From: Natrinema salinisoli
Lineage (GTDB): Archaea > Halobacteriota > Halobacteria > Halobacteriales > Natrialbaceae
Reading direction: 5' to 3'
NCBI RefSeq assembly: GCF_020405205.1
Contig: NZ_CP084469.1
Span: forward strand, 248,001-312,000
Length of the DNA: 64,000 nucleotides
Shown: piece by piece, positions 1-64,000 of the stretch
Layout: each line of letters opens with the position of its first letter
Numbering within the stretch: the stretch's first letter is position 1
Made by a program: the position numbers and the translations under genes
Notes under the pieces: generated by a model
Seen by the model: only the letters and a program-made list of their open reading frames with translations
Databases searched by the model: none
What the model was told of the DNA's origin: nothing

Positions 1-1
1 C

Positions 2-142
2 GGCGAGGCGATGGACTTCAACTTCGAGTGCCCCGAATGCGGCTCGCCGCTGGAATCGATGGATAACAATAGACTGGTCACTGCGATGGACGACCGCCTC
101 GACGACCTCGAGGACGAACTCAACATCGACGCGGACGCCTGA
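2..142 (+). CDS. tfe: Transcription factor E (TFE alpha), C-terminal part
   Basis: Only the last 46 codons are in the window; the gene begins before base 1. The visible part has a CPECG knuckle, the second half of the C-terminal zinc ribbon of archaeal TFE, followed by a short acidic helical tail (DDRLDDLEDEL). TFE helps TBP and TFB open promoter DNA at the archaeal RNA polymerase. The stop codon overlaps the start of the next gene (TGATG), so the two are probably co-transcribed. Identification rests on the zinc-ribbon end, the tail and the DUF2110 neighbour that commonly follows tfe in haloarchaea. Confidence 0.75.
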   Translation, partial: GEAMDFNFECPECGSPLESMDNNRLVTAMDDRLDDLEDELNIDADA

Positions 143-837
143 TGGTCGTACTCGCAACCAAACTGTACGTCGACGGAGACGCCCGCGAGCGGTCCCTCGA
201 TTCGCTGCGCTCGCTCGTGACCAACGAGATCGGCGAACTCGACGTGGAGTTCGAGATCGGCGTTCGTCACGACGATTTCCCGTCGGTGACGATCGAGGGC
301 GAGGACGCCACCGTCGCGCGGAACGTCCTCCGCGAGGAGTTCGGCGAGATCGTCCCCGATCTCGAGGCCGGCGAGACCTACATCGGGACGCTCGAGTCCT
401 GGGACGAGGACGGGTTCGTCCTCGACGCGGGACAGGGCGAGGGCGTGCGGATTCCGACCGACGAACTCGGTCTCGGCCCGGGATCGGCGACGCAGATCCG
501 CGACCGCTATGGGCTGGTCCAGCATTTGCCCCTCCAGTTCGTCTACGGCGGCGATAGCGACGACGCAGATAGCGAGCCGTCCCGGCTCGCCGACGCCGAG
601 CAGGACCGCCTCTACGAGTGGACCCGCGGCGACGGTCGGCTCAACGTCAACAGCGCGACCCGAGCCGAGGTACGGGCCACGCTCAACCGGGCGGGCCACG
701 CACAGGACTACGTGACCGTGGAGCGCCTCGGCCTGCTCGAGCAGAGCGTCATCTGCACCGAAAACACCGATCCGCCGGGGCTGCTCGCGAGCGTCGGTGA
801 GTACCTCCCGGCCGAACTCCGCTGTGTCGTTCCCTAG
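142..837 (+). CDS. DUF2110 family protein
   Basis: Acidic soluble protein of 231 residues with no signal peptide or membrane segment. The start ATG overlaps the TFE stop codon. It resembles the archaeal DUF2110 family, which usually sits beside tfe. A segment near residues 80-110 (ETYIGTLESWDEDGFVLDAG) looks like a small beta-barrel, and residues 150-200 look helical. No catalytic motif is visible. The biochemical role is unknown; a link to transcription or RNA is suggested only by the conserved neighbourhood. Confidence 0.7.
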   Translation: MVVLATKLYVDGDARERSLDSLRSLVTNEIGELDVEFEIGVRHDDFPSVTIEGEDATVARNVLREEFGEIVPDLEAGETYIGTLESWDEDGFVLDAGQGEGVRIPTDELGLGPGSATQIRDRYGLVQHLPLQFVYGGDSDDADSEPSRLADAEQDRLYEWTRGDGRLNVNSATRAEVRATLNRAGHAQDYVTVERLGLLEQSVICTENTDPPGLLASVGEYLPAELRCVVP

Positions 838-838
838 C

Positions 839-1609
839 ATGAATCGACGGCTCGTTCTCGCGGCGGTCGCGGTCGCACTGCTCGCAGGGTTAGCGGGGTG
901 TTCGGCGCTGTCCGGCGGGATATCCGACGAGCAACTCGATCGAGAGGGGAACTACAGCGACCTCCGCGACAGCGATGCCGACGTCGCCATCGATCTCGAG
1001 GACGGCAGCCTGATCGAAGACGGCGAGTTCCGGGCGGTCTACGACCTCAACGGTACGGGGGAACTGTCGCTGTACCGATCGTCGCTCTACCGCGACGAAC
1101 CGTTAGAGATCAACAGCGTCCGCTACTGGTACCCTAACGGTACCGAGCTAACGGGCTCGGAGCTCGAGGTCGAGCAAGGGCAATCGGAGACGACCGTCCA
1201 GGTACCCGACGAGAACGGGACGCTCGCGTTCTCGGGCGAGGCTGGACGGAAAACGTTCCAGTTGCCGGCGTACGTCGAGGGCTCCTACGAGGTCACGGTC
1301 CCCGAGGGCCATCGGACGTCGAACTTCCTGTTCGGAGACGTCGCGCCGAACGGCTACGAGCGCGAGGTCGTCGACGATCGCGAGCGTCTCTACTGGGAGA
1401 GCGTCGACACCACGATCTCGCTTCGATACTATCTCGCGCGGGATATCACGCTGTTCCTCGGCCTCGTGGGAGTCGTCGTCCTGTTCGGCGGGATCGGAAT
1501 CGCCTACTACTACCGGCAGGTCATACGGCTCCGCGAGGAGCGAGAGGAGTTCGGCCTCGACGTGGATGCCGGTGACGACTCGGACGGCGGACCGCCCGGC
1601 TTTCCGTGA
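839..1609 (+). CDS. Membrane-anchored lipoprotein (DUF5803-like)
   Basis: Protein of 256 residues starting at the ATG at 839, one base after the previous stop. An upstream in-frame start at 797 would lie inside the DUF2110 gene and bury the signal peptide, so it was not chosen. The N-terminus is a lipoprotein signal (LLAGLAGC lipobox, Cys about residue 21). A beta-rich extracellular domain follows, with the sequon-like NGT and NYS triplets. One membrane helix (FLGLVGVVVLFGGIGIAYYY, about residues 202-221) is followed by a short charged cytoplasmic tail. It resembles haloarchaeal DUF5803 proteins; the function is unknown. Confidence 0.65.
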   Translation: MNRRLVLAAVAVALLAGLAGCSALSGGISDEQLDREGNYSDLRDSDADVAIDLEDGSLIEDGEFRAVYDLNGTGELSLYRSSLYRDEPLEINSVRYWYPNGTELTGSELEVEQGQSETTVQVPDENGTLAFSGEAGRKTFQLPAYVEGSYEVTVPEGHRTSNFLFGDVAPNGYEREVVDDRERLYWESVDTTISLRYYLARDITLFLGLVGVVVLFGGIGIAYYYRQVIRLREEREEFGLDVDAGDDSDGGPPGFP

Positions 1610-1655
1610 TCGATCGCCGCCGAGACGCCGTACTGGCTCCGAGACGAAATCGCCC

Positions 1656-2114
1656 TCAGGCGTGGATCGCCCGCTGATCGAGCCAGAGGACTTCTTCACC
1701 GTCGATATCGAGTCGGCCCTTGACGTGGGACGTGTCCAGTCTCGGGGCCTCGAGCGACGCAGTTCGAACCGTTCTGGTCACGTCGACGTCGTCGACCAGC
1801 CACCCGTAGTAGCGGCCGTCGTCGTCGGTGACCGAAAAGACGAGCAGTTTCGGGTCGTCGACGCGGGCCGACGTCCGGGACGTCGAGCCGAATATCCGGG
1901 GTAGGTCGACGACTCTGACCAGTTCGCCGGCGACGGTGATCGTCCCCGCGTTCCACGGATCGTCGGCGTCCGCCAGGGAGGTACCGTCCGTGACCTCGAG
2001 CACGGAGGCCGTCGACTCGGCCCTGACGCAGTATTGCGTTCCCTCGAGACCAAACATAAGAATTTTTACACTGACGCCGGTGTCGGTCCCGTTACCGTTC
2101 GAGGACGTACCCAT
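1656..2114 (-). CDS. CheW-like coupling protein (short paralogue)
   Basis: Protein of 152 residues consisting of one CheW-type SH3-like fold, with recognisable strands such as EGTQYCVRAESTASVLEV, AGELVRVVDLPRIFG and YYGWLVDDVDVTRTV. CheW proteins link receptors to the kinase CheA. The start is the ATG at 2114: a TATA-like box lies 25-30 bases upstream, whereas the longer frame to 2252 reads through low-complexity sequence. It is divergent from the main che operon. The insert seen in the other CheW here is absent. Haloarchaea often carry two CheW proteins; this would be the second, and it may serve a subset of receptors. Confidence 0.75.
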   Translation of the reverse strand: MGTSSNGNGTDTGVSVKILMFGLEGTQYCVRAESTASVLEVTDGTSLADADDPWNAGTITVAGELVRVVDLPRIFGSTSRTSARVDDPKLLVFSVTDDDGRYYGWLVDDVDVTRTVRTASLEAPRLDTSHVKGRLDIDGEEVLWLDQRAIHA

Positions 2115-2463
2115 TCTCCCTGAGGGAGGGACGTTGTGAGAATAAGCCTTCCGATGGACCACATACAATGATACATACATATACGGAGGAGAGAACGAAT
2201 TCAGAGGAGTCCGAGAGAGCCGTGTTGTTGCTCGCGTTCGGTGGCGAACCATATGGAGTCGATAAATGTCCAGCCACCATTGTCAGTTCAACAACGTTAT
2301 TTCCACCACTGAGGTGGGCAACGATTCGACTTCGTGAGCGACGCTGAAGCGAGCTGGAGGGATCTGGTGAATCGGAGACCGACACCACACAAAATGGCAA
2401 ATTATTGAACTACCACGGTGGAGTCAACGTTTTATTGATGGAACTTGATACACGAACAGGACT
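2115..2463. promoter_or_regulatory. Divergent promoter region between the two cheW genes
   Basis: This 349-base stretch has no convincing gene. On the minus strand a TATA-like GGCTTATTCTC (2138-2148) lies about 27 bases before the ATG at 2114. On the plus strand TTTTATTG (2430-2437) lies about 27 bases before the ATG at 2464. Both fit leaderless or near-leaderless transcripts. The middle part (2150-2420) is lower in GC than the flanking genes and contains only short open frames. Confidence 0.55.
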
Positions 2464-3261
2464 ATGGCCCCGGATCTCTCGGAAAAGCTTCTCGGAATGG
2501 ATACCGACGACGACCGAACTCGCGATTCGGATGGTGACGAGGGTGAGCAGGAGCGACTCGTCCAGTTCATCTTCGTCGGTATCGGTGAACACCGCCTCGC
2601 GCTGCCGGTCGACGCGGTCAGGACCATCACTGAACCGTCGGACGACTTGACGCGAGTCCCGCGTGCGCCCCCTGCCATCGAGGGGCTGATGGACCTTCGC
2701 GGCGAAATTACTGCCGTTATCAATCCGACGGTCCACTTTCCGGTGACCGAATCCCGCCCGGGTCGTGAGCGCCTGCTCGTGCTCGATCGGACGAGCGACC
2801 AGCAGTCGGTCGCGATTCGAGTTGACGAAGTTATCGGCGTCGAGACGGTCGCAGAGAGCGACATCCACCACGCCGATGCGATCGAGGGAAGCGAATTCTC
2901 CGGGGACGTCCTCGAGCATCCCCTACTCGTCGCACTCGTCACCCAGGAACGGAAGTCACGCCTCGATGCCGGAGGTTCGGTGTCGGATGGGCCCGTCGAC
3001 GCCGCTGCGAGTGGGGCACCCGAGACGGAGCTCAACGGTGTGTCCGGTACGGGTGGTTCCGCGGCGCTGTCGTCAGCCCACGGAACGGCCGGTGGGCTCG
3101 GTGAGTCCGTCGGGGAGGCGTTCGAGATCGAACCGACCGAGGAAGCCGCAGAACCGGACGACGGCGGCGAGGACGAGGAATCGATCCAGGAGGTCGTCGT
3201 CGAAGCGACCGCACTGGTCGATGTGGACCGCCTGCTACTGGCGTCCGGTCAATCCGACTGA
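2464..3261 (+). CDS. cheW: Chemotaxis coupling protein CheW with internal acidic insert
   Basis: Protein of 265 residues, much longer than a typical CheW (about 150-180). Residues 1-30 are an acidic leader. Residues 31-160 carry the CheW fold: RLVQFIFVGIGEHRLALPVD, then VPRAPPAIEGLMDLRGEI, the loop that meets CheA. The strand that normally closes the fold (VVVEATALVDVDRLL) comes only at residues 244-258, after roughly 78 residues (about 165-242) rich in Gly, Ser, Ala and acidic residues. The fold is probably intact with a disordered loop inserted. First gene of the che operon, behind its own TATA-like box; cheY follows after 136 bases. Confidence 0.85.
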   Translation: MAPDLSEKLLGMDTDDDRTRDSDGDEGEQERLVQFIFVGIGEHRLALPVDAVRTITEPSDDLTRVPRAPPAIEGLMDLRGEITAVINPTVHFPVTESRPGRERLLVLDRTSDQQSVAIRVDEVIGVETVAESDIHHADAIEGSEFSGDVLEHPLLVALVTQERKSRLDAGGSVSDGPVDAAASGAPETELNGVSGTGGSAALSSAHGTAGGLGESVGEAFEIEPTEEAAEPDDGGEDEESIQEVVVEATALVDVDRLLLASGQSD

Positions 3262-3397
3262 ATCGAGGAAACGGCCCAGATCTGATACGGCCTTTTGAGT
3301 GGTGTCTTCGGGGCGTATTCGACGTTTATCACGACTGATAATCGAGAGAAAGCATTTATGGTAGTTGTATCTCTACGAAAGTTTGGTGTACTACTGA

Positions 3398-3760
3398 ATG
3401 TCGACAGGGGTGCTAATCGTAGACGACTCTCATTTTATGCGGAATCTACTGCGTCAGATATTAGAGCAGGATTACCGCATTCTCGGAGAGGCGTCAAACG
3501 GCGCTGAAGCCGTTAAACTGTACAAAGAACACGATCCCGACATCGTTATGATGGACATCGTGATGCCCAAATGCAACGGCATCAAAGCGACCGCGGCGAT
3601 CAAAAAGATCGATCCGGACGCACGTGTCATCATGTGTACGAGCGTCGGACAGCGTGAGAAAATGAAACTCGCCGTGAAGGCTGGCGCGGACGGCTACGTC
3701 ACGAAACCGTTCGAAGAGCCCAGCGTCAGAAAAGCACTTTCAGACGTCGTCGCTGCATGA
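3398..3760 (+). CDS. cheY: Chemotaxis response regulator CheY
   Basis: Single receiver domain of 120 residues, the normal CheY length. Key residues are present: acidic pair Asp9-Asp10, phospho-acceptor Asp53 (VMMDIVMPK), Thr81 (MCTS) and Lys103 (GYVTKPF). It is phosphorylated by CheA and, in haloarchaea, signals to the archaellum motor through adaptor proteins. The ATG at 3398 is preceded by a 136-base gap with a TATA-like CATTTATGG (3353-3361), so cheY may have an extra promoter. Its codons are more AT-rich than those of its neighbours. The stop overlaps the cheB start (ATGA). Confidence 0.95.
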   Translation: MSTGVLIVDDSHFMRNLLRQILEQDYRILGEASNGAEAVKLYKEHDPDIVMMDIVMPKCNGIKATAAIKKIDPDARVIMCTSVGQREKMKLAVKAGADGYVTKPFEEPSVRKALSDVVAA

Positions 3761-4965
3761 CGCGAGTACTCGTTGTCGACGACTCGAAGTTTATGCGGAC
3801 AGTCGTCGGCAACGCGCTCGAAGCGGCAGATTACGACGTCGAAACGGCCGCAGACGGGTCCGAAGCCATCGAGGCCGTGGCCGCGTTCGACCCCGATGTC
3901 GTAACGATGGACGTCGAGATGCCCGGAATGGGCGGAATCGACGCCGTCGAGCGAATCATGACGACGAATCCGACCCCGATTCTCATGCTCAGCGTTCACA
4001 CTGAACGCGGGGCGGAGGCCACGCTCGATGCGCTCGAGCGGGGGGCCGCGGATTTCCTTCACAAGCCCGACGGCTCCGGCTCGCGGAACATCGCTCATCT
4101 CAGCGACGAGGTCGTCGAGAAAGTCGACGATCTCGCCGACGCCGACGTCTCGTCGGTGGCGCTCGCTCGAGCCTCCGCGACGGCCTATGCGACCCGGGCC
4201 GGGCAAACCAGCAGCGCAGGCCGAGGGGCCGATCGCAATGCCGTCGCCGGCGGTGGGACTGACGTCCCACTCGGGGGCGACAGCGGAGCGTCCGGACCCC
4301 GGATGGGTCCCGGAATCGGATCGAAGTCGGACGAGGATGCGACCCCGGTCGCCCTCGAGGGAGAACGAACGGTCGCGCCCACGATCGTTCTCGGTGCGTC
4401 GACCGGCGGGCCGAAGATCGTCGAACGGGTGTTCGAACGACTCCCGCCCGAACTCGAGGCGAAGGTGCTGGTCGTCCAGCACATGCCCCCCGGGTTCACG
4501 GAGCGGTTCGCCGAACGGCTCGATTCGCGCAGCGCGTACGACGTGACCGAAGCCGCGGATCGAGATCGGCTCCATCCCGGCGAGGCCGCCGTCGCGCCCG
4601 GGAACTTTCATCTCGAGGTGGCGAACGACGTCGGCGACGCGCTCCGATTGCGTATCGACGACGGCGACCGAGTCCACGGCGTCCGGCCGGCGATCGACGT
4701 GACGATGAACAGCGCGGCCGAACGAGTTTCGGACGGGCTCTGTGGCGTCGTCCTGACCGGAATGGGACGAGACGGGGCGGCCGGAATCGAGGCGATCAAG
4801 GCCGCGGGCGGTCGGACGATCGCACAGGACGAGGCGACGAGTCCGGTCTTTGGCATCCCCTGTCAGGCAATCGAAACGGGCTGTGTCGACACTATTGCGC
4901 CCGCTGACGGCATCGTCGGCGCAATCGTCGACGCGTTTACGACGGACGGTGAGAACGATGACTGA
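3757..4965 (+). CDS. cheB: Chemotaxis protein-glutamate methylesterase CheB
   Basis: Protein of 402 residues. Residues 1-120 form a receiver domain with Asp9-Asp10 and phospho-acceptor Asp52 (TMDVEMPG). A low-complexity linker (about 135-205) is followed by the methylesterase domain, whose catalytic triad can be read as Ser215 (GASTGG), His242 (QHMPPG) and Asp339 (GMGRDG). The enzyme removes methyl groups from, and deamidates, receptor glutamates during adaptation, opposing CheR. It overlaps cheY at its start and cheA at its end, so translation is probably coupled. Confidence 0.95.
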   Translation: MTRVLVVDDSKFMRTVVGNALEAADYDVETAADGSEAIEAVAAFDPDVVTMDVEMPGMGGIDAVERIMTTNPTPILMLSVHTERGAEATLDALERGAADFLHKPDGSGSRNIAHLSDEVVEKVDDLADADVSSVALARASATAYATRAGQTSSAGRGADRNAVAGGGTDVPLGGDSGASGPRMGPGIGSKSDEDATPVALEGERTVAPTIVLGASTGGPKIVERVFERLPPELEAKVLVVQHMPPGFTERFAERLDSRSAYDVTEAADRDRLHPGEAAVAPGNFHLEVANDVGDALRLRIDDGDRVHGVRPAIDVTMNSAAERVSDGLCGVVLTGMGRDGAAGIEAIKAAGGRTIAQDEATSPVFGIPCQAIETGCVDTIAPADGIVGAIVDAFTTDGENDD

Positions 4966-7900
4966 TTATCTGACAGACTTCGTTCAGGAAAGCGAAGAAC
5001 GGATAACGGAACTGAACAACGCCTTACTCACCCTCGAGCGAGATCCCGATAACGAGGAGGCGATGGAGAACATCTTCCGGATCGCACACACCCTCAAGGG
5101 TAACTGCGGGGCGATGGGGCTGGAATCGGCCAGCGATCTCGCCCACGCGATCGAGGATCTGCTCGACGCCGTCCGCGCCGACGAGATCCCGGTGACGACC
5201 GATCTGATGGACAGCATCTTCGACGCCGTCGACGAACTCGAGACGATGGTGGACGAGGTCGCCGACGACGGCGAGATCGAGACCGATCCCTCGGCGACGA
5301 TCCGAGCGCTTCGGGACCATCTGGCGGAGTCGGACGACGCGATTGCTGGGATCACGAGGCCGACGGCCGACGAGATCGCAGACGTCTGTTCGCGGTTCGA
5401 CCCCCCAGCAGACGAGGGTCACGACGTCTATCTGGCCCGTCTCGCGATCGCCGAGGAACCGGGCGTCAATAACGGGAAACTGGTCGTCGATGCGCTGATC
5501 GACGCGTTCGATCTGATCGGAACGGAGCCCCCTCGCGAGACGATCGAGGCTGCGGAATACGGCGGCAGCTTCGACGCGGTCTTCGCGACCGCAGTCGGTG
5601 AGGCCGCGATCGCGTCCGGACTCGAGCCGGTCGAGGAGGTCGACGACTTCGAAATCGTCGACGCCACCGACGGGTTCGACGAGGAGTCGGCGCCAGCACA
5701 GCAGGCCGAGGAGGCCGAACCTGGTAGCGATATTTCGTCCGACGAAGCGATGGACCTCGCGGTTGACGACCTGCTCGACGAGTTCGACGAGTTCGACGAC
5801 CTGGACGAGATGGTCGAAGACGTCGAGGACGAGGACCTCGACGCGTTCGAGGACATGGGCGAAGCCGGCTCGTTCGACGACCTGCTCGACGACGCGGACG
5901 TCGACGAACTCGACGCCGAACCGGGCGAACCGCCGGCCGATTCCCGCGAGGACGACGCGAAATCTTCCGAACCGGCATCAGCCGACGCGGCTGGCTCCGG
6001 TGGGGAGTCGACGGACGACGCCGAAGACGAAGAAGTCGAGGACGCCGGCGCGGTGTTCAACGAACTCAAAGACGAAGTCGAGATGGTCGGCTTCGACGAG
6101 CTCCAGGACGAACTCGAGGAGCTCGAGTTCGACGAGTTCGACGACGAAGAGGAGGTCGATATGGACGAACTCCTCGGCGACGAGGCGGACGACGATTCGT
6201 TCCTCGAGGACGTAGAACCGTCCGAAGACGAAGTCGACGACATTCTCGTCGATGCGGATCCCGCCGATGACGGTGAGAGCGCGTCCGACGAGGCCGCCGG
6301 CACCGAGGAGACGACTGTGACGACGGACGCCGACGTGGCGTCGCCAGCGAACGGGAACGGGTCCGACGCGACCGACGCGATCGAGTTCGATGACGACGAT
6401 GGCGTCGCGGCGACGGATACCGAAGACGACGTGACGGCGACGACGGGCGAGGCGGACGCATCGACCGCCGACGGTCTGGAGGCGTCACCGTCAGCCGAGG
6501 ACGACAACTCCCAGCCAGCCGATTCGGAAGCCGCCGTGCCAAGCGACGGGCCGACTGACGGGACTGGTTTCGAATCGGAGACGTCCGACGACGTACCAAC
6601 CGAGGAGGACGCCGTTGTTGACGCGAGGAGTGACGAAGAGGGTGGTGCGGAGACGACGACAGACGAACCGGTCGCTGACGGTACGGTGGCTGACGACACG
6701 GTGGCCGACGAGGCCGACAGTGGCGCTGTCGTGGACGCGGACATCGCTGACGATGACTCGGACGATGCAGGTGCTGACGAAGATCCATCCGATACGGTTG
6801 GTATCGAAGACCCGATAGCGTCGCCTCCTGCTGACGAGAATCCCGCGGAGGAGATGCCGTCGGGTACCGATACGGACGATGAGAACGAGGATACAGACGA
6901 CGCGACCGCGTTCGATTCGGACGAGATGGCCACGTCTCCGTCGGCCGAGGAGAGCACCGAACCCGGTGACGAACCCGCGACGGCCGACCACGAAACCGAC
7001 GAGACTGCAACGGCCGACCTCGAAACCGACGAGACTGCAACGGCCGACCACGAAACCGACGAGACTGCAACGGCCGACCTCGAAACCGACGAGACTGCGA
7101 CGTCCGACGAGCCGGACGACGCCGTGGAAGCCGAGACCGTCGATGAGTCGACAAGCGAATCGTTCGGCGACGCTGTCGAAAGCGAATTCGAACCGACGGC
7201 GACGTTCGACGACGACCTCGAGTCGGCCGAGGACGACTCGGATCCGTTCGAGGACGCCGGTTTCTCGGACTCGGATGACGACTTCGAGGATGTCGGCTTC
7301 TCGGACCCCGATGACGGCGCATTCGACGACCCGCTCGAGGAGCAGCCCGACGACGAGGCGTTCACCGGAACCGAGGAGTTCGACACCGCTGACTCCGGCT
7401 TCGATTCGCCGTCGGCGGATCCCGAAACGGCCGTCGACACGAGTCTGGAAACCACCTCGTCGTTCGGCGACGATGCGGCCGATTCGGACGACGACGAAGA
7501 CGTAGTGCGAACCGTCGAGGAGCCGGAGATGGAGATCCCCGATATCTCCCTTCCGGAGACGTCCGATCGACCGGACACCGAGTCCGAGGCCGGCGAGATC
7601 CAATCGGTCCGGGTCGACGTCGAGCAGATCGACTCCCTGCTCACGCTCGTCGAGGGACTGGTGACGAGCCGGGTCCGACTCCGGCACGCGGCGGACGAAA
7701 GCGACGGGGGGACGGCACTCGACAAAGAACTCGACGCGCTGTCGGATCTGACGACGGATCTCCAGGAGACGGTGATGGACATCCGACTCGTCCCGTTGCA
7801 GACGGTGACCAACCGGCTGCCGCGGGTCGTCCGTGACATCGCCCGCGATCAGGACAAGGAAGTCGCCTTCGAGATGACCGGCGAAGACGTCGAACTCGAC

Positions 7901-8731
7901 CGGAGTATTCTCGACCGGATCGGCGATCCGCTGATTCACCTGGTTCGCAACGCCGTCGATCACGGGATCGAACCGCCCGCACAGCGCGAGGAGGCCGGCA
8001 AACCCCGCGAAGGTGTGGTCGAAGTCCGTGCGGAACGGGCGCGCGACCAGGTCACGATCACGGTCGAGGACGACGGTAGCGGACTCGATCCCAGCCGGTT
8101 GCGGTCCGAAGCCATCGAGGCCGGGGTTCTCGACGCGGCGGAAGCGGAGTCCATGCCCGACGGGGACGCCTACGAGTTGATCTTCCATCCCGGCCTCTCG
8201 ACGGCCGACGAAGTAACGGACGTCAGCGGCCGCGGCGTCGGGATGGACGTCGTCAAACGGACGATCGAGGATCTGGACGGCACCGTCTCGGTCGACAGCG
8301 ACGAGAACGAGGGGACCACGGTCACGATGACGCTCCCGGTGACGGTCGCAATCGACGAGATCCTGTTCATCGAGAGCGGCGGCGAGGAGTTCGGCATCCC
8401 GACCAAGGCCGTCCAGGATATCGAACCCGCTACCGCGATCGAGACGATCGGAAACGAGTCCGTCCTCGCCGGCGAAGACGGCGAGTATCCCGTCATCCAA
8501 CTGGCCGACGTCCTCGAGACGCCGGCGCCAGGTGGAAACGGCAACGGGATGGTCGTCCGCATCCGCGACGACGTCCGCGAGGTAGCGCTGCACTGCGATC
8601 ACGTAGAGGGCCAACAGGAGGTCGTCGTCAAGCCGTTCGAGGGCGTTATGGGCGGCATTCCGGGGCTCAGTGGTGCGACGGTGCGGGGCCGAGGGGAAGT
8701 AGTCAACATCCTAGATGTGTCAACACTATGA
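4958..8731 (+). CDS. cheA: Chemotaxis histidine kinase CheA with very long acidic linker
   Basis: Protein of 1257 residues. The start is the ATG at 4958 overlapping the cheB stop; an upstream frame inside cheB was rejected. Residues 1-105 are the P1 domain with phospho-His44 (IAHTLKGN). A small alpha/beta domain at about 148-230 may be a P2-like docking domain. Residues about 235-880 are a low-complexity Asp/Glu/Ser/Thr/Ala linker with tandem repeats. From about 881 come P3 (VEQIDSLLTLVEG), the P4 ATPase (LIHLVRNAVDHG near 992, then DDGSGL and GRGVGMDVV) and the CheW-like P5 domain. The full catalytic core is present. The linker roughly doubles the usual length. Confidence 0.95.
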   Translation: MTDYLTDFVQESEERITELNNALLTLERDPDNEEAMENIFRIAHTLKGNCGAMGLESASDLAHAIEDLLDAVRADEIPVTTDLMDSIFDAVDELETMVDEVADDGEIETDPSATIRALRDHLAESDDAIAGITRPTADEIADVCSRFDPPADEGHDVYLARLAIAEEPGVNNGKLVVDALIDAFDLIGTEPPRETIEAAEYGGSFDAVFATAVGEAAIASGLEPVEEVDDFEIVDATDGFDEESAPAQQAEEAEPGSDISSDEAMDLAVDDLLDEFDEFDDLDEMVEDVEDEDLDAFEDMGEAGSFDDLLDDADVDELDAEPGEPPADSREDDAKSSEPASADAAGSGGESTDDAEDEEVEDAGAVFNELKDEVEMVGFDELQDELEELEFDEFDDEEEVDMDELLGDEADDDSFLEDVEPSEDEVDDILVDADPADDGESASDEAAGTEETTVTTDADVASPANGNGSDATDAIEFDDDDGVAATDTEDDVTATTGEADASTADGLEASPSAEDDNSQPADSEAAVPSDGPTDGTGFESETSDDVPTEEDAVVDARSDEEGGAETTTDEPVADGTVADDTVADEADSGAVVDADIADDDSDDAGADEDPSDTVGIEDPIASPPADENPAEEMPSGTDTDDENEDTDDATAFDSDEMATSPSAEESTEPGDEPATADHETDETATADLETDETATADHETDETATADLETDETATSDEPDDAVEAETVDESTSESFGDAVESEFEPTATFDDDLESAEDDSDPFEDAGFSDSDDDFEDVGFSDPDDGAFDDPLEEQPDDEAFTGTEEFDTADSGFDSPSADPETAVDTSLETTSSFGDDAADSDDDEDVVRTVEEPEMEIPDISLPETSDRPDTESEAGEIQSVRVDVEQIDSLLTLVEGLVTSRVRLRHAADESDGGTALDKELDALSDLTTDLQETVMDIRLVPLQTVTNRLPRVVRDIARDQDKEVAFEMTGEDVELDRSILDRIGDPLIHLVRNAVDHGIEPPAQREEAGKPREGVVEVRAERARDQVTITVEDDGSGLDPSRLRSEAIEAGVLDAAEAESMPDGDAYELIFHPGLSTADEVTDVSGRGVGMDVVKRTIEDLDGTVSVDSDENEGTTVTMTLPVTVAIDEILFIESGGEEFGIPTKAVQDIEPATAIETIGNESVLAGEDGEYPVIQLADVLETPAPGGNGNGMVVRIRDDVREVALHCDHVEGQQEVVVKPFEGVMGGIPGLSGATVRGRGEVVNILDVSTL
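6981..7110 (+). repeat. 30-bp tandem repeats inside cheA
   Basis: Four consecutive 30-base units start at 6991, 7021, 7051 and 7081, each beginning CGAAACCGACGAGACTGC, with part of a unit before them from 6981. Each unit encodes ten residues (ETDETATAD followed by His or Leu). The variable residue alternates, giving a 60-base higher-order unit. The last unit has diverged. Reading frame is kept, so this is coding expansion rather than an intergenic array. Confidence 0.9.
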
Positions 8732-8765
8732 ATAAACGCGAACACCCACACCAACGGAGGAATCC

Positions 8766-9371
8766 ATGACGATGATGGTCGATATACGCAAGCTGAGCTT
8801 CATAAACGAGATGGCGAAAGTCGGGACGAACGGCGTCGCCGACAACATGAGTAAACTGACCGGCGAGGACGCCCACATGGAGGTGACCAAGACCAACTTC
8901 ATCGACGTCGAGGACATCGAGTCACAGCTCGACGGCGGAAAGCGGGTCGGCGTCCGCGTCCGACTGTTGGATCCCCCACACGGGCACATCCTCATCCTCT
9001 TCCCCGAGGCGAGCGCGAAGAAGATCACGGCGATCATGCTTCGCGACGTCGTCGATGACATGGGAGACGTCTCCGGCAAGATGGCCCGAAGCGCAGTCGA
9101 GGAGATGGGCAACATGATGGCGAGCGGGTTCATCGACGGCTGGGCCGACGTGCTCGGCCGGGCGATCGACATCGCCGCGCCGCAGCTCGTCTACGCACCG
9201 ACGGAAGACATCGTGACCCGGACGGCGAGTCTGGGTGGCGACGACCTCGCGCTGTTCTTCGATTCGGACCTGTCGGTACCCAGTTACCAGATCGAGGCCG
9301 AGATCTACGCCTTCCCGGACTTAGAAGAGTTCGTCGAAATGGTCAACGGCATCGAAGTCCAACCCGCATGA
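8766..9371 (+). CDS. cheC1: CheY-P phosphatase CheC (single domain)
   Basis: Protein of 201 residues with the CheC fold. The second phosphatase motif is intact: Glu113-x2-Asn116, then 22 residues to Pro139 (EEMGN...AAP). The first pseudo-symmetric motif (MAKVGTNG, near 16-23) lacks the usual Glu and Asn, so probably only one active site works. CheC removes phosphate from CheY-P and can partner with CheD. The ATG at 8766 is preceded by a GGAGG at 8756-8760 at good spacing, which favours it over the Met three codons later. It follows cheA by 34 bases. Confidence 0.85.
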   Translation: MTMMVDIRKLSFINEMAKVGTNGVADNMSKLTGEDAHMEVTKTNFIDVEDIESQLDGGKRVGVRVRLLDPPHGHILILFPEASAKKITAIMLRDVVDDMGDVSGKMARSAVEEMGNMMASGFIDGWADVLGRAIDIAAPQLVYAPTEDIVTRTASLGGDDLALFFDSDLSVPSYQIEAEIYAFPDLEEFVEMVNGIEVQPA

Positions 9372-10636
9372 AACTCGACGTCAACGCGCTCGGCACGTTC
9401 TACCGGATGGCGCGAGAGGGAGCCGGAATAGCGGCGGGCCGACTGACCCACATGCTGGACGTCGAAACGAAAGTCGGCGTGACCAAGCTCAACTTCATGC
9501 GTGGGCAGGAAATCCGCCGCGAATTCGAGGATTCGACGGAGAAGGTCGGCGTGCGGGTCAAGCTGACCGGCGGCATCGAGGGCTACTCGGTGGTCGTCTT
9601 CGAGCGCGAGAACGCGCTCCGCATCGTCGAAACCTTGCTCGCCGAAGCCGGCCCCGACGCGGACGTCGACACCGGCGTCAGCGACCTCGACGGGTTCGAC
9701 GAGATGACCGAGAGCGCAGCCACCGAGGTCGGTCACATCATGAACAGCGGGTTCATCGACGGCTGGGCCGACGTTCTCGAGACGGTCATCGACGTCTCGA
9801 CGCCCGAGTTCGTGGAGGGCAAAACCGCCGAGCCGTTCTTCGGCGACATCGACGAGGCGCCGGTCGAAGACGACCTCGCCTTGCTCTTCCAGAGCCGGAT
9901 CGAAACCGTCGGCACGGAGGTCGGGTTCAACCATTACCTCTTCCCGAAACGCGAGTCGATGTCGAAGCTCTTGGAGCGACTGCGCACCAGCGAGGGCATC
10001 GAGTACGACAAACTCGACGGCTTCGACCGGATGGCCGAACGCGGCGCCGAGGAAGTCGCCAAGACGGCGACGACCCTGACCGGAATCGACACCAGCGTCG
10101 ACATTCGGCGGCTGAACTTCGTTTCGCTCGAGGCGATTCCGGAACAGGTGGCCGACGAGAAACTCGTCGGGGTCGCCTTCGAGTTCGACGGAATGCCGAG
10201 CGGGTACCTCCTCTTCCTGTTCGACGAGGAGTCGGCCCACGAGATCGTCGATGCGATGGTTCCCATGGAGGTCGACGAGGAGGGCTTCGGCGAGATGGGA
10301 ACCAGCGCGATCAAGGAACTCGGCAACATCATGGCCAGCGGGTTCCTCGACGGGTGGGCGAACGTCCTCGATACGACGATCGATCACTCGACGCCGGAGT
10401 TCATCCACGACATCGGCGCTGCGGCGGTCGATCCGGTAATCATCCAGCTCGGGGAGAATCAGGACTACGCGTTCGTCTTCGACACGGTCGTCGTGGCCGA
10501 CGGTCGTGAGTTCGACTGCGAAGTCTACGCGATCCCCGACGAGTCGGATCTCGAGCGGGCGCTGAACAACCTCGACGTCGATCGGATCGAAGAGGCGCCG
10601 ACGACGGCGGAGTTTCAGGAAGTCGATAACACATGA
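9368..10636 (+). CDS. Tandem-domain CheC-family phosphatase
   Basis: Protein of 422 residues with two CheC-like units (about 1-200 and 205-415), each with a helix-rich start, a central motif and an ALLFQSR or YAFVFDT strand. The second unit keeps the phosphatase motif Glu317-x2-Asn320...Pro343. The first has Glu120-x2-His123...Pro146, with His in place of the catalytic Asn, so it may be inactive or binding-only. Its start overlaps the cheC stop (ATGA) and its end overlaps cheD. It probably tunes CheY-P lifetime or scaffolds CheD. It could correspond to a haloarchaeal CheC2 or CheJ; I leave the symbol empty. Confidence 0.8.
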   Translation: MKLDVNALGTFYRMAREGAGIAAGRLTHMLDVETKVGVTKLNFMRGQEIRREFEDSTEKVGVRVKLTGGIEGYSVVVFERENALRIVETLLAEAGPDADVDTGVSDLDGFDEMTESAATEVGHIMNSGFIDGWADVLETVIDVSTPEFVEGKTAEPFFGDIDEAPVEDDLALLFQSRIETVGTEVGFNHYLFPKRESMSKLLERLRTSEGIEYDKLDGFDRMAERGAEEVAKTATTLTGIDTSVDIRRLNFVSLEAIPEQVADEKLVGVAFEFDGMPSGYLLFLFDEESAHEIVDAMVPMEVDEEGFGEMGTSAIKELGNIMASGFLDGWANVLDTTIDHSTPEFIHDIGAAAVDPVIIQLGENQDYAFVFDTVVVADGREFDCEVYAIPDESDLERALNNLDVDRIEEAPTTAEFQEVDNT

Positions 10637-11148
10637 AAACGTACGGCACCGAACCAGGCGCACCGACGCCGGTCCAGGTCGGCATCTCGGAACTGGTCGT
10701 CAGCGACGGCGACGATACGCTCAAGTCCTACGGACTCGGTTCGTGTCTCGCCATCGCGCTGTACGATCCGAACTCCGAAATCGGGGGGCTGGCACACGTC
10801 ATGTTGCCCGACGGTGACGCTGCGGACAACAGCGACCGCAAACCCGGAAAGTACGCGGACACGGCGATCCGCGCACTGCTCCGGCGAATGGTCGAGCAGG
10901 GAGCCAACTACACCGCCGTCGAAGCGAAGATCGCCGGCGGCAGCGACATGTTCGAATTCGAGAGCTTCGGCGACGGCGTCGGGCAGCGAAACATCGCCGC
11001 TGCGAAGACGGAGCTGGAGAAACTCGGCGTCCCGCTCGAAGGGGAAGACGTCGGTGGCGAACACGGCCGAACCGTGGAGTTCACCCCCGGGACGGGGATG
11101 CTCACCGTGAAAACAGCCGACGGCGACAACGGAGTGACGGAGTTGTGA
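10633..11148 (+). CDS. cheD: Chemoreceptor glutamine deamidase CheD
   Basis: Protein of 171 residues matching the CheD family. The catalytic Cys38 lies in SYGLGSCLAI and the catalytic His55 in GGLAHVMLP; the later IAGGSDMF segment is also typical. CheD converts receptor glutamines to glutamates and binds CheC, linking receptor adaptation to CheY-P level. The start overlaps the previous stop (ATGA) and the stop overlaps the GTG start of cheR, so it sits tightly within the operon. Confidence 0.93.
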   Translation: MKTYGTEPGAPTPVQVGISELVVSDGDDTLKSYGLGSCLAIALYDPNSEIGGLAHVMLPDGDAADNSDRKPGKYADTAIRALLRRMVEQGANYTAVEAKIAGGSDMFEFESFGDGVGQRNIAAAKTELEKLGVPLEGEDVGGEHGRTVEFTPGTGMLTVKTADGDNGVTEL

Positions 11149-12059
11149 GCGGCGACGGTGCTGGCGCCGCCGGCACTGATCCCGATACCGGTACCGACAG
11201 TGACGGTGCGACCGACGGTAACGATGCCTTCTCCGACCTACTCGCGTTCGTCGAGGACGAACTGGCCTTCGCGACCAGTCACTACAACGACAGCTACCTC
11301 GACCGACGCGTCTCCTCGCGGATGCGGCGCACACAGAGCGAGACCTACGACGCCTATTTCGAGAAGCTGCGCACGGATCCGGCGGAACAGGAAGCGCTGC
11401 TCGAGGCGCTGAGCATCAACGTCACGGGCTTCTTTCGAAATCCCGACGTCTGGGAGGGGATCCGGACGATCCTCCGCACGCTGTCCGCGAACAACACCAC
11501 CGTCCGCGTCTGGAGCGCTGCCTGTGCCGACGGTCGGGAGCCGTACTCCCTCGCGATGCTCGCCCACGCCGACCCTCAGATCGACGAGTCCAAGGTCTAC
11601 GTCCTCGGAACCGACATCAGTTCCCCCGCGCTCGAAACCGCTCGAGCGGGCGTGTACGAGGAATCGCGAACGATCGATCTCGACGATCAACTCTCCTTTC
11701 TCGACGACTACCGAGAGTACGTCGCCGTGGACGGTCGGACCTATCGAATCAATGACGAAATCAAGCGAAACGTCCGCTTCCAGCGCCACGACCTGATCAA
11801 CGACGAGCCGAAGTCCGGGTTCGATCTCGTCACCTGTCGGAACCTGTTCATTTATATCGACAACGAGTACAAGGAGCCGATGCTCGCGACGATCGCCCGG
11901 TCGCTCCGGACGGACGGCTACCTCGTCATCGGCAAGGCCGAAACGATTCCGCCGACCCTCCAGTCGACGTTCGCCGTCCGCGAAGCCCGCCTCCGAATCT
12001 ACCAGCGTGAACCGCCTGGAACGGACGGCGAGACGACCGATCGCCGTTCGGACTCGTAA
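11145..12059 (+). CDS. cheR: Chemotaxis protein methyltransferase CheR
   Basis: Protein of 304 residues starting at a GTG that overlaps the cheD stop (GTGA); no in-frame ATG lies near enough to keep the N-terminal domain. Residues about 25-95 form the helical CheR N-domain (YNDSYLDRRVSSRMRR). The SAM-binding domain follows, with ACADGREPYSLAML as motif I, then NVRFQRHDLIND and FDLVTCRNLFIYID. Motif I differs from the common bacterial GCSTGEEPYS form. The enzyme methylates receptor glutamates using SAM. Last gene of the che operon. Confidence 0.92.
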   Translation: MSGDGAGAAGTDPDTGTDSDGATDGNDAFSDLLAFVEDELAFATSHYNDSYLDRRVSSRMRRTQSETYDAYFEKLRTDPAEQEALLEALSINVTGFFRNPDVWEGIRTILRTLSANNTTVRVWSAACADGREPYSLAMLAHADPQIDESKVYVLGTDISSPALETARAGVYEESRTIDLDDQLSFLDDYREYVAVDGRTYRINDEIKRNVRFQRHDLINDEPKSGFDLVTCRNLFIYIDNEYKEPMLATIARSLRTDGYLVIGKAETIPPTLQSTFAVREARLRIYQREPPGTDGETTDRRSDS

Positions 12060-12200
12060 CGCAGCCCGCGCGGATAGGGACGCCGGATCGCTTCTGAAAC
12101 GACCATCGCGGAGAGCTGTGTCCTCGATCTCGCTACGCCGGGTTCGGCCGCTGGAAGACAACCAGTTATTACATGGCGGTTCGCCGAGTATATCCGACGA

Positions 12201-13502
12201 ATGCCTTCGCTCGGCCTCCGTTCGTTCGTCGCTCGCAGCGCGGCGCTGGTCGATTCGTCCCCGCCGCAATCCCGTCAGGAAACCCGGACCTGGCTCGTCG
12301 AGCCGTTCCTCGAGACGCTCGGCTGGGACCTCCGTGCCGACTCGTGCGTGACGGACCGGACCGTCGACGAGACGCGACTCGCGTACGTCCCGACGGTCGA
12401 CGGCGTTCCCGCGCTGGTGGTCGCCATCGAGGCGTACGACGAGTCACTCGAGAAGTCCCGGGCGAACGCGCTACAGACGGTCATGGCCTGGACGGGCGTC
12501 GATCGCGCGATCTACACGAACGGCCGGGAGTACCTCTTGCTATCCGGATCGACCGACGCCGACTCCCACGCTTTCACACTCTCCGAACTCGCGGACAACG
12601 ACTCCGCAGTCGGGGAGTACTCGAGAGCCACCGTCGGGCAGCGCCTCGAGCACCACTCCCGGACCCACGTCGCCAGACAGCTCGCCATCGAACGACCGCG
12701 GCTCGTCGATGCGATCGTCGATCAGCTGCTGGCGGCCACCCGTCAGGGAGACGTGTACGCCGGCGAGCTCGAGTCCGCTACCGGGCGATTTCTCGACCAA
12801 CTCGTCGTCGCGTTTGCCGACGACGGCCCGGACGATCAGGAGACGACAACGGACGTCTCGATTCGATTCAGTGAGTCGGCGATCACCGACGACGAGACGA
12901 CGAATACCGATCCCGACGCAGCGTCCGAAACGACCGCTGACGAACCGACCGGCGACGGCACTGCCGAAGCCGGGCCGAACACGACCCAGCCCAGTTGGGA
13001 ACGCACTCCCGACTCGAGCGAGGACGCCGGCTTCGAGTGGGACACCGACGACACCGCTGGACCCGAGTCGGACGACCGAGCGGGAGCCACTGCTCGAGAC
13101 ACTGACGCCGAGACGGACGCGCAAGCGGGTACCGAAGACGGAGGGACAGACGGAACAGGGGACGGCGAATACGTCGTCCGCTTTTTCAACGAACGCGGCT
13201 CGATCGGAGCGATCGGCCACTCGACGCCGGAGGGGGCACTCGTTGGTACAGCCGAATATCTCTTCGACCGCGGGCTTTCGGGTGTCACAGTCCCCTGGAG
13301 TCCGGACGATGCCGACGACACGGTCCTGAACGCAGACCCGACCCACGCCGACGGGACGCCGATGAGTGCGTCGACGCAGCTCTCGAACGGACTCTATCTC
13401 GCCACTGCAGGCGATGTCGACGACCACGCTGCCCGCATCGAGGCCCTGGCCGCTCGCGCGGGACTGCGAGCGATGCTGTCCGGGGACTGGGAAGCCGAAT
13501 GA
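12201..13502 (+). CDS. Hypothetical protein with HsdR-N-like nuclease fold
   Basis: Protein of 433 residues. Residues about 20-200 resemble the N-terminal nuclease-like domain of type I restriction R subunits and related haloarchaeal proteins (TWLVEPFLETLGWDL, ALVVAIEAYD, MAWTGVDRAIYTNGREYLLL). In place of the usual Glu-x-Lys pair the strand reads AIEAYD, so catalysis is doubtful. Residues about 215-325 are an acidic disordered linker. Residues about 325-433 form a small compact domain (YVVRFFNERGSIGAIGH...RAMLSGDW). No modification or specificity subunit is nearby. It stands alone between cheR and the convergent pilus operon. Function unknown. Confidence 0.5.
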   Translation: MPSLGLRSFVARSAALVDSSPPQSRQETRTWLVEPFLETLGWDLRADSCVTDRTVDETRLAYVPTVDGVPALVVAIEAYDESLEKSRANALQTVMAWTGVDRAIYTNGREYLLLSGSTDADSHAFTLSELADNDSAVGEYSRATVGQRLEHHSRTHVARQLAIERPRLVDAIVDQLLAATRQGDVYAGELESATGRFLDQLVVAFADDGPDDQETTTDVSIRFSESAITDDETTNTDPDAASETTADEPTGDGTAEAGPNTTQPSWERTPDSSEDAGFEWDTDDTAGPESDDRAGATARDTDAETDAQAGTEDGGTDGTGDGEYVVRFFNERGSIGAIGHSTPEGALVGTAEYLFDRGLSGVTVPWSPDDADDTVLNADPTHADGTPMSASTQLSNGLYLATAGDVDDHAARIEALAARAGLRAMLSGDWEAE

Positions 13503-13526
13503 ACGAGTCGAAAATCGGCGACCGGA

Positions 13527-14321
13527 TCAATACTCGACGTCGACGTCGACGATGGTAACGACTATTCGGCCGGAGTCGTCGAACTCGCACGTGCCCGTGG
13601 TCCCGGTTCGCTCCCAGTCGCCGCCCTCGAGCGTCGAATTCCAGGCGGCGTCATATTCCGTGTCCACGACGGAAACGTTCACACGATCTCTCTCGGTGTA
13701 GACCTTGCTGCTCCGATTTTCCACGGACATGGTGAATCCGAGTCCACCGCTGGTCTGTATCGACCCTTCATCTGCCGAAACGGTCACCAGAGAGACGACT
13801 GCGGTGTCGCTTCCACAGCGAAGCTGTGGTCGTTTGAGGACGTGACTCCAGGTTCCCGACTCCTCCTGGCGGACGAGGCCGCCGCCTTCGTATACGATCC
13901 GCGTTCCGTCCGACGTGTACGCGAATTCGCCCAGATCAGCGGTTTCCCCGCTTCCGTAGTCGTCAAACCGCGAATCGGAGTCGTGAATCGGATCGTTGTC
14001 GTCGATCGAGATGTTGAGTTTCGTTCCGCTAGCACCGGTACTGGCCCTCCCCTCTCGAAGCGACAGTTCGCCGTACCGTTTCTCGATTCCGCCGTAGCGC
14101 AGGACGTCGTTAAAGTTGACCGTCAGCGCCTCCATTCCGCGTTCGGCGTTCCGAAGCTGTTCGTTCTCCTGATAATCCGTCATGGTCTGCATTCCCATCG
14201 TGGACAACAGCGCGACGGAGCTGAGGATAATCCCGAAGACGAGAATGAACGCGAGCACGTCGGAAACCGCACGGGTATCCGCCGGGTCTCGTCCAATCGT
14301 TATCGTGCCTTTCGGCTTCAT
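13527..14321 (-). CDS. Pilin-like membrane protein (last gene of the pil operon)
   Basis: Protein of 264 residues with a cytoplasmic start, a TRAVSDVLAFILVFGIIL helix near residues 18-36 resembling the RAVSP-type start of haloarchaeal PilA, then a beta-rich extracellular domain. The ATG at 14321 overlaps the previous stop (ATGA) and has a GGAG nine bases upstream, which favours it over the TTG at 14330. It probably belongs to one of the haloarchaeal DUF72xx pilin-operon families (possibly DUF7289). Likely a minor pilin or pilus accessory protein. It converges with the gene ending at 13502, 24 bases away. Confidence 0.65.
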   Translation of the reverse strand: MKPKGTITIGRDPADTRAVSDVLAFILVFGIILSSVALLSTMGMQTMTDYQENEQLRNAERGMEALTVNFNDVLRYGGIEKRYGELSLREGRASTGASGTKLNISIDDNDPIHDSDSRFDDYGSGETADLGEFAYTSDGTRIVYEGGGLVRQEESGTWSHVLKRPQLRCGSDTAVVSLVTVSADEGSIQTSGGLGFTMSVENRSSKVYTERDRVNVSVVDTEYDAAWNSTLEGGDWERTGTTGTCEFDDSGRIVVTIVDVDVEY

Positions 14322-14812
14322 TGTGACCAACTCCTGATCGAGATCTCATCGGCTGACCCGTCGTAGACGATTTCGATCGTCCCGCCGCGTGCCGAACTCC
14401 CGTAATCGATATTTTCCTCGGTCTTGATCGGGACGTGGACGACGACGTTGGTGTTCGATGCCGACAGTATCAGACAATCGGTAGACCCATCGAGCAACGG
14501 GGCCTCGCAGTCTTCGCCCAACTCGACGGTGTATCGAGAGTTCGCGACCGTCCGCGGATGGTCGGCCGTGATGGTCACGTCGTCGCCGCTCGTTGCGGCG
14601 ATCCGATCGACGTTTCCGATTTCGTTGGCCATCTGTTCGCCGATCGTCTCGAGCGAAGCCTCGGTACTGCGTTCCGTTTCCGTCTCGAGCATGGTTCCGG
14701 CACTCGTCAGGAGGCCGGCGATGAGGATCGTCGTGATCCCGATCGTCAGGACGTGCGTGACCGTAATCGAAACGGCACGGTCTCGGTCTGTGTATCGTTC
14801 GATCATGGTCAT
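14318..14812 (-). CDS. Pilin-like membrane protein
   Basis: Protein of 164 residues: a short charged N-terminus (IERYTDRDRAVSIT), one hydrophobic helix (HVLTIGITTILIAGLLTSAG), a coiled region and a beta-rich external domain with a Cys pair (EDCEAPLLDGSTDCL) that could form a disulfide. The pattern fits a minor pilin of the same operon (possibly DUF7266). Overlaps both neighbours by ATGA-type junctions, indicating one transcript with coupled translation. Confidence 0.65.
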   Translation of the reverse strand: MTMIERYTDRDRAVSITVTHVLTIGITTILIAGLLTSAGTMLETETERSTEASLETIGEQMANEIGNVDRIAATSGDDVTITADHPRTVANSRYTVELGEDCEAPLLDGSTDCLILSASNTNVVVHVPIKTEENIDYGSSARGGTIEIVYDGSADEISIRSWSQ

Positions 14813-15249
14813 TCAGTCGGGCAATCGTCCGGCTCGATGGTCTTTTCCTGTTCGTAACTGAGGCTGTTCGAATCGTACGTGATGGTCACATCCAGTTCTA
14901 ATGGGCTGAAAAACGTGTTATCGACGCTGATGTTCACGGCTACAGGTGTCGACTTGGCTGTCGTATTCTGATAGGCTTGGTCGAAATCTGACACGTTCTC
15001 TTTCACGTGATCCGTCGTCAAGCTACCAGCCAGATCGTCATCGAGTTCCGCAAGCACACAGCCGACGCCCTGTTCAACCTCGTATTCGACCATGTCAGCG
15101 TTGCCTGCACTTTGAGTTGTGCCCCCCGATGACAGGGTTTCTGTGTAGAGAGCGCCGTTGAAGACGACGACGATACCCAGAATGATGAACGCGAGCGTGA
15201 TCGCGCCGATGAGGATCAGTTGGGCGCGATCGCGCGTGTGGCTCACCAT
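14809..15249 (-). CDS. Pilin-like membrane protein
   Basis: Protein of 146 residues starting SHTRDRAQLILIGAITLAFI, a DRAQ motif running straight into the single membrane helix, as in archaeal pilin-type proteins. The rest is an external beta domain with several potential N-glycosylation sites (NVS, NTT, NIS) and two Cys residues. Possibly DUF7261. It lies in the overlapping gene chain of the pilus operon. Likely a minor pilin; no direct functional motif. Confidence 0.65.
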   Translation of the reverse strand: MVSHTRDRAQLILIGAITLAFIILGIVVVFNGALYTETLSSGGTTQSAGNADMVEYEVEQGVGCVLAELDDDLAGSLTTDHVKENVSDFDQAYQNTTAKSTPVAVNISVDNTFFSPLELDVTITYDSNSLSYEQEKTIEPDDCPTE

Positions 15250-15863
15250 AGTATCACCCGCACTTCCACGACGTTGTAGATGGCCGTCTCGTCACCTGGA
15301 TTCCGTTGTGGGATCGATTCGTCCCCGTCGGCCGCTGCTTCTTCCAGAGTGCGGTCATCACCGTCCCACGTAATGTTCTGGTCATTATATGTCGTAACGG
15401 TATAGCTCGCCGTCAGGGCACTGGCCGGTGGGTTTCCCTGATAGACGATCGTCCGATTGCTGGTTTCGGTGTGGAGTTCGACGTTGTAACTCCACCCGGT
15501 CTCGCTGAATCGATCCTTCAGCAGGCGACCGAGGTCGGATTCGTTCGCGAACCGGTCGACGGAGTAGGTTCGATTCGTTTCGCCGGGCGCAGGCGGCTGA
15601 TCTGTATTGTTGAATCCGCCGGTCCCGTCCCAGTATCGGGTCGTGTTCGAGAGGTTTCCGTCCTGGTTCGAAACGACCATCATATCTCGTGCCTCCTGCT
15701 GGACCTGTTCCTGGACCGTTCGATCGGCCAGTCCGCCCGTCGTCGGCGTGATCACGACTGACTGTAGCGCGAAGAGGACGGCCAGCAGGACGACCATGGC
15801 TCCGATGAACCCCTCGAGAGTATACGCCTGCCCGCGTTCGGTGTGGTTAATATCATCCGACAT
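15243..15863 (-). CDS. Pilin-like membrane protein
   Basis: Protein of 206 residues with the N-terminal motif HTERGQAYTLEGFIGAMVVL, where ERGQ precedes the hydrophobic helix. The external part contains many Asn-x-Ser/Thr sites and no cysteines that I can see. Possibly DUF7288. Located between two other pilin-like genes in the operon, overlapping the downstream one by seven bases. Probably a pilus minor subunit or a subunit of a pseudopilus-like assembly. Confidence 0.65.
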   Translation of the reverse strand: MSDDINHTERGQAYTLEGFIGAMVVLLAVLFALQSVVITPTTGGLADRTVQEQVQQEARDMMVVSNQDGNLSNTTRYWDGTGGFNNTDQPPAPGETNRTYSVDRFANESDLGRLLKDRFSETGWSYNVELHTETSNRTIVYQGNPPASALTASYTVTTYNDQNITWDGDDRTLEEAAADGDESIPQRNPGDETAIYNVVEVRVILW

Positions 15864-15867
15864 ACTA

Positions 15868-16419
15868 TCACCAGACCCTCACGACGAGCCGACAGGCCGG
15901 GTCACAGTCACCGCTGCCGGCGGAAATTCCGTCCCCGTCGAGCGTAACGATACGTGCGGAACTCGCCGCAGACTGGTCATCGTACACATCTCCACCGGAC
16001 AGTTCGGACGTGTCGACGGCGGCTCCGCCGAACGTCTCTACGCTGACGTTCACCCGATCGAAGACGACGTCGTCGCTGTCGCTCGCCCGAAGCCCGAGCT
16101 CGGCCGTCAGGTTCTCATCCGTGTATCGACCGTCGAACTCGCTTCCGTCGATCTCGTTTGGCGTCTCCGTCGAGACGTCGTGGACGATCAGATCGGCGAT
16201 TCGGTCCGCCTGTGCCGTCTCCGCACCGCCGACCGAGGAGTCGTACGGCGTCACGACCGACGGGAGAAACGAAAACACGAACGCGATCGCCAGCAGGAAG
16301 ACGCCGATACCGACGGCGAAGTCCTGCGTGGTCTGTCCCCGATCGCCCAGCGAAATCGAGACCGTCCGCGGTCGCCTGGCTTCCGCCCGACTGGAGTCCC
16401 GCGTGCGTTTTCCACTCAT
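15868..16419 (-). CDS. Pilin-like membrane protein
   Basis: Protein of 183 residues. The ATG at 16419 gives an N-terminus with a DRGQTTQDFAVGIGVFLLAI motif; the longer frame to 16473 would run back into the pilC gene and was rejected. One membrane helix is followed by an external domain ending in a Cys pair (GDCDPACRL). Possibly DUF7287. First of five small pilin-like genes after pilC. Confidence 0.65.
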   Translation of the reverse strand: MSGKRTRDSSRAEARRPRTVSISLGDRGQTTQDFAVGIGVFLLAIAFVFSFLPSVVTPYDSSVGGAETAQADRIADLIVHDVSTETPNEIDGSEFDGRYTDENLTAELGLRASDSDDVVFDRVNVSVETFGGAAVDTSELSGGDVYDDQSAASSARIVTLDGDGISAGSGDCDPACRLVVRVW

Positions 16420-16420
16420 G

Positions 16421-18484
16421 TTAGGCCACCAGCGTCCAACCGATGAGCGCAACCGCGGACAGTCCGATCGCATATTTCAACCCGCTGATCAGGTCCGCGT
16501 CTCGGATGTACCCGCAGATGAACCCGGAGATGATCGCCTGCAACGTCACTGCGTGGAAGAACAATACCGACAGCATATCGACGTTAATGTTCTCGCTGAG
16601 GTTTGCTCCCTGGGCGGGGCCTCCTCCACCACCGCCGCCACCGCCACCGCTATCGGCGGTTTCAAGACCGGCCATCGTATCGATGAACTGCGTTTTGAGG
16701 ATCGCGATCACCGCGAGCACCGTCATGAACGTCATGATGATGATCACGATCTGCATCCGGGTTCGGGATTTCCGCTCGCGTTCGATGTCGTCGTGGTTCT
16801 CGCTCGCACGCGCAGCCGTCCGAAGGACGTCGGAGATCTGGTTCGACGCTTCCTGTGCCTCGGTGACCAGTCGCGTGATCCGAGCGAGTCGCGGAATGTG
16901 ATACTTGTTATTGAACTCGATGAGTGCCTCCTTCAGGCTCATTCCGTAGTTGACCTTCGTGTGCATCATCTCGAATTCGCGAGCCAGCTTACCACTCGTC
17001 GTATCCGCGACTGCCTTGAGCGACTCGAGCAGCGTCAGCCCGGTGTCGTTGGAACTCGAGAGCTTACGGAGGTCCTCCGACAGCTGGTTGACGACGGCGT
17101 TTCGGTGGCGCACGTTCCACTCGCGGAAAATCGCGAGCGGCACTGCCGTGATATACAGCGGCAGATACAGGTAAATGAAGGTCCCCCAGATCGGTCTGTC
17201 CAGGAGGTCGTCCCACGACATCGGTGTTGCCCCATTCACCATGGCGGTTACGACGATCACGAGCGTCAGGGGGACGGTTAGCGCGAGCGTGACCAGCGGG
17301 TTGTCCCGGAAGAAGAGATGTGGCTTGCGAAGGACCTCGAGCGTTTCGTAGGTCCCTTCGCGGTTCTTGATCCGGTCGAAAACGCTGTGATTCCCGGTGA
17401 ACTGCTCGACCAGGCCGAGACTCAGCAGTCCGTCGTTTTGGCCGGTTTCGGTTCGCTGCTCAGTGTTCCCCATCGAGAGGTAGCCGTCGCCGGGCTCGTC
17501 GTGTTTGACCGTCGAGACGAGGACGATGAAGCCGATCCCGATCATCGGGATTAGTCCGTAGACGGTCATGTAGAGCATATTGTTCGAGACGTCCGCGTTC
17601 GGGATCATCTGCATGATGACCATGATGATGATCAACAGGAGCGGGAACAGTGACAGCGTCATGTACATCTCCCCGAACAACTCGAGCGTCTCGAGGGTGA
17701 GTTCCTGTTCCTGTTTCGCGGTGCGCATGTGCTTTTCCTTCTTGTCCTCGAGGAAGCTCTCCATGTCGCCACCGCTGTTGACGATCGAGAGCATGTCGGT
17801 CAGGAACTGCGAGAGATCGTCGCTGGGAGTTTCGAGGGCCTGTTTCCGGATTGCCGTCCGGTAGTCGATATCGAAGTACTCGGTTTCTTTGACGATGCTC
17901 TGGAACTCGTTTGCGACCTCGCCGTAGGTGTCGTCGGCCTGCGCCATCGCCTCGATGATCTCGAGTTGGTTTAGCCCCCCGACCGACAGGGCGTACATGA
18001 ACGAGACCGCGTCGGTCAACAGCATATTGATCTCGCGCTTGCGGGCGGAGGCGCGCGAGTAGGGGATCGCGACCATCGAGCCGAACCCGATCCCGAATCC
18101 GATCGAACCGAGTACCAGTCCGGTAAAGAGGACGACGGCCGGGACGCGGAGGAGCTCGATGATATCGAGGAGGAGCCCGGTACCGACCGGGATGCCGAGA
18201 ATGGGCTCGTTCGAAAGGAGGCCGACGGCGAAGACCGCATAGCCGAGCATCAACCCGATCATCCAGAGGCTGAAACCGCTGATAAAGCCGATTCCCAGCG
18301 CTCGAGAGAGGTACAGTTCGACCGTATCCGTCATCCGTGCCTGTGCGAGTTTCGTCTCGACGTCGGCCACGAACTCGCTGTCCTCACCGAACAACCGGTC
18401 GTACATCGGATAGAACCGATCGCCGAGGGCGTCGGAGCTGGCCGACATTCCCGACCCGCCACTGTCGTCGGTCTGGAGACTCAT
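16421..18484 (-). CDS. pilC: Type IV pilus platform protein (PilC/TadC family)
   Basis: Protein of 687 residues with two type II secretion F-type domains, each with paired membrane helices (about 60-150, 285-330, 400-470, 585-610 and 640-685). The cytoplasmic signature TDAVSFMYALSVGGLNQLEI and its second copy SEDLRKLSSSNDTGLTLLE are typical of archaeal PilC/FlaJ proteins. It forms the membrane platform on which the PilB ATPase acts. A run of ten glycines near residues 624-633 precedes the last helices. The start overlaps the pilB stop (ATGA). The tandem architecture and neighbours match haloarchaeal PilC of the adhesion-pilus type rather than archaellum ArlJ. Confidence 0.85.
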   Translation of the reverse strand: MSLQTDDSGGSGMSASSDALGDRFYPMYDRLFGEDSEFVADVETKLAQARMTDTVELYLSRALGIGFISGFSLWMIGLMLGYAVFAVGLLSNEPILGIPVGTGLLLDIIELLRVPAVVLFTGLVLGSIGFGIGFGSMVAIPYSRASARKREINMLLTDAVSFMYALSVGGLNQLEIIEAMAQADDTYGEVANEFQSIVKETEYFDIDYRTAIRKQALETPSDDLSQFLTDMLSIVNSGGDMESFLEDKKEKHMRTAKQEQELTLETLELFGEMYMTLSLFPLLLIIIMVIMQMIPNADVSNNMLYMTVYGLIPMIGIGFIVLVSTVKHDEPGDGYLSMGNTEQRTETGQNDGLLSLGLVEQFTGNHSVFDRIKNREGTYETLEVLRKPHLFFRDNPLVTLALTVPLTLVIVVTAMVNGATPMSWDDLLDRPIWGTFIYLYLPLYITAVPLAIFREWNVRHRNAVVNQLSEDLRKLSSSNDTGLTLLESLKAVADTTSGKLAREFEMMHTKVNYGMSLKEALIEFNNKYHIPRLARITRLVTEAQEASNQISDVLRTAARASENHDDIERERKSRTRMQIVIIIMTFMTVLAVIAILKTQFIDTMAGLETADSGGGGGGGGGGPAQGANLSENINVDMLSVLFFHAVTLQAIISGFICGYIRDADLISGLKYAIGLSAVALIGWTLVA

Positions 18485-21400
18485 GAGTCGGTTTCCTCAC
18501 CACTTCCGTCGTCGTCGAAGATACTGCCCTCACTCTCCGTCGATTCCCCCGAATCGTCGTCTCTGAAGATCGATTCCTCGTCCGACTCGCTCCCGTCGAA
18601 CAGCGAGCCCTCGTCGTCGGCCGCGTCCGATCCGTCGTCATCGGAGAAGATCGAGTCTGATTCGTCGCCGAAGATCGAATCATCGCCATCCTCAGCCGAT
18701 GTCGAGTCGTCGAGGGCGTCGTCCTCGTTTTCGGCGTCCGAGCCGTCCGGCGGGTCACCAGTACCATCGTCGATATCGATCGTCGGCGGTTTGCGGTCGG
18801 CACCAGTAGTGTCCCCGCCGCCGGCACTGTCTCCTGCGTCGTCATCACCGACGGTGCCTGCCGCGGACGAGTCACCAGTGTGTTCGTCCGACCCTTGCTC
18901 CGCCGCTTCGGTATCGATGTCGATCGTCGGTGGCTCCCGCTCGTCGCTCGAAGAGTCATTCGAGGACGTCCCATCGCCCGCCCGTGCTCCCGAGGTGGAT
19001 TCCTCCCCTGTCTCGAGTTGCTCACCGAGACTATCCGACGGCTCGTCGTCCGTTGCGTTCGGATCGAAGATCGAATCGAGATCGTCTTCCGGGAACATCG
19101 AGTCGAACCCGGCGGTATCGGTGTCGGTGTCGCTGGTGGCCGCCGCGTCATCGGTCGCGGCTGCCTGCCCCGCGTCGGCATCGTCGATCTTCTCGATCGT
19201 CTCTCCCATATCGTTGAACAGCCCACCGAGGTCACCGTCGTCGGCGTCGTCGGAGGGAAGTACCGTCGATTCGTTCGTCGGTCCACCTGACTCAGTAGCG
19301 CCAGCGTCGACCGCTCCACCCGCCGTGGTGCGGTCGACGGTATCGTCGTTCGGACCGGCCGGAACATCGGCATCGAGCTCCGCCGTCGATTCCGCGGTCT
19401 CGGTTGCAGCGCCGTCCTGCGGACCGCTGCTCGAGTCTGGTGCGCCACCGGCGCTGCCGGCCTCGAGTTCGCCGGCGACCGCGTCAGTATCCGCCGCTTC
19501 GACGGCCCCCGCAGTGTCACTACCGCCGCTATCGACGTCGAACCCGGTGTCTTCGCTGAGCCACGCCGGCTCACCGCCGGCGTCGGCCGCAGCGCCTTCG
19601 GCGGTGAACGCCGTCGAGCTGTCGCCGAGCTCCCAGTCGCTCTCGTCGACGGTGTCGTCGACATCGCCGCCGAACTCGAACTCGTCGGTATCGGCGCGGT
19701 CGACGTCGATCGTGGTTTCTTCCTCGACGTCACCGAGCGCGCTCGCGAGTCCGCTCGGAACCTCCCCTCGGTACTGCTCGAACATCGACTCTTCGGCTCG
19801 TTCGAGGATGTCCATCGAGAGATTGTACGTCTCGCTGGTCGACTCGGGACGGGGAACGAGCTCCTCTTTCTCCGGATCGACGTCGATCAGAACGCTCTCC
19901 ATCTCGCGCAGGTCCTCGAGACTGTCCTCGAGTTGCCCGTTCGCGATGAGCGTGAGGATGGTATCGGGATCGTTGATGAAGGCCTGAACCGTCGCGGCGA
20001 CCTGCGCGTACGTGTTCAGTTCGTTTTTGATGAGGTAGGCGAGGATGACCTCGCGTTTAAACAGCTCTTCCTCGAGTTTCTCTTTGCTCCACCCGCGGTC
20101 GAACTGAATCTCCTCTAACGTGTTCGAGTCCCCCATCTTGAGGTACTCGTCGGTCTCCGCCTGCCACTGGTAGACGTCCTGAACGTTGATCTCGTCGTGT
20201 TCGGCCTCGTAGTGGTTGATCTCTGTCAGCGACTTGTTCCGGCGGACCTTCTGGCCCTGCACCCGGGTCTGGGTCTGGATCGAGACCAGATCGAGTGCGG
20301 TGAACATCGTCTTCGAGACGTTGATCGGGTCCGTCGTGAACCGCTTGAGCACTTCGTCGACGGAGTCGGCGTGGAACGTGGTGTAGGTGGTGTGCCCGGT
20401 CGACATGACCTGGAACAGCGTCCGACCCTCCTCGCCACGGATCTCGCCCATCACGATGTAGTCGGGTCGCTGGCGCAGTGCGGCCTCGAGCAGGTCGAAC
20501 TCGTCGACGTCTCCCTGCTCGTCGTCGGAGAACGAGGGGCGGGTGACGCTGGCGATCCAGTTACGCTGTGGGAGTTCGACCTCGCGGGTGTCCTCGATGG
20601 AGACGATCTTCGCGCTCGAGGGGATAAACAGCGAGACGGCGTTCAGCGAGGTGGTCTTCCCGGACGCGGTACCGCCGGCGAAGATCAGGCTCTTGTGATT
20701 CTCGATTGCGAGCCAGAGGAACGCCATCTCGTCCAGCGAGAAGGTGTTCCAGTTGATGAGGTCGACTGGGGTGAACGGAACGTCTTTGAACTGACGGATG
20801 GTGTAGTTGGTCCCGTGGTCGGACACTTCTTTGCCGAGTGTTAGTTGCGCACGCGAGCCGTCCGGGAGCGTGGCGTCGACCTGCGGAAGTCGCTTGCTGA
20901 TCCCTTTCCCGGAGCGCTGGGCGAGTTTGACGACGAAGTCGTCGAGCTCGTCCTCGCCGTGGTAGATGTTCGTGATAATCTGTTCGTACTCGGAGTGGTA
21001 GACGAACACGGGCGAGTTGTACCCGTCGACGGAGATGTCCTCGACGTTGATGTCGTGTTTGATGCCGTCGATGCGCTCGTAGCCGATGAAATCGCGCTTG
21101 AGCAGGTACAGTAGCTTCTCGACCTGATACTCGTTTAACGTGTCCGGATCGTCCGCGAGGACGGCCGGTTCGGGTCGGACTTCGATCCCCTCGAGTTGGC
21201 TCGGGCCGACGTCTTCGACCTCGACGTCCTCCGGATCGTCGAGGAGGCCGCGAAGCGTCTCGAGCATGCTCTTCGACGCCTTTCCGGAGGTCGCCTCGAA
21301 GAGGTCGTACCGCTTCAACAGACGCCGAGTCTCGTCTTCGATGACGTCTCGGCGGCCGTCTTCGGTCGCTTTCTCTTTGATCCCGTCCTCGGAGTACTTG

Positions 21401-22308
21401 ATCGCCTTCCGGAGTTTGCCCGAGAGGAACTCCTGGAGTTCCAGCTCGATCTCGTTCCGGTAGGGCTCGATCATGTAGTACTTCTTTTCGTTTTCCTTCT
21501 CCGAGTGGAAGATCACGACGCAGGCGTAGGGTTTATTCACCCAGTAGCGCTCGACCTCGCGGAAGTGGGTCTTCTTTTCGAAGGGAACGGCCTTCTCGAG
21601 GTCGTAGCGGTTGACGACGGTCGTGTTGCCCGCGGCCGTCGAAAAGAACTCGTCTTCGTCGAAATCTTCCTGGACGTTGACGGTCCGTTCGTCGACAGTA
21701 TCGTCGAGCTCCAGTGCGGTATCGTTGGCGGCTGCGAGCCGCTGTTCTAACGTGTCTGGATCGAACCCGAGGGCATCCTCCTCGTCGTGAGGAACGATTT
21801 CGCCGTTACTGTCGCGGGGTCGACTTCCGTCATCTTCGTAGTAGTACTCCCACTTGTAGTGCTCCCAGGACCAGGTATCCTTGACGACCGGTGTCGTTTC
21901 CGGATCGACGTGGTCGAGGAAGATTTCTTGGAGCGTCGCCGCGTGGTCGCCGGCCGACGGCAGCACGTGATCCGCGAGATCGTCGGGATGGTGGCCGAGA
22001 TACGATTCCGGATCGAACTCGATCCGGTTCCAGTCGTCCCCGCTGGGGACTGTCGACTCGACGTCAGCGTTCGTACTCAATCCGAGTCCCCTGGACTCGG
22101 TCTGTCCCGCGTCCGAATACAGTGTTGATACGTCGTCGCCGTACCCGTATTCGGTCATGAACTCTTCCCAGGTGTATTCGCCGACGCTGACTCCCGAACT
22201 CGACGGTGAGTCAGCGGCAGAAGACCGCTGGTCCTCCGACGCAGGGTCGGATGGGTCCCCCTCAGAAAAGTCCCCGGCATCCGATTGGTCGGCCTCGTCA
22301 ATAGCCAT
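18481..22308 (-). CDS. pilB: Type IV pilus assembly ATPase (PilB/VirB11 family) with long acidic tail
   Basis: Protein of 1275 residues from the ATG at 22308; a TTG three codons upstream is an alternative. Residues 1-130 are acidic and low-complexity. The archaeal secretion ATPase domain follows, with Walker A AGGTASGKTT near residue 545, the Asp-box region VSIEDTREVELP, Walker B YIVMGEIRGEE and the His-box GHTTYTTFHADS. Residues about 850-1275 are a disordered acidic tail rich in Asp, Glu, Ser and Thr, with repeated Ser-Ile-Phe motifs and two PPTIDID copies. It powers pilin polymerisation. First gene of the seven-gene minus-strand operon. Confidence 0.88.
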   Translation of the reverse strand: MAIDEADQSDAGDFSEGDPSDPASEDQRSSAADSPSSSGVSVGEYTWEEFMTEYGYGDDVSTLYSDAGQTESRGLGLSTNADVESTVPSGDDWNRIEFDPESYLGHHPDDLADHVLPSAGDHAATLQEIFLDHVDPETTPVVKDTWSWEHYKWEYYYEDDGSRPRDSNGEIVPHDEEDALGFDPDTLEQRLAAANDTALELDDTVDERTVNVQEDFDEDEFFSTAAGNTTVVNRYDLEKAVPFEKKTHFREVERYWVNKPYACVVIFHSEKENEKKYYMIEPYRNEIELELQEFLSGKLRKAIKYSEDGIKEKATEDGRRDVIEDETRRLLKRYDLFEATSGKASKSMLETLRGLLDDPEDVEVEDVGPSQLEGIEVRPEPAVLADDPDTLNEYQVEKLLYLLKRDFIGYERIDGIKHDINVEDISVDGYNSPVFVYHSEYEQIITNIYHGEDELDDFVVKLAQRSGKGISKRLPQVDATLPDGSRAQLTLGKEVSDHGTNYTIRQFKDVPFTPVDLINWNTFSLDEMAFLWLAIENHKSLIFAGGTASGKTTSLNAVSLFIPSSAKIVSIEDTREVELPQRNWIASVTRPSFSDDEQGDVDEFDLLEAALRQRPDYIVMGEIRGEEGRTLFQVMSTGHTTYTTFHADSVDEVLKRFTTDPINVSKTMFTALDLVSIQTQTRVQGQKVRRNKSLTEINHYEAEHDEINVQDVYQWQAETDEYLKMGDSNTLEEIQFDRGWSKEKLEEELFKREVILAYLIKNELNTYAQVAATVQAFINDPDTILTLIANGQLEDSLEDLREMESVLIDVDPEKEELVPRPESTSETYNLSMDILERAEESMFEQYRGEVPSGLASALGDVEEETTIDVDRADTDEFEFGGDVDDTVDESDWELGDSSTAFTAEGAAADAGGEPAWLSEDTGFDVDSGGSDTAGAVEAADTDAVAGELEAGSAGGAPDSSSGPQDGAATETAESTAELDADVPAGPNDDTVDRTTAGGAVDAGATESGGPTNESTVLPSDDADDGDLGGLFNDMGETIEKIDDADAGQAAATDDAAATSDTDTDTAGFDSMFPEDDLDSIFDPNATDDEPSDSLGEQLETGEESTSGARAGDGTSSNDSSSDEREPPTIDIDTEAAEQGSDEHTGDSSAAGTVGDDDAGDSAGGGDTTGADRKPPTIDIDDGTGDPPDGSDAENEDDALDDSTSAEDGDDSIFGDESDSIFSDDDGSDAADDEGSLFDGSESDEESIFRDDDSGESTESEGSIFDDDGSGEETDS
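18500..19110 (-). repeat. Repeated Ser-(Ile/Leu/Met)-Phe short motif in the PilB tail
   Basis: The last 200 or so codons of pilB contain seven spaced copies of a motif of the form (D/G/E)-S-(I/L/M)-F-x-(D/E/P): DSMFPED, DSIFDPN, DSIFGDE, DSIFSDD, GSLFDGS, ESIFRDD and GSIFDDD. The spacing is irregular and the sequence between is acidic. Hydrophobic residues are otherwise almost absent there, so the motif stands out as a possible linear binding element. Confidence 0.75.
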
Positions 22309-22644
22309 TGCGCTCAACTAACCTTCACCCCTCAAAAAACTCATCCGCCGATTACCAGGTTTGATAATCTTGAACACGCCGAATTTCGAGGGTCTCTCGA
22401 GCCACATGGCGGAATTAATACATTAGCCAAAGGTTATTATCATATTATTATTGTGTAGATCTTCTATTAAATTGTTCTATAGCACATGTGGAGCCAATTA
22501 TATGTAATATGTGTGTCAAAGGATATTAGAAAATTGTAAAGTCGAAGACGGCGGCGAGAAATTTGCATGAAAATCGGGTAACTCAGATCTACAAGTGTGG
22601 GAATATATACATCATGTTTATATATATTCCTTGCTCACGGTCTG
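22309..22644. promoter_or_regulatory. AT-rich divergent region between the pil and liv operons
   Basis: No gene is seen. The stretch is strikingly AT-rich for this genome (22420-22640 especially), with several TATA-like runs. The pil operon probably starts near 22330-22350 on the minus strand. On the plus strand the TATA-like TTTATATA at 22617-22624 lies about 25 bases before the ATG at 22645. A second AT-rich box overlaps 22602-22609. Confidence 0.55.
22600..22630. promoter_or_regulatory. Perfect 10-bp inverted repeat over the liv promoter
   Basis: GGAATATATA at 22600-22609 is the exact reverse complement of TATATATTCC at 22621-22630, with an 11-base spacer. Centre-to-centre spacing is 21 bases, two turns of B-DNA, as expected for a dimeric repressor. 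The right arm overlaps the likely TATA box of the transporter operon, so a bound protein would compete with TBP. Confidence 0.6.
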
Positions 22645-23970
22645 ATGTGGTTGACAGTGGTTGACAATAACATTACAGATGGGGCGGACGGTATCGAGTC
22701 ATCGATCAGTCGGACCGGGTATGATCGGCGAACGTTTTTGAAAACGGCAACGGCTGGCGCGGGACTCGCGTCGATCGCCGGTTGTCTCGGCGGCGGCAGC
22801 GGTGGAAGCGGTAGCGTCACGCTGGGTGCGATGAACATCCTGTCCGGCTTCGCTTCGTTGTACGGCGAAGAAGCCGAGCGCGGGTACGACCTCGCCGTCG
22901 AGGAGATCAACAATAACGGTGGTATCGACGGGAACGACGTCGAGGTAATCGTACGTGACACGGAGGCGGACTCCGGCACGGCGACCCAGCAGATGACGAG
23001 TCTGATCGAGGAGGACGGCGTCGACGGTCTGATGGGGCTCGACAGTAGCGGTGTCGCACAGAATATCGCCCCGCAGATCAAGCAGAGCCAGATGCCGCTG
23101 ATGATTACGCACGCGGCGACGCCGTACGTCACTTCCCCGGAAGGTGAGTCGGAAGATTCGGTGGGTAACGACTACGTCTTCCGGTGTTCGAACACTGTCG
23201 CCCACGACATGTACGGTGCCGCGCAGGTCGCGTCGGAACTCGACGCGACCGACTGGGCGACGATCGGTCCCGACTACGCGTTCGGGTACGACACCTGGGC
23301 CTACTTCCAGGCGTTCGCGGAAGGGATGGGCGTCGACGCCAATTTCACGACCGAGCAGTATCCTCCCCTCGCGACGAGCGACTACTCCGCGTATATCAGT
23401 TCCATCCTCGACGCGGATCCGGACGCCGTCATTACGCCCCTGTGGGGCTCCGACCTGACGACGTTCCTCGGACAGGCCGAAGACTCCGGATGGTTCGAAC
23501 AGATCGACCACACGCTGTTCAGCGTCGGGATGGGGACGGATCTCCCCTCCGACGGGAGTCCGCTTCCCGAGGGCGAGTGGGCGTCTACCCGCTACGATCC
23601 CTTCGTTCCCGACACCGAAGAGAACAACACGTTCCTCGAAGCCTACATGGAGGAGTACGACACTCTGCCGACGTACAACGCCGAAGGTGCGTACCGAGCA
23701 GTGTATCTGTACAAGAAGGCCATCGAGGAGGGTGGCAGCACGAACGCCGGCGACCTCGTCGATCAGTTCAGCGGGATGCAGCACACTGGTCCGGTCGGCG
23801 AGTACGAATTCACCGAGACGAACCAGGCGTCGGTCGCGTCCATCTGGGGCGAGGTCACGTACTCGGACGAATACGAGAGTAACGTACTCGAGCCGGTCGA
23901 ACGGTACGAGGCCGCACCGGCCGATGTCCGGGGCGCACTCGAAGGATCGGATCTGCCTCCGGGCCTGTAA
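22645..23970 (+). CDS. ABC transporter substrate-binding lipoprotein (LivJ/LivK type)
   Basis: Protein of 441 residues if it starts at the ATG at 22645. A GTG at 22597 lies upstream of the likely TATA box and was rejected. The N-terminus has a Tat signal with RRTFLK, a hydrophobic stretch and the lipobox IAGC, so it is exported folded and lipid-anchored. The mature part is a periplasmic-binding-protein type I fold (VTLGAMNILSGFASLYGEEA, GLMGLDSSGVAQNIAPQI). This family binds branched-chain amino acids, amides, urea and also aromatic or other carboxylates. The CoA ligase downstream suggests an organic acid here. Confidence 0.88.
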   Translation: MWLTVVDNNITDGADGIESSISRTGYDRRTFLKTATAGAGLASIAGCLGGGSGGSGSVTLGAMNILSGFASLYGEEAERGYDLAVEEINNNGGIDGNDVEVIVRDTEADSGTATQQMTSLIEEDGVDGLMGLDSSGVAQNIAPQIKQSQMPLMITHAATPYVTSPEGESEDSVGNDYVFRCSNTVAHDMYGAAQVASELDATDWATIGPDYAFGYDTWAYFQAFAEGMGVDANFTTEQYPPLATSDYSAYISSILDADPDAVITPLWGSDLTTFLGQAEDSGWFEQIDHTLFSVGMGTDLPSDGSPLPEGEWASTRYDPFVPDTEENNTFLEAYMEEYDTLPTYNAEGAYRAVYLYKKAIEEGGSTNAGDLVDQFSGMQHTGPVGEYEFTETNQASVASIWGEVTYSDEYESNVLEPVERYEAAPADVRGALEGSDLPPGL

Positions 23971-23993
23971 ACCCGATCGCCATCATTATTGCC

Positions 23994-24887
23994 ATGAATC
24001 CTGTAAACATATTTCCACTCATCGGGGTCGGAGACGTCGTTATCGGTCTGAGCCTCGGGAGTCGGCTGTTCCTGATCGCCGTGGGGCTGAGCCTGATCTT
24101 CGGCGTGCTCGGCGTACTCAACTTCGCACACGGTGCGCTATACATGCTCGGTGCGTACTTCGCACTGAGCGTCGTGACGAACGTGGTGGGCAACTTCTGG
24201 CTGGCGATCGTCGTCGGCGCGATCGCAGTCGGAATCGTCGGGGCCGCGATCGAGGTTGTAACGATCCGGCCGCTGTACGAACGCGCCGAGAGCGATCTCG
24301 ATCAGTTGATCGTCACGTTCGGTTTCGTTCTCATCACACACGAGGCCGTTCGGTTCATCTGGGGATCACAGCCGTACTCGACGCCGATGCCGGACGCGCT
24401 CAACTTCACCATGTCGATCGGGGGCAGTCAGTTCACCGCCTATCGGTTGTTCGTCATCATCGCAGCGGCGCTGGTGATGGTCGGCCTCTGGCTGTTCATC
24501 AAACGAACGTACTTCGGCTCGCTGGTCCGCGGAACCTCGTCTGACCGGGAGATGGCGTCGATGCTCGGCGTCGACGTGCCGCGGTTATACACCGCAGTGT
24601 TCTTCGCGGGAAGCTTCCTCGCGGGACTCGGTGGGGCCCTCGCCGCTCCGATGCAATCGATCGGCCCGAATCTGGGCGAGGCGGTCATCATCGACGCGTT
24701 CATCATCGTCGTCATCGGCGGCCTCGGGTCGCTCTCGGGCGCGTTCGTCGGCGCGATGTTCGTCGGCATGATGCAGAGCATCGTCCCCCAGTTCTTCGAT
24801 GCCGGCAGTATCGCAGTGCCGTTCCTCGCTATGGTCATCGTATTACTCCTCAAACCGGAAGGACTGTTCGGAGGGATCGGTGAATGA
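23994..24887 (+). CDS. livH: Liv-type ABC transporter permease (LivH)
   Basis: Protein of 297 residues, about eight membrane helices, with the LivH signature GLSLIFGVLGVLNFAHGALYMLGAY near residues 25-50 and IIVVIGGLGSLSGAFVGA near 243-260. It forms half of the membrane channel with LivM. It begins 23 bases after the binding-protein gene and overlaps the next gene (ATGA), in a single operon. Confidence 0.92.
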   Translation: MNPVNIFPLIGVGDVVIGLSLGSRLFLIAVGLSLIFGVLGVLNFAHGALYMLGAYFALSVVTNVVGNFWLAIVVGAIAVGIVGAAIEVVTIRPLYERAESDLDQLIVTFGFVLITHEAVRFIWGSQPYSTPMPDALNFTMSIGGSQFTAYRLFVIIAAALVMVGLWLFIKRTYFGSLVRGTSSDREMASMLGVDVPRLYTAVFFAGSFLAGLGGALAAPMQSIGPNLGEAVIIDAFIIVVIGGLGSLSGAFVGAMFVGMMQSIVPQFFDAGSIAVPFLAMVIVLLLKPEGLFGGIGE

Positions 24888-26074
24888 GTACGCAAAACGA
24901 CGGTCTCGTCGACCGAATCGGGAACGTCGGACGCCAGGCGATCGGCAACGGCTGGACGACCGAGCGCTTCGCGCTGCTCGGCCTCCTCGCCCTCGTCGTC
25001 GTCTCCGTTGGCCCGCAGTTCCAGATCTACCTCTTCACCGAGTTCCTGATCATCGCGCTGTTCGCCGTCGCCTTTAACCTCCTGTACGGCTACACCGGGT
25101 TGCTCTCGTTCGGTCACGCGATGTTCTTCGGCGCGGGCGCGTACGGGCTCGCGATCGTACTACGCGACTACCAGTCGGCGATCGCCGAGATCGTCGGCAC
25201 CGGACTCGCGCCGCTTGCAACCTTCGTCGTCGGCGGGATCGCCGGCGTCGCTCTGGCGCTCCTGCTCGCCATCCCCGTCGGCTACCTCAGCGTCCGCCTC
25301 GAGGAGATCTACTTCGCGCTGATCACGCTCGCCTTCGGGATGTTGTTCTACTCGCTGCTCCTCCAGGACCCCTACGGGCTCACCAACGGCTCCGACGGCA
25401 TCTTCGTGGCACTCGGTGGGGTCGAACTCGGCGGAACGCAGTTCAGACTCGCCGGACGCCGGATCTACTACTACATCACGGCGACGGTCGTGACGATCTC
25501 GATTTACGCCATCTGGCGGATCGTCAACTCGCCGTTCGGGACGATCTGTAAGGCGCTCCGAGAGAGCCCCGATCGAGCCGCGGCCCTCGGCATCAACGTC
25601 AGCGTCCACCGCTGGATGACGTTCATCGTCTCGGCGCTGTTCGTCAGCATCGCCGGCGTGTTGATCGCCGGCTTCTCGAGCGTCGCGACGCCCAACGAAG
25701 CCCACTGGTCGATGAGCGCGACGCCCGTCGTCGCGACCGTCATCGGCGGTGCGAGCTACTTCGGCGGACCGATCGTCGGCGCGTTCCTCTATCACTACGT
25801 TCGCTGGGGGATCAGCCGATTCCCGGCGCTCGAGGCCTACTGGGAGCTGTTCTTCGGAATCATGCTCATCGTCGTCGTCCTCTACTTCAAGCAGGGGGCG
25901 GCCGGCGGACTGGCCATGGTCGGTACGTGGCTCCAGGACGTGCAGGCGGCGTACGACCGCGGCGGTGCGAACGCCGCGACGGCGTTCGTTCGTGAATCGA
26001 TCGGCGAGAAACTCGGAAGTATGATGTCACGATCCACCACCGGACAATCCGACGACGGGGGTACTGACCGATGA
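24884..26074 (+). CDS. livM: Liv-type ABC transporter permease (LivM)
   Basis: Protein of 396 residues with eight to ten membrane helices and the LivM signature NLLYGYTGLLSFGHAMFFGA near residues 65-84. A cytoplasmic C-terminal tail of about 55 residues ends with an acidic stretch. Partner of LivH. Overlaps both neighbours (ATGA at each junction). Confidence 0.92.
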   Translation: MSTQNDGLVDRIGNVGRQAIGNGWTTERFALLGLLALVVVSVGPQFQIYLFTEFLIIALFAVAFNLLYGYTGLLSFGHAMFFGAGAYGLAIVLRDYQSAIAEIVGTGLAPLATFVVGGIAGVALALLLAIPVGYLSVRLEEIYFALITLAFGMLFYSLLLQDPYGLTNGSDGIFVALGGVELGGTQFRLAGRRIYYYITATVVTISIYAIWRIVNSPFGTICKALRESPDRAAALGINVSVHRWMTFIVSALFVSIAGVLIAGFSSVATPNEAHWSMSATPVVATVIGGASYFGGPIVGAFLYHYVRWGISRFPALEAYWELFFGIMLIVVVLYFKQGAAGGLAMVGTWLQDVQAAYDRGGANAATAFVRESIGEKLGSMMSRSTTGQSDDGGTDR

Positions 26075-26838
26075 CGACTGTCCTCCGAACCGAGGAACTC
26101 CGCAAGCAGTTCGGTGACCTGGTCGCGACCGACGATGTCAGCCTCGAGTTCGACGACCAGCACGTCACCAGTATCATCGGTCCCAACGGGGCCGGGAAGA
26201 CGACGTTCTACAACCTCCTCACGGGGGTATTGCAGCCGACCAGCGGCGAGATCTGGCTCCGGAAGGACGGCGACATGACCGAGATCACCGACGCGGAACC
26301 ACACGAGGTCGCACGCAGCGGTCTCTCGAGGTCCTACCAGATCACGAATATCTTCGAGGGGCTGACGGTCCGCGAGAACCTGCAGGTCGCACGGATCGCC
26401 CACGAGGGACGGACGTTCGACATGCGCTCGCGTCCGGACGCCGACGAGGAGCTCAACGAGGAGATCGACGAGCTGATGGAGCTCACCAACCTGACGGAGA
26501 TCGCCGAGACGAAGTGCGATACGCTGAGTCACGGCGAGAAGCGCAACGTCGAGATCGCGCTGGCGCTGGCCATCGAACCGTCGGTGTTCCTCCTGGACGA
26601 GCCGACCGCGGGAATGAACCCGACCGAGACGGAGGAGATCGTCTCGCTGATTCGGGAACTGAATCGGGACATCGACGCGACGTTCATCGTCACCGAACAC
26701 GACATGGACGTCGTCACCGACATCTCCGATCGGATCGTCGTCCTCGCCGAGGGTGCAGTGTTGGCCGACGGCGAGCCGGAGGCGGTACTGAGCGACGAAC
26801 GAGTGACAGAAGCCTACCTCGGAAGTGAGACCGTATGA
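26071..26838 (+). CDS. livG: Liv-type ABC transporter ATPase (LivG)
   Basis: Protein of 255 residues with the ABC ATPase motifs in order: Walker A GPNGAGKTT near 38-46, the LivG-type insert after it, signature LSHGEKRNVEIALAL, Walker B VFLLDEPTAGMNP and the switch His in TEHDMD. The LSHGE signature differs from the consensus LSGGQ but is usual for this subfamily. Energises import with LivF. Overlaps livM and livF (ATGA). Confidence 0.93.
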   Translation: MTTVLRTEELRKQFGDLVATDDVSLEFDDQHVTSIIGPNGAGKTTFYNLLTGVLQPTSGEIWLRKDGDMTEITDAEPHEVARSGLSRSYQITNIFEGLTVRENLQVARIAHEGRTFDMRSRPDADEELNEEIDELMELTNLTEIAETKCDTLSHGEKRNVEIALALAIEPSVFLLDEPTAGMNPTETEEIVSLIRELNRDIDATFIVTEHDMDVVTDISDRIVVLAEGAVLADGEPEAVLSDERVTEAYLGSETV

Positions 26839-27551
26839 CCGTTCTCGAAATCGACGACATCGACACCTACTACGGAAATAGCCACATCCTCCACGACGTC
26901 TCGCTGGACCTCGCGGAGGGGGAAGTCGTCGCACTGCTCGGCCGGAATGGTGCCGGGAAGACGACGACGATGCGCTCGATCATGGGCGCCACCCCGCCGC
27001 GACGCGGCAGTATCAGATACCGCGGCGAGGAGATCGTGGGGAAATCGCCGGACGAGATCAACGAACTCGGGATCAATCTCGTTCCCGAGGATCGGCGGGT
27101 CTTCCCGACGCTGACCGTCCACGAGAACATCGTCCTCGCGCACAAGCTCGCGGACGATCCCCGACCCGTCGAGGAGATGTACGAGCTGTTCCCGATCCTC
27201 GACGACCTGCGGTCGAACAACGGCCAGAACCTGAGCGGCGGCGAACAGCAGATGCTCGCCGTCGCTCGAGCACTGGTTCAGCGGCCGTCGACGCTGTTAC
27301 TCGACGAGCCGACCGAAGGGCTGGCCCCCGTCATCGTCGACGACCTGCGGAACATGCTTCAGGACGTCGTCGAGCAGGACGTGACCGTCCTGCTCTCCGA
27401 ACAGAACGTTAATTTTGCGTTCGACCTCGCGACGCGGGGGTACGTCATCGACACCGGGTCGATCGTCTACGAGGGCTCCATCGAGGAGATCCGCGAACGT
27501 GACGACCTGCTCGAGAAGTACCTCGCCGTCTCTCCGGAGGAGGTGGCCTGA
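26835..27551 (+). CDS. livF: Liv-type ABC transporter ATPase (LivF)
   Basis: Protein of 238 residues: Walker A GRNGAGKTTTM, signature LSGGEQQMLAVARAL, Walker B LLLDEPTEGLAP and a Q/H-loop region ending LSEQNVNFAF (the switch residue is Gln, as usual for LivF). Second ATPase of the importer. The CoA ligase gene begins one base after its stop codon, which ties the enzyme to the transporter in one transcript. Confidence 0.93.
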   Translation: MTVLEIDDIDTYYGNSHILHDVSLDLAEGEVVALLGRNGAGKTTTMRSIMGATPPRRGSIRYRGEEIVGKSPDEINELGINLVPEDRRVFPTLTVHENIVLAHKLADDPRPVEEMYELFPILDDLRSNNGQNLSGGEQQMLAVARALVQRPSTLLLDEPTEGLAPVIVDDLRNMLQDVVEQDVTVLLSEQNVNFAFDLATRGYVIDTGSIVYEGSIEEIRERDDLLEKYLAVSPEEVA

Positions 27552-27552
27552 G

Positions 27553-29223
27553 GTGACCGACCTGACGATCCGCCCGTTCTTTTGGCGGCCGACGAACCTC
27601 TTTCCGGAGACGCGACTCGTCTCTCGGACGCACGACGGGACCGTCGATACGTCCTACGGGGAGTTCGGCGAACGCGTCAGGTCACTGCTGGCCGCGCTGG
27701 CGGATCGCGGCTTCGGTCCCGGCGACCGGATCGGAACGTTCGGGTGGAACCACCACCGCCACCTCGAGACGTACTACGCGGCACCCCTCTCGGGCGCGCA
27801 GTTGCACACGATCAACGTCCAGCTCGGCGACGACGATATCGTCTACATCGTCGAAGACGCCGACGACGACGTCCTGTTCGTCGATCCGGGCGAGCCGTTC
27901 GAGACGATCGAGCGACTGTGGTCGGAGCTCTCCGTCGAGCACGTCGTCGTGATGGGAGAGACGGTTCCGGAAACCGACGTCGACGCCGTCGCCTACGAGG
28001 ACCTGATCTCGGAGTACGAGCCGATCGCGGACGACGAGATGCCCGAGCTCGAGGAGGAGTACCCTGCCGGCATGTGTTACACCTCCGGCACGACCGGCCG
28101 GCCGAAGGGCGTGGAGTACACCCACAAAATGATCTACGCCCACGCGATGATGGTGATGACCCCCGCCGGCCTCGGCATCGAGGAGAGCGACGTCGTCATG
28201 CCCGTCGTCCCGATGTTCCACGTCAACTCCTGGGAGTTCCCCTACGCCGCGACGATGGCCGGCGCGACGCAGGTCTATCCCGGCCCGTCGCCGAGCGCGG
28301 CCGACCTGCTCGAGCTGATCGAGCGCGAGGGCGTCACCATGACCGCCGGCGTCCCGACGGTCTGGATCGATCTGCTCGAGCACGTCGACGAACACGGCGG
28401 CGACCTCTCGAGCCTCGAGCGGATCGTCGTGGGTGGCAGCGCCGCTCCCGAGGAGATGATGCGCCGCTACGACGAGGAGTTCGACGTCACCGTCGAACAC
28501 GCCTGGGGGATGACCGAGACGATGAGCATCGGCTCGGTCTCCCGACCCAAGTCCCGCATGGCCGACTGGGATCCGAGCCGGAAGTACGAGAAGCGTCGGA
28601 AACAGGGGCTGCTCTCGCCCGGCCTCGAGATGCGCGTCGTCAACGACGCCGGCGAGGAGGTCCCGTGGGATGGCGAGTCCGCGGGAGAACTCCTCGTCCG
28701 GGGACCCACAGTCATCACGGAGTACTACAACCGTCCGGAAGCGAACGAAGAGGATTTCGACGGCGGTCCCGCGAGCGATGCGAGCGGGACGTCGGAGGAC
28801 GTCTCGTCCTCCGGAAAGTGGTTGAAGACCGGCGACATCGTCTCTGTCGACGAGGATGGCTACATCGAGGTCGTCGACCGTGCGAAGGACGTCATCAAGA
28901 GCGGCGGCGAGTGGATCTCCTCGATCGCGCTCGAGAGCGCGCTGATGGCCAATCCGGACGTCGTCGAGGCGGCGGTGGTCGGCGTTCCCCACGAGAAGTG
29001 GCAGGAACGGCCGCTCGCGACCGTCGTCACCGCCGAGGACGCCGATCCCGACGAGGAGGAACTCCAGGATCACTTGCGGGAAACGCTCGAGCAGCCCGAC
29101 TGGTGGCTCCCCGACGAGATCCGCGTCCTCGAGCGGATTCCCAAGACGGCGACCGGGAAGTTCGACAAGCAAGGGCTGCGCGAAAAGCTTGACGTAGACG
29201 CCGCCGAAACGGAGGACCGATGA
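27553..29223 (+). CDS. Acyl-CoA synthetase (AMP-forming, fatty or aryl acid CoA ligase)
   Basis: Protein of 556 residues starting at GTG 27553; the upstream frame lies inside livF. Motifs of the ANL superfamily are present: the phosphate loop CYTSGTTGRPKGVEYTH, the adenine motif HAWGMTETM, the hinge TGDIVSVDEDGYIEVVDRAKDVIKSGG (core DRAKD) and the C-terminal lysine in TATGKFDKQ. It activates a carboxylic acid with ATP and CoA. Together with the importer it suggests trapping of the imported acid as a CoA thioester. Chain length or ring preference cannot be read from the sequence. Confidence 0.9.
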   Translation: MTDLTIRPFFWRPTNLFPETRLVSRTHDGTVDTSYGEFGERVRSLLAALADRGFGPGDRIGTFGWNHHRHLETYYAAPLSGAQLHTINVQLGDDDIVYIVEDADDDVLFVDPGEPFETIERLWSELSVEHVVVMGETVPETDVDAVAYEDLISEYEPIADDEMPELEEEYPAGMCYTSGTTGRPKGVEYTHKMIYAHAMMVMTPAGLGIEESDVVMPVVPMFHVNSWEFPYAATMAGATQVYPGPSPSAADLLELIEREGVTMTAGVPTVWIDLLEHVDEHGGDLSSLERIVVGGSAAPEEMMRRYDEEFDVTVEHAWGMTETMSIGSVSRPKSRMADWDPSRKYEKRRKQGLLSPGLEMRVVNDAGEEVPWDGESAGELLVRGPTVITEYYNRPEANEEDFDGGPASDASGTSEDVSSSGKWLKTGDIVSVDEDGYIEVVDRAKDVIKSGGEWISSIALESALMANPDVVEAAVVGVPHEKWQERPLATVVTAEDADPDEEELQDHLRETLEQPDWWLPDEIRVLERIPKTATGKFDKQGLREKLDVDAAETEDR

Positions 29224-29987
29224 GCGAGTTATTCGATCTCGGCGGGCGGGTCGCAGTGGTAACGGGCGGCGGCCGCGGCATCGGCCGCGCCATCGCCGTC
29301 GAGCTGGCGAACGCAGGGGCCGCGGTGGTCCCGAGCGCCCGCTCGACCGACGAAATCGAGGCCGTCGCCGCGGAAATCGAAGACGCGGGCGGTGACGCAG
29401 TCGCCGTCCCCGCGGACGTGACGGACCCCGACGCCGTCCGAACGGTCATCGACCGAGCCGCTGACGAGTTCGGCGGCGTCGACATCGTCGTCAACAACGC
29501 CGGCTTCAATCCGGACGACGCGCTCGGCCGGCCGGAAAACGTCGAGACCGAGAGCCTCGACCGCGTGCTCGACGTCAACCTGAACGGTGCCTACGAGGTC
29601 ACGCACGCGGCGGCGGACCACCTCCTCGAGAGCGATGGCGGCTCCGTCATCAACGTCGCCAGCGTCGGCGGACTGGTCGGGCTCCCGCGCCAGCACCCCT
29701 ACGTCGCCTCGAAACACGGGCTGGTCGGCCTCACGAAGAGCATGTCTCTGGACTGGGCCCCCGAGGTCCGGGTCAACGCCGTCGCGCCGGGCTACGTCTC
29801 GACGGAGCTGACCGAGGAACTCGAGGGGAACGAACAGCTCCGACAGTCGATCATCGACCGCACCCCGCTCGATCGGTTCGCCGACCCCGAGGAGATCGCC
29901 GGCCCGGTCGTTTTCCTCGCGAGCGACGCTGGGAGCTACGTGACCGGCTCCGTGCTCGCGGCCGACGGCGGCTGGACGGCGCGATAG
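29220..29987 (+). CDS. Short-chain dehydrogenase/reductase (FabG-like)
   Basis: Protein of 255 residues with the classical SDR signature: TGGGRGIGRA near the N-terminus, NNAG, the catalytic Ser in NVASVGG and the YVASKHG active-site motif, ending in TGSVLAADGGW. NAD(P)-dependent oxidoreductase; in this operon it plausibly acts on a hydroxy- or keto-acyl-CoA intermediate. The start overlaps the ligase stop (ATGA). Confidence 0.9.
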   Translation: MSELFDLGGRVAVVTGGGRGIGRAIAVELANAGAAVVPSARSTDEIEAVAAEIEDAGGDAVAVPADVTDPDAVRTVIDRAADEFGGVDIVVNNAGFNPDDALGRPENVETESLDRVLDVNLNGAYEVTHAAADHLLESDGGSVINVASVGGLVGLPRQHPYVASKHGLVGLTKSMSLDWAPEVRVNAVAPGYVSTELTEELEGNEQLRQSIIDRTPLDRFADPEEIAGPVVFLASDAGSYVTGSVLAADGGWTAR

Positions 29988-30116
29988 GGGCCGTCTCCTG
30001 CGCATTCGAACCGATCACGTTCGGCCGATATCGTTTTCGACTAAAAATCACGGGGGTAGTTGCGACCGTCTGGTAGTTCTCCGAACGTTTAGCCTTCGAC
30101 CGGGGCTATCTCCGGT

Positions 30117-31358
30117 ATGCGATACAATGACAGTGACCGTGCACGCGAGGTCGCCGAGCGTGCCAACGACTTGATGGAAGAGGTCGTCCTCCCGATCGAA
30201 CGCGAGCGAGCCGGCGGGATGGCCGTCTCGAGCGGCACCGTCGCGGAGCTCCGCGAGGCCGCCCGCGAGTACGACGTCTACGCACCACAGATCCCCGAGG
30301 AGTACGGTGGCATGGGACTGAGCTTCCGCGATTCGCTGCCCGCGTTCGAGGAAGCGGGCCGCAGTCTTCTCGGCCAGGTCGCGATGCGCGTCGACGCCCC
30401 CGACGAGGGCAACATGCACCTCCTCGAGCTGGCCGGGGACGATTTACAGAAGGAAACGTACCTCGAGCCCCTCGTCGCGGGCGACATCAAGTCCGGCTTC
30501 TCGATGACCGAGCCGATGCAGGGTGCCGGCTCGGATCCGAAGATGATCCAGACCACAGCGGAGAAAGACGGCGACGAGTGGGTCATCGACGGCCACAAGT
30601 GGTGGACCACGCAGGGCGTCGAGGCCGACGTGCTGATCGTCCTCGCGCGGACCGATCCGGACGCCCACCCCTACGAGGGGTGTTCGCTCTTTCTCGTGCC
30701 GGCGGACGCCGACGGCGTCGACGTCATCCGCGACGTTCCCCACATGGGCGGCGGCGGTCACGGCGTCTCCCACGCCGAAATCCGGTACGAAAACGTTCGC
30801 GTGCCCGACGAACACCTGCTCGGCGAGCTGAATCAGGGGTTCGTCCACGCCCAGGAACGCCTCGGCCCGGCGCGGCTGACCCACTGCATGCGCTATTCCG
30901 GCATGGCCCAGCGCTCGCTCGACATCGCGAAGGCCTACACGAGCGAACGCCGCGGGTTCGATTCCACCCTCTCGGACAAGCAGTCCCTTCGCCACCGGAT
31001 CGCCGACGCCGAGACGAAACTCCACATGGCCCGGACCGGAATCCGCGACGCCGCCGACCGGATCGCCGCCGGCGACGAGGCCCGCGTCCCCGTCTCGATG
31101 TGCAAAGTGTTCACCGCGAACGTCACTCAGGACGCCATCGATCTCGCCGTCCAGTGTTGCGGTGCGAACGGCATCGGAAAGGACCTCCCGCTGTCCGACT
31201 TCTACGAATCCGTCCGGCAGTTCCGCATCGTCGACGGCGCCGACGAAGTCCACCGCCGCGTCATCGCCCGTGCAGCTTTCGAAGACGTCCCGGAGGAGGA
31301 ACTCGAGCCGCTGACTCGCTTTGGCGACCCCAACCGAGAACGGAGTAGCGGGCACTGA
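30117..31358 (+). CDS. Acyl-CoA dehydrogenase
   Basis: Protein of 413 residues with acyl-CoA dehydrogenase features: QIPEEYGGMGL in the N-terminal helical domain, the middle beta domain FSMTEPMQGAGSDPKMIQT and IDGHKWWTT, and the C-terminal helical domain with AVQCCGANGIGKD and the FAD-contacting segment before DGADEVHRRVIAR. It oxidises an acyl-CoA to the enoyl-CoA using FAD. A 129-base gap and a TATA-like CGTTTAGCC at 30086-30094, about 27 bases before the ATG, suggest its own promoter in addition to operon read-through. No enoyl-CoA hydratase or thiolase is adjacent. Confidence 0.92.
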   Translation: MRYNDSDRAREVAERANDLMEEVVLPIERERAGGMAVSSGTVAELREAAREYDVYAPQIPEEYGGMGLSFRDSLPAFEEAGRSLLGQVAMRVDAPDEGNMHLLELAGDDLQKETYLEPLVAGDIKSGFSMTEPMQGAGSDPKMIQTTAEKDGDEWVIDGHKWWTTQGVEADVLIVLARTDPDAHPYEGCSLFLVPADADGVDVIRDVPHMGGGGHGVSHAEIRYENVRVPDEHLLGELNQGFVHAQERLGPARLTHCMRYSGMAQRSLDIAKAYTSERRGFDSTLSDKQSLRHRIADAETKLHMARTGIRDAADRIAAGDEARVPVSMCKVFTANVTQDAIDLAVQCCGANGIGKDLPLSDFYESVRQFRIVDGADEVHRRVIARAAFEDVPEEELEPLTRFGDPNRERSSGH

Positions 31359-31606
31359 CGAGGCGTCCGCGGTCGTTCCGTTCCCTCGTCAGTCGGTGTC
31401 GTCTCCGATCAGAACCGATTATTCGTTTGGGTCAGTCGTCTAGATCGCGATGGGTCGGCATCCTCGAGACTCGTCGCTGGTTGTTGCTCGAGTGGAACGC
31501 GATACCGGGTGCGGCGGGGTTCGAACTACGTGAACGGCTCGCTCCGCTCGCCGTTCTCTCATTCGAATCCCGGTGCCCGTTCGCTCCTCGCGTCCGTTCG
31601 TCGCAG

Positions 31607-31621
31607 AACGGGCGTGGCGGG
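31607..31621. other. Candidate left attachment site (copy of tRNA-Arg 3' end)
   Basis: AACGGGCGTGGCGGG is identical, in the same orientation, to 48577-48591, which covers the 3' terminal bases of tRNA-Arg(CCU) plus two flanking bases. After a one-base gap the similarity continues imperfectly into the T-arm region (TTCGTTCCCA against TTCGAACCCA). Base composition changes just to the right. This is the pattern left when an element integrates at a tRNA 3' end. Confidence 0.55.
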
Positions 31622-32280
31622 CTTTCGTTCCCAATGGAACGGTTTCACTTGGTGGGGACGGAATAAACTCATCCCCCACCTATGTGAATCGATACTGGAA
31701 TAGTAGATTTGATAATTTTAAATATATTGATAATGTAGGTTAGACTTCGAATAAGCATTTTACGCTGATGGGATTTCTACCTCGCCGCTTCCGTAAATCG
31801 CGATAGCATGTCTCATATATTGGACCTCTACCGGGGCAACAGTGGATCCAAGTTGGCGATATCAGATAATCGGTTTCTGGAAGTTGACAGTGGAATTCGT
31901 GGTCGACTCGGCACCGTCTATGTGATCGCGGACGTGACGAATGGGTGCAGAGTGTAAGGAGGGAGTATGGTTCTGGACGTGACATTCGTGAGTGTGCTCC
32001 TTAAGTGGACAATCATCAACGAAGCCATGCCACTTGCGACGTGGTCGATCATCAAACGCTAATTGGACCAGTACTTGAGGTCACAGCTAACGCTGAATCC
32101 GCTGCTGACTGGCCAGACAACGACACCGCTGGACTCAGTCGTAAGGGAAGACCAGGTGTGTGGTAACTCACTCTGCCGACACGACCATGGCTGGCCCACT
32201 GGGCGGTGAGGTGTTGCCTACCGTTGAGATCAAGAGTACGATGAAAAATGTGAGACAAATTATGTTTGGTTCTCCTTGTC

Positions 32281-32417
32281 GACTCAGGAGATGAAGCCGT
32301 TATGTTGGCATCGGTGTACTGAATGATGGGGTACAGGTTGATGTCGAGCGCGTCGGTGAGTAACTCGATCGCGGTGTTGTAGCTGTAGGCGTTGCCGGTG
32401 TCAAGATTGATGACCAG
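32281..32417 (-). pseudogene. Possible remnant of an unidentified coding sequence
   Basis: Read on the minus strand, this stretch has coding-like composition (for example NLDTGNAYSYNTAIELLTDA and LYPIIQYTDAN) but an in-frame TAA stands immediately before it and no start codon precedes it. The frame runs on without a stop to 32052 but becomes non-protein-like. I do not recognise the family. It could be the tail of a gene truncated during island rearrangement. Confidence 0.3.
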
Positions 32418-32881
32418 TTAGTTGAGTATCTGCAGCGAACTCGAACCCACAGATGATGTCCAAAACATACGTAACCACCGTCGGCCGTGACTACTGCGTC
32501 GATTGCCTGAGTGCACTCGATCGCAGGTGGCGCGGTCACAAATGTGGGACGCCACCAACTGCGAGTGTTTCCCGTCAGACTAGGGACTGTGCTGTCGCCT
32601 GCTCAGATACCCTCTCCGCGTGTATGTTTTGTTTATAAATGGTAGTCACCGAAGCAAGGCGTCTACTACTGGTCACGCTGGCTGTAAGTGCGTATTGTGG
32701 ACGTATGGAAGCATCATATGGGTCGTTGGTGTGGGATTCAGCGTATGATCAACTACGATCGACGAGATGGAACATCCGAACACGGACGACGGAGACAGCC
32801 AGCGCTGCCCTCCCCACAGGTGTCACTCACCAGCACCCAAATGATGGCCGACGTATCCGCCGGGCCACGGGTCAAACAGCC

Positions 32882-33865
32882 ATGAACGTACTCGTCACCG
32901 GCGGGGCGGGGTTTATCGGCTCGCACATAGCCGACCGGTTGCTTGAGCAGGGACATCACGTCGTTACGCTCGATGTCCTTGATTCGTACTACGATCCGGC
33001 GATCAAGCGACACAACGTACAACGGTGTTCCGACGCAGGTGGTGAGCGATTCGCCTTCGTCGAGGGGTCAATCACTGACGAGCAGACGATCCGCGAAACC
33101 ATAACCCATCACGATGTGGACGTAATCTATCATAAGGCCGCACAGGCTGGTGTCCGTGCGAGTGTCAAAAACCCACACAAGGCCCACCGAATCAACACGA
33201 CCGGCCTAGTGACGGTGTTGCAGGCTGCAGCCGACCATGGTGTTGACCGTCTCATCAATGCCTCATCGTCCTCCGTGTACGGCGACGCCTCCAGTCTTCC
33301 TTACAAGGAAGACGAACGGCTCCGCCCCCGAAGCCCGTACGCCGTCACGAAGCTGACAGGAGAACACTACTGCCGCGTCTGGCATGATATCTACGACGTT
33401 CCGACGGTGAGTTTGCGGTACTTCACCGTGTACGGCCCGCGGATGCGACCGAACATGGCGATTACGAATTTCACTGCTAAGTGTCTCGAGGGCGAGCCAA
33501 TGGAAATATACGGTGATGGACGACAGAGCCGCGATTTCACTCACATCGACGACGTCGTTGACGCTAACCTCGCACTGCTTGAGACGGATGCGGCCGACGG
33601 TGAGGTGCTGAATATCGGCTCGAGCGACAATATTACGATCGTCGAACTTGCCGAACACATCGCCAAGGTGACGGACAGCGAATTTGCCCTCGAATACACC
33701 GAACCGGTGGCTGCGGACGCCCGCCATACCCATGCTGACGTATCGAAGGCCAGGGCGGTGATCGATTACGATCCGTCGGTATCGATTCGAGAGGGTGTCT
33801 CGTCGTTCGTCGACTGGTATCGACGGAACCGCGAGTGGTATGAACCCCTCGTCAGGCAGTCCTGA
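32882..33865 (+). CDS. NAD-dependent sugar-nucleotide epimerase/dehydratase
   Basis: Protein of 327 residues from the ATG at 32882; an open frame extends upstream to 32639 but the Rossmann motif GGAGFIGSH begins right after this ATG. The extended-SDR active site is Tyr153-x3-Lys157 (SPYAVTK), with the Ser residues in NASSSSVYG. It resembles UDP-glucose or UDP-N-acetylglucosamine 4-epimerases and nucleotide-sugar dehydratases; the RYFTVYGPRMRPNMAI segment is usual for the epimerase group. It would supply an activated sugar to the glycosyltransferases in this island. Exact substrate is not readable. Confidence 0.88.
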   Translation: MNVLVTGGAGFIGSHIADRLLEQGHHVVTLDVLDSYYDPAIKRHNVQRCSDAGGERFAFVEGSITDEQTIRETITHHDVDVIYHKAAQAGVRASVKNPHKAHRINTTGLVTVLQAAADHGVDRLINASSSSVYGDASSLPYKEDERLRPRSPYAVTKLTGEHYCRVWHDIYDVPTVSLRYFTVYGPRMRPNMAITNFTAKCLEGEPMEIYGDGRQSRDFTHIDDVVDANLALLETDAADGEVLNIGSSDNITIVELAEHIAKVTDSEFALEYTEPVAADARHTHADVSKARAVIDYDPSVSIREGVSSFVDWYRRNREWYEPLVRQS

Positions 33866-34407
33866 TTGCGTCGAACCCCGACCGCGGACACGAAGCGGGC
33901 AGTGCTAGCGGTGAGTTCGCGCTCGCACTCACTGTTTCTGGTGGCGAACAACCGCCTCACTGTACTCAGCCGCCAGGCCCCGATCGATATCGCTCACCCA
34001 TCCTCGTGTGTCGACGTGAGTCCTGAGTGGGCGATCACTCGCGATGGCAGCCGTCGGCTGGCGGCTCAGTGAGACGGATTAACCCCTGCGGCTGGCCATC
34101 TCGCGCGAGGAACGCCGTCGCTTGGCATGACTTCTACTGACAGCCGTATATACCCTGTGTACTAGGAACCGGCCCCAAGGCCGGGTGTGATGGGTCGCCC
34201 GAGATCGGCATGATTACTCACTCTCGGCCAGCCAGTCCCATGACTGGTGGCAGTGGCCTGTCCCGACTTGGCAGACCACGTTCGGCTCGTCAGCAGTATA
34301 TGGTGCGACCAGTGATAAGCCCTCCCACTTCCTAGTCTCACAACCGGGACGTACAGGAGCGACGGGTACCGGGTAAGGTCTAAAGGCTCGCCGTGGAAGA
34401 GGGAGTG
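33866..34407. other. Intergenic stretch, no gene seen
   Basis: About 540 bases with only short overlapping frames. TATA-like sequences occur at CGTATATACC (about 34144-34153) and AGTATATGG (about 34295-34303), either of which could drive the downstream glycosyltransferase. No tRNA, repeat array or transposase motif was recognised. Confidence 0.4.
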
Positions 34408-36195
34408 ATGGGCTTGGAGTACCAATCGGTGGGCAGAACTGTTGCGCACTATTTACTCGCCGTGACAGTAGGGGGACTCGCGTTTGCGGCCGTTGGAGAC
34501 AGCACACCTCCTGTGCCACTGGGCTGGATGACGCTGGCCGTGTGTGGGGCGTTCATTGTCGTGACGGTGATGCGCCACTACGGCTCCGCAGCCGAGCCTA
34601 CTTCTGTGGCGATAACGCGGTCGGCGCGACCCCCACGGTCACCCGGGATCGTGGTGGGGCTGCTCGGGTTGTTGCTTGTCGGCGGTGTGCTCCGGGGGTA
34701 CGCGCTCGGCGTCCAGAGCTTCTGGTTCGACGAGGCGATATCGGCGAACGCCGCCATCGCGATCCTGGAGACGGGCCAGCCGACGTTTCCGTCGGGCTAC
34801 ACCTACTGGCGAGCGCTTCCCCACACTCTTATGGTGGCCGCGTCGATGGCACTCCTGGGCAGTGGCGAGGCGGCCGCGCGGCTCCCGTCGGTCGTCGCTG
34901 GTGTGATCACCATCGCCGCAACGTACTGGCTCGGCAAGAAGACCGGCGGAGCGCGGGTTGGACTCCTGGCAGCCACACTGCTGACCTTCGCAACGTGGGA
35001 GCTCGCCTGGAGCCGCCAGGCCAGAATGTACCAGCTGTTTCAACTCCTCTATACGCTCTCGATCGTGTTGCTCCTCGACGTTGGCCGGACGTGGTTCGAC
35101 GATGTCAGGACCGGTGTCACACTGGCCGGTGTCAGTGCGGGCGCCATGCTGACCCATCGGATTGGGTACGTTCTCCCTCCGATTACCGTCGTGTACCTTG
35201 CCATTAGAGGCAGCCTCGATCGGCAATTCACGCGTCGTACAGCGGGTGGCTTTCTCATGGGCACGCTCGTGCTTCTCGTTGTGGTTGAACTCGTATTCGG
35301 GGCCTTCGTGAGTTCCACTGCGACCATCGCGACGATAGACGGGAACTACGCGCTGGCCTATGCTGAGTGGCTGGCTGCCAACCTCCAAGGGATCTTCTAT
35401 CTCGGACTGCTCGGTACCGCACTGACGTTCTACCGCGGGTGGTATCGCGCTGGAACCGTACTCGTACTCGCGGTTGGGCCCCCTCTGTGGGTGCTGAGTT
35501 TTCACACTGAGCTCTACGCAACTCGGTATCTCTACTTCGGCGTCCCGATCTGGTTCGTGTGGGCGGCCGTGACGGTCGAGTACGTTGCCACCCTGGTACT
35601 CGAGGGAATTGCAGTAGTCGATCGGCGCGTACGACCAAGTAGTGGCTGCGGACACAGGATTACGTCGGGTCAGAGCAGAGGCGAAGTGACGCTCGTCGTT
35701 GCACTTGGGCTCCTGACAGTGCTGGCCAGCGGTGGTGGCGTCACTGTCATGCCACAGGCGACGTATGACCTTGGTCCCAACGCGCCACAGCCGGAGTTTG
35801 CGGAGGCATACGGGTACGTGAACGAGCACCACACACCTAGCGATGTCATCGCTGCTGGATGGACTGCGCCAGGGCTGTACTATAGTGGGGGTGTCGACTA
35901 CTGGCTGGCACACGACCTACTCGGAAACGGGAATCGGTGGACCGTGAACGGTGAGGAACGGTATGCGGGGGCTGAGCCGGTGACATCAGCAGACGACTTA
36001 CAGACCGTGATGGAGAACCACGAACGTGGATGGATCATCATTGACGAGATCGCCTTTGCGCGACTGTCCCCAGACACGCAGGCGATGATCCAAAACCTCC
36101 CCCAAAAGCATTCTGGATCAGTCGATGTCTATCAGTGGAATTTCTCTGAGTCCCGAGAGAGAGACGATACTGCGCCTTTCACCGTCCGATCATAA
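34408..36195 (+). CDS. GT-C membrane glycosyltransferase (family 39-like)
   Basis: Protein of 595 residues with about ten to twelve predicted membrane helices. The first external loop has the SFWFDEAISANAAIAIL motif near residue 105; this acidic motif is the catalytic signature of dolichyl-phosphate-sugar dependent GT-C enzymes of the PMT/ArnT group. The C-terminal 150 residues are a soluble external domain (YVNEHHTPSDVIAAGW...). I chose the ATG at 34408 (GAGGG four bases upstream) over the GTG at 34393. Likely transfers a lipid-carried sugar to a glycan or protein outside the membrane. Convergent with the next gene. Confidence 0.75.
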   Translation: MGLEYQSVGRTVAHYLLAVTVGGLAFAAVGDSTPPVPLGWMTLAVCGAFIVVTVMRHYGSAAEPTSVAITRSARPPRSPGIVVGLLGLLLVGGVLRGYALGVQSFWFDEAISANAAIAILETGQPTFPSGYTYWRALPHTLMVAASMALLGSGEAAARLPSVVAGVITIAATYWLGKKTGGARVGLLAATLLTFATWELAWSRQARMYQLFQLLYTLSIVLLLDVGRTWFDDVRTGVTLAGVSAGAMLTHRIGYVLPPITVVYLAIRGSLDRQFTRRTAGGFLMGTLVLLVVVELVFGAFVSSTATIATIDGNYALAYAEWLAANLQGIFYLGLLGTALTFYRGWYRAGTVLVLAVGPPLWVLSFHTELYATRYLYFGVPIWFVWAAVTVEYVATLVLEGIAVVDRRVRPSSGCGHRITSGQSRGEVTLVVALGLLTVLASGGGVTVMPQATYDLGPNAPQPEFAEAYGYVNEHHTPSDVIAAGWTAPGLYYSGGVDYWLAHDLLGNGNRWTVNGEERYAGAEPVTSADDLQTVMENHERGWIIIDEIAFARLSPDTQAMIQNLPQKHSGSVDVYQWNFSESRERDDTAPFTVRS

Positions 36196-36432
36196 TCCTC
36201 TGCTCGTCCGCCCTAATGCCAGCACTGGACGAACATATGCTCCGAATTATTATTATATCCTGTGAATTAGAGTTGTACTAAATGGCACCGGGGAACCTCC
36301 GATCCCGTTTTGAGCTACGGGAACGTGGCTGAGAGGGCGAACCTCGGCTCTCAATTGGCAACTTCCGCGCGACGGTGTCTCGTACACGCTGCAAGAGCCC
36401 AACCAGCCATATTTAGATTTGAGCGCCCACCT

Positions 36433-38733
36433 CTATAGACTGGCTTGGAGACATTGATTGCGGATTGCGCCTTCGCAAGAGAGTCGTCCATGACCAAAGT
36501 TGGAAACGGCATCCAGTTCCTCAACTGAGTAATCCGTGTAGGCTGTGTGAACATCTATGGAGTCAGGAGCAACTAGCGGAGAAATGGATCTCCTTGTGTT
36601 TAGTTCTGTTTTATTTATCATACTCTGATTAAAGTAATAAACTTCTACAGATGTCTCATCAATACCTTCGCCATGATATTTTTCAAAGTGTCTGGAGATA
36701 TAATTTCGGATCGCGGGATCAATGTGGTAGCTCTTTCGTGTTTCCCAGGTTATCCAACCAGACCCATACTGGAGGAGATCGCGATAAAATTGCGTCGGGG
36801 AATATTGTTGATGACTTTCCATATCGACTACGGTGGCGTTGTCATTTACATCTTGAAGATAATATCCTCGTAAATATTGACCGAATATGGCCTCCTCGCT
36901 CGCATCATAGTTTGTCTCTATTGTCTCATAGGCAGCCGAGTATTCCTCGTCATCATCGGTGTACAGGTCCCACAGTGTGTCGCTCTCTGGTCCGGGAGCA
37001 AGGGGTGACGCGAGATTAAGAACCAACAACCCAACTAACACGTATCTGATGAGCGGTGAGTCAAAGATGGAGATGAATTCATGAGTGCCAAATATCAGTA
37101 GGATCAGGGCTAGAGGTACGATGTGAACAATGTACGCAAAACTCGCGTATCTATCAGCGACATACATGAGGAAAATCAATGAAAAGCTGCACGTAATGTA
37201 CAAATACATGAGTTTCGACCGTACAGGCTCGTCCCGCGTTACGTGAATAGAAAACAAGCCGAAGAGGACGAAGACAACCCCGAGAGAGCGCCCAAACGGG
37301 AATCGAAGCAGATAGTTGAAATAGATGATATTCTCCCGGCCGAAATAGGAGAGGTAATAGGGAAGAAAGGCCAGACGATCTGTAAACGTAACTATCAGTG
37401 ATACTACACAGAGACCGAGCATCCCTCCGGAGGCTGCAAGGAGATACTTTCTCTCTTGAGTCGTTATGGTCTTGTATAGAACGAACAGATATGCAGCTGG
37501 GAGAACAAATAATGTATTTATGTGGACACTGTATCCCAAATAGAGGACTGGAAGTGTTAGAACAGCTAGTTTGATATCGAAATTGAGCCAAGTGTTCACA
37601 AAGTCATTGATTGGCTTCTTGCGGAAATCTATCGTGTTTTCCCCAGTCATTATTCGATGGCTGAGATAAATTAGCAAGAGAAAGAGAGGAATCACCAATG
37701 AATACATTCTGGCCCAGCGGAAGTAAAAGGTCACGGATGGATAGAGGAAAAGCGAGGCACTGGTGAGAAGAGCGATCCACTGCCGTTCAGTGAAGTAGGC
37801 GACAACATAGTAGGTTAATAGAACAGAGAACACACCGGCGATCGCGGATGGAACTCGCGCTGCCCATTCAGAGATCCCGAAGACGACGTACGATCCAGCG
37901 ATGAAGACGGTGTGGGGCCACGCGCGATCATAGAGGACAGGAGTCGGTTCGGAAGCGATCCAATCCCAGAGATAGAATTCACCAGTGTGATAGTAGCCAG
38001 CGGCAGCAGAAATCGTCTGGAATTCATCACCGATAAACGAGATTTTCCCAAGTCGGTAAAAAAAGACCGCCGCTGCCAGCCCAGTGAGCAGAGAGAGGCA
38101 GACAAAATGCCACGTCTGCTGGTTCTGCTGCTCGGTGAGATTCGACCGCTCTGAGTAATATTGACGGTCCCAAATATTCAATCCAACAAATACCACCGCC
38201 AGCACAGCAATCCCTGGCTGGGCAACGAACGTGAGGCTATCGAATAACGGATTGAGTAAGAGAAGGGTCCCTAGCACAAGCCCACCACCTTTCGTTACAC
38301 GTTTTGCGGTACGGTCGCCCCGTAGAGCCAACGTTACTGCGACTGATAGTACTGTTACACCGTAGAGGAGCGGTATATTTATGTAGAACAAAATTGAGTA
38401 TTTTAATGATAATAAATACGATATAATTAATAATATAAGTAAATTGCGTGCAATATATGTGAGTATGTCAGTGTTTGCTATCGGCAACGCTCCTAGGAGG
38501 AGACGCTCTCTTTCCTTCCACAAGATTTGTAGCGATGAGTAGTAGTGGATGAACACGCCTGCAAGACCAGCGATAAACGTTACTAAGAAGAATAACCGTA
38601 TGTTGAGATAGATTTTTGGTTGTATTCCACCTACCCATTTCAGTACACCAATAGCAAGGTAGCTGGCCACGAGCATACGTGCCGTAGTGACGATGAGTGC
38701 GTCTAGCTTCAACTGTTGCTGATTTTTGCTCAT
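36433..38733 (-). CDS. Large GT-C membrane glycosyltransferase
   Basis: Protein of 766 residues, AT-rich codons. It has an extra block of about six helices (1-190) before the GT-C core, whose first external loop carries SFIGDEFQTISAAAGYYHTG near residues 230-250. Further helices and the WARMYSLVIPLFLLL segment match the family-39 pattern, followed by a soluble C-terminal domain. The Asp-Glu pair is in the expected place. Its start overlaps the stop of the LamG gene (ATGA), so the two are translated together. Sugar donor and acceptor are unknown. Confidence 0.7.
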   Translation of the reverse strand: MSKNQQQLKLDALIVTTARMLVASYLAIGVLKWVGGIQPKIYLNIRLFFLVTFIAGLAGVFIHYYSSLQILWKERERLLLGALPIANTDILTYIARNLLILLIISYLLSLKYSILFYINIPLLYGVTVLSVAVTLALRGDRTAKRVTKGGGLVLGTLLLLNPLFDSLTFVAQPGIAVLAVVFVGLNIWDRQYYSERSNLTEQQNQQTWHFVCLSLLTGLAAAVFFYRLGKISFIGDEFQTISAAAGYYHTGEFYLWDWIASEPTPVLYDRAWPHTVFIAGSYVVFGISEWAARVPSAIAGVFSVLLTYYVVAYFTERQWIALLTSASLFLYPSVTFYFRWARMYSLVIPLFLLLIYLSHRIMTGENTIDFRKKPINDFVNTWLNFDIKLAVLTLPVLYLGYSVHINTLFVLPAAYLFVLYKTITTQERKYLLAASGGMLGLCVVSLIVTFTDRLAFLPYYLSYFGRENIIYFNYLLRFPFGRSLGVVFVLFGLFSIHVTRDEPVRSKLMYLYITCSFSLIFLMYVADRYASFAYIVHIVPLALILLIFGTHEFISIFDSPLIRYVLVGLLVLNLASPLAPGPESDTLWDLYTDDDEEYSAAYETIETNYDASEEAIFGQYLRGYYLQDVNDNATVVDMESHQQYSPTQFYRDLLQYGSGWITWETRKSYHIDPAIRNYISRHFEKYHGEGIDETSVEVYYFNQSMINKTELNTRRSISPLVAPDSIDVHTAYTDYSVEELDAVSNFGHGRLSCEGAIRNQCLQASL

Positions 38734-39512
38734 GGTGATCGAATCCGACTCTCTAACTGGGCTAGAAAGACTACCAAACTCAGTAAGACGAGAACGGTTC
38801 CCGTCCGAAATGCGTCAGAATAAATGATGGGCCTGATTGTTTGTTGGTCAGTGTACATTCCTCGGATTTCTTCAGTAGTGAGTGCTCTCTCATGAAGTGT
38901 TATCTCACCAATTTGCCCCTGATAGGGATATCCTCCAGGCCGTTGTCCAATAAAGAGCGTGTCCTCCGTCGGAATACTGCCCCCCGACTTGGACTCTACT
39001 AATTCCCCATCGACGTAGAGTCTGGTGGTGCCATCCCGATGGACGACAGCTAAGTGGTGCCACGCACCGTGGTTGTCCACGTCGTACTGAAGTGTTGTAT
39101 CCCCAGCACTGAATTCGTACTTTCCATAGGGGGCGACAAGTTGCCATGATTTACCGGCGATGATCCCTGCATAGTATTTGTGATACTTATTCTGAACTGT
39201 GGTCGTGAGCGTAAAATCACCGCTCAATTCGTTATCTAATTGGACGTGGATGTAGCCCGACTCTTCGGAAAAGGAAAGAGAGCCAGGAGAACGGTTTGTC
39301 TGATTTGGTTTTTCCCCTACGAACGTAGCATTGCTTGCTGCCGGGCTCAGATCCTCGATTCGATCACCGTCTTCGTACGACCCAGTAAATTCGTAATGGA
39401 GTACGAGGTCTTCGCTGAGGTCCACAGTATTCGAATAGTGAGTGAATCCAACAAGAAATATCGCCGTAGATAATATGAGAAAGATCAACGATGCCGATTT
39501 AATTACGCTCAT
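38730..39512 (-). CDS. Membrane-anchored LamG (concanavalin A-like) domain protein
   Basis: Protein of 260 residues: an N-terminal membrane helix (about 5-25), a LamG/laminin-G-like jelly roll (about 35-220) with the typical NHGAWHHLAVVHRDGTTRLYVD (core WHHLAVVHRDG) and IGQRPGGYPYQGQIGEI segments, and a C-terminal membrane helix (about 232-250). This fold binds glycans. Coupled to the following glycosyltransferase by a 4-base overlap, so it may recognise or present the glycan that the enzyme extends. Not seen as a standard partner of GT-C enzymes as far as I know. Confidence 0.75.
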   Translation of the reverse strand: MSVIKSASLIFLILSTAIFLVGFTHYSNTVDLSEDLVLHYEFTGSYEDGDRIEDLSPAASNATFVGEKPNQTNRSPGSLSFSEESGYIHVQLDNELSGDFTLTTTVQNKYHKYYAGIIAGKSWQLVAPYGKYEFSAGDTTLQYDVDNHGAWHHLAVVHRDGTTRLYVDGELVESKSGGSIPTEDTLFIGQRPGGYPYQGQIGEITLHERALTTEEIRGMYTDQQTIRPIIYSDAFRTGTVLVLLSLVVFLAQLESRIRSP

Positions 39513-39898
39513 GTGGAACGACTTTTGAGTGACTTCCAGTCAGTCTTGGCGCTGAAATGTGTGTTACGGATTGTCCCTCCTTCAAGAGCCGATCGCCCGC
39601 TAATACTATCCACGCAGTCATACTTCCACAGGGCATCACAGAGTACAGATATACCTAAGATTGTTTCGCCGGTTAATGGCGATCCAAAAATCGCAAGTTA
39701 GAGTTGACAACGATACAGTCTCCTACACTACCAGAAGATATGTATTCCAAATAAGGAAATAAGTGACTCTGTACTATAGATGTCTGTTTCTAAAGAGGAT
39801 GTCAGGCCTATTTCAGTTCAATAAGTGATTTCCTCACTCTCACACTTTTTCTTGGGGTGAGAACAAGAAGATGATTGGTAATTTGACAACTCTGGAAG
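39513..39898. other. AT-rich intergenic stretch, no gene seen
   Basis: About 390 AT-rich bases between two minus-strand genes. Only short frames interrupted by stops. It presumably holds the promoter of the LamG-glycosyltransferase pair and the end of the FkbM transcript; no clear hairpin terminator was identified. Confidence 0.4.
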
Positions 39899-40714
39899 TT
39901 AATTCCCTCGGTAGACTGCGACATCCGACATTTCTTCAACGCACATAAACGATGATGAGGCAAGCGTGTTCCGTGCCGAGCGAATTTTATCGGCAAGATC
40001 CTTGAATTCCCGCCTCTGATCGTGAAACTCGATGAGAAGCACATCACAGTGAGCCTCAAGAGCAGCTAATTCCTGAGAAATCAAGTCGTATTCGCTACCT
40101 TCAATGTCTACAAGCAGCATAACGTTTGATAAGTCAAATTCACTTATAAGCGAACTAAATGACAGCGAATCCACAGTCTGGGTACTTCCTTCGGTCTGGT
40201 GAAGGCTGCCACTCCACTCTTCGTCGGGAACCGTAAGCGAGACCGGTTCGCGCGTAGGTGAATAGGCGGCATGAATGACTTGAAAATCACAGTTATTCAG
40301 GTCCCGATTACGTTCTAAGATCGGGATGAGGTGCTTGTTCGGTTCTACCACGATATGTGTCGAGTCAGGTGCCAGTTTCTGATTCGTATAACACGCTGTG
40401 AAGCCGACACAGCCACCGAGTTCAATCACGTCCTGCTCCGGTGTAATATAGGCATCGATCGCGTCTGCCTCGTCCGCTTCATAGCGCCCACGCGCAATCT
40501 CGAGTTGTATCAGTGGGGATATCTCTGCGTTCTGTAAATCTATTTTCACATCACGGTGGGTTAGGACATTGGGCAAAATGGTAGTCAGTATTTGGAGTCC
40601 AGAGGCGGCTGGGGCCGTTCGAAGAAGTCGATCCCACGCTTGACCACCAAGTCCACGCAATCCCCTCCGTCGATATACCTCTTTCGTCCGATCAAATACG
40701 GATCTTTCAGTCAT
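39899..40714 (-). CDS. FkbM family methyltransferase
   Basis: Protein of 271 residues. The SAM-binding motif is at 95-104 (DVIELGGCVG), followed by HIVVEPNKHLIPIL, and the FkbM-typical LLVDIEGSEYDLI at 201-213. Such enzymes O-methylate sugars or small molecules, and in glycan islands usually methylate a glycan residue. Soluble with a basic N-terminal helix region. It stands alone, 73 bases before the glycosyltransferase gene upstream of it, and may share its transcript. Confidence 0.85.
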   Translation of the reverse strand: MTERSVFDRTKEVYRRRGLRGLGGQAWDRLLRTAPAASGLQILTTILPNVLTHRDVKIDLQNAEISPLIQLEIARGRYEADEADAIDAYITPEQDVIELGGCVGFTACYTNQKLAPDSTHIVVEPNKHLIPILERNRDLNNCDFQVIHAAYSPTREPVSLTVPDEEWSGSLHQTEGSTQTVDSLSFSSLISEFDLSNVMLLVDIEGSEYDLISQELAALEAHCDVLLIEFHDQRREFKDLADKIRSARNTLASSSFMCVEEMSDVAVYRGN

Positions 40715-40787
40715 TGTCCATCCCAGTGCTACTAATTGAAGACGTTGGCTCTGTATTCTGAACCATAGGGACTCCTGAATATCGCAT

Positions 40788-41717
40788 TCAGTTCACGGAG
40801 AAACTGGTGACCGTTTCGAGGACTGTTTTCGCGCGATCAAGATGCCCGCGTTGTTTGAGTTCCCAGTGTATGCTTGGCGGAAGCTTGTACAGTGTACGTG
40901 CAGCGAGTTCGGTGACCCTGTTGCCGTACTCGGTGCTATGGTATTCCCGGATCAGATACCCCTGGACATCCCACTTCTTTGCGAAGTACTCCCGGCTTTG
41001 CCGCCGCTTCTGGTCGCTCATCCGGTGCTCTGCGTATTCCCGCATGACTCCCGGCCCTGGATCGTGCGTCACTTGGATCTCCGGAGAGATGGCAAACTCC
41101 CAGTCAGTCTGCAATGCATGCCCGAGAAAGAAATCCACGTGTTCACCGTCGATAACGTAGGCTTCGTCCCAGCAATATGCGTCGAACACTTCCGTTCGAA
41201 ACAGCGTACTGTTCGGTATAAAATCGTATTTGAAATACGTCACTCCTGCTTCGTCGGTGATGGCCTGCTTTTTGTCAAACACGTCGACAATGACCCAGTC
41301 ATCCACGATACGGATGTCGGCAGCACCGACCACGTGAGTTCCGTTTTCGAGCCATGAGGCCGCAACACCGCCAAGCGATGGGTCATTTTCAAGGACATTT
41401 TTTAGACGGAAAATATTCTCAGAGAGGTAATGGTCGTCATCAATCAGTAGTAAATAGTCGGTCTCCGTCTGGTCGAGAATCCGATTTCGTCCAGTGGCAA
41501 GTCCAGCGTCGGGTTTGAGATCCACGATCGTCAAGGGAAGATCAGACTTGAACTGAGCGTAGATATCTCGGTTGTATTCCTTTTGAGGACTATCATCCGC
41601 AATGATGATATCCTCCGGGGGGACAGGCAGGTCACGGATCGAGGCCAAACACGTTCGCAACTTGTCCGGCCGGAGGAAGGTCTTCAGGCCGATTGTGATT
41701 CCGGAATCGGAGTGCAT
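40788..41717 (-). CDS. Glycosyltransferase family 2
   Basis: Protein of 309 residues with a GT-A fold: ITIGLKTFLRPDKLRTCL at the start, IIADDSP at about 38-44 and the metal-binding DDD at 93-95 (LLLIDDDHYLSEN). The C-terminal part (ISPEIQVTHDPGPGVMREYA) holds the acceptor side. No membrane helix, so it acts at the cytoplasmic face. It adds one sugar from a nucleotide donor to a growing lipid-linked glycan or to a polysaccharide. Donor specificity is not readable. Confidence 0.85.
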   Translation of the reverse strand: MHSDSGITIGLKTFLRPDKLRTCLASIRDLPVPPEDIIIADDSPQKEYNRDIYAQFKSDLPLTIVDLKPDAGLATGRNRILDQTETDYLLLIDDDHYLSENIFRLKNVLENDPSLGGVAASWLENGTHVVGAADIRIVDDWVIVDVFDKKQAITDEAGVTYFKYDFIPNSTLFRTEVFDAYCWDEAYVIDGEHVDFFLGHALQTDWEFAISPEIQVTHDPGPGVMREYAEHRMSDQKRRQSREYFAKKWDVQGYLIREYHSTEYGNRVTELAARTLYKLPPSIHWELKQRGHLDRAKTVLETVTSFSVN

Positions 41718-41875
41718 CCACCTAGTGGACGGCTATTCTTAAGGAAAAACAGGCGTATCGTTTCTATCGCCGGATCAGGGTAACAGTATCTTATCACCAA
41801 TTCTAAATTGGGGAACCAGGATAGTATCTCCGCTCGACACCGACAGCAGTTCCACTCAGCGCTTATCCCTAAGAA

Positions 41876-43417
41876 TTACTCGGAGGAGTCTATGTAACGA
41901 TGAAGTAACGGAAATGTCCGCCCGGTCCGTTCCTCGACTCGAGCGAGGAATCGCACGTCTTCAGGTCCAATACCGTGGAAGCAAAGAATCAGCATAGGAT
42001 ACAACATGACCCAGACGATCGAAACAAGCGCGCCCGAGACATCCCCTAAGTCGATCAGGAGATACCCGGCGCTCCCAGTTAGAAATCCCATTAAACTTGC
42101 TCTCATCCCGCCCTGTGAAAGGGGAATAATTCGGAAATTCTGGTAGAGAACCGCCAAGTTGGCTGCGTTCTTCAGCACGATAGCCGATGTTGATGCAATC
42201 GCTGCACCCAGCAGGCCGAACACGGGGATTAAGAGCGCGTTCAAAACGAGATTGACTATTGCCGCCGATCCGGTCGTATACAGCACGGTGCGATTTTTTT
42301 CTAAGCCAATCAACGATTGGGAGGTCGCCCCCATCGCGACGGAGAGAACCGCTCCAAGGACCAAGACCCGGAGCGAGATTGCACCGTCGATGTATCCGTC
42401 GCCAAACAGAGTTCCAAGAACTGGTTCGGGAAAGACGAAGAGAACGAAAAATGGTGGGAGCGTGACAAAGACTGCCCACTTCGTGATGACTCGATAGACG
42501 ATCTGAAGCTCTGTCCGCTTTCCAGAGACATCCAGATGGGCTATCACTGGTGATAACAGGAATCCGCTTGCGACGATGACAGTGATGAGTGCCATCCGGA
42601 GCTGAAATGCGATATTGTAGATACCGACTTGTTCAGAGGAGAGATAATATCCGATCATGAAGGTATCCGTGTGAATGATGAGGTAGTTCATTCCTTCCAT
42701 GGCGACCAATGGAAGAGAAAACGCTAGTAACGGCCGGGCCATTCTGTCCGGCGTAACCTCCTCCCACGATGGGAGCATACGATAAGTAAACACAATCCCA
42801 CCGATTCCGGTCACCGTGAGCGCAATGATTTGTCCGGTCACCGCGCCGACGGCGCCGAACCCGGCAAGTACGAGTCCACTAATAAATACAAAGCGAGCAG
42901 TCGGACGGAGGATCTCGTAGATATAGGCATACGGGCGGGCGGATCGCAACCCTCGTGCGACGTTAAGAGCGATCTTTCCAACGACCAGAAACGGAATGCT
43001 AACCGCGCCAATCCGAAGTAAGCGGGTGAGCGATGGATTCTGAAAGAGTCGAACAGCCACTGGTTCGGAGACGATGACGATACCCGTGGCGATCACAAGC
43101 CCTGATATCACTCCGATCCGAAGTCCTGCTCGGACGACGCCGTAGACTTTGGCGTCTTCCTCCTCATACTCGGGAACCTTTCGTGTCATCCCTTCGTCAA
43201 GTCCGAGCGTCGCAAGCATCGTTGCGACCGAGACCACTGCGAGTGTAAGAATCACGCTTCCATACGCGGGCGGCAGAAGCCATCGAGCCATCACCAGTTG
43301 CGTGAGAAACCCAAAGCCAAGCGCGATCACTTTCCCGCCGAATACGAGTAATCCCCCCGCACTAACGGTCTCGAGCGCGTCGGTGACTGTGTTTGGATTA
43401 TTGTTTTTACCGGTCAT
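41876..43417 (-). CDS. Oligosaccharide flippase (Wzx/MATE-like)
   Basis: Protein of 513 residues with about fourteen membrane helices, the PST/Wzx pattern: GGLLVFGGKVIALGFGFL near the N-terminus, PPAYGSVILTLAVVS, and the mid-protein SLPLVAMEGMNYLIIHTDTF segment typical of polysaccharide exporters. It would move lipid-linked oligosaccharide across the membrane for the extracellular GT-C enzymes or for protein glycosylation. A 168-base gap separates it from the upstream glycosyltransferase. Confidence 0.88.
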   Translation of the reverse strand: MTGKNNNPNTVTDALETVSAGGLLVFGGKVIALGFGFLTQLVMARWLLPPAYGSVILTLAVVSVATMLATLGLDEGMTRKVPEYEEEDAKVYGVVRAGLRIGVISGLVIATGIVIVSEPVAVRLFQNPSLTRLLRIGAVSIPFLVVGKIALNVARGLRSARPYAYIYEILRPTARFVFISGLVLAGFGAVGAVTGQIIALTVTGIGGIVFTYRMLPSWEEVTPDRMARPLLAFSLPLVAMEGMNYLIIHTDTFMIGYYLSSEQVGIYNIAFQLRMALITVIVASGFLLSPVIAHLDVSGKRTELQIVYRVITKWAVFVTLPPFFVLFVFPEPVLGTLFGDGYIDGAISLRVLVLGAVLSVAMGATSQSLIGLEKNRTVLYTTGSAAIVNLVLNALLIPVFGLLGAAIASTSAIVLKNAANLAVLYQNFRIIPLSQGGMRASLMGFLTGSAGYLLIDLGDVSGALVSIVWVMLYPMLILCFHGIGPEDVRFLARVEERTGRTFPLLHRYIDSSE

Positions 43418-43585
43418 CTCTTATATGGTCCTGCTCTCAGTCGAACTCACATCCGACAATGTTCCGCTCAAAAATGTGTTGAAGAGGGCTATACGCCACG
43501 CTGCGAAGGCCTCTGTCTCTTCACTGTACAGTTCGATAGAGAATGGAGGAATTATGTACCTCATTTTTGTAATTGGTAGTCCTTA

Positions 43586-44713
43586 TCATAACGTGCCTAA
43601 CGTGTGTCGCTGGCTGTCGCTCAATAGCTGTTCATACTGACCGCCGACCCAGTCCCAATCGTACTTCTCTTCGACTCGATTCCGTGCTTGGTGTTGCAAC
43701 CGGGTTCGCATGTCAGGATCACGGAGTAGCTGATTGAGTGCATTTCTAAAAGCGGGAATATTCTCTGGATCGACGGTCAGTCCTGCATTCCCAATGACTT
43801 CCGCAGTCCCGCTGTACTTCGACGCAATGATTGCAGTTCCTGCCGCCATCGCCTCTTGTAACGCTACCGGACAGTTCTCGTGACTTGACGGGAATACGTA
43901 TATCGCAGATGTTTCGAGCAGAGTCATAAGTGTCTCCCGTTCGACCCAGCCAGGAAAGGCAACGGTGAGGTCAAGCCGATTAGCTAGTTGCTCCAGGGTG
44001 TCCTTATAGGGACCTTCGCCAGTGATGACAACTTCCCAGTCGGTATCAACGGTGGTGAGCGTCTCAAGGAAGTGTTGGACTCCTTTCCGTTCAAAGAGGC
44101 GGCTAGTGAGAAGAATGCGTTCTTCGGTCGCTCTATTTGCATCGTATGCCCCGTAGTCGAAGCCGTTTGGAATAATCTCGATAGAGAGGTCTGTACCTGC
44201 CGACTGGACTCGGTCAGCGAGATAGCGTGAGGGTGAGACGATACAGTCTGCCTCTGTGGCGACGCGCCGCCAAATTGGTCCCAGAACCTGATGAAGCCGG
44301 CTAAATCGATCCGGGTTGTACCCTGGAACGTCAGAACCGTGTGCAGTGATAAAGTACGGTATATCGTAGAAGCTGCTTAGTGAGTATGCAAGGATTCCAG
44401 TTGGAATAATAAAATGTGCGTGGATAGCATCATAGGTGTGCTCGGCCAGCAATTGGCGTGCTTTCACGAACCCGGACGGAAGATAGCTCAACATTTCGTG
44501 AGGCCGTGACATCGATTGTGACTGACGAAGCGCAGGGACCCGGTAGACATCGATACCGTGTTTCCGCTCCTTTCTCGGCAGTTCACCATACTTCATTGTG
44601 ACAACATCTACCACATGACCGTGTTCGACGAGAGTCGAAGCGAGTGATTCAGTGACCGGTGCTGCTCCACCACCGAGTGGTGGGAACTCGTAATTAAGCG
44701 TCAGAATGCGCAT
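43586..44713 (-). CDS. Glycosyltransferase family 4
   Basis: Protein of 375 residues, GT-B fold. N-terminal FPPLGGGAAPVTESLASTL, middle EIIPNGFDYGAYD, then ILLTSRLFERKGVQHFLETL and the EX7E-type region FPSSHENCPVALQEAMAAGT. A retaining transferase using a nucleotide sugar in the cytoplasm. It overlaps the end of the preceding GT2 gene by 20 bases, so both belong to one transcript. Confidence 0.9.
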   Translation of the reverse strand: MRILTLNYEFPPLGGGAAPVTESLASTLVEHGHVVDVVTMKYGELPRKERKHGIDVYRVPALRQSQSMSRPHEMLSYLPSGFVKARQLLAEHTYDAIHAHFIIPTGILAYSLSSFYDIPYFITAHGSDVPGYNPDRFSRLHQVLGPIWRRVATEADCIVSPSRYLADRVQSAGTDLSIEIIPNGFDYGAYDANRATEERILLTSRLFERKGVQHFLETLTTVDTDWEVVITGEGPYKDTLEQLANRLDLTVAFPGWVERETLMTLLETSAIYVFPSSHENCPVALQEAMAAGTAIIASKYSGTAEVIGNAGLTVDPENIPAFRNALNQLLRDPDMRTRLQHQARNRVEEKYDWDWVGGQYEQLLSDSQRHTLGTL

Positions 44714-45728
44714 TTTCTCCCCTCTCCCTCGGGAACTGGTCCGGCATCGTCACTGGTGGTTCTGCTTCAACCGGCTCAGCAACTTCATCGCCGGTGAGTA
44801 CTGCTGTTACGCGGTAGGCGTCCTCCTGCTGGACTGTGAAGTAATTCTTAATACCGATGTCAGCTAGGATTCCTGAAATAAAGAACTGGATGCCGAGTAG
44901 GCACATGAAGACAGCAAACAGTGGTAATGCAGTGTCGGAGAGGCTCACGGTGTGAAGTATCTTCAGATACACCGAATACAATCCACTCAGGATACCGATG
45001 CTCCCGGTAAGGATGCCGATTCCCCCGAAGATATGTAGTGGTCGTGCAGAGTACTTCTGCCAGAACCAGACATTCAGCATATCAAGAAATCCCTTCGGAA
45101 GGCGTCGCCAGCCGTATTTGGTCTTGCCATTCTCACGCTCGCGGTGGGTGACTTCCAGTTCACCGACGCTGAATCCTCGCCAAGTGAGGAGAGGTGGGAT
45201 ATATCGATGCATCTCGCCGGTGAGTCGGATAGCTGTGGCCGCCTCCCGACGGAACGCTTTTAGGGTACACCCGAAATCGTGGAGATCCGTGCCGAGCAGG
45301 GCCTGACGCAGCATGCGTGCCACCGCTGAGGAAATCGTCTTTCCCCATGGATCTTCTCTGTCACGCCGCCAGCCGACAACACAATCAAGGTTCTCATGCT
45401 CTAATGCGTCGATAAGTCGCGGAATGTCCGTAGGATCGTTCTGGCCATCAGCGTCCAGAGTGACGATTATGTCCCCACGGGCGTAGCGTAGGCCCGCGTC
45501 AAGTGCAGCACTTTGGCCGAAATTCCCGCCAAATTTCACCACCACGACACGGTCATCGCTCTCGTGAATTGACCGGAGGACATCATAGCTCCCATCAGTT
45601 GAGCCGTCATCGACAAAGATCAGTTCCCACTGACGGTTTATCCCGGTCAACACATCTCGCGTCTCTTCGTAGATACGCCGGAGATTCTCTCGTTCATTGT
45701 AGGCGGGTAGCACTACAGATACCACCAT
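44694..45728 (-). CDS. Polyprenyl-phosphate glycosyltransferase (GT2, DPM1/GtrB-like)
   Basis: Protein of 344 residues. GT2 domain with VVLPAYNERENL, FVDDGSTDG and the DAD at 92-94 (VTLDADGQNDPTD), then two C-terminal membrane helices (about 233-260 and 270-295). This layout fits enzymes that charge dolichyl or polyprenyl phosphate with a sugar, which GT-C enzymes then use outside the cell. A 45-residue acidic tail follows. In haloarchaea related enzymes (AglD/AglJ type) act in N-glycosylation; which one this matches cannot be decided here. Confidence 0.85.
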   Translation of the reverse strand: MVVSVVLPAYNERENLRRIYEETRDVLTGINRQWELIFVDDGSTDGSYDVLRSIHESDDRVVVVKFGGNFGQSAALDAGLRYARGDIIVTLDADGQNDPTDIPRLIDALEHENLDCVVGWRRDREDPWGKTISSAVARMLRQALLGTDLHDFGCTLKAFRREAATAIRLTGEMHRYIPPLLTWRGFSVGELEVTHRERENGKTKYGWRRLPKGFLDMLNVWFWQKYSARPLHIFGGIGILTGSIGILSGLYSVYLKILHTVSLSDTALPLFAVFMCLLGIQFFISGILADIGIKNYFTVQQEDAYRVTAVLTGDEVAEPVEAEPPVTMPDQFPRERGENAHSDA

Positions 45729-45955
45729 ATTGCCAATACCTCGGTCAGTGACTACAGATAAGTCCGCGATCGTTTCGTTGGTTAACAGTGAAACTAAAGA
45801 TCTAAGCCAGTATTGTCAACGGAACCGACCAGCAGGAGAAGGAAACAGAAAATTGATTCAGACGCTGATGGGCAACCACGTAACGACAGTGGTCGTTTAC
45901 TTGGTGATACATTTCCTCCTTTTCAATACTCTGGTCCGCTTCGCACAGGTGTACG

Positions 45956-46693
45956 ATGAGACTAAATCTGAGAGCGCAAGTGCGGAGAACAGCACGTTCG
46001 ATCATTCCTATTAGTGAAAGTGCCCAGACGAAAGGGCTGTCCTTAGCGATTACCACAGTTGTCATTGTTGGGCTCACGGTCGCTAGTACGTCTGGCAGTG
46101 GCGTTGTAACCACGCTCACCGGTGACGAAGAGGTTGAGCGAGATGGGACTGTTACCCTCAATGTGACGATTGAACACGACACGGAGCCTGACGCAGAAGG
46201 GCACCTACTGACGATCACCGACCAAAGCGGTAATCGATTAGAGCAGGTATTTACGTTCGACGGGACGCCGGTTACGAATGTCTCAAATTCAACGGAGATA
46301 GACGAGCAAAAACTCGATCCAACACTCGAGATTGGGGACGAAACTACTCCCCAACAGACTGCCGGTGCTGGCTATGAAGTCGGTGCTGCAGGCTACGAAG
46401 TCGGTAGCCTAGCAGACAGGGAGACGTCACAAACAATTACGTACACGATCACGCTGAACGCGACGGCATTCGATACCAACGAGTACGACGCCCAGGTCGC
46501 GCTCATCACAGATCAAGTCAACGAGAGCTACACTCCACCAGTGGATACGTGGCCGTCTGATGATCTCGGAACAGCGTACGCTTCAAATAATCACACATTC
46601 GAAATCACCACCTCAGATCAGGTGGCTAAGTCGGACAAACCGTCCGATCGAACAGTGCATCCTACATTTACGGAGCAGAAGAGTGGTAGTTAG
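45956..46693 (+). CDS. Secreted or membrane-anchored hypothetical protein rich in N-glycosylation sites
   Basis: Protein of 245 residues. A basic N-terminus precedes one hydrophobic helix (LSLAITTVVIVGLTVAS, about 28-44), which could be a signal or anchor. The rest is beta-rich and acidic, with six Asn-x-Ser/Thr sites (NVT, NVS, NST, NAT, NES, NHT) and a duplicated GYEVG motif near residues 140-150. It diverges from the glycosyltransferase cluster. I do not recognise the family. Its position and sequon density make it a candidate acceptor of the glycan made by this island, but that is inference. Confidence 0.5.
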   Translation: MRLNLRAQVRRTARSIIPISESAQTKGLSLAITTVVIVGLTVASTSGSGVVTTLTGDEEVERDGTVTLNVTIEHDTEPDAEGHLLTITDQSGNRLEQVFTFDGTPVTNVSNSTEIDEQKLDPTLEIGDETTPQQTAGAGYEVGAAGYEVGSLADRETSQTITYTITLNATAFDTNEYDAQVALITDQVNESYTPPVDTWPSDDLGTAYASNNHTFEITTSDQVAKSDKPSDRTVHPTFTEQKSGS

Positions 46694-47188
46694 AGCGGAC
46701 GGCTATTCTCGTGCGTCCACCGCATCTCTGACTGGTGGAGTGGGCCACCACTGTTCGGCCAGTTTCTGCCAGTGGTCGAACTTAGTTTCCATTACTCCGT
46801 TGGCGTGACGGCAGGGTGTTCACACCGCAAGCAGTCCCGAGGAAGAGTTTAGTTTCGTGCTCGCTTCCTCCAGCGTACTCTACTCTACGGCAGGATGGAC
46901 GTGGTGTTGAAGTATCATAGACACTGGGTAGCCGAGTAAATATTGTTTTCCTATACCTGTGCCTTGTTATCTAGTGTCGGTGACGCTTGTGCAGTAATCG
47001 ATCGTTTTCGTTTTCCCGCCTTTGATAAAATCAGCGTTGACGGCCACTCTTTGTTTGTGCGCAGTGGAGGACTCAGTAGTAAAAATGCAGTAATTAAACC
47101 TGAGAGCGAACAGCCATAGTGACAGTGAAGAATTATAGCCTGCAACGCCCGTGCCTCTATTTATGCTGTCCGAGACTTAGCCGGGGGT
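46694..47188. other. Intergenic stretch before the nucleotidyltransferase
   Basis: About 495 bases with no supported gene. A minus-strand frame of 29 codons (METKFDHWQKLAEQWW... near 46700-46790) looks protein-like but is too short to call and may be a relic. A TATA-like CTATTTAT at about 47157-47164 lies some 27 bases before the ATG at 47189. Confidence 0.4.
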
Positions 47189-47923
47189 ATGCAAGCAGTC
47201 GTTCTCGCTGCAGGGAAAGGGACACGGCTTCGGCCACTTACCGAAGAGAAACCCAAAGCGCTTGTTGAGGTAAATGAGAAGCCAATTATTGAGGATATCT
47301 TTGAGAATCTTCTCGAGATCGGTGCTACAGAGTTCATCGTTGTCGTCGGATATCTAAAAGATAATATAATTGACCGATACGGCGAGACGTATCAGGGAAT
47401 TCCTATTACTTACGCCCATCAGCGAGAGCAGCTTGGGTTGGCCCACGCAATTCTTCAGGCCCAACCATATATAGATAATGATTTTATCCTAATACTCGGA
47501 GATAACATCTTCCGTGCGAATCTTGGAGACGTTGTTAACCGCCAGCGTGAGGAGCGTTCCGATGCAGCGTTCCTTGTCGAGCAGGTCCCGTACGAAGAAG
47601 CGTCCAGATACGGTGTCCTAGATACAAACGAGTATGGGGAAATCGTGAAGGTGATGGAGAAGCCGGACGATCCGCCGTCAAACCTTGTTATGACGGGGGT
47701 CTATACGTTCACACCGGCGATCTTCCGTGCATGTCAGTCAGTTCGGCCATCGAATCGTGGAGAGTACGAACTTCCAGACGCAATCGACCTCCTTCTTCAA
47801 TCTGGGCACACTATCGATGCAATTCGGATGAATGGCTGGCGGATTGATATCGGCTATCCCGAGGATCGGGAGAAAGCTGAAGAGTTTCTTACAGGCAAAC
47901 CTAAACCCATGTACGAGGATTGA
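47189..47923 (+). CDS. Sugar-1-phosphate nucleotidyltransferase
   Basis: Protein of 244 residues with the pyrophosphorylase signature LAAGKGTRLRPLTEEKPK at 6-23 and the sugar-binding segments ILGDNIFRANLGDV and EKPDDPPSNLVMTGVY. It makes a UDP- or dTDP-sugar from a sugar 1-phosphate and NTP. Its length and motifs match glucose-1-phosphate thymidylyl- or uridylyltransferases; haloarchaeal AglF is of this kind. It supplies donor sugars for the island. It probably starts a leaderless transcript. Confidence 0.88.
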   Translation: MQAVVLAAGKGTRLRPLTEEKPKALVEVNEKPIIEDIFENLLEIGATEFIVVVGYLKDNIIDRYGETYQGIPITYAHQREQLGLAHAILQAQPYIDNDFILILGDNIFRANLGDVVNRQREERSDAAFLVEQVPYEEASRYGVLDTNEYGEIVKVMEKPDDPPSNLVMTGVYTFTPAIFRACQSVRPSNRGEYELPDAIDLLLQSGHTIDAIRMNGWRIDIGYPEDREKAEEFLTGKPKPMYED

Positions 47924-48578
47924 ATGCCCTACCGATAAAGCCCAGAGGGTGCCGACGATCGCTCTAATATCGTCTCTCAGACCAAGTTTTTGGCCGCGAG
48001 GTAGACCAATGGTGAAGGACAGATCGTTGTCAACACGCACTGTCGCCTAACCACCGATGTTTCAACAGGGAGTCCACCGCTGGCTAGTAGGGGTGGTATG
48101 ATTTTCTAGAAGGCAGGGACCATGGTGAGTGGTGGGATCCAATTAATTGAAGTATACCTGATCGGGATAAAAAATGGTTTTGATGGGGTGTCAGAGGTAG
48201 GCATCTGGCGCGCGACAATATATTAGATGTCATATTTGTTATACTCTATGGGGCTCTGAAGCAGTCCCTACCACCTTCAAACTTCGGAAAGCAGCGCTCG
48301 GAACCCAATTTAACACTGTTTTTGTCGCCAGGTATGCCAGTCCTCGCCCTTTTGATGCTTGCCCTTGGTTTTAGATACACGGATTTGCACGACGAGATCA
48401 ACCCACGTTCCGGGACGGAACGAAATCACGGTAGATGTGGGACGGTGGTTTAAATCAGGTTACCGCCGTCTGTCGGATGTGGATCGTTCCCGGAGGGAAC
48501 GAGCGCTGAGAGGGCCATAAAAGGGATGGCGGAGAGGCCACCGTCGTCTGCTGGTCTCTCAATCTACACCTTATAAAA
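47924..48578. other. Gene-poor right edge of the island
   Basis: About 655 bases without a supported gene. It includes short hairpins, for example CGTTCC/GGAACG near 48405-48421 and GTTCCC/GGGAAC near 48484-48500. AT-rich patches persist up to the tRNA gene, after which composition returns to the chromosomal level. No integrase or transposase motif was recognised. Confidence 0.5.
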
Positions 48579-48591
48579 CGGGCGTGGCGGG
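48577..48591. other. Candidate right attachment site at the tRNA-Arg 3' end
   Basis: AACGGGCGTGGCGGG here spans two bases beyond tRNA-Arg(CCU) and its 3' acceptor and T-stem bases. The identical 15-mer occurs at 31607-31621 in the same orientation. The tRNA is on the minus strand, so its 3' end faces the island, the expected geometry for tRNA-targeted integration. Confidence 0.55.
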
Positions 48592-48651
48592 ATTCGAACC
48601 CACGATCAGAAGGTTAGGAACCTCCTGCCCTATCCGCTAGGCCACACGCCC
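48579..48651 (-). tRNA. tRNA-Arg (anticodon CCU)
   Basis: A complete 73-base cloverleaf on the minus strand. The acceptor stem pairs GGGCGTG with CACGCCC. The anticodon stem is GGAGG/CCTTC with loop TTCCTAA, giving anticodon CCT (CCU), which reads AGG codons. The T-arm is GTGGG-TTCGAAT-CCCGC. CCA is not encoded. No intron is evident. Its 3' end faces left, towards the glycosylation island. Confidence 0.93.
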
Positions 48652-48666
48652 CGGCGGAAAAAGAAC

Positions 48667-48981
48667 TCAGTTGGTTTCCGTCTCGGTTTCGGTTCCGGTC
48701 TCGGTCGTCGTCTCCTCGTCGGAGGTGACGGGCTCCGTGTCGACGAACTCCTCGTCGTCGGAGTCCGTCTCGCTGACGGAGCCACCTTCGCGCATTTCTT
48801 CGAGTTCCGTTTCGACTTTCTCGCGCCCCTTCTGGAACTCGCCCATCGCCTCACCGGTCGATCGTGCCAGCTTCGGGATCTTGTTCGCCCCGAAGAGCAA
48901 GACCGCGATGACGAGAATGATGGCGAGTTCCGGAGGCCCCATGCCGCCGGGAATGAACAGCGGTGCAATTTCGGCTACCAT
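48667..48981 (-). CDS. tatA: Twin-arginine translocase subunit TatA
   Basis: Protein of 104 residues from the ATG at 48981; a longer frame to 49008 would lie upstream of the TATA box. One N-terminal membrane helix (LAIILVIAVLLFG), the hinge Gly, then the amphipathic helix FGANKIPKLARSTGEAMGEF, the TatA hallmark. The acidic tail (about 60-104) is rich in Glu, Thr and Asp, a haloarchaeal trait. TatA forms the Tat pore, the main export route in haloarchaea. A TATA-like GGTTATAATTG at 49006-49016 (minus strand) lies about 28 bases upstream. Confidence 0.9.
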   Translation of the reverse strand: MVAEIAPLFIPGGMGPPELAIILVIAVLLFGANKIPKLARSTGEAMGEFQKGREKVETELEEMREGGSVSETDSDDEEFVDTEPVTSDEETTTETGTETETETN

Positions 48982-49005
48982 CTCTATACGTTGCTTACCC
49001 GCTGG

Positions 49006-49016
49006 CAATTATAACC
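49006..49016 (-). promoter_or_regulatory. TATA-like box of tatA
   Basis: On the minus strand GGTTATAATTG lies about 28 bases before the tatA ATG, the spacing expected for a leaderless or short-leader haloarchaeal promoter. Confidence 0.5.
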
Positions 49017-49189
49017 TTTTTGGACCACTGAGATAAGCAAGCCCCCGCGAAAGTCCGTTTGTGAACGATATTCGCCAGAAGCCATACGATACGCTACATG
49101 TTAGGAGCTAGTTGTACTTTGACAGTGTCGATCCCCGAAACGCTCCGCAAACGAAACTGTCTTTCCGGCTAACACGCAATAACGAGGCG

Positions 49190-49669
49190 ATGGTAACAAC
49201 CGGAGACGCTACACCCGACTTCACCGCACCGCTCGCAAACGGCGACATCGAGGAGTTCACCCTTTCCGACGAGCTCGAAACCGACGCGCCGATCGTCCTC
49301 GCGTTCTTCCCGGGCGCGTTCACCAGCGTCTGTACGACCGAGATGTGTGCGTTCCAGGACCGACTGGCCGCCTTCAACGACCTCGACGCCACCGTCTACG
49401 GCGTCAGCCGCGACTCGCCGTTCACGCTCAACGAGTTCCGCGAGCAAAACGACCTCGAGTTCGGCCTGCTCAGCGACTACAATCAGGAGATCACCGAGGC
49501 GTACGGCATTTCGATGGACTTCGCCGATCTGGGCGTCTACGGCGTCTCCAAGCGATCGGTGTTCGTCATCGACGCCGACGGCGAAATCACCTACTCGTGG
49601 GTCAGTGACGATCCCGGCGTCGAACCCGACTACGACGAGGTCGAGGCAGCCGTCGAGGAGCTCGCCTGA
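49190..49669 (+). CDS. Peroxiredoxin (AhpC/BCP type)
   Basis: Protein of 159 residues from the ATG at 49190; the frame extends to 49112 but the family N-terminus (GDATPDFTAPL) begins at this Met. The peroxidatic Cys48 lies in PGAFTSVCTTEMC, with a second Cys53 five residues on. A thiol peroxidase that reduces hydrogen peroxide and organic peroxides. It stands alone, not linked to the katG gene 12 kb away. Confidence 0.92.
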   Translation: MVTTGDATPDFTAPLANGDIEEFTLSDELETDAPIVLAFFPGAFTSVCTTEMCAFQDRLAAFNDLDATVYGVSRDSPFTLNEFREQNDLEFGLLSDYNQEITEAYGISMDFADLGVYGVSKRSVFVIDADGEITYSWVSDDPGVEPDYDEVEAAVEELA

Positions 49670-49704
49670 ATCGGTCGAGCGACGATTGCGACGCGACCGT
49701 CGCA

Positions 49705-49716
49705 GGTCTTTTTTAG
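49705..49716 (+). terminator. T-rich stretch between peroxiredoxin and HD gene
   Basis: A run of six T (49709-49714) lies 40 bases after the peroxiredoxin stop, following GACGCGACCGTCGC, where GCGAC/GTCGC can pair. Poly-T tracts end archaeal transcripts. The same TTTTTTAG lies about 25 bases before the ATG at 49737, so it may also act as the TATA box of the next gene. Confidence 0.4.
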
Positions 49717-49736
49717 TCCGCACTCGACGTTCACCC

Positions 49737-50552
49737 ATGAGCGACCCCGCCGCCGACGACGATTCCCGCCGCGTCTACACCCCCGACGCCGACCACAACT
49801 TTCCCGACGCGAAACTCAACGCCGTCCTCGAGTTCGTCGACACCGACGAGGAGATCACGACCTACCTCGAGGCCCAGAACGTCAACGCGGTCGATCGGAT
49901 GCGGTACAACGATCACGGCTCGAAACACATCGAGATCGTCCGCAATCGAGCGCTCTGTTTGTACGACCTGCTCAAGGCCGGCGACGTCGATTTCAACGGT
50001 GCGCGTCAACAGGGACTCGAGGAGGAGGACGAAGCCGTCATCATCGCGCTCGCAGCGACCCTCCACGACGTGGGTCACGTCGTCCACCGCGACAGCCACG
50101 CCTACTACTCGATCCCGCTGGCCGCGGACATCCTCGACCGGGTCCTCCCCGAGTTCTACGACGTCGCCGATACCGTCCGGATGCGAGGCGAGGTTCTCCA
50201 TGCGATCCTCTGTCACCACACGGCCGAGACGCCGCTGACCACCGAGGCGGGCGTCATCCGCGTCGCCGACGCCCTCGACATGGAACGAGGCCGCTCGCGG
50301 ATCCCCTACGAATCCGGCGGTCGGGGTATCAATACCCTCTCGAGTCAGGCGATCAGTCGCGTGTCGCTCCAGCAGGGCGACACCACGCCGGTCATGGTCG
50401 AAATCGCGATGACCAACGCCGCCGGCGTCTACCAGGTCGACAACCTGCTCAAGGCCAAGCTCAAAGACTCCGGTCTCGAAGACCAGATCCGAATCGTCGC
50501 GCTCAACACGAACGAGAACCGCGAGCAGTTGGTGGAACGGATCGAGCTCTAA
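49737..50552 (+). CDS. HD domain metal-dependent phosphohydrolase
   Basis: Protein of 271 residues. HD-domain residues are visible: NDHGSKHIEIV (His60, His64), the His110-Asp111 pair in ATLHDVGHVVHRDSH, and CHHTAE with a later Asp in RVADALDMERGRSR. The C-terminal 80 residues form a separate alpha/beta domain. HD enzymes hydrolyse phosphate esters, often nucleotides or phospho-signals; substrate unknown. Single-gene transcript. Confidence 0.85.
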   Translation: MSDPAADDDSRRVYTPDADHNFPDAKLNAVLEFVDTDEEITTYLEAQNVNAVDRMRYNDHGSKHIEIVRNRALCLYDLLKAGDVDFNGARQQGLEEEDEAVIIALAATLHDVGHVVHRDSHAYYSIPLAADILDRVLPEFYDVADTVRMRGEVLHAILCHHTAETPLTTEAGVIRVADALDMERGRSRIPYESGGRGINTLSSQAISRVSLQQGDTTPVMVEIAMTNAAGVYQVDNLLKAKLKDSGLEDQIRIVALNTNENREQLVERIEL

Positions 50553-50890
50553 CAACGAAATTTTACGCTGTCGTTCGAGAGAGCGGAGCTCTCTCGTGAT
50601 GACGAAAGACACCTTCGGCGTCTTTCGAACCACGGTCGCGGCTTCGCCGCTCCCTCGGTAAAATTTCGATCAAAAGCACTCCTCCTTCCCCTCCACTCGG
50701 CTCGCGGCTGCGCCGCTCGCTTCATCGCGGCGCAAAGCGCCGCGCTCTCGTTTCGGGTCAGTCGTCGGCCCGCTCGCTCACTCCGTTCGCTCGCGGCGAG
50801 TACCGGTGAACGGCCTGCCCTCCCCCGAGTCGCGAGTTCCTCGCGATGCTCGGAACTCGCTCCCGGCCCTTCGGCGTCGTTGATTTCCTC
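50553..50890. other. Hairpin-rich stretch between convergent genes
   Basis: No gene is seen. The left part (50556-50668) is a compact element with 11-bp inverted ends. The right part contains GCGGCGC/GCGCCGC (about 50727-50743) and other GC-rich palindromes. The flanking HD gene and the winged-helix gene are convergent, so the hairpins could end both transcripts. Confidence 0.5.
50556..50668. repeat. 113-bp element with 11-bp inverted ends and internal hairpins
   Basis: CGAAATTTTAC (50556-50566) is the perfect reverse complement of GTAAAATTTCG (50658-50668). Inside are hairpins CGAGAGAG/CTCTCTCG (50576-50596), CGAAAGAC/GTCTTTCG (about 50612-50636) and a GCGGC/GCCGC stem near 50639-50650. Begins three bases after the HD stop codon. 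It could be a structured bidirectional terminator or a small non-autonomous mobile element. Confidence 0.55.
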
Positions 50891-51115
50891 TCAAGCGATC
50901 TCGTACCGCCCGTTTCGCCGCTCGAGATAGCCACGATCCCGAAGCGTGCCGGTGATCGAGAGGACGGTTCCCTTCGTAACCGCCAGATCGTCACAGAGAT
51001 CGTCGGGGGTCGCGCCGTCGCCGGCGGCCAGATACAGGTACACCAATTTCGCTCGCCCGGATTCGAGGTCGGCTGGAATCGATACGTCGAGGTTCGTCGT
51101 CGCTGTTTGATTCAT
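50891..51115 (-). CDS. Small winged helix-turn-helix protein
   Basis: Protein of 74 residues that is nearly all a winged-helix DNA-binding domain: SGRAKLVYLYLAAG, ATPDDLCDDLAVTKGTVLSI as the helix-turn-helix, and GTLRDRGYLERRNGRYEIA as the wing. Resembles TrmB- or MarR-like single-domain archaeal regulators. No ligand domain. The gene it controls is not evident; it lies alone between two intergenic stretches. Confidence 0.75.
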   Translation of the reverse strand: MNQTATTNLDVSIPADLESGRAKLVYLYLAAGDGATPDDLCDDLAVTKGTVLSITGTLRDRGYLERRNGRYEIA

Positions 51116-51383
51116 ACTTCACGCCTGTATTTCGACGATAATAAAACTCATCTACAACGATCGTCGAAAGTATGCCGGGGAGACGGCTTCGCTCGTTGTC
51201 GATACGAAATGCCTCGATCGTCGAATGTCCGTTAAAACTGCATCTGAGCCGCTCGAGTTGCCGTTCTGGGAGATAGGCAATCGTCGTGACCGGCGATTCG
51301 TGCTAGCAGGTAGCGAACGCGCTGCGAGGGGTGGAGCAGACGGACCGCTTTTGTAGACCCACCCGAGAATGGTAGAACACGCA

Positions 51384-51578
51384 ATGTCGACGCAAATCAC
51401 CGTTCTCGCGCTACTAACTGGGTTATTGACCGGCGCACTGTTTCGGTTTCTCAATATTCCGATTCCAGCACCGCCCGAACTCCCAGGGATCATGGGAATC
51501 GTCGGGATCTACGTCGGATACAAATTGATCGAGTATTTCGACGTCGGCGTGGATCTGCTCGAGGTACTCGGACTGTAG
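51384..51578 (+). CDS. XapX-type small membrane protein
   Basis: Protein of 64 residues with two membrane segments: LALLTGLLTGALFRFLNIPI and PGIMGIVGIYVGYKLIEYF, separated by a PAPPELPG turn. This matches the XapX domain family, small membrane proteins of unknown role. I chose the ATG at 51384; a GTG-type upstream extension to 51369 adds five residues. Confidence 0.75.
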   Translation: MSTQITVLALLTGLLTGALFRFLNIPIPAPPELPGIMGIVGIYVGYKLIEYFDVGVDLLEVLGL

Positions 51579-51607
51579 CGACCGAGCGGTGTCCGCTGGC
51601 CGTGTCC

Positions 51608-51766
51608 TCAGGTTTCCGACTCGCTACTGAAGAAGAATTGCATGAACATCCAGAGCGTCAGCAGGACCGCCGCCGGCGAGAACACTACCGCGAGGAACAG
51701 CAGCGGGCCGGCCAGAACGGAGTTGCCCAGGAAAGACGCGACGACGAGCAGTGAAACGGTACCCAT
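51608..51766 (-). CDS. Small hydrophobic membrane protein
   Basis: Protein of 52 residues from the ATG at 51766, with two hydrophobic stretches (VSLLVVASFLGNSVLAGPLL and LAVVFSPAAVLLTLWMFMQF) and a short SSESET acidic tail. It lies downstream of sdhA, 92 bases after its stop, on the same strand. Too short for family assignment, but the hydrophobic pattern and acidic tail look coding. It may be co-transcribed with sdhCDBA. Confidence 0.55.
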   Translation of the reverse strand: MGTVSLLVVASFLGNSVLAGPLLFLAVVFSPAAVLLTLWMFMQFFFSSESET

Positions 51767-51858
51767 ACGGATCGCAAGAGGCGGGAACGGTTTAAGCGAT
51801 TCTACTCGCAGCGAGCTCCGGTTGGAGTACTGGGAAAACGAAAACGACTGCGCCGTCG

Positions 51859-53697
51859 TCAGTAACTGCGCTCTTTCGGCTCGTAGGTCTTGTTCTGGCC
51901 CTCGAGGATAACCGGGCGGTAGAAGATCGAGGGTTCGCCGTCGTCCCAGGAGATGAGGGTGTGCTTGAGCCACTCCTCGTCCTTGCGCTCCTGGTGTTCC
52001 TTGCGCCAGTGGGCGCCGCGGAACTCGTCGCGCACGAGTGCGCCGAGCGCGATGGACTCCGCGACGTCGATCAGGTTCCGCGTCTCGATCGTCTGCTGGA
52101 GGTCCGTGTTGAACGTCCGCGAGGGGTCGTCCACGTAGACGTCCTGGTACTCCTGGCGGCACTCGCGGATGATCTCGAGCGCCTTCTTGACGCCCTCTTC
52201 CGTGCGGAAGACGTTGACGTAGTCGGTCATCGCTTTCTGGAGCTTCGCGCGGATTTCGGCGTGCTGGACGCCGTCTTCCTTGTCCATCAGACGGTCGACG
52301 CGCTCGCGTGCGGTTTCGACGGTTCGTTCGAGGATACCCTCGGGGTCGGCAGTGACGCCGCCGTCCGCGGCGACGCCGCCGGTCGCGTCGAGTCCCGCTT
52401 CGCCCGGTGCGACCGGAAGCTCGGTCTCGGTCTCGTCCTCGACGTCGTCGCCGTAGCCGGTCCGGATCTTCGGCTCGCCGAGGTCGTCGCCGGCGGCGTG
52501 GCGGCCGGCGCGCTTCCCGAAGACGATCAGTTCCGGCAGGGCGTTCCCGCCGAGGCGGTTGCCGCCGTGGACGGAGACGCAGGCACACTCACCGGCGGCG
52601 TAGAGGCCGTCGACACAGGTCTGGCCGTTCTCGTCGACCTCGATGCCGCCCATCGCGTAGTGCTGGCCGGGCTTGACCGGCATCGGCTCGACGAGGCCGT
52701 CGACGCCCTCGAAGTCCTCCGCGAGGTGGAGGATGTTCTCGAGGCGGTCCATGATGCGGTCCTCACCGAGGTGGCGCATGTCGAGGTGGACGTACTCGTC
52801 CTCGACGCCGCGTCCCTCGTCGACTTCGGTGAGTTCGGCGCGTGCGACGACGTCGCGCGAGGCGAGTTCGCCCGAGTTGTTCGCGTAGCCGTGCTCGAAC
52901 ATGAACCGCTCGCCCTCGCTGTTGTAGAGGATACCGCCTTCCCCGCGGACACCCTCGGAAATGAGGACGCCCGTCGAGGGCAGCGAGGTCGGGTGGAACT
53001 GGATGAACTCCATGTCCTCGAGCGGCGCGCCCGCGCGATAGGCCATCGCGTGGCCGTCGCCGGTACAGGAGACGGCGTTGGTAGTGTGATCGAAGGCCTG
53101 TCCGGGGCCGCCGGTCGCGAGGACGACTCCCTGGTTCGCTTTGAAGCCCTCGATGGTGCCGGACTGAACGTCGTACGCGACGACGCCGTGGCACTCGCGG
53201 TCGTTGGGGTCCGCCTCGTCGGTCGTCGCGAGGTTCATCACGTACCACTCGTCGTAGACCTGAATGCCCCGTTTGACGACCTGCTCGTACATCGTGTGCA
53301 GCAGGTGGTGGCCGGTTTCGGCGCCGGCGTACGTGGTCCGCGGGTACGAGAGCCCGCCGAACGGGCGCTGGGAGACGCGGCCGTCCTCCTCGCGGGAGAA
53401 CGGCATCCCCCAGTGCTCGAGGTTGATCGTCTCTTCGGGGGCGTCCTGAGCGAGGGTCTCGACCGCCGGCGCGTCGCCGAGGTAGTCCGACCCCTTCATC
53501 GTGTCGTAGGCGTGGAGTTCCCAGTCGTCGCCCTCCTGGAGTGCGGCGTTGATGCCACCCTCGGCCGCGCCGGTGTGGCTGCGGACGGGGTGGAGCTTCG
53601 TGACCATCGCCACGTCGGCTCCCGCTTCGTGCGCTGCGATCGCGGCCCGGAGGCCGGCGCCGCCGGCGCCGACCACGATAACGTCGTGTTCGTACAT
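51859..53697 (-). CDS. sdhA: Succinate dehydrogenase flavoprotein subunit
   Basis: Protein of 612 residues. The FAD-binding GAGGAGLRAA is near the N-terminus, and His41 in SHTGAAEGG is the covalent FAD attachment position. Substrate-site segments HPTSLPSTG and the Arg in GGNRLGGNALPEL are typical. It oxidises succinate to fumarate in the TCA cycle and passes electrons to the iron-sulfur subunit at the membrane. A C-terminal insert around residues 435-470 is acidic. Last of sdhCDBA. Confidence 0.95.
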   Translation of the reverse strand: MYEHDVIVVGAGGAGLRAAIAAHEAGADVAMVTKLHPVRSHTGAAEGGINAALQEGDDWELHAYDTMKGSDYLGDAPAVETLAQDAPEETINLEHWGMPFSREEDGRVSQRPFGGLSYPRTTYAGAETGHHLLHTMYEQVVKRGIQVYDEWYVMNLATTDEADPNDRECHGVVAYDVQSGTIEGFKANQGVVLATGGPGQAFDHTTNAVSCTGDGHAMAYRAGAPLEDMEFIQFHPTSLPSTGVLISEGVRGEGGILYNSEGERFMFEHGYANNSGELASRDVVARAELTEVDEGRGVEDEYVHLDMRHLGEDRIMDRLENILHLAEDFEGVDGLVEPMPVKPGQHYAMGGIEVDENGQTCVDGLYAAGECACVSVHGGNRLGGNALPELIVFGKRAGRHAAGDDLGEPKIRTGYGDDVEDETETELPVAPGEAGLDATGGVAADGGVTADPEGILERTVETARERVDRLMDKEDGVQHAEIRAKLQKAMTDYVNVFRTEEGVKKALEIIRECRQEYQDVYVDDPSRTFNTDLQQTIETRNLIDVAESIALGALVRDEFRGAHWRKEHQERKDEEWLKHTLISWDDGEPSIFYRPVILEGQNKTYEPKERSY

Positions 53698-53700
53698 GAA

Positions 53701-54573
53701 TTACCAGAATTTCAGGTTTTTCTTGACTGCTTCCCGCTTGAGCTCCTGAATGTGCTCGGTGAGCGGAATGTCTTTCGGACACACCTCGGTACAGGAGAAC
53801 TGCGTCTGGCACCGCCAGACGCCGTGTTCCTGCTCGAGAATGCGGAGTCGGTGCTCTTTGATTTCCTCGCCCTCGCGGTCGTCCATCGCGAACTTGTAAG
53901 CCTTGTTGATCGCCGCGGGGCCCAGATACTCGTTGTCGCCGGCCGCGATGTTACAGGAGGACATACACGCACCACACCAGATACACCGCGAGGACATCTT
54001 GATCTTCTCGCGATTCTCGGGGCTCTGGCGTTGCTCTTCGAGCGCGTCCGTCTCGGGCGTGTCCTCGTCCTGGAAGTACGGCTCGACCGCGTGCATCTGG
54101 TCGTAGAAGTGGTCCATGTCGACGACCAGGTCCTTGACGACTTCCTGATGGGGCAGCGGCTCGATGCGGACCGGCTGCTCGAGGTCCGAGATCTGCGTCT
54201 TGCAGCCCAGTCGCTGCTTGCCGTTGACGAAGAAGGCGTCGGAGCCGCAGACGGCCTGCCGACAGGAGTGACGGAAGGTGAGCGAGGAGTCGTACTCGTC
54301 GCGGGCGTACATGACGGAGTCGAGCACCGTCATCCCCTTCGTGAACGGGACGTGGAAGTCGTCGAAGCGGGGTTCCTGCTTGTCCGCCACTTCGGGGTCG
54401 TAGCGGAACACCTTGATGTGGACCGTCTCCCCCTCGAGTTCGGCCTCCTTTTCGGCGTGTTCCTCGACCATGCCGCCGCCTTTCTGCTCCTCGGCCGCCG
54501 GCGACTCGGCGCCTTTCATCTCCGGGTCTTCCGGTGCTTCTTGACTTTCGGGTTCGGCTTGTTGTGTGCTCAT
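53701..54573 (-). CDS. sdhB: Succinate dehydrogenase iron-sulfur subunit
   Basis: Protein of 290 residues. The ferredoxin-type 2Fe-2S motif HSCRQAVCGSDAFFVNG (with a further Cys in RLGC), then CIWCGACMSSC and CTEVCP for the other clusters. Residues 1-50 are an acidic Glu-rich extension beyond usual SdhB. It carries electrons from SdhA to the membrane subunits. Three bases separate it from sdhA. Confidence 0.95.
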   Translation of the reverse strand: MSTQQAEPESQEAPEDPEMKGAESPAAEEQKGGGMVEEHAEKEAELEGETVHIKVFRYDPEVADKQEPRFDDFHVPFTKGMTVLDSVMYARDEYDSSLTFRHSCRQAVCGSDAFFVNGKQRLGCKTQISDLEQPVRIEPLPHQEVVKDLVVDMDHFYDQMHAVEPYFQDEDTPETDALEEQRQSPENREKIKMSSRCIWCGACMSSCNIAAGDNEYLGPAAINKAYKFAMDDREGEEIKEHRLRILEQEHGVWRCQTQFSCTEVCPKDIPLTEHIQELKREAVKKNLKFW

Positions 54574-54574
54574 A

Positions 54575-54940
54575 TTAGATCATCCCCGACATCGTCAGTG
54601 CGACGTAGGTTCCCTGGGCGATGAGTCCGACACTGGCAAGGGCCAACACTGCCAGCACTGCCTTCTTCTGGGTGCCCTCTAACCCCTGATTGACCAGCGC
54701 GTTGTAGACGCCGTTGACGCCGTGGAACGTGGCGGTGATCAGGAACAGGACCATCGTCAACAGGTATCCAACGTTCTCCATTCTGGCCTGAGTACCCAAG
54801 AACGTTACCTCGTACGCGTGGTTGACGAAGTGCAGGAGGAAGAAGTGGAAGGCGAGAACGACCACCAGAAACGCCGCGGTGACCCGCTGGAGGAACCAGC
54901 GCGTGCCGCCGGGCGTAAAGGAGGAGTACTGTTCTGCCAT
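54575..54940 (-). CDS. sdhD: Succinate dehydrogenase membrane subunit SdhD
   Basis: Protein of 121 residues with three membrane helices (about 18-40, 57-80 and 95-118). The first carries FHFFLLHFVNHAYEV and the second ITATFHGVNGVYN, whose His residues may take part in haem or quinone binding. The ATG overlaps the sdhC stop by one base, and the gene ends two bases before sdhB. The position between sdhC and sdhB defines it. Confidence 0.88.
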   Translation of the reverse strand: MAEQYSSFTPGGTRWFLQRVTAAFLVVVLAFHFFLLHFVNHAYEVTFLGTQARMENVGYLLTMVLFLITATFHGVNGVYNALVNQGLEGTQKKAVLAVLALASVGLIAQGTYVALTMSGMI

Positions 54941-55365
54941 TAGAGGGACACCCCGGTCAGGAAGGTCGGAACGCTCGCGACGGTGATCGCACCCGTCAAC
55001 ACGAGCGAGGCGTAGAAACTCTTGTCCTGTGCCTCGAGTCCGACCCCGAGGTCGACCATCAGCAGGCGGAGGCCGTTCAGGATGTGGAAGACGGCCACCG
55101 CGAGCAGGCCGACCTCGAGCAGTCGGATGAGGAACAGACCCTCGAGCCCCTGCAGCGTCGTGGTGTACACGTCCGACTCTGCCATAATTGCAGCTTCGTT
55201 CCCCGCTGCGCCGATAGACGTACTCAGCACGGCGATGTGGGTGAACAGGTAGCCGATCAGCATCCACCCGGTGAACTTGTGGAAGATCCACGCCCACATG
55301 CCGGCCGAGAACTCCTTCCAGCGACCGAAGTCCTCGATGAGGCCGCGATTGTAAGACTGACTCAT
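54940..55365 (-). CDS. sdhC: Succinate dehydrogenase cytochrome b subunit SdhC
   Basis: Protein of 141 residues with three membrane helices. The first has [20 protein letters not shown], the SdhC signature; the second contains [13 protein letters not shown] with the conserved His for haem b. It anchors the complex and reduces quinone together with SdhD. First gene of the operon; a TATA-like GATAAAAG at about 55408-55416 (minus strand) lies roughly 45 bases upstream of the ATG. Confidence 0.92.
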
Positions 55366-55528
55366 ACTCTCATATGGACCGTTTGACCGTGGCGGTATAG
55401 AAGTTACTTTTATCTCTCCTAGCAGGCCTTCGGTGCGGTCGAATAGAGACGGAAAACAACCAGTTCGCGCTGCAAACTCCCGAATTGGTTCGGGAGTGGT
55501 CGTCCGATCGGTCGACGACCGGGTCGGG

Positions 55529-56611
55529 TCAGTCGTCTTGCCGGAGGTCCGACCGCGACCGCTCGGTGGTACGCTCGCGCTCGAGCGCCGTGAGCGTGTC
55601 CGGCGAGAGCCCGACGAGGTGACAGAGCGGGTTTCCCGGGTAGACGACGGGATTCTCGAGAACGCCGACGATGAGGCCGGTGAAGGGAGCCTCGACGGTG
55701 ACGATGTCGTCCTCTTCCTTGAACGGGTTCGTGATGGTACAGATGACTTCGCCCTCCTCGACGAGCGCGCCGCGGCCGCGTTTCATGTCGACTATGCCGC
55801 CGGCGTCCGCGCGGAGCCACGTCTTCTCGTCGTCGTCGTCGATGACGGTCCGCCAGCCGGGCCAGTGGACGGATGACTCGTGGTGGCACCCGAACTCGGC
55901 GAGCACGCTCGCGACGCCCGTGAGCGCGCGGTCGATCAGCCGCCGCTGGAACCGGTGGGCTTCGCCCATCTCGACGGTGATCGTCGGGATCCCGTCTTCG
56001 GTCGCCTCCCGACGGAGCGTTCCCGAGGGCCCCTCGCCCGCGATGATGACGTTGGAACTGAACGCCTTGGCGAGTCTTTCGACGCCCGGTTCCTCTATGT
56101 TCGCCCGGACGTGGAGCATGTTCGTTCGCCCGCGCGTCGACGTGTGGAAGTCGATCCCGAGATCGCAGGGCTCGATGAAGTTCGTGTATATCTGATGGGC
56201 CATCCGTCTGGCGCTGGTCGACCCCTCGCGACCGGGGAACGACCGGTTCAGGTCCCGATCGTAGATCGGAAGGTACCGCTCCTGTGCGAGGAAACCGGGG
56301 ACGTTCATTACCGGCAGGCAGACGAGCGTCCCGTGAAGCACCGAGTGATCCCAGTCGTGGGCGACCTCGCGGACGACCTCGATCCCGTTGAGTTCGTCGC
56401 CGTGGGCCGCCGCCGAGAGGAAGACCGTCGGTCCCGGATGTTCGCCGTTGATCACCGTCACGGGGATTCTGACCGGGTCCCCGAGATACGTCTCGCTGAT
56501 ACCGTATCGAATGTTCGCCGACTCGCCGGGATCGACCCGACCGCCGTTGTACGTGAACGCGGCGGACTCGCCCGACTGGTCGGGTGGCCGTGTCGCTTCG
56601 TCGTCGCTCAT
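55529..56611 (-). CDS. Succinylglutamate desuccinylase/aspartoacylase-family deacylase
   Basis: Protein of 360 residues in the M14-like AstE/AspA zinc family. Zinc ligands: His70 and Glu73 ([10 protein letters not shown]) and His156 ([10 protein letters not shown]); the DLNRSFPG segment and the catalytic Glu in TVEMGEAH are also present. The C-terminal 100 residues form a beta-rich domain ([18 protein letters not shown]) like that of related proteins. It cleaves N-acyl or isopeptide-type amide bonds; substrate unknown. Families like this often occur with RimK ligases, and a RimK-RimB fusion lies 3 kb downstream. Confidence 0.85.
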
Positions 56612-56795
56612 ACGACGTTCTCCGGCGGCACCACCGTGAATGTTCTCCCTTCAGTTTCTCGAGGACGTTCCAGCGCGTAGCCCCGAGCCATTCTACGCTA
56701 CTTTTCGCGGAGAAAACCGGTTTTCCCCCGACACCGTCGATCAATATCCGGGACTGTGGGCATACGTTTTGTATCTGGCTGTGCTATGGACACCC

Positions 56796-57548
56796 ATGGA
56801 GATTCGCCACGCAACCGACTCGGACGCCGACGCGATTCGCTCGATCGCCCACGATTCGCTCAACTCGACGTACACGGACTTCCTCGAGGAGGAGACCATC
56901 GACGAGGCGATCGAGCAATGGTACGGCGACTCGCTCACCGACGAGCTGGCGGACGACCACACCCTCTTCTTGATCGTCGAACGCGACGGCGAGATTGCCG
57001 GGTTCTCCCAGAGCGAGCTAGTCGGCCAGCACCCAAGTACCGGCCACCTCCTCTGGTTACACGTCCACCCCGATCACCGCGGCGACGCGACCGGCGTGCG
57101 ATTGCTCGTCCACACTCGCGAAACGTTACTCGAGGAGGGTGCGGACGGGATTCGGTGCTTCGTCCTCGCGGACAACGAGGGCGGTAACGAGTTCTACCGG
57201 GCCCACGGCTTCAACCAGGCCGACCAGCGCGAGGTCGAGATCGGATCGGAGACGTTTACCGAGAACATCTACGTCGAAGGCGACCTCGAGGACGGCGGGG
57301 AGTGGGGTGCGGTCGACGAAGTCGCGGCCGACGGCGAGACGATCTACGTGAGCTACGGTGAGGCGACCCGCGGCACGCAGTCGCCGTTTTACACGGCCTA
57401 CGAGAGCCCGGATCGGAACGACATATACGCGTGGTTCTGCGGGAACTGCGACTCCGTCGACAACGCGATGGATGCGATGGGTCGGATCGAGTGTAACAAG
57501 TGTGGCAACCGACGGAAAGCGACCCGCTGGGACGCGTCGTATCTCTAG
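56796..57548 (+). CDS. GNAT acetyltransferase with C-terminal zinc ribbon
   Basis: Protein of 250 residues. The ATG at 56796 starts the GNAT domain (EIRHATDSDADAIRSIA); the frame runs upstream to 56640 but that part overlaps the divergent promoter region. The acetyl-CoA loop is LHVHPDHRGDATGVRLL at about 82-98, followed by NEGGNEFYRAHGF. A second segment (about 150-205) precedes a zinc ribbon, CGNC...CNKCG at about 210-235 (DUF5816-like). The ribbon may bind nucleic acid or protein. Acceptor unknown. Confidence 0.8.
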   Translation: MEIRHATDSDADAIRSIAHDSLNSTYTDFLEEETIDEAIEQWYGDSLTDELADDHTLFLIVERDGEIAGFSQSELVGQHPSTGHLLWLHVHPDHRGDATGVRLLVHTRETLLEEGADGIRCFVLADNEGGNEFYRAHGFNQADQREVEIGSETFTENIYVEGDLEDGGEWGAVDEVAADGETIYVSYGEATRGTQSPFYTAYESPDRNDIYAWFCGNCDSVDNAMDAMGRIECNKCGNRRKATRWDASYL

Positions 57549-57957
57549 ACGCACGAAACCATCGTCCTCGGTCCCTGCGTCCGGCCGCGGATAGCGAGTG
57601 ACGGTTTCGGTCGACGCTTCCCCTCGAATCGAGCGATCGCCAGCAACCGGTCGGCAACTGTAGTTATCGAAGCTTGCGTCTCTATCTCTCGTCACTGAGT
57701 ATCAGTATTGACTATCTGTACGGGCTGATTTCGAGGATTTGAACGGCGATACAGGAGAATCATCGGTCGCCCGGCTCTGCCGGTCCGGTTCGTCGGGATC
57801 GCGTATCGAGAAGAACCCCACTGGCAGTTCTGTTGGGGCCGGTTTCGGGCTGTTGTCTCCCCATTACAATCCTTCGCTCGCTCGAGTCTCCATCTACGTT
57901 GGTCGCGCTCGCCCCTGGCGGCAGTCGGTCACGAGTGTCTCATCCCCCACACCGAGT
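57549..57957. other. Intergenic stretch, no gene seen
   Basis: About 410 bases before the flippase gene. The flippase frame is open back to 57739, but this part is not protein-like and lacks membrane segments, so it is treated as untranslated. No tRNA or repeat was found. Confidence 0.4.
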
Positions 57958-59427
57958 ATGAACAGAGCGGATCACATCGTCGACGGCTTCAAGGCAACGC
58001 TCCTCGCGCGCGGGATCTACATGATCTCGAGTGCGTTGTTGATGTTCGTTCTGGCACGGTACCTGCTCGAACCGGGCGGGTACGGTGCGCTGTACTGGGC
58101 GATCGGGGTGTTGACCATTATCCAGTTATTTGCCGATCTGGGACTCAGCAAGTCCGTCGCGCGGTACATCTCGGAGTACCGCGAGACGGACCCTGGTCAG
58201 GTTCCGTATCTGATCAGGTCCGTGATTACGGCCAAGATCGTCCTCCTCACCGTCGTCGGGTACGTCCTGTTGCTCTTTCACGAGCAGATCGCGACCGCGC
58301 TCGGCGATCCGGGAGCGGCACCGTTTCTCGCCGCGGGCGTGATTTATCTCGTCGTCTTCTCGCTCAGCACCTTCGCGCAGGTGGCGTTTCAGGGGTTCAA
58401 TCACCTCGGCTACAGCGCGCTCGTTCAGGCGGTCAGCGGGACCGGTCGGTTCCTCTTCGCCGTCGCCTTCGTGCTCGCCGGCCTCGGTGCGCTCGGCGCA
58501 TTCTTCGGGTACATCGTCGGCTACGCTATCTCCGCTACCCTCGGCATCGGCATCCTCTACTACGGCTTCGTCCGGAAACACGAGAGGGCCGACGAGTACG
58601 AGGAGGGCCTCTCCCGGCGGCTCATCGAGTACAGCGTCCCGCTGACGGCCACCCGGAGCGCGAACGTTATCGACAAGCAGATCGACATCGTGCTGGTCGG
58701 AGTCTTTCTCAACCCCGCCGCCGTCGCCTTCTACACCCTCGCAAAGCAGATTTCGGACTTCGTGCTCGCCCCCGCGGAGTCGCTCGGGTTCACCATCTCG
58801 CCGAACTTCGGCGAACAAAAGGCCGCCGACCAACTCGAGGAGGCCAGACGGATCTACGAGACGTCGTTGACGAACGTCCTGTTGCTGTACATCCCGGCGG
58901 CCGTCGGGCTCGCCATCGTCGCCGGTCCGTTCCTGACGCTGGTGTTCGGAAGCGACTACGCGGCAGCCGTGCCCGTGCTACAGGTACTCGCCGGGTTCGT
59001 CGTGTTGCAGGCGATCACGAACCTGACCAGCGACAGTCTGGACTATCTCGGGCGCGCTCGAGCGCGCGCCGTCGCGAAGGGCGGAACGGCCGTCGCCAAT
59101 TTCGGGCTGAACATCCTCCTGATTCCGACCATCGGCGTGGTCGGCGCTGCGATCGCGACGGTGGCGACCCACTCGGTGTACGTCGCGGTGAACCTCTACA
59201 TCGTCCACACCGAACTCGAGTTGAACGTGCGTCGGATCGCCCGCACGACGGGACTCGTCTGCGGGATCACCGGCGTGATGGCGGTGGCCGTGTTGCTGGT
59301 GACGCCGCTGGTCTCGAGCCTGTTCATGCTGGTCGGCGCGATCGCCGTCGGGACGATCACCTGGGGCGTACTGGCGGTGATGAGCGGGCTGGTCGACCCG
59401 GGGCAGGTACGGTCCGTCATCGGCTGA
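57958..59427 (+). CDS. Polysaccharide or lipid-linked oligosaccharide flippase
   Basis: Protein of 489 residues with about fourteen membrane helices. Wzx/PST features: FKATLLARGIYMISSALLMF, LLEPGGYGALYWAIGV, then LTATRSANVIDKQIDIVLVG and APAESLGFTISPNFGEQK. It lies in GC-rich core DNA, distinct from the island flippase at 41876-43417, with which it shares only the family. In haloarchaea related proteins (AglR type) act in N-glycosylation. No glycosyltransferase is adjacent. Confidence 0.85.
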   Translation: MNRADHIVDGFKATLLARGIYMISSALLMFVLARYLLEPGGYGALYWAIGVLTIIQLFADLGLSKSVARYISEYRETDPGQVPYLIRSVITAKIVLLTVVGYVLLLFHEQIATALGDPGAAPFLAAGVIYLVVFSLSTFAQVAFQGFNHLGYSALVQAVSGTGRFLFAVAFVLAGLGALGAFFGYIVGYAISATLGIGILYYGFVRKHERADEYEEGLSRRLIEYSVPLTATRSANVIDKQIDIVLVGVFLNPAAVAFYTLAKQISDFVLAPAESLGFTISPNFGEQKAADQLEEARRIYETSLTNVLLLYIPAAVGLAIVAGPFLTLVFGSDYAAAVPVLQVLAGFVVLQAITNLTSDSLDYLGRARARAVAKGGTAVANFGLNILLIPTIGVVGAAIATVATHSVYVAVNLYIVHTELELNVRRIARTTGLVCGITGVMAVAVLLVTPLVSSLFMLVGAIAVGTITWGVLAVMSGLVDPGQVRSVIG

Positions 59428-59485
59428 ACCGATTCGCTCCTGCCGTATTCCTATCGTTCACTCAACCGAAATCGAAGGAACTGCC

Positions 59486-59496
59486 AATACTTATCC
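59486..59496 (+). promoter_or_regulatory. TATA-like box of the RimK-RimB gene
   Basis: AATACTTATCC is centred about 27 bases before the ATG at 59519, consistent with a leaderless transcript. Confidence 0.5.
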
Positions 59497-59518
59497 GACG
59501 GCTCAGTGTCTAGTCCGT

Positions 59519-60862
59519 ATGGTCGGTGCCGATCCCGTGACTGTCGGGGTATTGAGTCTTCATACGAGCAAGGAAACCAAGGCGATTCTCAACGCCGTCG
59601 AGGATCTCGGACACGATTCCGAGTGGCTTCGAGCGGAGAACACGTCGATCAGCGTCGCGGACGGCAGTCCCGTCCTCGAGCCCGACGTCGACGTGATCGC
59701 GAACCGAATGCTGCTCTCGAACACCGAACAGCCCGCGGAAGAGCTCGGACTCGCGAACACGTTCTCCCAGCTCGTGCCGACGCTCAACGAGCCAAGCGCA
59801 GTGTTGACGGCGATCCACAAGCTTTCGACGGCGTCCGCGCTGGCGGGGAACGACATCCGGACGCCCGACGTCACGCTCGCGCTCAGCGGCGACCGATTGC
59901 GGGCCGCACGGGATCGGTACGGTGAAGAAGCGGTGTACAAGACCGCGATCGGAACGCACGGGGGCGGGACCTGGAAAGTCGGCCCCGACGATCCGATCAA
60001 CGCGAAGGTGGGCAACCGCTACGCCTTCCTGCAGGAACTCGTCGATCAGGAGGACGTCCGCCACCGCGACCTCCGCGTCTACGTCGTCGGCGGCGAGGTC
60101 GTCGCAGCGATGTACCGCTACGCGCCGGACAACGACTGGCGAACCAACGTCGCGCTCGGCGGCTCCGTCGAGGACGCGACCGACGACCTCCCCGAGGAAG
60201 CCGCCGAGATGGCCCGTCGCGCGGCCGACGTCGTCGGCCTCGACTACGCCGGCGTCGACCTCGTCGAGGGCGACGAGGGCTGGTTCGTCCTCGAAGTCAA
60301 CCCGACGGCGGGGTTCAAGGGACTCTACGAGGCGACGCAGGTGAGCCCGGCACCGTACATCGCCAAACTGGCGATCGAACGCGCGGGCGGCGAGGTGGAC
60401 GAGGACCGCGTCCGAGATACTTCCAACGTCCTCGACGACTCCCGACCGGCGGCCCAGCCCCCAGAGGCGATCACGAGCGATACGGAACCGGCCGTGATCG
60501 GCTACACCGAGGAGGTCGTCCTCTCCGGAACGAGCGGCTCGAAGTCGGTGCTCGCGAAGTCCGACACCGGCGCGACGCGGACGAGCATCGACACCAGCCT
60601 CGCCGCCGACATCGGTGCCGGGCCGATCAAGTCCATCACGCGCATCCGATCCGGCAGCAGCAAACAGTCGAAGAGCCGGCCGGTCGTCGACGTCGTCGTC
60701 GGCGTCGGCGGCAACCAGCACACCGTCACTGCCAGCGTCGAGGACCGGAGTCACATGGATTACCCCGTCTTGCTCGGCCGCGACATTCTGGGGAACTACC
60801 AGGTCGACGTGAGCCGCCGCATTGATAGCGACGCCAGTGATACGCCCGAAGAGGAGGAGTAA
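59519..60862 (+). CDS. RimK-like ATP-grasp ligase fused to RimB-like aspartic/zinc protease domain
   Basis: Protein of 447 residues. Residues about 95-290 form the RimK ATP-grasp: Lys141 in VYKTAIGTHGGGTWKV and the metal-binding LEVNPTAG (Glu259, Asn261). Residues about 322-435 match the RimB/DUF785 retropepsin-like family: SDTGATRTSID with Asp349, and YPVLLGRDILGNYQVD. ATP-grasp RimK enzymes add glutamate or other amino acids to proteins or cofactors; RimB-type domains are putative proteases. The fusion places ligase and protease on one chain. Acts in the cytoplasm; substrate unknown. Ends in an acidic EEEE tail. Confidence 0.85.
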   Translation: MVGADPVTVGVLSLHTSKETKAILNAVEDLGHDSEWLRAENTSISVADGSPVLEPDVDVIANRMLLSNTEQPAEELGLANTFSQLVPTLNEPSAVLTAIHKLSTASALAGNDIRTPDVTLALSGDRLRAARDRYGEEAVYKTAIGTHGGGTWKVGPDDPINAKVGNRYAFLQELVDQEDVRHRDLRVYVVGGEVVAAMYRYAPDNDWRTNVALGGSVEDATDDLPEEAAEMARRAADVVGLDYAGVDLVEGDEGWFVLEVNPTAGFKGLYEATQVSPAPYIAKLAIERAGGEVDEDRVRDTSNVLDDSRPAAQPPEAITSDTEPAVIGYTEEVVLSGTSGSKSVLAKSDTGATRTSIDTSLAADIGAGPIKSITRIRSGSSKQSKSRPVVDVVVGVGGNQHTVTASVEDRSHMDYPVLLGRDILGNYQVDVSRRIDSDASDTPEEEE

Positions 60863-60926
60863 TCGACCGGGCGATTCGGGGTAGCTCTCGAGACGGTGGT
60901 TCGTTACGTATCGCCATCGGTACCGG

Positions 60927-60938
60927 TTATTTTATTGA
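60927..60938 (+). promoter_or_regulatory. TATA-like box of the small PRC-barrel gene
   Basis: GTTATTTTATTG is centred about 28 bases before the ATG at 60963, again the spacing of a leaderless haloarchaeal transcript. Confidence 0.5.
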
Positions 60939-60962
60939 CTCGTCTCGCGAACACCGACTCGC

Positions 60963-61217
60963 ATGACGACGGTCCTCGCCTCCACGCTCTCCGAGACGCC
61001 AGTGATGAGATCCGATGGGGTGGAACTCGGCACGGTTCACACCATTACGATGAACGTCGAAACGGGTGAGCTCGAACGGTTGCTCGTCACGCCGACGACG
61101 GACGATCTCCGAGCGGTCGGCACGAACGACGACGGGAAAATCGTCGTCCCGGCCCGCTGTATGAGCGACCTCGACGATTACCTGGTCGTCGATCTGACGA
61201 AGCGCGACTCGGGGTGA
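60963..61217 (+). CDS. PRC-barrel domain protein
   Basis: Protein of 84 residues forming one PRC-barrel: TLSETPVMRSDGVELGTVHT, ETGELERLLVTPT and KIVVPARCMSDLDDYLVVDL. Small PRC-barrel proteins are common in haloarchaea; some bind RNA-processing or cell-division partners (CdpB-like). Which partner applies here is not evident. Single gene with its own TATA-like box. Confidence 0.85.
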   Translation: MTTVLASTLSETPVMRSDGVELGTVHTITMNVETGELERLLVTPTTDDLRAVGTNDDGKIVVPARCMSDLDDYLVVDLTKRDSG

Positions 61218-63666
<2,449 letters not shown>

Positions 63667-63755
63667 TCGAGTGTGCGTACCGACGCGGATCGCACAGCAG
63701 TCACTGATCGCTTTCGCCGGCCGATCCCCGCCCGATCGGAACGGTTCCCGGGCGA

Positions 63756-64000
63756 TTACTCGCTTCTGATCACGACTTCGTCGTCCGTGATCTCCATTAT
63801 CTGCGAGGACTCGACCGGATAGTCATCGTCGCCGTGGCCACCCCAGTCCATGCGCGCTTTGAGTCGGTCCGTCAGCCCCGGCTCCGGATCGACGTACGCC
63901 GTCTGGCCCTCGACTTCGGCGATCATGCCGATCTGCTGGCCCGACTCGTCGACGACGTCTTTCCCCTGATCGTGGTGCGAGAGCTCGACCCTCGACGCGT
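63756..64000 (-). CDS. PRC-barrel-like protein, C-terminal part
   Basis: Open to the window edge on the minus strand; at least 81 codons ending at the TAA at 63756-63758. Visible features are KDVVDESGQQIGMIAEVEGQ and TAYVDPEPGLTDRLKARMDW, a PRC-barrel of a haloarchaeal type, followed by an acidic stretch (GDDDYPVE) and EITDDEVVIRSE. The start lies beyond base 64000. Function unknown. It converges with katG, 89 bases away. Confidence 0.7.
   Translation of the reverse strand, partial: ASRVELSHHDQGKDVVDESGQQIGMIAEVEGQTAYVDPEPGLTDRLKARMDWGGHGDDDYPVESSQIMEITDDEVVIRSE

Follow-up and report, generated by a model that had tools for sequence, protein, structure and literature searches.

Haloarchaea have dedicated agl clusters for N-glycosylation, with AglF and other proteins making up the Haloferax volcanii pathway; surface glycans can determine virus attachment, and so a glycosylation cargo can alter virus-host relations. 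Genomic islands integrated at tRNA genes include known relics that lack an integrase, and an integrase inside the element is not strictly required. An example from the haloarchaea is GI3 of Haloquadratum walsbyi, which comprises 52 kb at a tRNA-His gene with a 43-nt repeat (PMC3119063); a short att site at a tRNA end has been reported for SNJ2 (PMC8371274). The locus analyzed here belongs to this known class of tRNA-integrated islands, in this instance without an integrase.

Within the window, i.e. the whole 64-kb stretch of Natrinema salinisoli DNA that was analyzed, the 15-mer AACGGGCGTGGCGGG occurs at 31607-31621 and 48577-48591, both on the + strand and thus at the positions and in the shared orientation given by the sequence-only reading of this DNA; no further copies are found in the window even when up to two mismatches are allowed. 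An intact tRNA-Arg(CCT) gene lies on the minus strand at 48579-48651 (ARAGORN; RF00005, 63 bits), so the right copy, the proximal att copy, covers the 13 terminal nt of the tRNA and 2 nt of flanking sequence, in agreement with its earlier assignment to the 3' end of tRNA-Arg(CCU), and the island lies on the 3' side of the tRNA. The left copy, the distal att copy, is identical over 15 bp to the tRNA-Arg 3' end with its 2 flanking nt, so that the tRNA 3' end is directly repeated at both ends of the island in the correct orientation, as is characteristic of tRNA islands. In 300 simulated 64-kb sequences from a first-order Markov model, the exact 15-mer did not appear once. Many copies across the chromosome had been named as grounds for abandoning this interpretation; there is just one additional copy in the genome, at C1:892910 inside a coding gene, and the 15-mer is therefore not a dispersed repeat.

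The tRNA-Arg/TatA region is conserved in the 28 congeners, with tatA (48667-49008, minus strand; PF02416) kept beside the tRNA in every one of them, and similarity always stops at the repeat and never enters the island. The gene on the left flank, an acyl-CoA dehydrogenase (30117-31358, plus strand; PF00441/PF02770/PF02771), is the native neighbor of the tRNA in relatives: in 21 of the 28 its match lies no more than about 0.5 kb from the tRNA, with the island absent between. None of the 28 congeners has the island at its tRNA-Arg(CCU) site. The empty-site check proposed in the sequence-only reading was carried out, and end-to-end alignments to G019 and G002, running through the junction, show the window flanks joined with a single copy of the 15-mer, the acyl-CoA dehydrogenase flank reading directly into the tRNA; an empty site with one repeat copy in relatives is again what a tRNA island leaves. 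Recombination between the two 15-bp copies would likewise leave a clean empty site, as would be required if the island were ancestral to the genus and had been lost from the other species. We consider this history very improbable since it demands loss in all other sampled congeners, including G019, the nearest one as judged by this locus (96% across the tRNA-TatA region), and since recent gain is indicated by the low GC content and by the scattered occurrence of the genes.

A palindrome, GCCCGTTC/GAACGGGC, overlaps the left copy and had been offered earlier as a reason why the match might be accidental; the palindrome is real, but it is part of a native element that lies 3' of the tRNA, and the att interpretation is not weakened by it. 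That the repeat arose by chance, a diverged or translocated native glycosylation locus having acquired a fortuitous 15-mer match favored by this palindrome, has next to no probability: the overlap itself, the third copy within a coding gene, and a related cluster in the chromosome of the congener G003 would fit such an account, but in relatives this very sequence links the left flank straight to the tRNA, so that the empty-site alignments refute it, and both the simulations and the genome's second aglF locus elsewhere, at C1:1.8466 Mb, argue in the same direction.

As a separate observation, the displaced left flank at 31504-31621 appears to be a single unit within an order-wide family of two-hairpin elements located just 3' of many tRNA genes. 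In these units a hairpin whose loop is GAAC/GUGA comes first, then the tRNA T-loop region in inverted copy, then another hairpin, and after it the ~22 terminal nt of the same tRNA in direct copy, the tRNA-specific acceptor end included; most units carry such a copy specific to their own tRNA. Units are found in most of the genera searched, sometimes in tandem, and tRNA 3'-end copies follow 14 of the 46 tRNA genes in this genome. The displaced native unit next to the island (31504-31606, minus strand) has both hairpins and a degenerate tRNA-end copy at 31504-31527, matching the tRNA end at 19 of 24 positions; in relatives this unit is joined directly to the tRNA, from which the island separates it here. 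We found no description of repeats 3' of haloarchaeal tRNAs in the openly available literature, the nearest report being of a short palindrome ~10 bp past tRNA genes in Methanopyrus kandleri, for which copying of the tRNA end was not reported (PMC5217627). On balance we lean towards an apparently undescribed haloarchaeal element family, found order-wide 3' of many tRNA species and cut from its tRNA by the island in this case. The units may represent minimal mobile elements, structures for RNA processing or control, or decoys for integrases that target tRNA genes. Should the family be real, its members imitate the displaced tRNA end used by island finders, and they raise the question of a role in archaeal tRNA biology or in defense against integration; although a by-product of the island analysis, they may outweigh the island in importance.

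The ~17-kb island holds about 11 genes, among them glycosyltransferases, a flippase, AglF, an epimerase and PMT-type proteins. It begins with non-coding or degraded DNA (31622-32638) that contains no ORF of 100 aa and has no match to plasmids or to integrases of related elements. A plasmid source for the degraded island ends was considered and rejected, as 31500-32640 gave no plasmid match and on the right side aglF alone matched. There follow, on the plus strand, an NAD-dependent sugar epimerase/dehydratase (32639-33865, with homology from 32882; PF01370, 1.3e-68) and a PMT_2/Agl23-like membrane glycosyltransferase (34393-36195; PF13231, with TIGR03663 below cut-off). The minus strand then encodes a second PMT-like membrane protein of 766 aa (36433-38733; a weak PF13231 match below cut-off), whose sole full-length relative among 60 genomes is in G003 (49-50% identity), a LamG (concanavalin A-like) domain protein (38730-39512; PF13385, 2.5e-18), an FkbM-family methyltransferase (39899-40714; TIGR01444 over cut-off), a family 2 glycosyltransferase (40788-41717; PF00535), a Wzx/AglR-type flippase (41876-43417; PF13440/PF01943), a GT4 glycosyltransferase (43586-44713; PF00534/PF13439; 67% to G003), and a GT2 enzyme resembling polyprenyl-phosphate-sugar transferases, gt2b (44694-45728; PF00535, 2e-37; 74% to G003). 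On the plus strand again are a truncated homologue of a 405-aa protein in the G003 cluster (45956-46693; 56% over 216 of 405 aa, without a Pfam match) and aglF, encoding UTP-glucose-1-phosphate uridylyltransferase (47189-47923), which scores 405.2 bits against the equivalog model NF041313 (cut-off 400), as expected of an agl cluster. No match to the AglB oligosaccharyltransferase was obtained among the scanned island proteins. The earlier statement that everything in the island is glycan or sugar metabolism plus degraded DNA thus holds for most of it, the exceptions being the LamG-domain protein and the truncated homologue of the unclassified 405-aa protein. The gene gt2b is present in just one other congener of the 28, and in the genome collection it has three confident loci, in Haloferacaceae, Haloarculaceae and Diapherotrites MAGs (51-68% identity), and a fourth, marginal match in Coraliomargarita.

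The related glycosylation locus of G003 is chromosomal (C1:2.829-2.848 Mb) and holds homologues of most island genes, in a gene order that is largely collinear in two blocks; it differs in lying elsewhere than at tRNA-Arg, in the additional genes that separate the two blocks, and in GC contents of 61.7% and 59.1% in its two parts. The island itself has a GC content of 52.2%, against 62.8% and 63.3% in the left and right flanks, a compositional contrast with the host that is typical of tRNA islands. That GC falls right after the left copy, as the sequence-only reading had it, is a simplification, as 34-35 kb is back up at 64%. Two GC levels are present, 57.6% from 31.6 to 36.3 kb and 50.1% from 36.3 to 48.6 kb, and the step at 36.3 kb points to a mosaic more than to a single unit. 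Two successive insertions divided at this step, only one of them via the tRNA, would account for it and for the strongly uneven identity to G003 along the island (epimerase 87-89%, aglF 81%, flippase 62%, first PMT-like protein 54%). Such a double event is nevertheless rather unlikely: a third att site at the GC step was rejected, with the best internal match to the 15-mer at 12/15, and the epimerase and the first PMT-like gene are also neighbors in G003, in the same relative order, so that both halves of the island resemble one locus.

Profile scans of the island proteins and a PF00589 search of the genome revealed no gene for an integrase, a relaxase or replication in the island, and the remark that no integrase is visible is borne out, since the PF00589 search returned no match at C1:279.6-296.6 kb; elsewhere the genome has 12 integrase-family matches. 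A remnant of an integrase gene in the degraded DNA at the left was rejected after tblastn of the island with the integrases and other ORFs of related elements (L069, L083, L088, L093 and L099-L102) revealed no convincing trace. The tRNA-proximal att arm (48370-48576), with palindromes at 48407-48421 and 48486-48500 and a TTATAAA end adjoining the core, is 74% identical over ~120 bp to the region adjoining tRNA-Arg(TCG) in the same genome, and has shorter matches beside tRNA-Arg genes of other genera, the homologous sequence adjoining tRNA-Arg(TCG/CCG) in several genera. A palindrome beside the distal att copy, GTTCCCAATGGAAC at 31627-31640, resembles the two at the other end; the pattern GTTCC(N2-8)GGAAC has just three matches in the window, every one at the island ends. 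The left end has no recognizable counterpart in related elements, the arm has no match in phage and plasmid collections, and a search for the far end of the same-genome tRNA-Arg(TCG) element turned up no second core within ~50 kb, even at up to 5 mismatches.

An SNJ2-family integrase, absent from the island, is encoded next to the related arm that adjoins tRNA-Arg(TCG) in the same genome, and homologues of it lie near the related arm in L083, L088, L093 and L098. Because the tRNA-proximal end thus resembles sequence beside integrase genes at other tRNA-Arg genes, it provides independent support for the att reading, and the arm is a candidate marker that might help to recognize integrase-less islands at such genes. 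The 15-bp core is of the length of the SNJ2-type tRNA-end core (~15 bp), and the attP of Harhisp1 is annotated as 15 bp. From these sequence relationships, an SNJ2-type tyrosine integrase probably inserted the island. Capture of a plasmid by homologous recombination, or mobilization by another element's recombinase, the element never having encoded an integrase, is in our view a distinctly unlikely alternative; it would be in keeping with the missing integrase trace, the integrase-family matches elsewhere in the genome, and the AglF genes often carried by haloarchaeal plasmids, but the exact tRNA-end junction and the att-like arm indicate site-specific recombination.

Precise insertion, the 15-bp duplication, the empty sites of relatives, shifted composition, glycosylation genes and arm homology together form the basis on which we conclude, with high confidence, that this is an integrative genomic island targeted to the 3' end of tRNA-Arg(CCU). 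A circular element with an attachment core matching that end would have recombined with the tRNA gene, remaking its 3' end and pushing 15 bp of the former one to the far side, with the result that ~17 kb came to be set between the acyl-CoA dehydrogenase and the tRNA; the SNJ2-type tyrosine integrase would since have been lost, or would have acted in trans. The cargo, as its predicted functions suggest, may be a second module for cell-surface glycan assembly, adding to or altering the host glycan. The island is a clean instance in which a module for cell-surface glycosylation came into an archaeal genome via a tRNA gene.

The island resembles haloarchaeal agl clusters in its AglF equivalog, flippase, GT2 and GT4 glycosyltransferases and Agl23/PMT-like proteins, and differs from them in lacking an AglB match among its proteins and in coexisting with the additional aglF copy elsewhere in the genome. 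With SNJ2-type elements (the betapleolipoviruses SNJ2 and HHPV4 and related proviruses) it shares a short att core at a tRNA 3' end and an arm whose homologue adjoins an integrase 40-43% identical to those of SNJ2 and HHPV4; unlike them it has no integrase or virus genes, and its arm is not similar to virus att regions, with alignment scores against those of SNJ2, HHPV4, Harhisp1 and LSV-48N below shuffled controls. Whereas GI3 of H. walsbyi has an integrase beside its tRNA, this island has none and its cargo is mainly glycosylation; the two have in common insertion at a tRNA gene, a displaced copy of the tRNA 3' end, and confinement to one strain or species.

Both copies of the 15-mer lie where the sequence-only reading had placed them, at 31607-31621 and 48577-48591, the right copy consisting of the final 13 nt of tRNA-Arg(CCT) and two adjoining nt. 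Because this tRNA is on the minus strand at 48579-48651, the island sits on its 3' side, which matches expectation for integration. The genome holds one further copy of the 15-mer, within an unrelated coding gene, and none of 300 Markov-simulated 64-kb sequences contained the 15-mer. The GC content of the island is 52.2%, versus 62.8% in the left flank and 63.3% in the right flank, and it steps down inside the island near 36.3 kb, from 57.6% (31622-36300) to 50.1% (36300-48576).

The empty site that the sequence-only reading had called for was obtained: the window flanks joined with a single repeat copy align end to end, junction included, with the congeners G019 (L035) and G002 (L038). The tRNA-TatA region is present in 28 of 28 congeners searched; its main match starts at the repeat (query 176-180, window 48575-48579) in all but two congeners, is fragmented in G003 and G005, and extends further into the island in none of the 28. 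A separate search with the left flank gave an acyl-CoA dehydrogenase match ending at most about 0.5 kb from the tRNA match in 21 congeners (partial in G006 and G022); the remaining seven keep the tRNA and TatA with no acyl-CoA dehydrogenase match nearby. The tRNA-bounded glycosylation island proposed from the sequence is real and was correctly read.

Classified with Pfam and NCBIfam, the island proteins are, from left to right, an NAD-dependent epimerase, a PMT_2/Agl23-like protein, another PMT-like protein that scores below cut-off, a LamG protein, an FkbM methyltransferase, a GT2, a Wzx-type flippase, a GT4, a second GT2 (gt2b, 44694-45728, minus strand) resembling polyprenyl-phosphate sugar transferases, a truncated homologue of an unclassified protein, and AglF (above the curated cut-off); these searches gave no match to AglB. 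The majority of the genes have homologues in one chromosomal cluster of G003, at amino-acid identities from 42% (LamG) up to 89% (epimerase), and this strongly uneven identity together with the GC step suggests a mosaic island. The G003 cluster (L072:1886-17000; C1 about 2.826-2.841 Mb) is a few kb from a tRNA-Thr(GGT). At the threshold applied, gt2b was not found in the other 27 congeners; the genome collection contains confident relatives in three MAGs (Haloferacaceae, Haloarculaceae and Diapherotrites), plus a marginal hit to a bacterium. A second aglF of the source genome, at C1:1.8466 Mb, has different neighbours, and the island therefore supplements a resident system; we infer that the module changes the surface glycan.

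The island contains no integrase, as the sequence-only reading had noted. About 120 bp at its tRNA-side end (48370-48489) are 74% identical, in the same orientation, to sequence adjoining tRNA-Arg(TCG) at C1:64.2 kb of the source genome; several further genera have shorter matches beside their tRNA-Arg(TCG) or tRNA-Arg(CCG), and in G226 the match (71% over 148 bp) continues via TTATAAA into a tRNA-end core. The integrase of C1:64.6 kb, which shares 40-43% identity with the SNJ2 and HHPV4 integrases, is close to the match in L098, and its homologues are close to it in loci L083, L088 and L093. The att regions of SNJ2, HHPV4, Harhisp1 and LSV-48N are no more similar in sequence to the island's att arm than shuffled controls are. 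The locus is best read as a tyrosine-integrase island, which would have been inserted by an SNJ2-like mechanism and have since lost its integrase. Short palindromes, GTTCC(N)GGAAC, lie just within each end of the island, and the window has no others; these could be recombinase or accessory-protein sites.

A second integrated element sits at the tRNA-Arg(TCG) of the source genome (L069:9202-10715; G000:C1 64.2-65.7 kb), with an SNJ2-type integrase and, a few kb further, Cdc6/Orc1-like and NrS-1 polymerase-like proteins; a search of about 50 kb did not reveal the element's far end. About 16 kb ahead of the window, a 765-aa open frame contains an integrase-family match (G000:C1:231787-232281, L194).

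The palindrome at the left 15-mer copy is part of a unit (31504-31621) whose counterpart in relatives adjoins the tRNA directly, as one unit or sometimes, at tRNA-Arg(CCT), as two to three in tandem, with about 95-115 bp between tRNA 3'-end copies. The unit-core pattern occurs at 1-5 places per genome in 26 of the 29 genomes of the genus. Of 30 such places examined (L117-L146), 25 are just downstream of a tRNA gene for Asp, Glu, Ser, Gly, Thr or Arg, and most of the 25 repeat the stretch of that tRNA from its T loop to its 3' end, with the specific acceptor portion included. Across the haloarchaeal order, the pattern matches in 222 of 392 genomes, covering 73 of 95 genera, the reversed pattern giving no match among the matches listed. 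Beyond the genus, 26 of the 29 places checked adjoin a tRNA (L195-L224; core about position 1501, as in L117-L146), and most units combine an inverted with a direct copy of the 3' end of the tRNA that they follow. In the source genome, 14 of the 46 tRNA genes are followed, at +80 to +161, by a repeat of their own final 22 nt (17-22/22), the best upstream score being 15. An alignment of 26 units, several of its invariant columns fixed by the search pattern, folds as a pair of hairpins; of the 23 base pairs, 11 show changes on both sides when related sequences count at full weight. Ahead of the integrase gene in G226 (L083:1480-2000; C1 about 2.185 Mb), an att arm, a tRNA-end core, a two-hairpin unit and a 3' tRNA fragment follow in series, as though a unit had been captured between two att cores. 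The unit may be a mobile mini-element, an RNA structure or a decoy att site. We found no description of two-hairpin tRNA-linked units in openly accessible papers. The island is a new example of an already known kind of element, and the more novel lead is the tRNA-linked unit that its border exposes.
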